From assembly GCA_014584605.1 (NCBI GenBank), contig JACTMO010000025.1:1-38820 (forward strand): a stretch of 38,820 nt of DNA, given 5' to 3'. Each line of letters starts with the position of its first letter. The stretch's first letter is position 1. This document shows positions 1 to 38,820 of the stretch, in pieces. This stretch comes from Bacteroidota bacterium. Lineage in GTDB: Bacteria; Bacteroidota; Bacteroidia; Flavobacteriales_F; PHOS-HE28. The position numbers and the translations under genes were made by a program. The notes under the pieces were generated by a model. The model was not told the DNA's origin. It ran no database searches and saw only the letters and a program-made list of their open reading frames with translations.

Positions 1-120
1 GTGGGCAGATTCTTTGCTCATCCTAGCCATCGTCCCCAAACCTATGCCAGTCATGGGCTTCAGAGGTTCGGACCATCCCTTTTGTCCATTAACCCGAAGT
101 TTCAGAACCCCGAAAGATCC

Positions 121-155
121 GAAGGCCCCCGCCCAAGAGGTGGACGGGGGCCTTC
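121..155 (-). terminator. Hairpin downstream of the 178-501 gene
   Basis: An 11-bp perfect stem, GAAGGCCCCCG (121-131) and CGGGGGCCTTC (145-155), with a 13-nt loop. It lies 22 nt beyond the stop codon of the minus-strand gene at 178-501. No clear T-run follows on the minus strand, so it is a terminator by position and stem strength only. Bases 1-120 show no convincing gene. Confidence 0.5.
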
Positions 156-177
156 GCCCATGGGCGGGTCGGCAGGT

Positions 178-501
178 TCAGAACACCGTCCGCCCCTGCA
201 GGAAGAGCACGAAGATGAAGGTCATCAGGAAGTGATGCGCCAGCAGCAGCACGGAAGCCATCGCGAGCATGGTCTTGCCGTTGCGCTTGAGCTCCGGAAA
301 GAGCTTTTTGTTGTTCAGGGCGATGATGGGCAGCGGGACTGCGGCCAGCAGGAAGGTCACGGCCAGAGCCTTGAACACGAAGGCATTGTCCAGGAAGCCG
401 AGGAACAGGTGGGCGTAGTAGAAGACGAAGCCGAGGAAGGACAGCAACGCCAGCCGTACGAACATCTTGGCCTCGTAGACCATCTTGGCCTTGGTTTCCA
501 T
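178..501 (-). CDS. Small integral membrane protein, function unknown
   Basis: 107 aa. I do not recognise a family. Three hydrophobic segments are visible: roughly residues 14-36 (starting FVRLALLSFLGFVFYYAHLF), 41-62 (VFKALAVTFLLAAVPLPIIAL) and 78-100 (MLAMASVLLLAHHFLMTFIFV). The short N-terminus (METKAKMVYEAK) is charged. It lies 80 nt beyond the end of the 582-1256 gene on the same strand, and the gap contains a TTATCAACAG site. It is therefore probably expressed separately from the operon upstream. A strong hairpin follows its stop codon. No catalytic motif or cysteine pattern is visible, so no function is assigned. Confidence 0.7.
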   Translation of the reverse strand: METKAKMVYEAKMFVRLALLSFLGFVFYYAHLFLGFLDNAFVFKALAVTFLLAAVPLPIIALNNKKLFPELKRNGKTMLAMASVLLLAHHFLMTFIFVLFLQGRTVF

Positions 502-549
502 CGAAAAGACGGGAGGTTCATACGAGGTTGTGTACGTCAGGGTTCGGAC

Positions 550-559
550 TTATCAACAG
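550..559. other. TTATCAACAG site, DnaA-box-like
   Basis: The 10-mer TTATCAACAG differs at one position from the classical DnaA box TTATCCACA over the first nine bases. The identical 10-mer occurs at 12915-12924 and, inverted, at 31683-31692, each time between genes. Here it lies 49 bp upstream of the 178-501 start codon. A regulatory or DnaA-binding role is inference. Confidence 0.35.
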
Positions 560-581
560 CGGTACGTTTTTTAAAGGCAAC

Positions 582-1256
582 CTAACAACTTGCATCACGT
601 ACGGCCAGCCGTACCAGAGCGGCCCCGCCGCACAGCGCAGCCGTCAGGGCAACCGGCCACGGGTAGTGATCAGGAAAAAAACCGTCCAGGAAGGTCCAGG
701 ACGATGACGAGCTGGCCATTTGACGCATCGGCTCGATCACGAAGGATCCGATCCACAACGTGGCCGAGAGGATCAGCAGCACCCAGGTCGGTCGGTCCGG
801 CGCCTGCGGCCGCTCCACTGTTCCTCGCAACAGCAGGACGGCAAGTGCGATCAATCCCATCGAAACCACACAGGGCGCCCACACCGGCCCTACCCACGGC
901 ACGGGCAGCAGGAAGAGCAGGTCGGGTTCGGCCAGGGAGGCGGGCCAGTCCAGCAGCACCTTCAGCCACACATAGTAGAAGATGTCCCAAACCCCGAAGC
1001 CGAAGCAGAACCAGGCGAACCGCTCCAGGGCGGAGCGCGTCACCAAGGCCGCCGGCGCCAGCAACATCACCAGGGTGGCGAGCTCACGGCCCATCTCCGT
1101 GGCCACCAGCACGGGGTCCATGGGTGCCAGGGGGAAGCGGAACCCATCGGGGTAGTAGAGCTCCCGCAGGTACACCACCACGGCGCTCTCCAGAAAGGCC
1201 ATGGCGATGAAGAAGACCGTCATCCAAGCCCAAAGGCGCTTCACTTCCGCACGCAT
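582..1256 (-). CDS. Multi-pass membrane protein, function unknown
   Basis: 224 aa with about six hydrophobic segments: residues 8-30, a short one near 56-72, 78-97 (FAWFCFGFGVWDIFYYVW), 112-145, 156-172 and 196-218. The segment FGVWDIFYYVWLKVLLDWP looks like the conserved core of an uncharacterised membrane family, but I cannot name it. The start ATG is only 4 nt beyond the stop codon of the EEP-hydrolase gene at 1261. It is therefore probably the last gene of the operon beginning at 5154. There are no recognisable active-site residues. The substrate, if there is one, cannot be inferred from sequence. Confidence 0.75.
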   Translation of the reverse strand: MRAEVKRLWAWMTVFFIAMAFLESAVVVYLRELYYPDGFRFPLAPMDPVLVATEMGRELATLVMLLAPAALVTRSALERFAWFCFGFGVWDIFYYVWLKVLLDWPASLAEPDLLFLLPVPWVGPVWAPCVVSMGLIALAVLLLRGTVERPQAPDRPTWVLLILSATLWIGSFVIEPMRQMASSSSSWTFLDGFFPDHYPWPVALTAALCGGAALVRLAVRDASC

Positions 1257-1260
1257 GGTC

Positions 1261-2172
1261 TCATAGGTTCAGTACGGCCAACAGGCCCCTGTGGTCGCTT
1301 CCGGGGATGGGCACGGTGCGCACTGCGGTACAGATGATCCCTGGCGACAACAGCACATGGTCCAACGGGATGGCCGCCAGTGGGCCCAGTGCGGGCCAGG
1401 TGCGCTGGAAGGAGGGTGTGGTGGAGCGCAGCCCGGCACGTCCACAGAACCGAACGAAGGCCGCATCCCAGGGCACGGTGTTCAGATCGCCCACGAGGAT
1501 GGTGGCCTCCTCCGTACCCGCCAAGTGGGTTCCCAGCCGGTCCAATTGCGCGTTCCGCCGACGGAAATGGCCGTAGCTGATCGGTGAGGTGGCGTGCACC
1601 GCCAGCAGCCGCACCGATCTACCGGCCATATCGATGCGGGCTTCGAGGAACGGAGTGCCTTCCACCTCCAGCACTTCCACCTTCTGGAAAGGCCGTTTAC
1701 TGAACAGGGCGATCCCATAGCAGTTGTTGCGTGGTTCAAGGTGTACGTACGGGTGGCTCGCGACCAGCCCTCGCAGCAGGGCCTCGGCCCACTCAGACCC
1801 CACCTCCTGTACACTGATCACATCGGCATCACTGGCCTGGGCCACCGCAATGGCCTCAGCGAACGCGGTGTTCGGTTGCAGCACGTTCATGTGGAAGATG
1901 CGCAGCGCCATACGCCCCGACCCGACCTGACCCACGGTGGCGGCCGGCACCTGGGCCAGCATGATGGCGGCGCCCAACAAGGCCCCCTGCGCCAGCCACC
2001 ACCGTCGCCACAACGCACTTGCGGCGGCCAAGGCGAGCAGGGCCAGCGCCAACGGCACGATGAACGCACGGAACAGCATGGGCAGGTAGGCGTCAGGGGC
2101 GAAGGCACCGACCAGGGCCAGGGTAAGCACGGCCACCGTGGCCCAGAGTTCGCGGCACTTAGCGTTGTTCAT
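1261..2172 (-). CDS. Membrane-anchored endonuclease/exonuclease/phosphatase (EEP) family protein
   Basis: About 303 aa. Three N-terminal hydrophobic segments (roughly residues 10-80) anchor an EEP-fold domain. Its metal and catalytic motifs appear in the usual order: the Asn in FHMNVLQ, the Glu in SVQEVGSEW, the His in LAVHATSP, GDLNTVPW, PLDHVLLS and the C-terminal GSDHRGL. In this fold these residues bind Mg2+ and cleave phosphodiester or phosphomonoester bonds. The substrate (nucleic acid, phosphoinositide or other) cannot be told. The start used is the ATG at 2172 (MNNAKCRELW), which overlaps the upstream gene by 14 nt. A start at 2211 is possible but adds a proline-rich leader. Fourth in frame order after DUF4173 and the 167-aa protein, so co-transcription is likely. 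Confidence 0.85.
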   Translation of the reverse strand: MNNAKCRELWATVAVLTLALVGAFAPDAYLPMLFRAFIVPLALALLALAAASALWRRWWLAQGALLGAAIMLAQVPAATVGQVGSGRMALRIFHMNVLQPNTAFAEAIAVAQASDADVISVQEVGSEWAEALLRGLVASHPYVHLEPRNNCYGIALFSKRPFQKVEVLEVEGTPFLEARIDMAGRSVRLLAVHATSPISYGHFRRRNAQLDRLGTHLAGTEEATILVGDLNTVPWDAAFVRFCGRAGLRSTTPSFQRTWPALGPLAAIPLDHVLLSPGIICTAVRTVPIPGSDHRGLLAVLNL

Positions 2173-2662
2173 GGAGGGGATGGGGCGAGGGGATCCTGGC
2201 GATGGCCGCATCGATCCGCCTGAGCACCAACCATAGGGGCAGGGCGCCGATCACGCCGAAAGAAGCGTCCACGCAACGCCAGAAAAAAGGAATGCCACGC
2301 ACCGGGGCCCACAGAAAGGCGAATGGAAGCACCAGCAGACAGCACCACAAGCCCCACTCCACCACCCATTTGTTACGCACGGGATCGCGGTAGGGGCCAA
2401 TGAAGGCCAGGGCGATCACCACATGGGCGAAGGCGAGCCAGTCGGTGCCGTAGAACAACATGGGATAGGATGCACCCACGTGGGCCAAGGCCTCGGCCGT
2501 ACGGGCGGTCCAGTCCGCCCAAGGCCCGCCCCATGCGTGTGTGAGATCGGCCAGCCACCGGGTACCCCATTCCAGCGCTACGGCGGTAAGGCCGCTCACC
2601 AGCAAGGCCACCATGAAGAAGAGCAACCAGCGGCGGATGTAAAGGAGGTCGGCGCGGCTCAT
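2159..2662 (-). CDS. Conserved membrane protein, function unknown
   Basis: 167 aa. Four hydrophobic segments are visible at about residues 10-32, 66-90 (MLFYGTDWLAFAHVVIALAFI), 102-122 (VVEWGLWCCLLVLPFAFLWAP) and 126-148. The motifs FYGTDWLAFAHVVIALAFIG and RGIPFFWRCVDASFG look like conserved cores of a Bacteroidota membrane family that I know only as hypothetical. The start codon overlaps the stop of the DUF4173-like gene (ATGA, 2659-2662), which indicates translational coupling. The downstream EEP gene starts inside this gene. The tight packing suggests the three proteins are made together, perhaps in one envelope function, but the sequence does not say which. Confidence 0.8.
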   Translation of the reverse strand: MSRADLLYIRRWLLFFMVALLVSGLTAVALEWGTRWLADLTHAWGGPWADWTARTAEALAHVGASYPMLFYGTDWLAFAHVVIALAFIGPYRDPVRNKWVVEWGLWCCLLVLPFAFLWAPVRGIPFFWRCVDASFGVIGALPLWLVLRRIDAAIARIPSPHPLHEQR

Positions 2663-4212
2663 GGCTTGCCGTGGGATCGTTGGGCCAGCAGGGCGGCCAT
2701 GGTCCGGTCATCCGCCCAGCTGCGCTCCTGCCACCGCTGTTCCGCGTAGCGGCGCAGGAAGCGCATGCGCTTGGCATCCAGATCACGCCGGAACTCAGCA
2801 GGGTCCAGGTGTTCCACCCAGCGCACGCGGTTGTTGCGATGGCGCGCCATCTGGTGCTCCACCTTGTCCAGGTCGGCGTACAGCAGCGGCAGCACCTTGT
2901 CGCTCAGGTGCAGGTAGTTGTCGATGTCGATCTCGCCGGGGTTGTCGTGCCGCAGGTTGTAGCGCACGATCAGGCTGTCCCAGTCCACGGTGGTCAGGCC
3001 CACCAGCACCACGAACCAGGCCCAGCCGTTCACCCGGGCCAGGTAGAAGAAGCTGCGGCGCTCCCGCACCTTGATGAACAGGGTGATCAGCCCGAGGAGG
3101 ACCAGCCCGAGGAACACGATCACCCCCACGCGCTTGTAGGCCAGGCCATGGAAGGAGATGTAGTGGTAGTTGCGCAGGAACACCGAGATGCCGAGGATGA
3201 AGTTCTGCACCACCCACACCACCGCGAGCCGTTTCAACGTGGCGTTGCGCGGGTGGAAGTTGAGGTTCCGCCGGAACAGGTAAAGCAGCACCACCATGCT
3301 CAACAGGATGCTCCAGATCAACGCCCAGGTCCCTTCGTGCACGAACTGCTTCAGGCTGAAATCCTCGGGCACCGTGAAGCCGATCCACACCCAGCCGATG
3401 TCGATCGCGTTCACCACGAGCAGGGCCAGGTTCACCAGCACCAACAGCACCACCCCGGCGCGGCGCTCGCGTTCCAGCGCATCCATGGCCAGAGGCGCCA
3501 GCCAGTGCGGTCGGCGGATGCGCATGCGCACCAGGGTGTCGGTGCATCCCTGCTCCAAGCAGGCGACGAGCTCCGGTGCCATGCGCCGCACCAGGGTGGC
3601 GCACACCATCAGGGCGAAGAAGAAGAAGAACAGGTGCGGGGTGAGCAGCTCCTCCAACAGGTCGAAGAGGCCGTCGAACACCCCGGCTGTGAGCCGCTCG
3701 AACTTCGGGTTGCCCACGCGGTACAGTTGAACGAAGGCTGTCGCCACCACGACGGGCAGGATGGCGATGCGCGTCCACCGCCAGCCACTGCCCGCGGGAA
3801 CACCTTCGCCGCGCAGCCCCGCCAGGCCGTTCCACCCGGCGGCCGGCGACTTCATGAAGGCCAGCAGGGCCTGTGGAATGGCGAAGGGCACGCTGCGCAA
3901 GGCCGGCTCGTGCACCAGCCCGGCGAACAGCACCAGGCCCACCACGGTGGCGGTGATCGCCACGGTGCTGTGGTGCACGTGGACCATGGCGGCGGACACC
4001 ACCGATCCGGAAAGAGCCGCCCGTGCAGGCACCGAGATGCCCTTCCAGCCATGGCGGGCCACGGCCACCGTCATGGCGGCCAGGGCGAACAGAACGAGGT
4101 TGAGACCCACCCGCATTTCCCAGAACAAACGGTCGAAGAGCAGGGCGAGCAACAGCACCATGAGCGGGGCCGACCAACGGGAACGGATGGACGATGCGGG
4201 GAAGCTGGACAT
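2659..4212 (-). CDS. DUF4173/DUF4153-like multi-pass membrane protein
   Basis: 517 aa with about ten hydrophobic segments in the first 410 residues. A more polar C-terminal tail (about 415-517) is rich in charged and aromatic residues. The arrangement, and the segments SIRFHGLAYKR-like SFHGLAYKRVG and GLTTVDWDSLIVRYN, match the DUF4173 type of large membrane protein found widely in Bacteroidota next to a small winged-helix regulator. No enzymatic motif is visible. It starts 4 nt after the stop of the regulator gene at 4217. It overlaps the next gene by 4 nt, so it sits in the middle of the operon starting at 5154. The family has no assigned biochemical function. Confidence 0.8.
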   Translation of the reverse strand: MSSFPASSIRSRWSAPLMVLLLALLFDRLFWEMRVGLNLVLFALAAMTVAVARHGWKGISVPARAALSGSVVSAAMVHVHHSTVAITATVVGLVLFAGLVHEPALRSVPFAIPQALLAFMKSPAAGWNGLAGLRGEGVPAGSGWRWTRIAILPVVVATAFVQLYRVGNPKFERLTAGVFDGLFDLLEELLTPHLFFFFFALMVCATLVRRMAPELVACLEQGCTDTLVRMRIRRPHWLAPLAMDALERERRAGVVLLVLVNLALLVVNAIDIGWVWIGFTVPEDFSLKQFVHEGTWALIWSILLSMVVLLYLFRRNLNFHPRNATLKRLAVVWVVQNFILGISVFLRNYHYISFHGLAYKRVGVIVFLGLVLLGLITLFIKVRERRSFFYLARVNGWAWFVVLVGLTTVDWDSLIVRYNLRHDNPGEIDIDNYLHLSDKVLPLLYADLDKVEHQMARHRNNRVRWVEHLDPAEFRRDLDAKRMRFLRRYAEQRWQERSWADDRTMAALLAQRSHGKP

Positions 4213-4216
4213 GGGG

Positions 4217-4504
4217 TCAGGGTCTGGGGATCAAACGTTCTATGGCGTCCAGGTGCGCGCGGAACGCCTTCGCGCCGGTAACGGTGGTGCGGTAGCTCGT
4301 ATTGGGCCGCCTGCCCACGAACCGTTTGCGCACCTGCACATATTTCAGTTCCTCCAAGGCGGCCAGGTGGCTGGCGAGGTTGCCATCGGTCACGTTCAAC
4401 AACTCCTTCAGCCGGGCATGGTCCACCCATTCGTTCACCACGAGCACGGCCATGATGCCGAGGCGGACCCGGCTCTCGAAGGCCTTGTTGAGCTGCTCGA
4501 TCAT
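4217..4504 (-). CDS. Winged-helix transcriptional regulator (HTH_34 type)
   Basis: 95 aa. It is a single winged-helix DNA-binding domain beginning MIEQLNKAFESRVRLGIMAV. The recognition region is LKELLNVTDGNLASHLAALE and a wing is visible at YVQVRKRFVGRRPNTSYRTT. Length and motifs fit the PF13601-type regulators, which resemble MarR/ArsR wings but carry no metal-binding cysteines. The start chosen is the ATG at 4504, which overlaps the stop of the 4501-5154 membrane gene (ATGA). Longer readings of the frame only add sequence from that overlapping gene. It probably binds the palindromes at 5157-5180 and controls its own operon. That target is inferred from context. Confidence 0.9.
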   Translation of the reverse strand: MIEQLNKAFESRVRLGIMAVLVVNEWVDHARLKELLNVTDGNLASHLAALEELKYVQVRKRFVGRRPNTSYRTTVTGAKAFRAHLDAIERLIPRP

Positions 4505-5154
4505 GCCTGCGTCGCGCCGCGCTCGTGGCGCAGGTACATCAGCCCACCATAGAAGATGTGCAGCACACCGAAACCAAAGGCCCAGAAGAGCAGGGCGGCC
4601 TCCAGCCAGAAAAGCGCGAGCAGGCCCAGCAACAGTTCGCTCAGGCCCAGCCAGCGCACCTCGTCCAGCGTGTACTTGCCCGCGTTGAAGAGCGCCAGCC
4701 CATAGAACACAAGCGTGGCGGGCGCCACCAGGCCCGGCAGACCATAGTAGAAGAGCGCCAGGCAGAACACCCCGCCCGCGACCAGGGGCACCATCAGGTT
4801 CACCATCAGGCGGCGGGCGCTGGCATCCCAGAGGTGCTGGCCCGTGCGGCGGCTGCGGCGCCAGGTGAACCAGAAGGCTCCGAGCAAGGCCGCAAGGAGC
4901 ACCAGGCACGCGTCCACCATCAGGGTCCACCGCAGGTCGTCGGCAGGTGCCTGACCGCGCAGCGTGCCGTAGGTGAGCGTATCCGTGCCGACCGCAAGGG
5001 CCTCGGTGATGTGATGGCGCGCCAGGGTGGCACCCCCGAGGGCCACCACCCCGGCCAGCACGCCGCTGAGGCCGCTGAGGCTGAGGAACCGGGTGCTGCG
5101 CTCCATCAACCCGCGGATCTGCGCAAGCTCGTGGGCGGGATCGGTGTGGGTCAT
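4501..5154 (-). CDS. Multi-pass membrane protein, first gene of the regulator operon
   Basis: 217 aa. A soluble N-terminus (MTHTDPAHELAQIRGLMERS) is followed by about six hydrophobic segments, starting at residues 27-45 and ending near 208. The last includes LLFWAFGFGVLHIFYGGLMY. The family is known to me only as the membrane partner of HTH_34 regulators in Bacteroidota, with no assigned function. The start ATG at 5154 is chosen because it lies two bases downstream of the operator/promoter palindrome. A longer frame to 5352 would translate straight through that element. The stop overlaps the regulator start by 4 nt. By arrangement it may sense something at the membrane, but there is no direct evidence. 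Confidence 0.85.
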   Translation of the reverse strand: MTHTDPAHELAQIRGLMERSTRFLSLSGLSGVLAGVVALGGATLARHHITEALAVGTDTLTYGTLRGQAPADDLRWTLMVDACLVLLAALLGAFWFTWRRSRRTGQHLWDASARRLMVNLMVPLVAGGVFCLALFYYGLPGLVAPATLVFYGLALFNAGKYTLDEVRWLGLSELLLGLLALFWLEAALLFWAFGFGVLHIFYGGLMYLRHERGATQA

Positions 5155-5156
5155 TT

Positions 5157-5180
5157 CAAAGTACTTTGCACGACAAAGTA
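5157..5180 (-). promoter_or_regulatory. Operator/promoter of the regulator operon
   Basis: Two overlapping palindromes: the perfect 12-mer CAAAGTACTTTG (5157-5168), and ACTTTG-cacga-CAAAGT (5163-5179 on the plus strand). On the coding (minus) strand the sequence contains TACTTTG twice, matching the Bacteroidota -7 element TAnnTTTG. The proximal copy ends 2 nt before the ATG at 5154. Promoter and operator are thus superimposed, as expected for an autoregulated operon. Binding by the 4217-4504 protein is inference. Confidence 0.7.
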
Positions 5181-5352
5181 ACGGGATCCTTTTCATCCTG
5201 TTGTGCGGCCTTGAAAAAAAGTGCGCACGGCGCCTCCGGATCGGTGGTGGAGCCCAAGGGGGGCCTGCCGGTCCAACCTCCTCCGGGAACCGGGGACCGC
5301 CGGTGGTCCGGGGCCGGAGCTCCAGAGCGGATCCGTCAACGACCTCCTGCAA

Positions 5353-5368
5353 CGGGCGGCGGCGCCCG
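5353..5368 (-). terminator. Possible hairpin downstream of the ZIP transporter gene
   Basis: A 6-bp GC stem, CGGGCG (5353-5358) and CGCCCG (5363-5368), with a 4-nt loop. It is 22 nt beyond the stop codon of the gene at 5391 on the minus strand. It is short and lacks a T-run, so the assignment is weak. Confidence 0.3.
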
Positions 5369-5390
5369 ATGCCCCCCCAGGCCTCCCGGA

Positions 5391-6095
5391 TCAGGCGTGC
5401 ACGGACAACAGGGCGAGCGCGATGCCCACGGCCACGGCCACAAAACGGGCCGCATTGAACCGATGGTCAGGGGCGCTCTCGAAGATGATGGTGGTGCTGA
5501 TGTGCAGCAGCATGCCGATCGCCAGGCCCAGCATGTGGTGCAGGAAACCATGGCCTTCCCCGGCGCCGATCAACACCCCTGTAGCGATGCCCAGGGGGGC
5601 GGCCAGGGCGAAGATCACGAGCATCACCCAGCTGGAGGCGCCGCTGGTGCCGGCGCGCAACAGCACGGTGGCCAGGGCGATGGCCATGGGCATCTTGTGC
5701 AGCAGCACGCCGAGCAGGAAGGGCAGGTCGCCCGCCACCTTGGGGTCCGCGAAGGGCATGCCCTCGGCGAAGGAGTGCAGGCACAGGCTCAGCAGGGTCG
5801 CCAGCGGAAGGGCCTTGCCGCTGTGGTGATGGATGTGGCCGTGCTCGATGCCATGGCTGAAGAACTCCAGCACCACCTGCAGCAGGAAGCCCCCCAGCAC
5901 CCAGAAGCCGATGGGGGCGCCCTCCTCGGCATAGAGCTCCGGCAACATGTGCAGGAACACCACGGCGAGCAGGAAGGCGCCGCTGAAGGAGAGCAGCAGG
6001 CTGAGCCAGCGGGCCTCGGGCCGCGTCACGCGCACCAGGGCACCGGCGGCCAAAGGCAGCAGCAGGAACAGGGCAAGGGTGGGGTACAGGCTCAT
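5391..6095 (-). CDS. ZIP-family divalent metal transporter
   Basis: 234 aa. It has the ZIP layout: three N-terminal helices (about 5-21, 28-50, 61-80), a His-rich cytoplasmic loop (HGIEHGHIHHHSG, 81-93), then helices from about 97. The metal-site helices carry LCLHSFAEGMPFAD (H107, E111) and LLHKMPMAIALA (H133). These match the HxxxE and HK-P signatures of ZIP helices 4 and 5, which line the metal path for Zn2+ or Fe2+ uptake across the inner membrane. The start ATG at 6095 overlaps the stop of the methyltransferase gene (ATGA), so the two are translationally coupled. The exact metal cannot be read from sequence. Confidence 0.88.
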   Translation of the reverse strand: MSLYPTLALFLLLPLAAGALVRVTRPEARWLSLLLSFSGAFLLAVVFLHMLPELYAEEGAPIGFWVLGGFLLQVVLEFFSHGIEHGHIHHHSGKALPLATLLSLCLHSFAEGMPFADPKVAGDLPFLLGVLLHKMPMAIALATVLLRAGTSGASSWVMLVIFALAAPLGIATGVLIGAGEGHGFLHHMLGLAIGMLLHISTTIIFESAPDHRFNAARFVAVAVGIALALLSVHA

Positions 6096-6820
6096 GGGTT
6101 CGGGCGTCGGGCCCAGATGACCAGGCGTTGGGAGCGGGCCGGATCGAACGGCGTCGGTTCGGGCCCGTCGGTCCGTTCCAGGGCGACGAAACCGGCCTCC
6201 TGCACCAGGGCCACCAGGCGGTCGGGGGCCAGGGCGGCCACGCGCTCCTCGAAGCAGTGGCGACCGGTCCCGTCCTCGGCCACGATGCGTTTCACCACCA
6301 TGCCGTCCTCCACCGCACGGGCGATGGTGAAACGCACCCCACCGGCCTCCTGGCATTCCATGGGCACCAGTTCCCGCAGCACCCGCTCGCTGTTCATGAA
6401 ATCCAGCACGAAATGCCCGCCGGGGCGCAAGGCCGCGAAGGCGGCGGTCAGGGCCTTGCGGTCGTCGTCCTCGTCCTCGAAGTAGCCCAGACTGGTGAAC
6501 AGGCACACCACCAGGTCGAAGGTCCCGTTGGCGTACGGCGCCCGCATGTCATGAACGGTGAAAACAGCCCCGGGCACGTCGCGCCGGGCCTCGGCGATGC
6601 TCTCCTCCGAGATGTCGATGCCGCTGACCCGGCAACCCGCCCGGGCGAACCAGTACGCATGGCGACCGCGGCCGCAGGCCATGTCCAGCACGTCCGCCTC
6701 CGGGCCGACCCCGGTGCGCCGCAGGATGCAGCGCACCCAGACCTCCGCATCGTCCTCGTCGCGGTGGCCGTAGAGCAGCTTGTAGTAGGGCGTGCCGAAC
6801 CAGGTGCGGTACCAGGCCAT
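6092..6820 (-). CDS. Class I SAM-dependent methyltransferase
   Basis: 242 aa. Motif I is VLDMACGRGRH (about 44-54), with the acidic residue after strand 2 in VSGIDISEESI. Motif II/IV lies around FDLVVCLFTSLGYFED and a post-motif around LRPGGHFVLDFMN. This is the Methyltransf_25/11-type fold. The opening WYRTWFGTPYYKLLYGHRDE is typical of a Bacteroidota subgroup of unknown substrate. The start at 6820 is preferred over an upstream ATG at 6850. The -7 box (TACTTTCG, complement of 6837-6844) lies between the two, and the shorter protein begins with the conserved block. It is coupled by ATGA to the ZIP transporter gene. The methyl acceptor is unknown. Confidence 0.87.
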   Translation of the reverse strand: MAWYRTWFGTPYYKLLYGHRDEDDAEVWVRCILRRTGVGPEADVLDMACGRGRHAYWFARAGCRVSGIDISEESIAEARRDVPGAVFTVHDMRAPYANGTFDLVVCLFTSLGYFEDEDDDRKALTAAFAALRPGGHFVLDFMNSERVLRELVPMECQEAGGVRFTIARAVEDGMVVKRIVAEDGTGRHCFEERVAALAPDRLVALVQEAGFVALERTDGPEPTPFDPARSQRLVIWARRPNP

Positions 6821-6836
6821 GGCGGGGATCGGGGCC

Positions 6837-6844
6837 CGAAAGTA
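6837..6844 (-). promoter_or_regulatory. -7 box for the methyltransferase/ZIP operon
   Basis: TACTTTCG on the minus strand, 16 nt upstream of the ATG at 6820. It fits the Bacteroidota -7 consensus TAnnTTTG except for one base. It decides against the alternative start at 6850. Confidence 0.5.
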
Positions 6845-6872
6845 CGCCATACGCGGCCTCGGAACGGGATCG

Positions 6873-6880
6873 TACTTTCG
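6873..6880 (+). promoter_or_regulatory. -7 box for the lipoprotein gene at 6885
   Basis: TACTTTCG on the plus strand, ending 4 nt before the ATG at 6885. It is the same octamer as the divergent box at 6837-6844. The lipoprotein mRNA would have a very short leader. Confidence 0.5.
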
Positions 6881-6884
6881 CCGC

Positions 6885-7691
6885 ATGAAGCCGAACCAAG
6901 CCCTCCTGCTCATCGCGCTTGTGCTGGTCGCAGGTTGCAAAAAGGAGGACGACCTGGGCAGCGAAGAGGCCAACACCATGGTCGACCATGCCTTCGCGGA
7001 GAACCTCATCGCACCCCTCTTCCCGCTGGCACAGGCCCTGAACCTCGGCCCCGGCCGTTGGGCGGTGGACAGTGCGACCTTCTGCCTGGGCCTGGACAGC
7101 CTGGTGGGCGACACCGGCTCCTTCCCCGGCAACGGGCCGGTGACCCTGCACCTGCGCTTCCTGGGCGGCGGATGCACGGGCGCGGGAGGACGGGAACGGA
7201 CGGGTGCCTTCGTGCTGCGCTACGACAGCCTGGAAAGCGACGGCCGCGCCCGCCTGGCGGCCTTCAGCACGCCGGACCTGTCCTGTGCGGGGTTCCGCTT
7301 GCGCTGCGACGCCTCGGTGAGCCCCCTGTCCGATGGTCGGCACCGGGTGCGGGTGGACAGTTCCTTCGTGTGGTACGAAGGGGCGTGGAGCCGCCGATAC
7401 CATGGGAACCTGGACCATGCCCTCCGCACGGGCGCGGTGGACAGCATCGCCAACGACGACGTTTACGACGTGCACGAGGAGCTGATCGGCCAGGACCGCT
7501 TCGGCACAGCGTACACGGCCACCACGGGCACCGACCTGGAAGTGACCACGGGCTGCCCGTGGGTGAAGGGGGGGACCCTGAGCTTCGTACTTGCCGACGA
7601 ACGGGAGCGGACCCTCGACTACGGCAGCGGCTGTAATTCGCGGGCCGACCTGACGGTGGCCGACACCCGGTTCGGGTTGATAATCCCGTGA
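6885..7691 (+). CDS. Putative lipoprotein, function unknown
   Basis: 268 aa. The N-terminus MKPNQALLLIALVLVAGCKK has a clear lipobox (LVAG-C, C18), so it should be lipid-anchored in the envelope after signal peptidase II cleavage. The mature part is acidic and soluble. It contains several cysteines (in FCLGLD, GGGCTGAG, DLSCAGF, LRCDAS, TGCPW and SGCNSR), which could form disulfides outside the cytoplasm. I do not recognise a domain. It stands alone between a divergent methyltransferase gene and a SiaC-family gene. The start is fixed by the signal sequence and by the -7 box just upstream. Confidence 0.8.
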   Translation: MKPNQALLLIALVLVAGCKKEDDLGSEEANTMVDHAFAENLIAPLFPLAQALNLGPGRWAVDSATFCLGLDSLVGDTGSFPGNGPVTLHLRFLGGGCTGAGGRERTGAFVLRYDSLESDGRARLAAFSTPDLSCAGFRLRCDASVSPLSDGRHRVRVDSSFVWYEGAWSRRYHGNLDHALRTGAVDSIANDDVYDVHEELIGQDRFGTAYTATTGTDLEVTTGCPWVKGGTLSFVLADERERTLDYGSGCNSRADLTVADTRFGLIIP

Positions 7692-7806
7692 ATAACTCGC
7701 GCCCCTCCCGGACGGTCGCCGCCGCCGACGGGCCTTGCTTTGCGAATGACGCGCGGACGCAGCGCACGGCCTCCGGCCTCCGCAACAGGTCCGACCGGCA
7801 CGCACC

Positions 7807-8199
7807 ATGGAACCGCTGATCCTCGAAGGCACGAGCAAGACCCCGTCCGTCCGGTTCGACGAGGACCAGGGCCGACTGGAGCTCAAGGGACGATCGATCC
7901 CCGAGAACTCCATCGACTTTTACAAGCCCCTGATCGCCTGGGCGGACAAGTACGCCCGCAGCCCCAGGCCCTCCACGGTGGTGCACATGCAGCTGGAGTA
8001 CTTCAACACCAGCAGCAGCAAGTGCATCCTGGACCTGTTCAAGAAACTGGAGGCCATCCGTACGCAAGGCAGCGAGCTCTCCGTCCACTGGCACTACGAG
8101 GAGGACGATGAGGACATGCTGGAGGCCGGCGAGGACTACCAGGCCATCATCAACATCCCCTTCCGGATGGTGCTGGTGAAGGAGGTGGAAGGCTCATAG
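7807..8199 (+). CDS. SiaC-family regulatory phosphoprotein (DUF1987)
   Basis: 130 aa, the usual length of the family. The hallmark YFNTSSSK is at 65-72, and T68 falls at the number of the threonine phosphorylated in Pseudomonas aeruginosa SiaC. There SiaC binds the diguanylate cyclase SiaD and is switched by the kinase SiaB and phosphatase SiaA, which controls biofilm formation. The other family landmarks are visible too: TPSVRFDEDQGRLELKGRSIPENSIDFY at the start (split here as TPSVRFDEDQ and LKGRSIPENS) and WHYEEDDEDMLEAGEDY near the end. No SiaA, SiaB or SiaD homologue is in this window, so its partner here is unknown. A weak -7-like TTGCTTTG lies some 70 nt upstream. Confidence 0.88.
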   Translation: MEPLILEGTSKTPSVRFDEDQGRLELKGRSIPENSIDFYKPLIAWADKYARSPRPSTVVHMQLEYFNTSSSKCILDLFKKLEAIRTQGSELSVHWHYEEDDEDMLEAGEDYQAIINIPFRMVLVKEVEGS

Positions 8200-8266
8200 A
8201 CGCCCGCTCGGGACCCCTTTTCAGGCGCTCTCCCGGCGCTCGTCCGGGCATGCTTCACCGGTCCTT

Positions 8267-8293
8267 GTTCCCGCGGGCAAGGGCCACGGGAAC
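8267..8293 (+). terminator. Hairpin between convergent SiaC and ABC genes
   Basis: Stem GTTCCCG (8267-8273) and CGGGAAC (8287-8293) with a 13-nt loop, followed on the plus strand by GGTTTTC. It lies 68 nt after the SiaC-family stop and before the convergent ABC gene end at 8359. Best read as the plus-strand terminator. The rest of 8200-8358 shows nothing else. Confidence 0.45.
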
Positions 8294-8358
8294 GGTTTTC
8301 GGCATCCTCCGGAAGGGATCGGTCCGGGCCCTCGGTGCAAAGGGGGCCGGGAAAGGAC

Positions 8359-11300
8359 CTACGGCGTGGCGGGGCTCCGCGAGAGCCGCCGGACGAGCCA
8401 CGGGAACAGCTCGGCCCGGAGCGCGACCGCGAAGGCCAGCGACATCAACCAGAGCACGGCCGTGTTGGCCCAGAACGTGGGGATCCGAAGCGGGCCCAGC
8501 CACTTGGCCGGTGCATAGAAGTGCGCCCCGAAGAAGCCCATGCCACGGGCTTCCAGATAGATCGGGTCGCTCTTGCGCACCAGGCTGCCCCGGTCCACGG
8601 CGATCACGTTCACATCGTTCTTGTTGGTCACGAACTCGGCCAGGCTCTCGTTGCGGTGGGCATCGAGCAGGGCGAAGTAGGCGGCCCGGTCCTCGGGCCT
8701 CTTGGTGAGGCCGGCGATGAGCGCCTCCTTGTCGCGTTCGGCGTCCTTGTACATGCGCCGGTAATGGACGGTGAGGTCGTTCAGGGCGCGGTCCACGGCG
8801 TCCAGGTCGGCGGGGGCCACACCACCGTCCGCCGTGGTGTGCAGGGCGGGCACCTTCAACCCGCTCACCTGGGCGGCCTCCTTGTGCAGCTCGTTGCGCA
8901 GGAGCTCCAGGTCATGCGCCCGGCGCTCAAGCTGGGCCGGGCCGGTCGCGGGCCTGCGCAGGTCGGCGGCGCGGTGTTGAAGCTCGGGCACCCAGAGGTC
9001 CTTCTTCCAGTTGGCCCCCTTCATGCGCTGGTCCAGGGCATAGAACCTGCGCTCGTAGGCGTTGTCGGTGAACTGGGTCACCGCCAGCCCTTCGTAGGCC
9101 CAGCGGCTGGCCATCACGTTGCCGATCAACGGAACGCCCTGCTGTGAGGCGAACCAGGGATGCAGCTTGTCGAAGCGCACGATGATCCCCGAGAACAGCA
9201 GCTGCGGGATGATGAGCACCGGGATGACGATGTAGATCACCTTGGCGCTGTTGAAGCTGGCGCTGACGTTCAGGCCAAGGACGTTGGCGAAGCAGGAGGT
9301 GCTGAACAGCAGCACCCAGTGCACCAGGGCCATGTCCCGGATGTCCAGCACGCGGTTGCCCACCACCACGAACAGCAGGGACTGGATCGCCGAGATCAGG
9401 AAGAGGATGCCGATCTTGCTGAGCAGGTAGCTGTTGCGGTTCAGCGCCAAGAACTTCTCGCGCTGAAGGATCTTGCGGTCGCGGATGATCTCCTCGGCGG
9501 CCACGGTGAGGCCCAGGAAGAGCGCCACGATCACGGCGATGAAAAGGTATTGCGGGATGTTGTCGTTGGCCCGGTAGATGTACGTGCCTCCCTCCTCGCC
9601 CGCCCCGTGGTAGCGCAGGAAGAAGGCCATCACGAAGGCCAGCACCGGGGCCTCCAGCAGGTTGATCAGCACGTATTGCCGGTTGGCCAGCTTGGCCAGG
9701 ATGTCGCGGGTGAAGAACACCCTGAGCTGCACGGCCCACCCGGGGGCCTTGAAGGTGGAACGCGGCACCTGGGCGGCCTCGGGCACCTGGGCCATGCGGT
9801 TGTCGCGTTGCGCCCGGAACACCTCGTTCCAGGCTTCGGGACTGATGCGCCGCTGGTCGGTCTCCATCCCGTACTCGTCCACCAGCTTGGCCTCCAGGAT
9901 GTTGAAGATCTGCTCGGGATTCACGTTCCCGCAGGCCCTGCACTGGCCCACCTCGCTGTTCACCTGCCCGGTGACGCGCTTGAAGTACACCACCGACTCC
10001 ACCGGGTCGCCGTAGTACACCGGATGACCCTCCTGGTCGATCAGCAGCAGGCGGTCGAAGAGCTTGAAGATGTCCGAGCTGGGCTGGTGGATCACCACGA
10101 ACACGATGCGACCGCGGAGCGCGAGCTCCTTGAGCAGGTCCATGATGTTCTCCGAATCGCGCGAGCTGAGGCCGCTGGTGGGCTCGTCCACGAAGAGCAC
10201 GCTCGGTTCGCGGATCAGCTCCAGGGCGATGTTGAGGCGCTTGCGCTGGCCGCCGCTGATGGTCTTCTCCAACGGTGAACCCACCTTGAGGTCCTTGGTG
10301 TCGTACAGCCCCAGCTGCTGCAGGAGCTTCAGCACCCGGTCGTCGATCTGCGCATCGGTGAGGTCGCCGAAGCAGAGCTTGGCGTTGTAGAACAGGTTCT
10401 GGTGAACGGTGAGCTCCTCGATCAGCAGGTCGTCCTGGCTCACGTGGCCGATGACCCCGCGGATGCGGTCGGCCTCCCGGTGTACGTCCACCCCGTTGAT
10501 GGTGACCCGCCCGGTGGTGGGCCGAAGGTTGCCGTTCAGTACGTTCAACAGGGTGCTCTTGCCGCTGCCGCTGCCGCCCATGATGCCCACCAGCTTGCCG
10601 CTGGTCTCGGCCAGGTCCAGCTCGTGCAGGCCCACCCGCCCGTTGGGGAACGCGTAGGTGATCCCCTCGGCCTTGAACACCAGGGCATCGCGCTGGCGCG
10701 ACCGCATGAAACTGCCCAGGATGTCGCTGTAATAGATCGGGCGGCCGTTCGGCGGGCGGATCGATGAGCCGTTGGTGAGGACATAGTGGTGCTGCCCGCT
10801 CATGGGCTGGCCGTTCAGCAGCACACGGTCACCGCCCAGGTAGCGCACCATGTAGAGGTTCACGTTGGGCACGTGCAGCACGCGCAGTTCGCCCTCCAGA
10901 TGGGCGTGCAGATGGCGGGCCTCGCTCAGCTCACTGCCTGCTGCGGCATCGGCGTACAACAGGTGCGGGGAGTCCACCCGTTCGCCGGCGGCCTGGGCCA
11001 CGAAAGCCTGGCAACGCTCAAAGTCCTCGCGTCCGATGTTGAAGGTCTCGGCCACGGTGTTGACGAACTCCTGCTCCTGGTCGGCCACCCCTCCGGCGTG
11101 GATGAACTCCAGCAGGTGCATGAGCACGATGAACTTCTGGCGCTGGGCGAGCTCCTCGTTCACCTGCACGCAGATGCGCAGCACGCGCACCGAGTTCACC
11201 GACAGGCGCTTGCGGCCCGAACGCCCCCCGCCTCCCGCATGGAAGGCCTCCACCAGGGCATCGAACCGGGCCAGATGCTCCTGTACCTGCTCCGCCGTGA

Positions 11301-11424
11301 ACTGCTGGCGCAGGAAGCGCTCCAGCATCATACGCCCGGCGGGGCGCCCCGTGCCTGCTGCGGCGTCCGCCCGCGCAATGATCGCGAACAGTTGCAGCAG
11401 TGCATGAAGGATCTTCTCGCTCAT
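8359..11424 (-). CDS. ABCG-type ABC transporter with N-terminal TerB-like domain
   Basis: 1021 aa, ATPase and permease fused in ABCG order. Residues 1-145 are helical and TerB-like. Residues 160-245 (LRVLHVPNVNLYMVRYLGGD ... VLLNGQPM ... YVLTNGSSIR) look like a small beta domain, possibly FHA-like. The ATPase follows: Walker A GGSGSGKST (283-291), signature SGGQRKR (390-396), Walker B VLFVDEPTSG with D413/E414, and H-loop H446. A CxxC pair (C495, C498) lies in the linker. The permease has hydrophobic segments at about 583-603, 625-648, 667-690, 702-722 and 728-748, a long extracytoplasmic stretch (about 750-980) and a last helix at 984-1005. The substrate is unknown; it could export a lipid or act in envelope homeostasis. 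Transcribed alone. Confidence 0.88.
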   Translation of the reverse strand: MSEKILHALLQLFAIIARADAAAGTGRPAGRMMLERFLRQQFTAEQVQEHLARFDALVEAFHAGGGGRSGRKRLSVNSVRVLRICVQVNEELAQRQKFIVLMHLLEFIHAGGVADQEQEFVNTVAETFNIGREDFERCQAFVAQAAGERVDSPHLLYADAAAGSELSEARHLHAHLEGELRVLHVPNVNLYMVRYLGGDRVLLNGQPMSGQHHYVLTNGSSIRPPNGRPIYYSDILGSFMRSRQRDALVFKAEGITYAFPNGRVGLHELDLAETSGKLVGIMGGSGSGKSTLLNVLNGNLRPTTGRVTINGVDVHREADRIRGVIGHVSQDDLLIEELTVHQNLFYNAKLCFGDLTDAQIDDRVLKLLQQLGLYDTKDLKVGSPLEKTISGGQRKRLNIALELIREPSVLFVDEPTSGLSSRDSENIMDLLKELALRGRIVFVVIHQPSSDIFKLFDRLLLIDQEGHPVYYGDPVESVVYFKRVTGQVNSEVGQCRACGNVNPEQIFNILEAKLVDEYGMETDQRRISPEAWNEVFRAQRDNRMAQVPEAAQVPRSTFKAPGWAVQLRVFFTRDILAKLANRQYVLINLLEAPVLAFVMAFFLRYHGAGEEGGTYIYRANDNIPQYLFIAVIVALFLGLTVAAEEIIRDRKILQREKFLALNRNSYLLSKIGILFLISAIQSLLFVVVGNRVLDIRDMALVHWVLLFSTSCFANVLGLNVSASFNSAKVIYIVIPVLIIPQLLFSGIIVRFDKLHPWFASQQGVPLIGNVMASRWAYEGLAVTQFTDNAYERRFYALDQRMKGANWKKDLWVPELQHRAADLRRPATGPAQLERRAHDLELLRNELHKEAAQVSGLKVPALHTTADGGVAPADLDAVDRALNDLTVHYRRMYKDAERDKEALIAGLTKRPEDRAAYFALLDAHRNESLAEFVTNKNDVNVIAVDRGSLVRKSDPIYLEARGMGFFGAHFYAPAKWLGPLRIPTFWANTAVLWLMSLAFAVALRAELFPWLVRRLSRSPATP

Positions 11425-11443
11425 GAGGGGTACGCCCGTGAAG

Positions 11444-11494
11444 CCCGGAAATGGAACATCCCTCTTACGGGAGGGATGTCCGAAGGTTTCCGGG
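11444..11494 (-). terminator. Bipartite hairpin after the secreted-protein gene
   Basis: Inner stem ACATCCCTC (11456-11464) and GAGGGATGT (11471-11479) with a 6-nt loop. Outer stem CCCGGAAA (11444-11451) and TTTCCGGG (11487-11494). It lies 14 nt beyond the stop codon of the minus-strand gene at 11509 and upstream of the ABC gene start (11424). Probably the terminator separating the two transcription units. Confidence 0.6.
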
Positions 11495-11508
11495 AGGGCC
11501 GGTCCCCG

Positions 11509-11928
11509 CTACTGCTTGAAGCCGATGAGCAGTACGGCGCAACCGGAACCCAGCTTGGCCGGATCGAGCTGCGCCTCGATGGTGACGTCGAGCGTGTTGG
11601 CCACCACCAGGTCCCAATAAGGGCTGTTCGTGTGGTCCTTGTTGGTGAAGAGCACGTTGCGGTCCTGGTCGAGGACGCTGAAGACCAGGTTCCCGTCGGT
11701 GAGCCCGCTGCAGGCGGCCACCCGGTAGGTCGTGCCCCCGAAGAGCGTCAGGGAGAACTCGGCCATCTCGTCGCCCTGCAGGAGGGCCCGGTAGAACTGG
11801 CCGTCGGGGATGTACGCCGCCGTGATGTGGCGGGCGCAGAGGTCGGCGATGGTGTCGCACTGCGCGGTGGCCCGGCCCGCAGCGAAAAGGGCAAGCGCGG
11901 TGGCGGCCGTGGCGATGGTCGTCCTCAT
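11509..11928 (-). CDS. Small secreted protein, function unknown
   Basis: 139 aa. A signal peptide (MRTTIATAATALALFAAGRATAQ, written here as the first 23 residues ending A-T-A-Q) is followed by a soluble domain with four cysteines, at CDTIADLC, AACSG and SGCAV. The rest alternates short polar and hydrophobic stretches, as in a beta-sandwich. The pattern (YRVAACSG, GNLVFSVLDQDRNVLFTN) resembles PPC-like Bacteroidota exported proteins, but I would not assign a family. The gene starts 2 nt after the stop of the lipoprotein gene at 11931, so the pair is almost certainly one transcript, ended by the strong hairpin at 11444-11494. Confidence 0.75.
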   Translation of the reverse strand: MRTTIATAATALALFAAGRATAQCDTIADLCARHITAAYIPDGQFYRALLQGDEMAEFSLTLFGGTTYRVAACSGLTDGNLVFSVLDQDRNVLFTNKDHTNSPYWDLVVANTLDVTIEAQLDPAKLGSGCAVLLIGFKQ

Positions 11929-11930
11929 GG

Positions 11931-12833
11931 TCAGATCAGGTACTTGGTACGCAGCGCGGCGACCTGTTCAGCGATGGCCGAAAGGTCCTGCGGGGTGACG
12001 GTCACCGCCGAGGTGCTGTGGATGAAGGTGGTGCGTGCGGCCGCGTCGGTGACGGGCTTTTCAAAGGTGTACGTGCTCTTGATCCCCGCGAAGGCCTGCT
12101 GCAGGGTGCGCAGGTCGGCGCAGAGGGCCGTGCACTGCTTCTCCTTGTCGTTGGCCTCCAGCAGGGCGAGCAGGTCGCCCAGCGCCTTGCGCTGCTCGGC
12201 GATCCGGGGGGCCAGCCTGGCCTGCGCGTCGCCCGTGGCATGGGCCAGCGCGAGGTGCAACGAACCGAGCCAGCCGCCGGTGAGCACCAGGGCCGAGATG
12301 TCGTTGCGGTCGTTGTTCTTCAGGTAGCGGTCGGCGGCACGGAACGCCTCTCCGCTCAGGCGCAGCAGGCTGTCCTGTGCGTTCACGTTCCGCTTGAAGC
12401 GGTCCAGCAGTTGCTGATCGAAGGCATTGCCCATCTCCAGGGCGGCGCTCAGCTTTTCGATGGTCTGCAGGGTGGCCATGGCCGTCTGCCCGTCCTTGTG
12501 GATGGTGGCATAGGCCAGGTCGGAACCGTACAGGCCCACGGCCAGGGCACGCCCCACACGACCGGTCAGGGCATCGGCCTTGGCCTTGTCCAGCAACAGG
12601 TCGCGCTGGTAGGCGGCACCGGTACTGCGGATCAACAGGGCGGTCTGCACCGGGGAGGGGATGCTGAAGAGCTTGCCGCCCACGTTCACCACACCACTAC
12701 CGTCGGTGGGTTCGGTGGCCAGGCTGTCCTTGGTGGTGCTGTCAGAGCCTTCACCCTGGCCACCGCCGCCACAGGCGGCCAGCAGCATGGACCCGGCAAG
12801 GGTCAGGATGAGCGGGGATCGGGAGGAACGCAT
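11931..12833 (-). CDS. Putative lipoprotein, mostly helical, function unknown
   Basis: 300 aa. The signal sequence MRSSRSPLILTLAGSMLLAAC ends in a lipobox (LLAAC, C21), followed by a Gly/Ser/Asp-rich linker (about 22-45). The mature domain (about 50-300) appears largely alpha-helical, with repeated Leu/Ala heptad-like stretches, and contains two cysteines (QCTALCADL). I do not recognise a family. The start at 12833 is chosen because it begins the signal sequence and lies 35 nt downstream of the -7 box. A longer frame to 12914 would run through that promoter. First gene of a two-gene unit with the secreted protein at 11509. Confidence 0.78.
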   Translation of the reverse strand: MRSSRSPLILTLAGSMLLAACGGGGQGEGSDSTTKDSLATEPTDGSGVVNVGGKLFSIPSPVQTALLIRSTGAAYQRDLLLDKAKADALTGRVGRALAVGLYGSDLAYATIHKDGQTAMATLQTIEKLSAALEMGNAFDQQLLDRFKRNVNAQDSLLRLSGEAFRAADRYLKNNDRNDISALVLTGGWLGSLHLALAHATGDAQARLAPRIAEQRKALGDLLALLEANDKEKQCTALCADLRTLQQAFAGIKSTYTFEKPVTDAAARTTFIHSTSAVTVTPQDLSAIAEQVAALRTKYLI

Positions 12834-12868
12834 GGTACGAAAGCTGTCCGCAGGTACGGACAGGGGAC

Positions 12869-12876
12869 GAAAGTAA
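12869..12876 (-). promoter_or_regulatory. -7 box for the lipoprotein operon at 12833
   Basis: TACTTTCG on the minus strand, 35 nt upstream of the ATG at 12833. It is the same octamer as at 6837-6844 and 6873-6880. A TTATCAACAG site lies 38 bp further upstream. Confidence 0.5.
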
Positions 12877-12914
12877 CCGCACCCCCAAGCCGTGCCGGTC
12901 GAGGCGCGGTCCAC

Positions 12915-12924
12915 TTATCAACAG
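12915..12924. other. TTATCAACAG site, DnaA-box-like
   Basis: Second exact copy of the 10-mer found at 550-559. It lies in the 107-bp gap between the end of the lysyl-oxidase gene and the lipoprotein promoter. Its orientation relative to the downstream gene (CTGTTGATAAGT on the coding strand) is the same as at 550-559. Confidence 0.35.
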
Positions 12925-12940
12925 GTCGGCGGGAATCGCC

Positions 12941-15658
12941 TCATCGCTTCACCAGCCGACCGGTGGCACGGTGCGCACCCTCCAGGCGATAGAGATAGGC
13001 CCCGGGGGCAAGGTCCCGCCCGTCCACGCGCAGCTGGCCCGTGGCAGCCGCCTCCACCCGGCGCACCATCCGGCCCTGTAGGTCCATCAGGTGCAGCACG
13101 ACCTTTTCCCCGCTCCGGGGCGCGAAGGTCACCGTGAAGTGCTCGTCGAAGGGGTCCGGCATCACCGACACACCGGCGTCCTGGGCGATACCGGCCACCG
13201 CGGTGCCCACCACGCACGGATCCTCCAGCGCCGGCACCGAGACGGCATAGTCCTCGTTGACCACCTCCACCACCTGATCGATGCAGACCAGGTTGTCCGG
13301 GTTCACGAAGTGTACGCGCAGCAGCGGGGCGTAGGCGGTGTGCCGGTCGAAGAGGCTGTCCACATACGAGAGACCGATGACATGACCGGTGCTGCCGTTG
13401 AACGCGGGCGTGATGGGGTAATGCACCGGGTCTCCCAGGTTCTCCACCCCTGTGATGGTGATGCCGCTGAAGCGCAGTTCATAGCCCAGCATCTCCTTGG
13501 CGGGGTTGCGCACATGCACGTCCAGGTACCCCGCGCCCGGATCGAAGGCCCCGATGGTGAAGGTCACCGTATCGTAGATGTTCTGCATGTCCACCACGGG
13601 GAAGCTGCAACGGGTGTCCATCAGCATGCTGTCGCCCAGCAGATGGGCCTGGTGGCAGTAGGCGATGAGCGCCGCATCGGCCACGGTGAGCGTACCGTCG
13701 TCGTTCACATCGGTGCAGGGTGCGGCCGTGAGCGAGGCGTCCAGGATGCCTGCGACATATCCCGCGGCATCCACCGTGTCGTTGTCCGCGTCCACGTCCA
13801 GGTCGCCGATCAGCCGGGTGCCGGCGCACACACCCTCGCAATCGAACTGGGCGCTGCCGTAGATCTGGCCCAGGCAATCCACGTACGTCGGGCAGTTCTG
13901 CTGTACGGTCACCGATAGGTTGGGGTTGTGCGCGATGAGGATGCAGGCCTGGCCCCAGTTGTTGTAGATGTCCATCTCATAGCGGCCCAGCGCATCGGGG
14001 CTGTTGTCCCAGTTGGTGCGCACCACCAGGGTGTAACGGCCATCGGGCACGTCGGTGATGTCGATCCACTGACAGGCCAGCCCGCTGCTGTAGATGTCGC
14101 CACAGCCCATGCTGATGCCCATGTTGCTGCACCCGTACTGCGCCGAACCACCGCCGCTGCACTCCAGGTCCATCACGCAGAAGCCGTTCTTGAAGCCCTG
14201 GGCCATGGCCTGGCCGAGGCTGTCGTACAACAGGTACTCGGCATACCCCTCGTAGTGCCAATGGTTGTGGCAGGCGTCGTACTCGAACTGGTCGGGGTTG
14301 TTGCCGGGGCTTCCGATGTAGTAGTCGGCGAAGCCGATGTTCTGGATGTGCGTGGTGAAGCGCACCAGTTCACGGGTGCCGAAGCCGGCCAGGCAGCCTT
14401 CCTGGATGTAACAGTCGTTGGCGTTCACCACCATGGTCTGGACATGGATGGAGTTCTGTAACACGTCGCTGCGCACGGTGAGGTCCGGGCCCAGCGGGCA
14501 GTTCGGGTCGCCCCAGGGGATGCAGCTGCCGTCGTCCACGGCCGCCAGCGGGTTGAAGTTGCACGAGGCCGGGTCGGTGCAGCCCGCAATGGGACCGGCA
14601 TAGGTCAGGGTCCAGTCGATGGGACCGCCCGCGCAGCTCGTGTCGCTGTCCCCGATGCGGATGTAATAGGTCACGCCCGCTTCGAGCAGGGCATTCACCT
14701 GGGCCTGAAGGCCGCATCCGCCCTCATCGTTGTCGTAGAAGATGGTGGCGATGTTGGTGTCGTCCCAGATCAGGCCGATGCAATGGTCATAGACCCAGAT
14801 GCGGGTGTCGCAGGTGGCGGTGCCGCAGGTGCTGATGGTGTACACGCCGTTGCTGTCGGGCACGAACACGTACCAGGTGTCGTCGTCCACGGTGCTGTGC
14901 GCGCCCTGTTCCACCGTGTCCGGCGACAGGCAGCCGAAGCCCGGCGGGCAGTTCCACTCCACGCGGTCGCTGAGGTCGAAGTCGCCGCCCTGGGCGATGA
15001 GGGCACCGTCGTAATAGAGCCAGTAGCCGCCCGGCGCGAAGATCCCGTCGCCGTACGAGTCGTACATGGTGAACACCAGGCACGCGGCCGTGTCCACGCA
15101 CAACGCCGAACCGGAGGAGGTGCCCGAGGCCAGCATCGCCCCGTTGCCGTTCCGCAGGTCCCAGCTTATCTCGTTGGGGTAGGCATCGGGCACGATGTTC
15201 ACCTGCACGGCCACCTCCCCCGCCCCGCAGGCCGGCGGCGGCGGGGGGAGGTTCGCGCTCAGGCTCCACACCACCGTGTCGCCCGCGCACTGGTTCTGGT
15301 AGTCGCCCACGCGGATGAACACCTGCTGGCCCGCGCTCAGGTCCAGCACGATCGTGCTCTGCAGGGCGCAGGCGTCGTCGTTGTAGGCCAGGGCGTTGAG
15401 GCCTTGCTCGTTGGTCACCAGCCCGGTGCAGTGGTCATAGGCCCAGAGCTTGGTGTCGCAGCTGCTCTGCCCGCAGGTGCTGATGGTGAACTGGCCCGTG
15501 GCAGGCGCGGTGTACAGGTACCAGGCGTTGTCGAAGGGGGCCGTATGGGTCCCCGGGGACACGGGAATGGCGTTGGCGCACGAGGAGCCGACCTGGGCAC
15601 CGACGGAGAGGGCGAAGGCGGAGAACAGCAGGCAGGGTATCGCGCGCATGGGGTGCAT
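12941..15658 (-). CDS. Secreted lysyl-oxidase-domain protein with dockerin-like segment and T9SS sorting domain
   Basis: 905 aa. A signal peptide (about 1-21) is followed by two PPC-like cysteine-bearing modules (about 25-135 and 240-355) flanking a beta-sandwich (about 147-235), then a GCTDPASCNFNP...DDGSC motif (359-379). The lysyl oxidase domain (about 390-576) has the copper motif CHNHWH (H464, H466, H468). It also has the GFKNGFC lysine (K490) and GCGDIY...CQWIDITDV with Y523. These align with human LOX HxHxH, K320 and Y355, the last two forming the lysine tyrosylquinone cofactor. A dockerin-like calcium segment (about 619-668) and a T9SS C-terminal domain (about 829-905, ending RLVKR) follow. 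It would be exported and could oxidise amines or crosslink proteins outside the cell; activity is inferred. A second ATG at 15649 is possible. Confidence 0.88.
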   Translation of the reverse strand: MHPMRAIPCLLFSAFALSVGAQVGSSCANAIPVSPGTHTAPFDNAWYLYTAPATGQFTISTCGQSSCDTKLWAYDHCTGLVTNEQGLNALAYNDDACALQSTIVLDLSAGQQVFIRVGDYQNQCAGDTVVWSLSANLPPPPPACGAGEVAVQVNIVPDAYPNEISWDLRNGNGAMLASGTSSGSALCVDTAACLVFTMYDSYGDGIFAPGGYWLYYDGALIAQGGDFDLSDRVEWNCPPGFGCLSPDTVEQGAHSTVDDDTWYVFVPDSNGVYTISTCGTATCDTRIWVYDHCIGLIWDDTNIATIFYDNDEGGCGLQAQVNALLEAGVTYYIRIGDSDTSCAGGPIDWTLTYAGPIAGCTDPASCNFNPLAAVDDGSCIPWGDPNCPLGPDLTVRSDVLQNSIHVQTMVVNANDCYIQEGCLAGFGTRELVRFTTHIQNIGFADYYIGSPGNNPDQFEYDACHNHWHYEGYAEYLLYDSLGQAMAQGFKNGFCVMDLECSGGGSAQYGCSNMGISMGCGDIYSSGLACQWIDITDVPDGRYTLVVRTNWDNSPDALGRYEMDIYNNWGQACILIAHNPNLSVTVQQNCPTYVDCLGQIYGSAQFDCEGVCAGTRLIGDLDVDADNDTVDAAGYVAGILDASLTAAPCTDVNDDGTLTVADAALIAYCHQAHLLGDSMLMDTRCSFPVVDMQNIYDTVTFTIGAFDPGAGYLDVHVRNPAKEMLGYELRFSGITITGVENLGDPVHYPITPAFNGSTGHVIGLSYVDSLFDRHTAYAPLLRVHFVNPDNLVCIDQVVEVVNEDYAVSVPALEDPCVVGTAVAGIAQDAGVSVMPDPFDEHFTVTFAPRSGEKVVLHLMDLQGRMVRRVEAAATGQLRVDGRDLAPGAYLYRLEGAHRATGRLVKR

Positions 15659-15669
15659 GGTGTGGGGCC

Positions 15670-15677
15670 CGAAAATA
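15670..15677 (-). promoter_or_regulatory. -7-like box for the lysyl-oxidase gene
   Basis: TATTTTCG on the minus strand, 11 nt upstream of the ATG at 15658. It fits TAnnTTTG with one mismatch. No good -33 element is apparent. Confidence 0.4.
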
Positions 15678-15688
15678 AGAGGCCGGGT

Positions 15689-15847
15689 TCAACGGAGCCC
15701 AACGGGACGATGCCGCCGCGGGAACCGCGCCTGGCGTCGCACCAGCAGATAGTAGCGCCGCCACAGCGGGGAGTCCAGCAAGGCCAGCAGGCCCTGATCG
15801 GCCGGGACCTTGCGCCCACGACGTTCGCTTTCGGCCTTGGCGTCCAT
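15689..15847 (-). CDS. Possible small basic protein
   Basis: A 52-aa open frame, beginning MDAKAESERRGRKVPADQG. It has a hydrophobic-basic middle (LLALLDSPLWRRYYLLVRR) and an Arg-rich end. Codon choice (GAC, GCC, AAG, CTG) is like that of neighbouring genes. It fills most of the 246-bp gap between the two large secreted-protein genes on the same strand. It has no recognisable family, and no clear promoter lies between it and the gene ending at 15906. A 7-bp inverted repeat (15863-15869 with 15897-15903) precedes it. It could equally be a chance open frame in GC-rich DNA. Confidence 0.35.
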   Translation of the reverse strand: MDAKAESERRGRKVPADQGLLALLDSPLWRRYYLLVRRQARFPRRHRPVGLR

Positions 15848-15905
15848 GTCCCTATGACAGGGCGGAGCGGGCCTCGCGTTGCCTGGACCGGACGAACGCT
15901 CCGGG

Positions 15906-18287
15906 TCAGCGCATCAGGGTGACGTGACCGAAGCCTTCCTTGACGTCGCCTGCGATGGCCTTCACGCGGTAGCGGTACACGTACACGCCGGAGGGCAGGG
16001 GAGCGCCGCCCACCGTGCCGTCCCAGGCCAGGCCCAGCTCGTTGGCCTCGTACAGGGTGGCGCCCCAGCGGTCGTGCAAGCGGATCCAGAACTCCTTGAC
16101 CCCGATGCCCACCGCCTGGAAGGTCTCGTTGAAGCCGTCGCCGTTCGGGGTGAAGCTATTGGGGATGTACAGGTGGAACTCCGGGTCCACCAGGATGCTG
16201 CGCATCGTGCTGTCCCGGCATCCCAGCGTATCGGCGATCACCAGTTCCACTTCGTAGAGGCCGGGTTCCGGATAGATGGTGGCCGGGTTCTGCTCCTGGC
16301 TCTCCAGGCCCGCGGCCCCGAAGTCCCACCACCACTGGGTGGCACCCAGGGAAAGGTCCACGAAATGGATCGGGGCGTTGTTCACCCAGTAGGACCCATC
16401 GACGGTAAAGGAGGCGTGCGGTGCGTTCACACCGAGGCCGCTCTGGTCCACCGCCGTGATCCCGCAGGCATCGGTGACCGTCAGGGTGTAAATGGTGTTG
16501 CTGTTCGGGTGCGCGGCCAGCGTGTCCGCCGTGCCGCCCGGTTCCCACAGATAGCTGTACGGTGCCTGACCGAAGGTTGGCAGTGCCCGCAGCACGGCGG
16601 TGTCGCCGATGCAGATCACCGTGTCCGGCGCGATGCGCACCTGCACCGTGTCGTACGCCACGGTGACCGTCACCTGGTCGCTGCTGTCCTCCCCGCAGAG
16701 ATCGGTCACCGTCACCGACCAGCTGGCCGTGACGGGCGGTGCCACCTGCACCGTGGCGGCCGAGCCCAGCCCGCCGCTCCATGCGAAGGTGTATCCCGGT
16801 GTGCCGCCCTGCACCACGGCGGTGAGCTGCACCGGGGTCTGTGGGCAGGGCACCAGCACATCGCTCTGGATGGTCACCGTCAGCGGCGGCACGATGGGCA
16901 CGGTCACCGTCACCTGGTCGCTGGCGGTCACCACGCCGCAATCGTCGTTCACCGTGAGCGTGTAGGTGGTGGTCTGGCCGGGGGTCACCCAGCCTCCGAG
17001 CTGCCCGTCCGGCACGCCCTGGTCCCAATCGAGGGTGTAGTTCCCGAAACCGCCCGTGACCGTGGCCGCGATGAAGGTGCTGTCCACGCACTGCACGGTG
17101 ACATCGTTGCTCAGCACCACGTTGATGTCCGGCGCTTCCTCGATCAGGATCACGACGCTCACGGTGTCGCCGCCGCAGGCGGTCTCGTTGATCACCATGA
17201 GCACGATGGTCTCCTGCCCCTCGGTGATGGCGTCCAGGATCGCGTCGAACTGCACCTGGGCCGAGTCCTGCCCGGGCTGGAAGATCACCTGGTCGGGCAC
17301 GGTCGTGAAGTCCGCGCCTTCGGTGGCGCTGCCGCCGACCACGATGTCCACCGTGTCCGCATCCACCAGCGGGCCGCCGCGCACCAGATGGAGCAGGGCC
17401 GTGCCGCAGCCCTCGTAGAACAGGCTGTCCATGCCGCCCGAGACCACTTCGCCCACGATGGCCACCTGGTTGCTCTGGAAGCTGCCCGCCTCCAGGAACA
17501 CGGCGCTGTCCCACACCTGGTCGTTGGCGTCGCCCACCACGAGCTTGATGTGATAGGTCTCCCCGCAGATCACCTGGGCCAGCGCCTGCATCACCACCGT
17601 GAGGCCATCGTACTGCACATAGTACGGGTTGCTGTTGTACGGCGGCGTCGTTCCATCGCCGTTGTCCACGTAGTACTGCGGGTTCACCGTGGCGTTCACC
17701 GTGTTGATGGTCACCGGGTCGGTGGTGCCCGGGATCAGCGCGATGTTGATGGCGTTGTTGCTGAAGGGGCCGGTGATCCCCGGGCCGCTCAGGAAGAAGC
17801 CGAACGCATCGTTGATGCTGTTGACGAACTCCAGGTATTCGTCCGAGGCGAACACGAAGTTGAACTTCAACGAATCACCGGTGGGCACGAAGTCGAACTC
17901 CAACACCGCGCAATCGTTCACGTCCTGGATGGAAGGCTGGCTCTGCTGGGCGAGCAGCAACAGGTCGGGGTCCTGAACGCTGGTCCCCACCAACGGCACC
18001 GAGGAACTGCCGGAATCGTTCGGCCCCAAGGCATTGCTGATGCCGCCGGTGGCCAGGATCAAGCCGGTGGGGATGCCCACGTTGGCGTTGGCGCTGTTGA
18101 ACTCCCCGGCCTGCATGGACACCGTGTTGCCCGGCAGCCCGTTGAAGGTGATGTTGGTGGCCGTGACCCCTCCGCCCAGCAGCACGCTCTGCACCAGCTG
18201 GGCCGGGGTCTGCGTGTTGGTGAGCACCAACTGGGCGCGGGCCGGGGTCAGCACCAGGAGGGTCGGCAGCAGCAGCAGGCGCCACAT
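15906..18287 (-). CDS. Choice-of-anchor-L protein with Calx-beta-like, Ig/PKD-like and CHU_C domains
   Basis: 793 aa. Signal peptide MWRLLLLPTLLVLTPARAQ (1-19). Residues about 30-275 form a choice-of-anchor-L domain (GIPTGLILATGGISNALGPN, FNFVFASDEYLEFVN, NDAFGFFLSGPGI). A Calx-beta-like repeat follows (about 285-385, GSATEGADFTTVPDQVIFQP). Three Ig/SprB-like repeats come next (about 390-465, 466-545, 546-622), then a PKD-like domain (about 625-700). The gliding-motility-associated C-terminal domain CHU_C (about 708-793, IPNSFTPNGDGFNETF) ends it. CHU_C proteins are exported by T9SS and stay at the cell surface. This is probably an adhesin or surface-filament protein. The start at 18287 begins the signal peptide; longer frames enter the divergent priA promoter region. 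Confidence 0.9.
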   Translation of the reverse strand: MWRLLLLPTLLVLTPARAQLVLTNTQTPAQLVQSVLLGGGVTATNITFNGLPGNTVSMQAGEFNSANANVGIPTGLILATGGISNALGPNDSGSSSVPLVGTSVQDPDLLLLAQQSQPSIQDVNDCAVLEFDFVPTGDSLKFNFVFASDEYLEFVNSINDAFGFFLSGPGITGPFSNNAINIALIPGTTDPVTINTVNATVNPQYYVDNGDGTTPPYNSNPYYVQYDGLTVVMQALAQVICGETYHIKLVVGDANDQVWDSAVFLEAGSFQSNQVAIVGEVVSGGMDSLFYEGCGTALLHLVRGGPLVDADTVDIVVGGSATEGADFTTVPDQVIFQPGQDSAQVQFDAILDAITEGQETIVLMVINETACGGDTVSVVILIEEAPDINVVLSNDVTVQCVDSTFIAATVTGGFGNYTLDWDQGVPDGQLGGWVTPGQTTTYTLTVNDDCGVVTASDQVTVTVPIVPPLTVTIQSDVLVPCPQTPVQLTAVVQGGTPGYTFAWSGGLGSAATVQVAPPVTASWSVTVTDLCGEDSSDQVTVTVAYDTVQVRIAPDTVICIGDTAVLRALPTFGQAPYSYLWEPGGTADTLAAHPNSNTIYTLTVTDACGITAVDQSGLGVNAPHASFTVDGSYWVNNAPIHFVDLSLGATQWWWDFGAAGLESQEQNPATIYPEPGLYEVELVIADTLGCRDSTMRSILVDPEFHLYIPNSFTPNGDGFNETFQAVGIGVKEFWIRLHDRWGATLYEANELGLAWDGTVGGAPLPSGVYVYRYRVKAIAGDVKEGFGHVTLMR

Positions 18288-18293
18288 GGCGCC

Positions 18294-18301
18294 GCAAGGT
18301 A
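18294..18301 (-). promoter_or_regulatory. -7-like box for the choice-of-anchor-L gene
   Basis: TACCTTGC on the minus strand, 6 nt before the ATG at 18287. It is a near match to TAnnTTTG, and supports this start over longer frames. Confidence 0.35.
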
Positions 18302-18333
18302 CGGCCGTCGTTCCGCCGGCCCCGGCGACATCC

Positions 18334-18351
18334 CCCACCGGCCCCGGTGGG
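18334..18351. promoter_or_regulatory. Perfect 8-bp palindrome in the divergent priA intergenic region
   Basis: CCCACCGG (18334-18341), two bases CC, then CCGGTGGG (18344-18351). It directly abuts the priA -7 box and lies 33 bp from the divergent -7 box. It could be an operator, or a hairpin at the 5' end of a transcript. Its role is not known. Confidence 0.35.
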
Positions 18352-18359
18352 TAAACTTG
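18352..18359 (+). promoter_or_regulatory. -7-like box for priA
   Basis: TAAACTTG, 7 nt upstream of the priA ATG at 18367. One mismatch to TAnnTTTG. Confidence 0.4.
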
Positions 18360-18366
18360 CGCGTCC

Positions 18367-20817
18367 ATGCCGCACTTCGCCGACGTCATCCTGCCTGCGG
18401 CCGTACCAGGGACCTTCACGTATGCCTTGACGGAGGAACTCGGCACGGTGTTGCCCGGCATGCGCGTGGTGGTGCCCTTCGGCGCGGGCCGCAAGCTGTA
18501 CGGCGGCCTGGTGCTGCGCGTGCACGACGAGCGCCCCGCGGGCCGCACGGTGCGCCCGGCGCTCAGCGTGCTGGACCCCGCGCCGCTGCTCGCCCCGGTG
18601 CACCTGCGCCTGTGGGAACGGATCGCCGACCACTACCTGTGCACCCTGGGCGAGGTGATGCTCGCCGCACTGCCCGGCCCCCTGGTGCTCACCAGCGAGA
18701 CCCGCGTGACGGCCACCGCCCACAGCGCCGACCACGTGGCGCACACCCCCCGGGCCGCCCTGCTGCTCGACGCGATGGAACGGCGCCCGTCCATCACCCT
18801 GGCCGAGGCCGGCGACCTGTTGCAGGTGAAGGACCCGGTGCGCGCCATGAAGCAGCTGCTCGATGCGGGCGCCGTGGCCCTGGAGGAGGAGCTGCGGTCG
18901 CGGCCCGTGGAACGACTGGTCCGGTATGTGACCCTCGCGCCCGAAGCGAAGCAGGAGGCCGCCCTGCACGCCTGGTTCGACCGGCTCGAAAGGGCACCCC
19001 GGCAGCTCGCCCTGCTGATGAAGGGCATCGAGCTGGGCCGCTGGCTCGACGGCGGCGGTGCCCCGGTGGTCGAGGCCCGCCTGTTGAAGGCCGCCGATGC
19101 CACGCGACGCCATGTGGAGGAGCTCGTGCGCAAGGGCCTGTTCGCCGTGGAGGAGCATCCGGCGGACCGGCCCGCAGGCCGCGACGGCACCGGCATCCCG
19201 GCGCTCTCGTCCGCACAGCAAAGCTGCCTGGAACAGGTGCGGGAGGCCCTGCACCGGCACCGGTGCTGCCTGCTGCAGGGCGTCACCGGCTCGGGCAAGA
19301 CCGAGGTGTACGCGCACCTCATGGAGGAGGCCGTGCGGCAGGGAGGCCAGGTGCTCTACCTGCTGCCGGAGATCGCCCTCACCACCCAGCTCATCGCCCG
19401 GTTGCGCGCCCGCTTCGGCGACCGCGTCAGCGTGTTCCACAGCCGCCTCACCACCCGCCAGCGCGCCGAGCTCTGGGCCGGCATAAACCGCGACCCCGCC
19501 GCGCATCCCATCGTGGTGGGCGCGCGCTCGGCCCTCTTCCTCCCCTTCCACCGGCTGCGGCTGGTGCTGGTGGACGAGGAGCACGACCCCTCCTACAAGC
19601 AACAGGACCCTTCGCCGCGCTATAACGCCCGCGACATGGCCATCGTGCTGGGCGAGCTGGTGGACGCCGCCGTGGTGCTGGGCTCGGCCACGCCTTCGAT
19701 GGAGACGCTGTACAACGCCCGCCAGGGCAAGTACGGCCACGCCCTGCTCGGCGAACGCTTCGGCGACAGCGTGCTCCCCCAGGTGGAGCTCATCGACCTG
19801 CGCGAGGCCCACAAGCGCAAGCGCATGCAGGGCCACTTCTCGCCCGAACTGCTGCAGGCCGTGCAACAGGCCGTGGACCGCCGCGACCAGGTGATCCTGT
19901 TCCAGAACCGCCGCGGCTATGCTCCCGTGTGGCAGTGCGAGCAATGCGCCCACGTGCCCAACTGCGCCCACTGCGACGTGAGCCTCACCTACCACAAGAG
20001 CAGCCACGACATGCGGTGCCACTATTGTGGGCGTGGCTACCCGCCGCCGGTGGAGTGCCCCTCCTGCGGCAGCCGCCGCCTGCGCATGATCGGCCTGGGC
20101 ACCGAGCGCATCGAGGAGGAGCTCGCCGTGGCGCTACCCGAGGTGCGCGTGGCCCGCCTCGACCAGGACACCGCGCGCGGCAAGCACGCCCTGGAGCGGC
20201 TGATGCACGACTTCGCCGAAGGGCGCATCGACGTGCTGGTGGGCACCCAGATGGTGACCAAGGGCCTGGACATGGAGCGGGTGAACACCGTGGGCATCCT
20301 CAGCGCCGACCGGCTGTTGCGCTTCCCGGACTTCCGGGCCCACGAAAGGGCCTTCCAGCTCATGAGCCAGGTGGCGGGCCGCAGCGGCCGGCGCGGGGTG
20401 CAGGGACGCGTGCTCATCCAGGCCTTCGACGTGGCGCACCCCGTGCTCGGCCACGTGCTCACGCACGATGTGGACGGGTTCTACGAGCGGGAGATCGGCC
20501 ACCGCCAGGCACATGGCTATCCGCCCTTCTCCCGGCTGATCCGCTTCACCCTCAAGCACCGTTCGGAGGAGCGGGTGGAACAAGCCGCGCGCACGCTCGT
20601 GGACCTGCTGGGGCCCGGCTTCGGCGATCGTGTCCTGGGCCCCGAGACCCCCACCGTGGCCTGGGTGCGCGACCTCCACATCCGCAACGTGCTGGTGAAG
20701 CTGGCCCGCAGCGCACACACGCGGGAGAAGGAGCTGGTGCGCGATGCGCTGGAACGCCTGCCGGACGCACTGCCGCAAGGCCGCGTACGGCTCATCGTCG
20801 ATGTGGACCCCGCCTGA
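18367..20817 (+). CDS. priA: Primosomal replication restart helicase PriA
   Basis: 816 aa, the normal length. The N-terminal 3'-DNA-binding domain occupies about 1-105 (FTYALTEELGTVLPGMRVVV). The superfamily 2 helicase has Walker A GVTGSGKT (305-312), motif II DEEH (403-406), GSATPS (439-444) and motif VI QVAGRSGRRG (668-677). Eight zinc-binding cysteines of the PriA cysteine-rich region are all present: C524, C527, C533, C536, C551, C554, C564, C567. PriA recognises stalled forks and D-loops, unwinds lagging-strand DNA and loads the replisome through DnaT/DnaB-type partners. The gene stands alone. Its stop is 6 nt from the stop of the convergent hydrolase gene at 20824. A -7-like box lies just before the ATG. 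Confidence 0.97.
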   Translation: MPHFADVILPAAVPGTFTYALTEELGTVLPGMRVVVPFGAGRKLYGGLVLRVHDERPAGRTVRPALSVLDPAPLLAPVHLRLWERIADHYLCTLGEVMLAALPGPLVLTSETRVTATAHSADHVAHTPRAALLLDAMERRPSITLAEAGDLLQVKDPVRAMKQLLDAGAVALEEELRSRPVERLVRYVTLAPEAKQEAALHAWFDRLERAPRQLALLMKGIELGRWLDGGGAPVVEARLLKAADATRRHVEELVRKGLFAVEEHPADRPAGRDGTGIPALSSAQQSCLEQVREALHRHRCCLLQGVTGSGKTEVYAHLMEEAVRQGGQVLYLLPEIALTTQLIARLRARFGDRVSVFHSRLTTRQRAELWAGINRDPAAHPIVVGARSALFLPFHRLRLVLVDEEHDPSYKQQDPSPRYNARDMAIVLGELVDAAVVLGSATPSMETLYNARQGKYGHALLGERFGDSVLPQVELIDLREAHKRKRMQGHFSPELLQAVQQAVDRRDQVILFQNRRGYAPVWQCEQCAHVPNCAHCDVSLTYHKSSHDMRCHYCGRGYPPPVECPSCGSRRLRMIGLGTERIEEELAVALPEVRVARLDQDTARGKHALERLMHDFAEGRIDVLVGTQMVTKGLDMERVNTVGILSADRLLRFPDFRAHERAFQLMSQVAGRSGRRGVQGRVLIQAFDVAHPVLGHVLTHDVDGFYEREIGHRQAHGYPPFSRLIRFTLKHRSEERVEQAARTLVDLLGPGFGDRVLGPETPTVAWVRDLHIRNVLVKLARSAHTREKELVRDALERLPDALPQGRVRLIVDVDPA

Positions 20818-20823
20818 GGCCGC

Positions 20824-22233
20824 TCACGGCGTGCGCACGAAACGGTGCACCGATCGGCCGCGCGCATCGTCCACCGCAAGCAGATAGGGCCCGGGCGCCA
20901 ACGCCGATACGTCCACCGGGCCCGGCCCGCGCATGGCACCGGCGGCAAGCACGGCGCCGCGCACGTCGAGCACGGTCCAACGCAGCGCGGTGCCGAACGG
21001 ATGCACCAGGTGCAGCGCCCCCGCCGTGGCCGTGGGCAGCACCTGCCAACTTCCTCCGCTCAGCTCGGGCACGTTGTTCCAGGTGCACTCGGCCTGCAGG
21101 TCCATGAGCCAGCCGCGCACGGCCAGCAGCGCGGGGAAGGCGCAGGCCCCGTGGTCCAGCGCGCCCATGTCCACCGCGCTCACCTGCGGCGCGCCCGCGT
21201 TCTGGAAGGCCTGCAGCGCCGTGAGCGTGTTGCCGGCGAACACGTGGTCGTCGGCGCTGCAGTAGTACATGCGCAGCGGCGCCTGGGGCGTCCAGTGGTA
21301 CAGGTCGTTGTCCGCCAGGGCCAGCCGGAACGGATGTTGCGGATCGCTGGCGAAGGCCTGCAACAGGCTGTCCTTCAGCACCAGGCTGGGCACCTGCGGC
21401 ATCACCGCGTCCACGTCCCCGGCGCCGTGCATGCCGTCGAACAGGGGCGGCAGCAGGCTGTCCCACGGCGACTCGAACACCTCCGACGGGTCGTTGAACA
21501 GGCCGGGGTACACCGAAGCGTAGGCCAGCACCACGTAGGGCAGGTAGTACGGTGCCGGGTAGGGCACCGTGTCCAGCATCACCTGCGCCTGCACACCGCT
21601 CACGTCGTAAGGACCCGAGCAGGGTGCGCTGGCCGTCACCGTGAACTCGTTGCTGAACTGCTGTTCGATGGCCCGGTGCGTGGCCATGCACGCATGCCCG
21701 CCCTGGCTGTATCCGGTCAGGAAGAGCTGCCCGTTCAACGACACCCCGTGGGCGTCGCACCATTCGCGCACGGCGCGCAGCAGGTCCACCGTCGCAGCCG
21801 CCTCGGTGGCCGCGTGCACGTACGGATGCAGCCCGGGCGAATCACCCAGCCCCAGGTAGTCCGGCAGGGCGCTCACAAAGCCGATCCCGCTCAGGTAATA
21901 GCCCACCAAGGCTTCCTGGCTCAGGCGGGAGGGCACGCCCTCCTTCTCCAGGATGGTGCCGTGCATGTAGCAGGCGATGGAGTGGTAGCAGGTGTCCGCC
22001 GTGGGCACCATCATGGCCCCGGAGGCCGGGATGGGCTGCCCGTCCGCGTCGGTGGACCAGTACTTCAGTCGGTACACGTCGATGCCGTTGATGGCGTTGC
22101 CCACGCCGGTGTCGATCAGCTGTTGCTGGGTGAAGGACAACAGCAACGAATCGCTGATCAGCACCTGGGCATGGAGGACCGGCGAAAGGCCCAGGGCAAC
22201 AATGCCGGCGAGCGGACGGAACGGGGTGCGCAT
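20824..22233 (-). CDS. Secreted alpha/beta hydrolase (secretory-lipase-like)
   Basis: 469 aa. Signal peptide MRTPFRPLAGIVALGLSPVL plus HAQ. The alpha/beta-hydrolase domain (about 30-380) has the nucleophile elbow GYSQGG (174-179, S176). The likely acid is D328 or D329 in YYCSADDHVF, and the likely base is H361 in LDHGACAF, giving a Ser-Asp-His triad. The overall pattern (SGAMMVPT, SALPDYLGLGDS, YVHAATEAAATVDLLRAV) is that of secretory-lipase/tricorn-interacting-type esterases. Residues about 385-469 form a short beta-rich T9SS-type tail (LRWTVLDVRGAVLAAG, APGPYLLAV). It probably hydrolyses esters outside the cell or at its surface. The start at 22233 begins the signal peptide; a weak -7-like TACCTTCC lies just upstream. 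Confidence 0.87.
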   Translation of the reverse strand: MRTPFRPLAGIVALGLSPVLHAQVLISDSLLLSFTQQQLIDTGVGNAINGIDVYRLKYWSTDADGQPIPASGAMMVPTADTCYHSIACYMHGTILEKEGVPSRLSQEALVGYYLSGIGFVSALPDYLGLGDSPGLHPYVHAATEAAATVDLLRAVREWCDAHGVSLNGQLFLTGYSQGGHACMATHRAIEQQFSNEFTVTASAPCSGPYDVSGVQAQVMLDTVPYPAPYYLPYVVLAYASVYPGLFNDPSEVFESPWDSLLPPLFDGMHGAGDVDAVMPQVPSLVLKDSLLQAFASDPQHPFRLALADNDLYHWTPQAPLRMYYCSADDHVFAGNTLTALQAFQNAGAPQVSAVDMGALDHGACAFPALLAVRGWLMDLQAECTWNNVPELSGGSWQVLPTATAGALHLVHPFGTALRWTVLDVRGAVLAAGAMRGPGPVDVSALAPGPYLLAVDDARGRSVHRFVRTP

Positions 22234-22292
22234 GGGCGGAAGGTAGCGGTCGGGACGGAACGGTGCCTGCGTCCGTCTGAAAACCGGAACGG

Positions 22293-22988
22293 TCAGCCCT
22301 TCCACAGCGTGCGCCAGGGCGCCCAGGTCGTGGTGTCGGGCAGCGGCGCCTCCACGCACAGGGGCGCGCCGGTGAGGGGATGCGGCAGGGCGATGCGGAA
22401 GGCATGCAGGGCGATGGACCGGTCGCGCTCGCCGCGGCGCGCGCCGTACTTCACGTCGCCCTTGATGGGATGGCCCGCCGCAGCGAGCTGTGCGCGGATC
22501 TGATGGAACGCACCGCCCTCCGGGGTCACCGCCACCAGGGTGTAGCGGTCGCCGCGATGCAGGGGATGCACCCGGAGCCGCACCGGGGTCCCACGGTCCG
22601 ACGTGCGCGCCCGATGGGCGTGTGCGTCGTGCCGCAGCCGGTGCTCGAGCTGCAGGTCGCCCGCGACGGCCCCGGTCACCACGGCGAGGTAGGTCTTGGC
22701 CACGCTACGTTCGCGGAACGCGCGGTCGAGGGCGGCGAGGGCCTGTGCCGAGCGGGCCAGGAGCAGCACGCCGCTCACGGGCCGGTCCAGGCGGTGCGGC
22801 AGGCCGATGGCCTCCCCGGGATACCGGGCGCGCACCGCGGAGAGCAGGTCGGGGTCGCCTCCGGGATCGGGCTGCACGGGCATCCCCGACGGTTTGCATA
22901 CGGCGAGCAGATGGGCATCGGCCCACAGCACCGGAAGGCCCGGCTCAGTACTGTTCGTCGGCGCTGGGGAAGTCACGCGCGCGCACAT
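22293..22988 (-). CDS. RluA-family RNA pseudouridine synthase
   Basis: 231 aa, single catalytic domain without an N-terminal S4 domain. The signature motif is HRLDRPVSG (65-73), with D68 as the catalytic aspartate that isomerises uridine to pseudouridine in rRNA or tRNA. Other family blocks are [20 protein letters not shown] (19-38) and [21 protein letters not shown]. The absence of S4 and the length resemble TruC or the short RluA type, so the target (tRNA position 65, or rRNA) is open. The ATG at 22988 lies 44 nt inside the end of panB. An in-frame GTG at 22976 would shorten the overlap. Its tight packing suggests co-transcription with panB. Confidence 0.9.
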
Positions 22989-23760
22989 CGTTCAGGTACC
23001 GGCCCACGGCATCGGTGATCACCCCGTGCAGGTCGGCATAGCGCCGCAGGAAGCGGGGGTTGAAGGTCTTGTTGATGCCCAGCATGTCGTGCAGCACGAG
23101 CACCTGGCCGTCCACGCCACCACCCGCACCGATGCCGATGACCGGAATGGAAACGCTGCGGGCCACCTCGGCGGCCAGGGCGGCGGGGATCTTCTCCAGC
23201 ACGATCGCGAAGCATCCGGCCTCCTCCAGCGACCGGGCGTCCTCGCGCAAGCGCTGGGCCTCGGCCTCTTCCCTGGCCCGTACCACGTAGGTACCGAACT
23301 TGTAGATGCTCTGCGGGGTGAGGCCCAGATGGCCCATCACGGGGATGCCGGCGGTGAGGATGCGCTCGATGGAGCCCAGCACCTCGCGGCCGCCTTCGAG
23401 CTTCACGGCATGCGCCCCGCTCTCCTTCATGATGCGGATGGCGCTGTTGAGCGCGCCCTTGCTGTTGCCCTGGTAGGTGCCGAAGGGCAGGTCCACCACG
23501 ATGAGCGCCCGCTGGCAGCCGCGCACCACGGCGCTCGCATGGTAGATCATCTGGTCGAGGGTGATGGGCAGCGTGGTCTCGTGGCCGGCCATCACGTTGC
23601 TGGCGCTGTCGCCCACCAGGATCACGTCGATGCCGGCGGCGTCCACCAGGCTGGCCAGGCTGAAGTCGTAGGCCGTCAGCATGGCGATGGGCGTTCCCTG
23701 CGCCTTCATCTCCTGCAGCACATGGGTGGTCACACGACGGGCCTCCTTGGGTTCGCTCAT
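22945..23760 (-). CDS. panB: 3-methyl-2-oxobutanoate hydroxymethyltransferase (ketopantoate hydroxymethyltransferase)
   Basis: 271 aa, full length. It transfers a hydroxymethyl group from 5,10-methylenetetrahydrofolate to 2-oxoisovalerate, giving ketopantoate, the first step of pantothenate and CoA synthesis in the cytoplasm. It is a (beta/alpha)8 enzyme. Metal ligands D51 ([10 protein letters not shown]) and D90 ([11 protein letters not shown]), K120 and E122 (AVKLEGG), and catalytic E189 (IVLEKIP) correspond to the key residues of Escherichia coli Pan[10 protein letters not shown] and [21 protein letters not shown] are the family signatures. The start at 23760 is the first ATG after the -7 box at 23796-23803; open sequence further upstream overlaps a divergent gene. 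No panC or panD is nearby. Transcribed with the RluA-family gene. Confidence 0.96.
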
Positions 23761-23795
23761 GGGTGCGCGGCCCTGCCTGTTCGCGGGCCGGAGGC

Positions 23796-23803
23796 CAAAG
23801 CTA
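23796..23803 (-). promoter_or_regulatory. -7 box for panB
   Basis: TAGCTTTG on the minus strand, a perfect match to TAnnTTTG, 35 nt upstream of the panB ATG at 23760. Confidence 0.6.
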
Positions 23804-23868
23804 ACGCGCCGCAGCGTGGCCCGGGGCGCCCGCTCCCCGTTCGTCACGGCGCCGGTCCGGGGGGCTTC

Positions 23869-23876
23869 TATCTTTG
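23869..23876 (+). promoter_or_regulatory. -7 box for the lipoprotein gene at 23893
   Basis: TATCTTTG, a perfect match to TAnnTTTG, 16 nt upstream of the ATG at 23893. It is divergent from the panB box at 23796-23803. Confidence 0.6.
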
Positions 23877-23892
23877 GCGCCCTTCCCCACCC

Positions 23893-24936
23893 ATGGCCCG
23901 CCGCATCCTCGCCCTCCTGCTCCTTCCCGCCCTGCTCGCCGCCTGCAGCACCGAACTGGAGGTGAACGCCCCCTACAAGGACATCACCGTGGTGTACGGC
24001 CTGCTGTCCACCCGCGCCAGCGATGGCCAGAGCGAACAGACGCGCCATTACCTGAAGATCAACAAGGCCTTCCTGGGCGAGGGCGACGCCTATGTGTATG
24101 CGCTGGTGCCCGACAGCACCGAATACGACCCCGCCGACTTCCAGATGATGCCGCGGGTGGTGGACCTGGACGACGGCGCCGAACACCTGCTGCGGGACAC
24201 GCTGATGCCGCGTGAGCCCGGGGTGTTCAACTCGCCCATGCACCAGATGTGGTGCTTCGACGCCACCCTGGACCCCGAGCACCGGTACGCCGTGCGCATG
24301 AAGGTGCGCGGCAACGAGGTGAGCGCCGAGACGCCCATCGTGAACCCCCCGGCCTATCAGTCGGGATTCCTGCAGACCAACTCCAACAGCAAGCTGAACC
24401 TGATGCTGGGCAACCAGTACAACACGGTGGACATGGACTTCCGCAGCGGTCGGGATGCCCGCCGCTACGACGTGAGCTACCGGGTGCGCTACGCCGAGGA
24501 CCGCTCCGGCACCCTCACCGAGGAGTCCTACACGGTGTTCCTGGCCTCGGTGCGCACCAACCACCTCAACGGCGGGGAGGAACTGCAGGTGGCCATCAGC
24601 GGGGAAGCCTTCTACCAGAACCTGGCCCACGCCATGGAGAACGACCCGACCATCACCCGGCGGATCTATCGCGGGCTGGACATCCTTTTCGCAGCGGCCA
24701 GCGACGAGCTCTCCACCTACCTCACCCTGGCCCAGCCCGTGAGCGGCATCGTGGAGGAACGGCCCGAGTACACCAACATCCAGAACGGCTACGGCCTGTT
24801 CGCCGGGCGCCATTTCCAGACGGCCGTGGGCGTGAAGCTGGGCGATGCCTCCCTGGTCCAGCTGGTGGAAGGCCCCTACACCGCCCCCTATCAGTTCTGC
24901 ATCGAGGGCAACGGGCCGCCCTTGGGCTGCGACTGA
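23893..24936 (+). CDS. Putative lipoprotein, DUF4249-like
   Basis: 347 aa. Signal sequence [18 protein letters not shown] with lipobox (LLAAC, C18). The mature part starts [20 protein letters not shown], is soluble and beta-rich, and ends in [16 protein letters not shown] and a short cysteine-bearing tail ([13 protein letters not shown]). The opening (an ELEVNAPY strand followed by VVYGLL) and the late GYGLFAGR motif recall the DUF4249 lipoproteins of Bacteroidota, often envelope proteins accompanying outer-membrane systems, but no TonB receptor is in the window. I give the family only as a likeness. The start is set by the signal sequence and by the -7 box 16 nt upstream. Confidence 0.78.
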
Positions 24937-24940
24937 CGAT

Positions 24941-25013
24941 CTGTCTTTCTGTCAGGTCCCTTCGGGCGCTGTGACCGCCACGGTCCGCCCACCTTGTCAG
25001 CTTTCGGCAAAGC
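24941..25013 (+). promoter_or_regulatory. Upstream region of dnaK with CTGTC repeats
   Basis: The gap before dnaK (24937-25063) holds CTGTCTTTCTGTCAG (24941-24955) and another TGTCAG (24995-25000). A small hairpin, GCTTT-cggc-AAAGC, lies at 25000-25013. No TAnnTTTG box is visible. The repeats are candidates for a heat-shock operator or an alternative promoter, but I know of no exact consensus match. Confidence 0.3.
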
Positions 25014-25063
25014 CGGCCGAATGGCATGCGCCTTGACCGGCCGGGCCGAACGAACCAACGACC

Positions 25064-26965
25064 ATGAGCAAGATCATCGGCATCGACCTGGGCACCACCA
25101 ACAGCTGCGTCTCCGTGATGGAGGGCGGCGAACCGGTGGTGATCGCCAACAGCGAAGGCAAGCGCACCACCCCCAGCGTGGTGGCCTTCGTGGAGGGTGG
25201 CGAGCGCAAGGTGGGCGACCCGGCCAAGCGCCAGGCCATCACCAACCCCAAGAACACCATCTTCTCCATCAAGCGCTTCATGGGCAACTCGTACGACGAG
25301 TGCCCCAAGGAGATCGGGCGCGTGCCCTACACCGTGGAGCGCGGTCCCAACAACACGCCCCGCGTGCAGATCGGCGACCGCCAGTACACGCCGCAGGAGA
25401 TCAGCGCCATGGTGCTGCAGAAGATGAAGAAGACCGCCGAGGACTACCTGGGCAGCACCGTCAGCGAAGCGGTGATCACCGTGCCGGCCTACTTCAACGA
25501 CGCGCAACGCCAGGCCACCAAGGAGGCCGGCGAGATCGCGGGCCTCAAGGTGCGCCGCATCATCAACGAGCCCACGGCGGCCGCGCTGGCCTATGGGCTG
25601 GACAAGAAGCACAAGGACCAGAAGATCGTGGTCTTCGACTGCGGCGGGGGCACCCACGACGTGAGCGTGCTGGAGCTGGGCGACGGCGTGTTCGAGGTGA
25701 AGGCCACCGACGGCGACACCCACCTGGGCGGTGACGATTTCGATCAAGTGGTCATCGACTGGCTGGCCGAGGAGTTCAAGGGCCAGTTCAACATCGACCT
25801 GCGCAAGGACCCCATGGCCCTGCAGCGCCTCAAGGAAGCCGCCGAGAAGGCCAAGATCGAGCTCAGCTCCACCACCAGCAGCGAGATCAACCTGCCGTAC
25901 ATCATGCCGGTGGACGGCATCCCGCAGCACCTGGTGCGCAGCCTCACCCGCGCCAAGTTCGAGCAGCTCGCCGACAGCCTCATCAAGCGCACCATCGCCC
26001 CCTGCGAGAGCGCCCTCAAGAACGCCGGGCTCAAGACCAGCGACATCGACGAGGTGATCCTGGTGGGCGGCAGCACCCGCATCCCGGCCATCCAGGAAGC
26101 CGTGAAGAAGTTCTTCGGCAAGGAGCCCAGCAAGGGCGTCAACCCCGACGAGGTGGTGGCCGTGGGCGCCGCCATCCAGGGCGGGGTGCTCGCCGGCGAC
26201 GTGAAGGACGTGCTGCTGCTGGACGTGACCCCGCTGAGCCTGGGCATCGAGACCATGGGCGGGGTGATGACGCGCCTGATCGAGGCCAACACCACCATCC
26301 CCACCAAGAAGAGCGAGACCTTCAGCACGGCCAGCGACAGCCAGCCCAGCGTGGAGATCCACGTGCTGCAGGGCGAACGCCCCATGGCGGCGGGCAACCG
26401 CACCATCGGCCGCTTCCACCTGGACGGCATCCCGCCCGCCCCGCGCGGCGTGCCGCAGATCGAGGTGACCTTCGACATCGACGCCAACGGCATCCTGCAC
26501 GTGGGCGCCAAGGACAAGGCCACCGGCAAGGAGCAGAGCATCCGCATCGAGGCCAGCAGCGGCCTGGGCAAGGACGAGATCGAGAAGATGAAGAAGGAGG
26601 CCGAGGCCAATGCCGACGCCGACAAGGCCGCCCGCGAACGCGTGGACAAGCTCAACGCCGCCGACAGCCTCATCTTCCAGACCGAGAAGAGCCTCAAGGA
26701 GTACGGCGACAAGATCCCGGCCGACAAGAAGCAGCCCATCGAGGACGCCCTCACCCGCCTGAAGGACGCCCACAAGGCCCAGGACGCCGAGGCCTGCGAC
26801 AAGCTGGTGGCCGAGCTCAACACCGCCTTCCAGGCCGCCAGCCAGGAGATGTACAACGCCGCCCAGCAGGCCCAGGCCAACGGCGGTGCCGCCCAGGAGC
26901 CCGGCAAGCCCGCGGACGCCGAGGTCACCGACGTGGACTTCGAAGAGGTGAAGGACGGCAAGTAA
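25064..26965 (+). CDS. dnaK: Chaperone protein DnaK (Hsp70)
   Basis: 633 aa, full length. The nucleotide-binding domain (about 1-385) begins [20 protein letters not shown]. It carries the phosphate-2 loop as [19 protein letters not shown] and the adenosine motif [10 protein letters not shown]. The GTHDVS form (His for the usual Phe) is common in Bacteroidota. The hydrophobic linker is [16 protein letters not shown], followed by a beta substrate-binding domain to about 510 and a helical lid. The C-terminus is [14 protein letters not shown]. It binds exposed hydrophobic peptides with ATP-driven cycles, together with DnaJ and GrpE, neither of which is in this window. Monocistronic, with a strong terminator 49 nt downstream. 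Codon use is strongly biased to G/C-ending codons, as expected for high expression. Confidence 0.98.
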
Positions 26966-27013
26966 GGCCCAAGCAGCGATCGTACCGGACCACCGGCGAC
27001 CTCCGCAACATGG

Positions 27014-27047
27014 AACGAGCCCCGCGATGTGCATCGCGGGGCTCGTT
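27014..27047 (+). terminator. dnaK terminator
   Basis: Perfect 16-bp inverted repeat, AACGAGCCCCGCGATG (27014-27029) and CATCGCGGGGCTCGTT (27032-27047), 49 nt after the dnaK stop. It ends GCTCGTTCATTCC on the plus strand, so a short T-containing tail is present. The strongest hairpin in the window. Confidence 0.85.
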
Positions 27048-27518
27048 CATTCCATCCGGCAGGCTCGGACCGAAGCGGCGGGTTTCGTTATACCACTGGG
27101 TGGCTCGAAGTATCTCGAACGGATGGCGCGCGATGCGATCGTTCGCTCAGACAAGGCGTGGCGAAGCAAGGATACTGGAACGAAGTATCCGGCTGAGCCA
27201 GAACGAAGTATGGGCGAACGAGGGCGAGCCCCATCAACGTGTGGCCGCGATGGATCGTGCCGCCGGAGCGAGGTACTTCGAACCGCCCCGCTTCGCACTA
27301 AGGAGCAGGCCGATCTGCCCGGTCTTTTTCCACTTGACTTCTCCGTCGTGATCGTTCCGTAGCACCGGCCCTCGGTAGATCCACTCCCTGCGGTCTACGC
27401 CTTCAGCGTTGCAGCGACCACGTCGTATCGTCCCGCGAAAAGATCCCTTCGCACCTCTGACCTACGCCTTAATGCGAAATGATTTTACTTCGTTATCGTC
27501 CTCCCCAACGGAACAGCC
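27048..27518. other. Gene-free region between dnaK and the beta-helix gene
   Basis: About 470 bp without a credible gene; the open frames here have no start context and unlike-neighbour composition. It contains the inverted-repeat-bounded element at 27102-27284. It also holds a small inverted repeat (GTAGA 27375-27379, TCTAC 27394-27398) and, near the end, TACTTCG (27486-27492), a candidate -7 box for the gene at 27576. It is not recognisable as tmRNA, RNase P, SRP or 6S RNA. Confidence 0.6.
27102..27284. repeat. Element bounded by imperfect inverted repeats, with internal CGAAGTAT copies
   Basis: The 15-mer at 27102-27116 (GGCTCGAAGTATCTC) pairs at 13 of 15 positions with 27270-27284. The repeat extends a little further with CTCG-like bases. 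Inside are two further direct copies of CGAAGTAT (27181-27188 and 27204-27211) in addition to the one in the left arm (27106-27113). There are also a GGATACT / AGTATCC hairpin (27170-27190) and GGCTGAGCC. No open frame and no target-site duplication are evident. It could be a MITE/REP-like element or a structured RNA. Confidence 0.45.
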
Positions 27519-27575
27519 ATGATCTCCCCATCACATCCACTGCGGAACGGTCCTTCGGAACGTCCCGGAACGGGG

Positions 27576-30119
27576 ATGAAGCGCATCGCGCATGCGTTCC
27601 CCGCACCGCTCCTCGCCTGCCTCACCGCGCTCCTCCAGGTGGGCGCCGTGCAGGCCCAGACCATCACCACGGGCAGCCTCGCGCCCTACAACGGCGGCAA
27701 CGGGGTGGGCGGCAACGGGGTGATCACCTTCGGGGTGACGAACAGCTCCGGCGGCGACATCCTGCTCACGGACCTGGCCTCGTACTGGCAGACCGCCTCC
27801 AACGGGGCGAACACCACCTTGTGGGCCACGACCGTCACCCTGGGCGGCCCCTACTATCCCTTCGTGGCCTCGGATTGGACGGTGATCGGCACCGGCACCA
27901 ACCTGGCCGTGCCCGCCAACGGCATCCAGCCGACGATCACGGGCATGTCGTACCTGATCCCCGATGGCGGTGTGGTCCGCTTCCTGCTGGAGTCCGATCA
28001 GAACATCCGGTACAGCGGCACGGGGGTCATCAGCCCCAACACCTTCACCGTGGGCGGCGTCTCCCTGCATTGCGGGGACCACACCCTGCCGGGTGCCACC
28101 GGGATCGTGGGCTATGGCGGCGTGTTCACCAACGGCGGGAACAACCCGCGCTACTTCACCGGCACGCTCACCTTCATGCCCGCCTCGCCCTGCGCAGGAA
28201 CGCCCGTTGCCGGAAGCATCAGCGGGCCGGCGTTCGCGTGCGAGAACGGATCGGCGGACCTTGTCCTGAACGGTTCCACGGTGGGTGTCGGCATCACACG
28301 CGAGTGGTACAGCAGCCCCACTTCCGGCGGACCGTACAACACGCTGGTGGGGTCCGGCACCACGGTGAACACCGGACCGGTCACCTCGGACACCTACTAC
28401 ATCTGCACGGTGACCTGCACCAACTCGGGCCAGGCGGTGAACAGCGCCGAGTTCCACCTGCCGGTCACGCCGGGCATCTCCGGCACCTTCACCATCAACG
28501 ACGACGGCACCGGCGACCTGCTGAACTTCTCCGAGGCCGGCGACCTGCTGAGTTGCGGGGTGAACGGACCGGTGGTCTTCAACGTGGCGGCGGGCAGCGG
28601 GCCCTATGTGGACCGCCTGGTGCTGGGCGAGGTCCTCGGGGCCAGTGCGACCAACACCATCACCTTCCAGGCCAACGACGTCAGCCTGGTGCATGCACCG
28701 ACCGTCAGCGACCAGCGCGCGGCGGTGCTGTTGAACGGCGCGGACCACGTCACCATCGAGGACCTGATCATCGACGTCACCGGCGGCACGTACGGCTATG
28801 GGGTGCACCTGATGAACCAGGCCGACCACAACAGCATCCGGGGATGCCGGATCTTCAACCCGGACAATACGGGCTCGTCCAGCTTCGGAGGCATCGTGGC
28901 CTCGGCCTCCCTCACCAACGCGACCGCGGCCGGCAACAACGCGAACCACTGCACCATCGAGGACAACGTGCTCCTGGGCTGCGGCGGCACCTACAAGCTG
29001 CGCCTCAACGGCGCCTCGGCCACCGCACGCGCCGTGGGCAACGTGGTGCGCAACAACCAGTTGCGCAACGGATACAACTACCAGCTGTACCTGCAATACC
29101 AGGACAGCGTGCTGGTGCAGGGCAACGAGATCAGCCGGCCGGGGCTGACGAACAGCACCACCTTCTACGGCATCTACGTGAACAACTGCAGCGGCACCGT
29201 GGTGGACGGCAACACCGTGAACAACGTGGGGGGTACGGGCTCGGCCTACCTCTATTACATCACCGCGTCGGACCCCGCACCGGGCCATGAGAACAGCTTC
29301 CAGAACAACGTGGCCTACCGGCTGAACAACACGGGCTCGAACTACGGCATGTACAACAGCGGCAGCAACAACACCCGCTATTACCACAACAGCCTGCTGC
29401 TCGACGACCAGAACACCGCCACGGGTGCCGCCTACGGCTTCTACCAGACCACGCTGGCCACGGGCCTGGAGTACCGCAACAACATCGTGAAGATCAGCCG
29501 CTCGGGCACGGGCACCAAGCGCTGCCTGCACTTCGCCACGGCCTCCACCGGCTTCGTGAGCGACAACAACGTGCTGGTGATGGCCGCCACCGGCGGCTCC
29601 ACCAACCAGGTGGGCTACCTCACCACCGGCTACGCCTCCCTGGCCAGCTGGCAGGCCACCGGCCACGACCCGAACTCCTCGGCGGCCGACCCGCTGTTCG
29701 TGAGCACCACCGACCTCACCCCCACCAACATGGCGATCAACGACATGGGCGACCCCGGTGTCGGTGCCCTGGTGCCCCTGGACCTCCACGGAGCGCCGCG
29801 GCCGATAGGCGCCGCCCCCGATCCGGGCGCCATCGAGTTCGGCTTGGGCACCAGCGTGGCGCACGGACCGGGCGCGACCCCGGATTGGTGCGCCCTCCCG
29901 AACCCGGCCTCGGAGCGGGTCATCCTGCGTTCACGCGAGGGTCGTACGGGCGAATGGTGCCTTACGGACCTCGCCGGAAGGACCGCGCTCCAGGGTGCCG
30001 TGAACGGTGAGGTGGACATCCCGGTGGGCGCCCTCGCTGCGGGCACCTATGTGCTCGCCGTGCGGGATGGGGCCGCCTTCACGCGGCTGCCGCTGATCGT
30101 GACGCACGCGGGGCGTTAG
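27576..30119 (+). CDS. Secreted right-handed beta-helix protein with T9SS sorting domain
   Basis: About 847 aa from the ATG at 27576. A signal peptide begins MKRIAHAFPAPLLACLTALL and is cleaved after about residue 27 (VQAQ). A beta-sandwich fills about 30-200, an Ig-like module 205-300, and parallel beta-helix repeats about 305-700. The repeats show recurring Asn/Gly-rich turns such as DHNSIRGCRIFNPDN, NHCTIEDNVLLG and YYHNSLLLDD. The T9SS C-terminal domain (about 772-847, ALPNPASERVIL to the end) closes it. Such beta-helix proteins often bind or cleave polysaccharide, but no catalytic residues can be named. An ATG at 27519 adds 19 residues and lies 27 nt from a possible -7 box (27486-27492), so the start is uncertain. 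Confidence 0.85.
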   Translation: MKRIAHAFPAPLLACLTALLQVGAVQAQTITTGSLAPYNGGNGVGGNGVITFGVTNSSGGDILLTDLASYWQTASNGANTTLWATTVTLGGPYYPFVASDWTVIGTGTNLAVPANGIQPTITGMSYLIPDGGVVRFLLESDQNIRYSGTGVISPNTFTVGGVSLHCGDHTLPGATGIVGYGGVFTNGGNNPRYFTGTLTFMPASPCAGTPVAGSISGPAFACENGSADLVLNGSTVGVGITREWYSSPTSGGPYNTLVGSGTTVNTGPVTSDTYYICTVTCTNSGQAVNSAEFHLPVTPGISGTFTINDDGTGDLLNFSEAGDLLSCGVNGPVVFNVAAGSGPYVDRLVLGEVLGASATNTITFQANDVSLVHAPTVSDQRAAVLLNGADHVTIEDLIIDVTGGTYGYGVHLMNQADHNSIRGCRIFNPDNTGSSSFGGIVASASLTNATAAGNNANHCTIEDNVLLGCGGTYKLRLNGASATARAVGNVVRNNQLRNGYNYQLYLQYQDSVLVQGNEISRPGLTNSTTFYGIYVNNCSGTVVDGNTVNNVGGTGSAYLYYITASDPAPGHENSFQNNVAYRLNNTGSNYGMYNSGSNNTRYYHNSLLLDDQNTATGAAYGFYQTTLATGLEYRNNIVKISRSGTGTKRCLHFATASTGFVSDNNVLVMAATGGSTNQVGYLTTGYASLASWQATGHDPNSSAADPLFVSTTDLTPTNMAINDMGDPGVGALVPLDLHGAPRPIGAAPDPGAIEFGLGTSVAHGPGATPDWCALPNPASERVILRSREGRTGEWCLTDLAGRTALQGAVNGEVDIPVGALAAGTYVLAVRDGAAFTRLPLIVTHAGR

Positions 30120-30126
30120 TGTGGCA

Positions 30127-30272
30127 TCCCCTCTGTCGGTCACTGATGAGCTGTCCCCTCATTCGTCGTCACGCAAGGCGGAACATGCACGGCTTAGCGG
30201 GCGCTCCGGCGCAAGGTTCCAACGCGGCAGCAAGGCGAAAGAAGGGCGGAGATGGCTAACCAACAGAGGGGA
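30127..30272. repeat. Inverted-repeat-bounded non-coding element between convergent genes
   Basis: TCCCCTCTGT (30127-30136) and ACAGAGGGGA (30263-30272) form perfect 10-bp ends. A third segment, TGTCCCCTC (30152-30160), can pair with the same right arm at GAGGGGACA (30266-30274), so the two foldings exclude each other. GGAAC/GTTCC pairs lie inside. No open frame is credible. It lies in the 191-bp gap between convergent genes at 30119 and 30311. Confidence 0.45.
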
Positions 30273-30310
30273 CACCACACCAGGGGCGGGCCGACGAGGC
30301 AGGGCGGTGC

Positions 30311-31051
30311 TCAGCGCCGCACGTGCACCTTGCCGTCCACGTATTCCTCGGTGCGGACGATGGCCCCCTGGGCATCGCGGTAGGTCCACGTGCCGATGCG
30401 CTGCGTGTCCATCCGCAGCGGGTTGTACCGGGCGCGGCCTTCGCAGCGCACCTGTCCGCCGGGATGGTACTCGCGCTGCAGGAACTCCACCTTGCGCCGG
30501 TCCACCAGTTCCAGGGTGCTGATGGGGCTGCCGTCGGTGGCGTACAGGTCCATGCGCTCGTAGTAGGCCCCGCTGCGGTGCTTCTCCTCGGCGTAGCGCA
30601 ACCGGCCGTTGCGATAGTGCTCCTCGTAGCGCAAGGGCTGGCCGTCGGTAAAGCGGGTCTCGGTGGCGGGCTGCCCGTTGGCGTGGTAGGTGCGCAGCAC
30701 CGACCGCAGGGCGTCCACGCTGCGGAACTCACGCTCCAGGGTGCCGTTCGCATGGTGGTTCTTGTACAGCGTCAAGCGGCCGTCCACATAGTAGCCCTTG
30801 TGCTTCACGGCCCCGTTGGCGTGCAGGTCCTCCACCCAGCCGATGCAGGGATGGCCGTTGCACAGGCGCACCGAGTCACCCCCGGTCACGGGGTTGAAGA
30901 CCTCGTAGTCCGCGATCACCGCGGCGGGGTCCTCCAGTTGCTCGGGGTCGATGGTGAAGGCATCGGCGGCCATCAGCGCCAGGTCGTCCTGCGCCCCGGC
31001 GGCCAGCGGCAACGCCAGCACCAGGGCCACGGCGTTCAGGGTCCTTTCCAT
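30311..31051 (-). CDS. Secreted MORN_2-type (YwqK-like) repeat protein
   Basis: 246 aa. Signal peptide MERTLNAVALVLALPLAAGA (1-20). The rest consists of repeats of the antitoxin-YwqK / MORN_2 kind, with hallmark motifs LHANGAVKHKGYYVDG, HHANGTLEREF, YHANGQPATETRFTDGQP, YRNGRLRYAEEKHRSG and YHPGGQVRCEGRARYN. In Bacteroidota such repeats usually occur in exported or periplasmic proteins of unknown role. One cysteine pair is visible (RLCNGHPCIG). The start at 31051 begins the signal peptide; longer frames add unlike, basic sequence. Divergent from the 31168 gene. No toxin gene is adjacent, so an antitoxin role is not supported. Confidence 0.85.
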   Translation of the reverse strand: MERTLNAVALVLALPLAAGAQDDLALMAADAFTIDPEQLEDPAAVIADYEVFNPVTGGDSVRLCNGHPCIGWVEDLHANGAVKHKGYYVDGRLTLYKNHHANGTLEREFRSVDALRSVLRTYHANGQPATETRFTDGQPLRYEEHYRNGRLRYAEEKHRSGAYYERMDLYATDGSPISTLELVDRRKVEFLQREYHPGGQVRCEGRARYNPLRMDTQRIGTWTYRDAQGAIVRTEEYVDGKVHVRR

Positions 31052-31133
31052 GCCCCTTGGAACGTGGAAGGGCCTTCGCGGGTTCGCCCGGCGGCATGCA
31101 CCGGCAGCGTTTGGCGGGCTGTGCGCCACCGCC

Positions 31134-31141
31134 TACCTTGC
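31134..31141 (+). promoter_or_regulatory. -7-like box for the 31168 gene
   Basis: TACCTTGC, 26 nt upstream of the ATG at 31168. It is the same octamer as the box at 18294-18301. Confidence 0.35.
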
Positions 31142-31167
31142 TGGCCGACCCAACCTCCCAACGACCC

Positions 31168-31626
31168 ATGAACCTCCGTACTCTTGTCCTGCCCGCCTTC
31201 CTGCTGCTGCTCACCGGCGCGGCCAGCGCCCAGGCCACCGACCGCGCCGAACGTACGCCCGCGCACTATGCCGAGGCCGATCTGCAACGCCTCACCGAGC
31301 TCCTGGGCCTGCGGCCCGAACAGGTGGAGGAGTGCCGCCGCATGATGGAGGCGTATGAGAAGACCCTCTTCGACCGTCGCGAGCTGTTGCGCAAAGAGCT
31401 CGAAGTGCTGGACCGGGAGCGCCACAAGCACCTGGTGGAGCTTGCGCGCAAGCTGGACGAAAAGCAGGTGGAACTGTTGAACGGGATGTTGAAGACCGAT
31501 CGGTTGCCGATCACCATGGACACGGCCGAACCCGGCACGGTCCGGGCCCGGGTGGAGGAACCCGCCAAGGGCAGGGAAAAGCAGGGGCCGGTGAAACAGA
31601 CCTCCCCCACCACCCTGTCGCGATAG
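31168..31626 (+). CDS. Small periplasmic protein, Spy/CpxP-like helical
   Basis: 152 aa. A signal peptide (MNLRTLVLPAFLLLLTGAAS plus AQ) is followed by a mostly helical charged domain (about 30-110). The block YAEADLQRLTELLGLRPEQV, then YEKTLFDRRELLRKELEVLD and LARKLDEKQVELLNGML, resembles the LTxxQ-type helices of Spy/CpxP/ZraP periplasmic chaperones. The match is by pattern only. A coiled coil is likely at about 60-115. The tail is basic and proline-containing. The start at 31168 begins the signal peptide and follows a -7-like box. Divergent from the MORN_2-type gene. Confidence 0.78.
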   Translation: MNLRTLVLPAFLLLLTGAASAQATDRAERTPAHYAEADLQRLTELLGLRPEQVEECRRMMEAYEKTLFDRRELLRKELEVLDRERHKHLVELARKLDEKQVELLNGMLKTDRLPITMDTAEPGTVRARVEEPAKGREKQGPVKQTSPTTLSR

Positions 31627-32009
31627 GCCGCGCACGGCCCGGCACCCACGCTCCAGGCACGGGCTCCTGATCGGGTTGCCTCCTGTTGATAACTATTTTT
31701 TCCTTGCGTCATACTACAGAACGAAATAGTATTGACCGGCCGCTTTCCTACCATTCCGAACCATTCACCCCAGAACCATGCGCCCCGGCGACCTGCCCAC
31801 CCAAGCGACCGCAGGCCCGTGGCCGAGCCACCCCACCGATACACAGCCCCACTTCCATCCCAACGGCGTTCCCCTGCATGGGCCTTTTTCCGGGGAATTG
31901 CGAACGAGAGCCACATGACAGGTGGACCGCCCCACAGCGGTAGGCCTTACCCCGGCAGCCAGCCCGAAGCTGGCGATCGATCTGAACCCCCTAACCAAAA
32001 CCCTTGTCC
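31627..32009. other. Intergenic region upstream of the giant adhesin gene
   Basis: About 380 bp with no credible gene. It contains an AT-rich patch (31684-31735) that is unlike the surrounding GC-rich DNA. In the patch are the inverted TTATCAACAG site (31683-31692) and inverted repeats ACTATTT (31692-31698) / AAATAGT (31724-31730) and ATACTA (31711-31716) / TAGTAT (31727-31732). These are plausible promoter/operator parts for the gene at 32010, though the distance is about 300 bp. Nothing further is recognised in 31736-32009. Confidence 0.5.
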
Positions 32010-35000
32010 ATGAATTGTCGACCTGACCCGATGACACCCCGGCGAACGCGCTGGTGGTGTATCCCGATCGTCGCGACGGCCCTGCTCACCCTGGCAGGAG
32101 GGACCGCCCGTGCCCAATGCACGAACACCTCCTCCTACGGTTCAGCTACTGCCGCTGGCATGCTCGTCGGTGAAACAAGAAACTTCAGTACGTGCAGCTA
32201 CCGGAGTGAGTACTCAACGCTGAGCAATGCGGTGATCGGCAACCTGTACACCTTCACCCTTGTAGGTGGTGGTTACATCACCGTCCACTCCGGCACGTAC
32301 AACGGTCCGGTGCTCGCGCATGGTCCCTCTCCTCTCTCCGGGGTGATCGCCGACAACGCGACACTCTACCCGCACTGGAACGTCAATGCCAGCTGCGCGA
32401 CCGATGCTGGATGCAAAACCACCCAGGTGACCAACAACGGCCCCAGCTCCACCTGTTCGGGCACGCCCAACAGCGGCACGGCCAGTGGCCCGGCCAACGT
32501 GTGCACCGGCTCCACCCCCACCCTCAGCGCCACGGGCCTCACCCTTGGAGTGGGCATCAGCTACCAGTGGGAGGAATCGCCCGATGGCGTGTTCGCCTGG
32601 GCCGATGTGATCGGCGGCAGCGGGGCCACCACCCCCAACTACACCACCAGCCCGGTCATGGGCGCGCGCCACTTCCGGATCCGCACCATCTGTAGCGCCG
32701 GCCCCGATACCGCTTGGTCCAACGTGGTGTCGATGAGCACCTTCTCGGATAACTGCCAGTGCGCAGCCTATCCCTCGGTCTTTGCGTCCTACACGGCCGA
32801 TGAGGACATCAGCAACGTGACGGTGGGTACGCTGAACAACAGCAGCGATTGCATCAGCCCCGCACCGGGAACCGGATCCCTGGTGCAACGCTACGCCAAC
32901 TACACCGGTTGGGTAGCAGCACCCGACCTGGAGCAGGCCTCCACCGTGAACTTCAGCCTCACGATGACCACCTGCAACAACAACTACGACAACGGCTTCC
33001 AGCTGTACATCGACTGGAACCAGGACGGCGACTTCCTGGATGCCGGCGAACAGGTGTACAACCAGCCCACCTCAGCCAACGGCAACCACACCAAGACGGG
33101 CAGCTTCGTGGTGCCCATCGCGGCAAGCCTGGGCAGCACCCGCATGCGCGTGGTGGTGGTGGAGGGTACCTTCCCCACGGGCACCAACTACGCCCACACA
33201 ACATACGGCTGGGGTGAGACCGAGGACTATTGCGTGAACGTGACGGCCGCCGCCGGTTGCGTGGGCGTACCCAACAACGGCACGGCCAGCGGTCCGGCCA
33301 ACGTATGCGACGGCACCACCGCCGCCCTCAGCGCCACGGGCCTCTCCTTCGGCCTGAACATCAATTACCAGTGGGAGGAATCGCCCGATGGCCTCAGCGG
33401 CTGGGGCGATGTGATCGGCGGCAGCGGGGCCACCACCCCCAACTACACCACCAGTCCGGTGAGCGGCACCCGCCACTTCCGCATCCGCACCATCTGCACC
33501 ACCGGTCCGGACACCGCCTGGTCCAACGTGGTAACGGTCAGCTCCTTCACCGACGCCTGCCAGTGCGCGGCCTATCCCTTGGTCTTTGCGTCCTACACGG
33601 CCGATGAGGACATCAGCAACGTGACGGTGGGCACGCTGAACAACAGCAGTGATTGCACGAACCCTGCACCGGGTGCCGGCTCCCTGGTGCAACGCTACGC
33701 CAACTACACCGGCTTCGTGGCCGCACCCGACCTGCAGCAGGCCTCCACCGTGAACTTCAGCCTCACGATGACCACCTGCAACAGCAACTACAACAACGGC
33801 TTCCAGCTGTACATCGACTGGAACCAGGACGGCGACTTCCAGGATGCCGACGAACAGGTGTACAGCCAGACCACGGTCACGAACGGCAACCACACCGAGA
33901 CGGGCAGCTTCGTGGTGCCCATCACGGCAAGCCTGGGCAGCACCCGCATGCGCGCGGTGGTGGTGGAGGGTACCTTCCCCAACGTAACCAACTTCGCCCA
34001 CACAACATACGGCTGGGGTGAGACGGAGGACTATTGCGTGAACGTGACGGCCGCGTCGGCCTGTTCCGCTCCGCCGACCCCCGGCAGCACCACGGGGCCT
34101 GCCAGCATCTGCCCCGGCGTGTCCTTCACCTTGGGCCTGCAGAACCTGCCTTCGGAAAGCGGCATCACCTACCAGTGGTATGTGAGCACGGACGGTGGCT
34201 TGACGTACAGCCCGGTGGGAAGCAACCTGCCGACCTACGATGCCACCCAGACCGTGGCCTCGTGGTACTACTGCGATGTGACCTGCACCAACCCGGGCGG
34301 CGGCACCACCCAGAGCACCCCGATCGAGGTGACCATGAACTCCTTCATGGCGTGCTACTGCACCAGCGGTGTGGGCCCCATCAGCACCATTGACAGCCAG
34401 GTGCTGAGCGTGAACCTCACCGGTGTACCCGGCAGCATCAACTACACCCATGCCTGCCCCGGCGTTGCCGGTGTGCAGGACCTCACGGCCCTCACGGCCG
34501 ACCTCTTCCTGGGTGATCCCTACACCTTGAGCGTGAACTTCGGCACCTGCGGCAGCAACTATACCGGCGTGGGCGAGGTGTGGATCGACTACGACCACAG
34601 CGGCAGCTTCGAGCCGGGTGAATCCCTCGGCACGCAGGGCCCTGCGTCGCCTCCGGGGCTTGCCACCATGAACTTCACCGTGCCGCTCACGGCCCAGGTG
34701 GGCATCACCCGTATGCGCGTGATGCAGTGGGAAGGCGGTACGCTCCCGCTGAACCCCTGCGGCAGCTTCTACTACGGCTCGGTCATGGACTTCAGCGTGA
34801 ACATCAACGTGAGCACGCCTTGCAGCGGTGTGCCCACCCCGGGCAACACCCTGTCCACCGAGACCCTGGTCTGCGCCAACGAGTCCTTCACCCTCAGCCT
34901 GCAGAACCTGATCATGGGCACGGGTGTATCCTACCAGTGGGAGACCTCGCCGGACAACATGACCTGGTCGCCCGCCGTGGGCGCGCCGCCCAGCTCGGTG

Positions 35001-38000
35001 TGGACCACCACCCAGTCGGCCGATACCTGGTACCGTTGCGTGGTGACCTGCTCGGGCTTCGGCAACGCGGCCAGCACGCCGATCCAGGTGCTGATGGACA
35101 CCCCGTCCGCCTGCCTCTGCATCCCGTCCTACACGTACGGCATCCAGTCCGGTGACCTGATCAGCGAGGTGGAGATCCTGGGTACCACGCTGCTGAACAA
35201 CACCGGCACGGCCGTATCTCCGAACATCTCCTACACCTACTACACGGGTCAGCCGAACTACACGGCCAGCCTGGTGGCGGGCACCACCTACCAGATCGAG
35301 GTGACCATCGGCAGCTACGCCGGCCAGTATGTGGCCGTGTGGATGGACCTGGACGAGAACGGCATTTTCGATACCCCTGGTGAATTGGTGGGTTCCTACG
35401 GCCCGATCAATACGGCCTTCGGCTCGGCCACCTTCCCGCTCGTCATCCCCTGCAACCCGGTCCCGGGCCTGAAGCGGATGCGCGTACGGGAAGTCTGGGC
35501 CTCGATGCCGACGGACCCCTGTGCCCAATACGCTTTTGGCGAGACCGAGGACTACGACGTGACGATCCTGCCGCCGCCGCCCTGCCCCGCGCCGGGCAAC
35601 CTGCAGGCGGGCAACGCCACCGGCAGCACGGTGGACCTCACCTGGAACGTGGCCTGCACGGAAACGGCCTGGAACATCGAGTGGGGCCTTGCCGGCTTCA
35701 CGCAAGGCACGGGCACCCTGGTGGCCGTGAACACCACGCCCTTCCTGCAGCTCACCGGCCTGAGCCCCGGCGTGGCCTATGAGGCTTATGTGCAGGCGGA
35801 CTGCGCGGGCAACGGCACCAGCACCTGGGTGGGCCCTGTGGCCTTCAGCACCTGCAACGGGGTCTGCGCCGATGCCATCCCCGCCGTGCTGGGCGTGAAC
35901 ACCACCGGCCCGATCGACTGCGGCAACGGCGCCAGCAACCTGGCCTTCACGGGCGCCACGCATGCGCGTTGGTTCACCTACACGGCCACGGGCACCGGTG
36001 TGCTCACCGCTTCGGCCTGCGGCGCGGTGAACACCGGGAACAACGACACGCGCCTCACCATGCACGGCGGCACCTGCGGCTCGCTCTCGGTGCTGTCCTC
36101 CAACGACGATGGCTGCACCTGGGCCTACGGCGGCGGGGCCTACGCCAGCACCGCCTCGGTGTTCGTGACCCCCGGCCAGCAGGTGTTCATCGAGTGGGAC
36201 GACTACTGGAACCCGGCCGGCTTCACCTGGGAGCTCACCTTCGCGCCCTGCACGCCCGACCCGGCCGACCTGTGCGTGAATAAGAACCCCGCGCTCTACC
36301 CGGTCACCATCGGCAACCCCGCCCAGGTGTTCACCGGCACCCTGGATTGCCAGCAGCAGGACGGCATCTCGCCGAACCCCTTCTTGCAGGCCACCGGTTG
36401 GGAGTGGGTCGCCTTCGAGCTGACCCAGTGCGCCAACGTACACATCAGCTACTGCGGCACGGCCAACTTCCAGTACGGCGCCCTGAACATGTACGGCGAC
36501 TGCGGCACCCTGTTCATCAACTCGCAGTCCTACGAATTCACCTCTTGTGTGGACGGCAACCCGACGATCCATTTCGAGGACCTGTCCCCGGGCTACTACT
36601 ACTACCCGGTGCTGTGGTCGCTGCCGCTGGGCATGACCGGACCGTACCAGATCAACGTGACGGCCACTGCGCCCACGAACCCGTGCGCGCCGAACATCAA
36701 CTGTGCCGGGGCGCTGCCCTTGACCTGCCCGGGCTCGGTGACCGGCAATACGAACAACCAGTTCCCGACCCTGCCGGCCACGGCCTGCCCCTTCACGGGC
36801 GGCCCCACCAGCGGCGGCTCGCTCTGGTACACGTACACCGCGGCGGCCGATGAGAACATCATCCTCAGCACCTGCGGTCTGACCACCGTGTTCAACACGC
36901 GCATCAGCGTGTTCACCGGCCCGGACTGCAACACCCTGAGCTGCTACACGCTGAGCGACGACTTCGGCGGGGCCTGCACCAACCGCAGCCAGCTGGAGTT
37001 CTTCGCCCAGAGCGGCCAGACGTACTACATCGCCGTGCACAGCCCGTCGCCGTTCGATGACGGTGCCTTCGAGCTGCAAGTGGGTTGCGGAGCCGTGTGC
37101 CCGCGCCCGAGCAACGACGATTGCAGCACGCCCACGGTGCTCACGAGCTACCTGGCCGACGGCAGCGGTGTGCTGACGGGCGGTGACAACACCTGCGCGC
37201 AGAACGACGCCTTCACCACCTGCAGCCCGGTGCTCAACAACCAGGGCATGTGGTACAGCTTCAACAGCGGGGTGAACAGCATCCACGTGCTCGACCTGCT
37301 GGGCACCAGCCAGAACGGTGCGCTCACCGCCACGCAGTTGAACTACGCGCTCTTCAGCGGCACCTGCGCCAACCTGGGCGCCGCCGGTGAAGTGGCCTGC
37401 GACGACGACGGCGACGGTTACGACATCGTGCTGAGCGGTCTGACCACCAACACGGACTACCTGCTGTACGTGTACAACCCGGGCGCCACCGGCTTCGAGG
37501 GGACCTTCGAAGTGATGGTGGAACACCCGGCGCTGGACGACGCGGGCATGGGCGCCGTGCTGGCCCCGACCGGCCTGGTGTGTACCTCCTTCCTGGAGCC
37601 CCAGGTGGAGCTGATCAACTACGGGGAGAACACCCTCACCAGCGTGGACATCGTGTACGACCTGGACGGCGGCCTCACCGGTCCGTTCACCTACAACTGG
37701 ACCGGCAGCCTGCCTTACGGGGACACCGTGGTGGTGAACCTGCCCGGCTTCACGTCGCCCTACGGCACGCACACCCTGAACGTGACCACCCAGAACCCGA
37801 ACGGGCAGCCGGATGGTCTCACGGCCAACGACCTGGTGAGCGAGCCCAACATCGACGTGTCGGGTGAAACGGTGGTGGTGCGGATCACCACCGACAACGA
37901 CCCCTCGCAGATCTTCTGGGAGATCCAGGACCAGGGGCTCAACCCGGTGGCCACCTCGCCGTCCTACGGTGCGGCCAACACCACGGTCGATGTCACGAGC

Positions 38001-38621
38001 TGCCTGAGCACGCTGAACGGCAACTGCTTCAGCTTCTACCTGTACGACTTCCTGGGCGACGGCCTCAGCGGCATGGGCAACGGCAACGGCAGCTGGAGCC
38101 TGCGCACCACCGATGGACGGGTGCTGTTGGGCGACCTCTTCGACGGCACGGTGAACGGGGTGCTGACCCCCAACAGCCCGCCGGCGACCGCTGGTTACAT
38201 CAACGGCCACGAGTTCTGCCTGCCCGCCGGCCCCAGCCGGATCCAGGACGGCGAGTGCGGCATCTTCACCAACCTGCTGCAGAACAAGGTGTACGCCACC
38301 ACCGTGTCGGGCGTCACCAACTACCAGTTCGAGTTCTCGGACCCCGATGCCGGTTTCCGCCGTCGCATCGCCGTGCCGCGCAACTGGGTGAAGTTCTCCG
38401 AGATGGGGGCCTCGACCCCGCTGCCGTGCCCGGTTGCACCGGCTTGGTGGACGACATCGGTACGCCGGCCCACAGCTGCGGCGTCACCAAGACCTTCGGC
38501 GGTTCGGACAAGGTCTGGGCGCAACCCGTGGTGGGCGCCACCCAGTACCGCTTCAAGTTCGAGAACGCCGGAGAGAGCTACCTGCGCACCATCGTGCGGC
38601 CCAACTACATCTGCCCGCTGA
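32010..38621 (+). CDS. Giant secreted GEVED / fibronectin-III / PPC multidomain protein (frame broken near its end)
   Basis: The frame reads 2203 aa from the ATG at 32010 (an alternative ATG at 32031 gives a better signal-peptide n-region). The signal peptide ends near GGTARAQ. Four Ig-like plus GEVED modules (hallmark GWGETEDYCVNVT) start at about residues 149, 417, 685 and 938. The first two are near-identical 268-aa copies. A fibronectin-III-like domain (about 1192-1285) and several PPC-like domains (LWYTYTAAADENIILSTCG) follow, then further beta-rich repeats. After about 38432 this frame gives an Arg/Ser/Pro-rich tail unlike the rest and stops at 38621. The true protein continues in another frame (see 38432-38820). 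It is predicted to be T9SS-exported and surface-bound. Function unknown, probably adhesive. Confidence 0.85.
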   Translation: MNCRPDPMTPRRTRWWCIPIVATALLTLAGGTARAQCTNTSSYGSATAAGMLVGETRNFSTCSYRSEYSTLSNAVIGNLYTFTLVGGGYITVHSGTYNGPVLAHGPSPLSGVIADNATLYPHWNVNASCATDAGCKTTQVTNNGPSSTCSGTPNSGTASGPANVCTGSTPTLSATGLTLGVGISYQWEESPDGVFAWADVIGGSGATTPNYTTSPVMGARHFRIRTICSAGPDTAWSNVVSMSTFSDNCQCAAYPSVFASYTADEDISNVTVGTLNNSSDCISPAPGTGSLVQRYANYTGWVAAPDLEQASTVNFSLTMTTCNNNYDNGFQLYIDWNQDGDFLDAGEQVYNQPTSANGNHTKTGSFVVPIAASLGSTRMRVVVVEGTFPTGTNYAHTTYGWGETEDYCVNVTAAAGCVGVPNNGTASGPANVCDGTTAALSATGLSFGLNINYQWEESPDGLSGWGDVIGGSGATTPNYTTSPVSGTRHFRIRTICTTGPDTAWSNVVTVSSFTDACQCAAYPLVFASYTADEDISNVTVGTLNNSSDCTNPAPGAGSLVQRYANYTGFVAAPDLQQASTVNFSLTMTTCNSNYNNGFQLYIDWNQDGDFQDADEQVYSQTTVTNGNHTETGSFVVPITASLGSTRMRAVVVEGTFPNVTNFAHTTYGWGETEDYCVNVTAASACSAPPTPGSTTGPASICPGVSFTLGLQNLPSESGITYQWYVSTDGGLTYSPVGSNLPTYDATQTVASWYYCDVTCTNPGGGTTQSTPIEVTMNSFMACYCTSGVGPISTIDSQVLSVNLTGVPGSINYTHACPGVAGVQDLTALTADLFLGDPYTLSVNFGTCGSNYTGVGEVWIDYDHSGSFEPGESLGTQGPASPPGLATMNFTVPLTAQVGITRMRVMQWEGGTLPLNPCGSFYYGSVMDFSVNINVSTPCSGVPTPGNTLSTETLVCANESFTLSLQNLIMGTGVSYQWETSPDNMTWSPAVGAPPSSVWTTTQSADTWYRCVVTCSGFGNAASTPIQVLMDTPSACLCIPSYTYGIQSGDLISEVEILGTTLLNNTGTAVSPNISYTYYTGQPNYTASLVAGTTYQIEVTIGSYAGQYVAVWMDLDENGIFDTPGELVGSYGPINTAFGSATFPLVIPCNPVPGLKRMRVREVWASMPTDPCAQYAFGETEDYDVTILPPPPCPAPGNLQAGNATGSTVDLTWNVACTETAWNIEWGLAGFTQGTGTLVAVNTTPFLQLTGLSPGVAYEAYVQADCAGNGTSTWVGPVAFSTCNGVCADAIPAVLGVNTTGPIDCGNGASNLAFTGATHARWFTYTATGTGVLTASACGAVNTGNNDTRLTMHGGTCGSLSVLSSNDDGCTWAYGGGAYASTASVFVTPGQQVFIEWDDYWNPAGFTWELTFAPCTPDPADLCVNKNPALYPVTIGNPAQVFTGTLDCQQQDGISPNPFLQATGWEWVAFELTQCANVHISYCGTANFQYGALNMYGDCGTLFINSQSYEFTSCVDGNPTIHFEDLSPGYYYYPVLWSLPLGMTGPYQINVTATAPTNPCAPNINCAGALPLTCPGSVTGNTNNQFPTLPATACPFTGGPTSGGSLWYTYTAAADENIILSTCGLTTVFNTRISVFTGPDCNTLSCYTLSDDFGGACTNRSQLEFFAQSGQTYYIAVHSPSPFDDGAFELQVGCGAVCPRPSNDDCSTPTVLTSYLADGSGVLTGGDNTCAQNDAFTTCSPVLNNQGMWYSFNSGVNSIHVLDLLGTSQNGALTATQLNYALFSGTCANLGAAGEVACDDDGDGYDIVLSGLTTNTDYLLYVYNPGATGFEGTFEVMVEHPALDDAGMGAVLAPTGLVCTSFLEPQVELINYGENTLTSVDIVYDLDGGLTGPFTYNWTGSLPYGDTVVVNLPGFTSPYGTHTLNVTTQNPNGQPDGLTANDLVSEPNIDVSGETVVVRITTDNDPSQIFWEIQDQGLNPVATSPSYGAANTTVDVTSCLSTLNGNCFSFYLYDFLGDGLSGMGNGNGSWSLRTTDGRVLLGDLFDGTVNGVLTPNSPPATAGYINGHEFCLPAGPSRIQDGECGIFTNLLQNKVYATTVSGVTNYQFEFSDPDAGFRRRIAVPRNWVKFSEMGASTPLPCPVAPAWWTTSVRRPTAAASPRPSAVRTRSGRNPWWAPPSTASSSRTPERATCAPSCGPTTSAR
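32454..34061 (+). repeat. Tandem 804-bp duplication inside the giant gene
   Basis: Copies 32454-33257 and 33258-34061, exactly 804 bp (268 codons) each, in frame. Both start at a Cys codon followed by GT/GV-PN-SGTASGPANVC-type sequence. Long stretches are identical at DNA level, for example around 32753-32850 versus 33557-33654, with scattered substitutions. The third module starts another 804 bp on (34062) but has diverged much further. Confidence 0.85.
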
Positions 38622-38820
38622 GCTGGGTGACCCTGCCCCTGCAGAACGGCGTCACCTACGACGTGAGCGTGGAGGTGCTGTACAACGGTCAGTGGAGCGG
38701 CTACTGCGGCCCGGTGTGCCAGGTGACCATCCTGAACCCGCCGGCCATGGCCCAGCAGCGTGATGTGCTGGCCGTGACCAACAGCGGCCTGCAGGTGTGG
38801 CCCAACCCGGTGCGCGACGG
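38432..38820 (+). CDS. C-terminal part of the giant protein in the shifted frame (partial)
   Basis: From 38432 the frame offset by -1 reads GCTGLVDDIGTPAHSCG, then VTKTFGGSDKVWAQPVVGATQ, RFKFENAGES and so on, without a stop to the window end. This is the normal continuation of the protein at 32010-38431. The last visible residues, LQVWPNPVRDG, are the start of a T9SS C-terminal sorting domain. A single missing G in CCCGGTTGC (38430-38436) would restore the frame as LPCPGCTG. Either a true frameshift or a sequencing error. The gene's real end lies beyond the window. Confidence 0.8.

Follow-up and report, generated by a model that had tools for sequence, protein, structure and literature searches.

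The lysyl oxidase (LOX) family includes the copper enzyme that cross-links animal collagen. Prokaryotic members were known before but have been called enigmatic, and those reported are mostly simple; in the survey of Grau-Bove et al. 2015, which already recorded LOX in Bacteroidetes, this applied to all architectures but three (PMC4448552). HTU-LOX of Haloterrigena turkmenica is a copper-dependent, BAPN-sensitive amine oxidase that is active in vitro (PMC6452851). A literature search found no paper on lysyl oxidase combined with type IX secretion (T9SS), most subscription journals lying outside its reach, and none that treated lysyl oxidase with dockerin, the co-mentions being passing and, by their titles, unrelated.

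The window analysed here, a stretch of 38,820 nucleotides from a Bacteroidota genome, contains a LOX gene referred to as LOX-A, whose predicted parts are listed in Table 1. A predicted model of the full-length protein, built with 40 homologues, had a mean pLDDT of 84.9; residues 1-23 were unstructured and of low confidence. The neighbouring gene (15906-18548, minus strand) encodes a protein of T9SS type B that contains choice-of-anchor L, SprB, Calx-beta and PKD domains. Elsewhere in the window, a 770-aa ORF (24722-27034, minus strand) matched Pfam NAD-GH with 578 bits, and lies antisense to an HSP70/DnaK gene (25064-26962, plus strand, 875 bits); the NAD-GH match probably reflects a spurious antisense family. 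A 2205-aa protein (32004-38621, plus strand) contained four GEVED domain stretches (PF20009, E = 1e-68), while a 1712-aa ORF antisense to its gene produced no match in a profile search.

Table 1. Location of LOX-A and its predicted features in the window
Feature	Residues	Window position	Strand	Basis
LOX-A gene, lysyl oxidase family, predicted secreted	905 aa	12941..15658, including stop	(-)	
Signal peptide	about 1-21	15596..15658	(-)	Sequence MHPMRAIPCLLFSAFALSVGA; hydrophobic N-terminus, judged by inspection
First PPC-like beta domain	about 24-135	15254..15589	(-)	Fold match to ColH domain
DSYGDG module	144-238	14945..15229	(-)	All-beta; kept across homologues
Second PPC-like beta domain	240-355	14594..14941	(-)	Sequence repeat of first (TISTCG..CDT) and model
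Short Cys segment, GCTDPxxCNFNPLA	359-382	14513..14584	(-)	C360, C366 and C379 invariant (40 homologues)
Lysyl oxidase catalytic domain	388-600	13859..14497	(-)	PF01186 and LOXL2 fold
Copper motif H-x-H-x-H	464-468	14255..14269	(-)	LOXL2 alignment and conservation
H464		14267-14269	(-)	
H466		14261-14263	(-)	
H468		14255-14257	(-)	
Predicted LTQ lysine	K490	14189..14191	(-)	On LOXL2 K653
Predicted LTQ tyrosine	Y523	14090..14092	(-)	On LOXL2 Y689
Dockerin-type two-loop calcium module	600-685	13604..13861	(-)	Invariant Asp, helices, Dockerin_1 matches of homologues
Cohesin-fold domain	about 686-822	13193..13603	(-)	Fold match in full-length model
T9SS type A C-terminal sorting domain	833-905	12944..13162	(-)	TIGR04183 and fold

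Profile, alignment and model together confirmed that LOX-A is a true lysyl oxidase homologue with the LOXL2 fold. The Pfam profile PF01186 (Lysyl_oxidase) matched residues 391-553 with 118.3 bits, against a cut-off of 20.4 (E = 4.7e-34). Human LOXL2 (5ze3) was the sole significant PDB match of the single protein sequence by phmmer (E = 3.3e-24), with 59 of 159 aligned residues identical (37%), and was again the strongest match when a full-length profile was compared with the PDB (E = 3e-36). A model of the LOX domain alone (AlphaFold2, pLDDT 74.8) retrieved LOXL2 far ahead of all other matches (Foldseek E = 1.9e-12; Z = 18.5 against 5ze3 across 200 residues), and in the full-length model residues 389-587 superposed on LOXL2 at 2.3 A across 188 residues (Z = 20.5). 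The three copper histidines aligned with H626, H628 and H630 of LOXL2, and the lysine and tyrosine with those that form lysine tyrosylquinone (LTQ); all five residues were identical in 102 of 102 homologues, a degree of conservation that chance comes nowhere near explaining. A smaller alignment (A1) comprised eleven LOX domains from the window's genus and other families. The first-pass annotation had claimed LOX homology with a complete copper and quinone residue set, proposing a PF01186 search and a superposition on human LOXL2 as checks; both analyses bear the claim out, and its residue numbers (H464, H466, H468, K490 and Y523) were exact.

The resemblance extends to the cysteine positions. 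Eight cysteines of LOX-A (C416, C422, C463, C494, C500, C510, C519 and C529) aligned with C573, C579, C625, C657, C663, C673, C685 and C695 of LOXL2, which make up four of its five mapped disulfides (PMC9180022, PMC9694262). Two more, C572 and C589, were invariant in homologues and are likely to be the fifth disulfide pair of the domain, but lie beyond the range of the phmmer alignment. The lysine and tyrosine of LTQ stand 16.6 A apart in the LOXL2 precursor crystal (PMC9694262), and the distance between K490 and Y523 in any model is therefore not decisive. The position of LOXL2 His652, mutation of which drops LTQ below 50% (PMC9694262), is occupied by F489 in LOX-A.

Outside the catalytic domain, the first PPC-like region (approximately residues 21-136) matched the collagen-binding domain of ColH (3jqw) with Z = 11.2 (rmsd 2.4, 102 residues); this modelled likeness is one of fold, and does not demonstrate collagen binding. 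In the dockerin-type module, the calcium-loop aspartates D619, D630, D650 and D661 were invariant across 40 homologues, and the model placed helices at 628-639 and 659-674. Pfam Dockerin_1 was sub-threshold in LOX-A itself, but 6 of 40 homologues gave a match; within the window's own genome it exceeded the threshold only in LOX-B, a paralogue on another contig (C17:1660-2862) that carries the motif CHGHAHY. Between this module and the C-terminal tail sits a further domain, which at about residues 692-822 resembled the cohesin CaCohA2 (6kgf_C) with Z = 11.5 (rmsd 2.8, 123 residues), with about 20 more cohesin entries listed. The sequence profile PF00963 (Cohesin) produced no match anywhere in the genome, and the domain is therefore labelled 'cohesin-fold' rather than a member of PF00963.

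The C-terminal tail matched TIGR04183 (T9SS type A sorting domain, NCBIfam) over residues 833-904, with 26.8 bits against a cut-off of 23, while Pfam PF18962 scored slightly below its cut-off (25.4 against 27). Its modelled fold resembled the C-terminal domains of mirolase (Z = 9.6) and RemA (Z = 8.9), and a recognised type A tail was present in 31 of 40 homologues. Since the genome also encodes SprA (2565 bits) and has 143 matches to type A tails, export of LOX-A as a T9SS type A cargo is well supported by sequence evidence. A subset of homologues (L035, L036, L038, L043, L046, L048, L050 and similar) ended in LLVLSAFGT.C instead of the typical tail, which resembles a second dockerin-like C-terminus. 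PPC-like modules, a dockerin-like calcium segment and a T9SS sorting tail had all been named in the first-pass annotation and all found support here, the calcium segment through its aspartates and homologues; the cohesin-fold domain had been absent from it.

The dockerin and cohesin-fold regions occurred as one cassette. When residues 600-820 were used as a query, the only matches in the window's genome, which is 99.9% complete, were LOX-A and LOX-B, whose cassettes are 38% identical. A dockerin-cohesin profile run on 14 more genomes, spread over several families, gave 16 matches, each in the same frame and directly downstream of one of the 16 full-length LOX domains, and partial PF01186 matches in these genomes had no cassette. 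Across the 15 genomes, therefore, 18 of 18 matches lay just downstream of a full LOX, and 18 of 18 full LOX carried the cassette; LOX, dockerin and cohesin form a strict unit, which is new here. Because no other protein with the cassette was present in the tested genomes, its action, if it has cohesin-dockerin function at all, would be confined to a single molecule or to contacts among LOX molecules.

A full-length LOX was found in 23 of 35 genomes of the window's genus, or 26 when partial matches were included, and a scan of GTDB genomes identified at least 417 loci encoding relatives. Of these, 80 loci were fetched, and nearly all were labelled Flavobacteriales, Saprospiraceae, Chitinophagales or unclassified Bacteroidetes. 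When 395 genomes were sampled evenly across the phylum, just 4 had a match, the window's own among them; the family is patchy across Bacteroidota. The expectation that such a protein would be unusual in this lineage was not supported, given its frequency in the genus, the GTDB loci and the 2015 report (PMC4448552), although matches were few in the phylum-wide sample. PF01186 scored 118 bits for the LOX-A family, against 51 for Streptomyces and 39 for Gemmatirosa, a lead that comes from these two comparators alone. Plasmid copies were limited to divergent ones in Streptomyces and Gemmatirosa, and a search for viral or phage copies found none.

Phylogenetic analysis resolved two paralogous clades in the genus, LOX-A and LOX-B, and clades mostly tracked taxonomy. 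For the origin of animal LOX, a question in which the Bacteroidota group is worth including, the LOXL2 and Gemmatirosa branches were very long and could not be placed in the tree. One record, titled Euryarchaeota archaeon isolate SP189 (L035), contained a LOX that groups well inside the Flavobacteriales sequences; this MAG is likely to be mislabelled or mixed. A third, more divergent LOX-like class (class C) had a partial PF01186 match, its own H-x-H-x-H, lysine and tyrosine, and a T9SS tail. Its member in the window's genome (PTHGHTHY...GYKLGFC...GYTDVY; locus L109, contig C44, 6213-8396, minus strand) adjoins a divergently oriented gene of the copper-binding MbnP family (8403-9206, plus strand; PF20243, E = 1e-22). 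Five genomes of the genus retain the pair, close to DUF5777, cytochrome c and 4Fe-4S/TPR genes, and a link of class C to copper through MbnP is possible.

The catalytic residue set is a strong argument for a copper/LTQ amine oxidase. On sequence grounds it is highly probable that LOX-A has amine oxidase activity, and sequence and models combined give good confidence that it is a secreted, catalytically competent lysyl oxidase. HTU-LOX was inactive in its native host (PMC6452851), so that conserved residues are no guarantee of a working enzyme in vivo. Under the proposed mechanism, the signal peptide would direct LOX-A to Sec export, its disulfides would form in the periplasm, and the type IX system would then export it, using the C-terminal domain as the sorting signal, for attachment to the surface or release. 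By homology, H464, H466 and H468 would bind Cu(II), while K490 and Y523 would be oxidatively joined as LTQ; the quinone would act on primary amines, whether peptidyl lysine, polyamines or small amines, yielding aldehyde, ammonia and H2O2. Binding to a target polymer or surface is the probable role of the PPC-like domains, and the dockerin-cohesin pair would belong permanently to the enzyme and act inside the molecule or from one LOX to another. No conserved gene neighbours hinting at a substrate or partner were found, beyond synteny within lineages.

Whether such an enzyme would mainly cross-link macromolecules is a separate matter, and this role was judged to fall somewhat short of an even chance. 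It competes with an extracellular enzyme that would deaminate free amines, polyamines or the amino groups of decaying protein for nitrogen, or harm competitors with peroxide, and would cross-link no matrix; this was considered doubtful, but with an appreciable probability. HTU-LOX oxidises many small amines, even glycine (PMC6452851), and collagen-like GXY runs of at least 10 triplets were not found in the window or the fetched loci. T9SS cargos were lysine-poor, with a median of 0.85% Lys in the window's genome and 1.6% in the other sampled genomes (L124-L182); they would be poor targets, which counts against self cross-linking of a T9SS coat. Against this, few lysines per target suffice for cross-links, and the PPC-like and cohesin-dockerin modules suggest attachment to polymers, or assembly, as in enzymes directed at macromolecules. 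LOX-A itself has only 5 lysines, and its homologues hold approximately one quarter of the lysine of neighbouring genes; depletion as self-protection from LOX was rejected as an explanation, other cargos of the same genome being about equally poor. A more elaborate form of cross-linking, in which the cohesin of one exported LOX docks onto the dockerin of another, either LOX-A or LOX-B, in a self-assembling, calcium-dependent array that covalently cures extracellular matrix, is unlikely; were it true, the array would be a bacterial parallel to the cross-linking of animal matrix.

Two other explanations were considered. F489, at the place of LOXL2 H652, is consistent with a non-catalytic protein, either a LOX-fold scaffold or a copper binder at the surface, whose fold was kept for structure or metal capture, but K490 and Y523 would be superfluous for binding copper alone, and their invariance alongside the histidines makes this reading quite improbable. 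A recent transfer from a eukaryote, or a contaminated assembly, might be suggested by the identity to human LOXL2; yet relatives occur at hundreds of GTDB loci in taxon-coherent clades, and the protein bears a bacterial signal and a T9SS tail, with flanking genes conserved in sister MAGs, leaving this explanation scarcely credible. LOX-A is best regarded as a likely surface or secreted LTQ/copper amine oxidase, as predicted from its sequence, for which cross-linking is possible.

The result is a large, coherent bacterial LOX family, with the catalytic and disulfide set of LOXL2, a predicted secretion route that would explain how it leaves the cell, and a strict LOX-dockerin-cohesin unit. It offers a testable system for the role of bacterial LOX, with cultured hosts that include Phaeodactylibacter luteus and Lewinella cohaerens. 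The prokaryotic LOX of Grau-Bove et al. 2015 belong to the same Pfam family and keep the copper and LTQ residues (PMC4448552); compared by the survey's description, and with overlap in membership possible, the LOX-A family differs in being a T9SS cargo of large, multidomain build whose dockerin-cohesin block is invariant. HTU-LOX is a distant, archaeal member that shows that microbial LOX can be active, and its description does not include T9SS or dockerin-cohesin parts (PMC6452851). Cellulosomal and non-cellulosomal cohesin-dockerin pairs share the cohesin fold and a two-loop dockerin-type module with LOX-A, but LOX-A carries the two together with an oxidase in a single polypeptide, with no other cassette protein in the tested genomes and no Pfam Cohesin match. 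RemA and mirolase, both T9SS type A cargos, have the C-terminal sorting domain in common with it by profile and fold, while the cargo in LOX-A is a predicted amine oxidase. LOXL2 shares the fold, three copper histidines, the LTQ lysine and tyrosine and 8 of 10 domain cysteines by alignment; it differs in having His652 rather than Phe, and in placing SRCR domains upstream, where LOX-A has PPC-like domains before the catalytic domain and dockerin, cohesin and T9SS tail after it.
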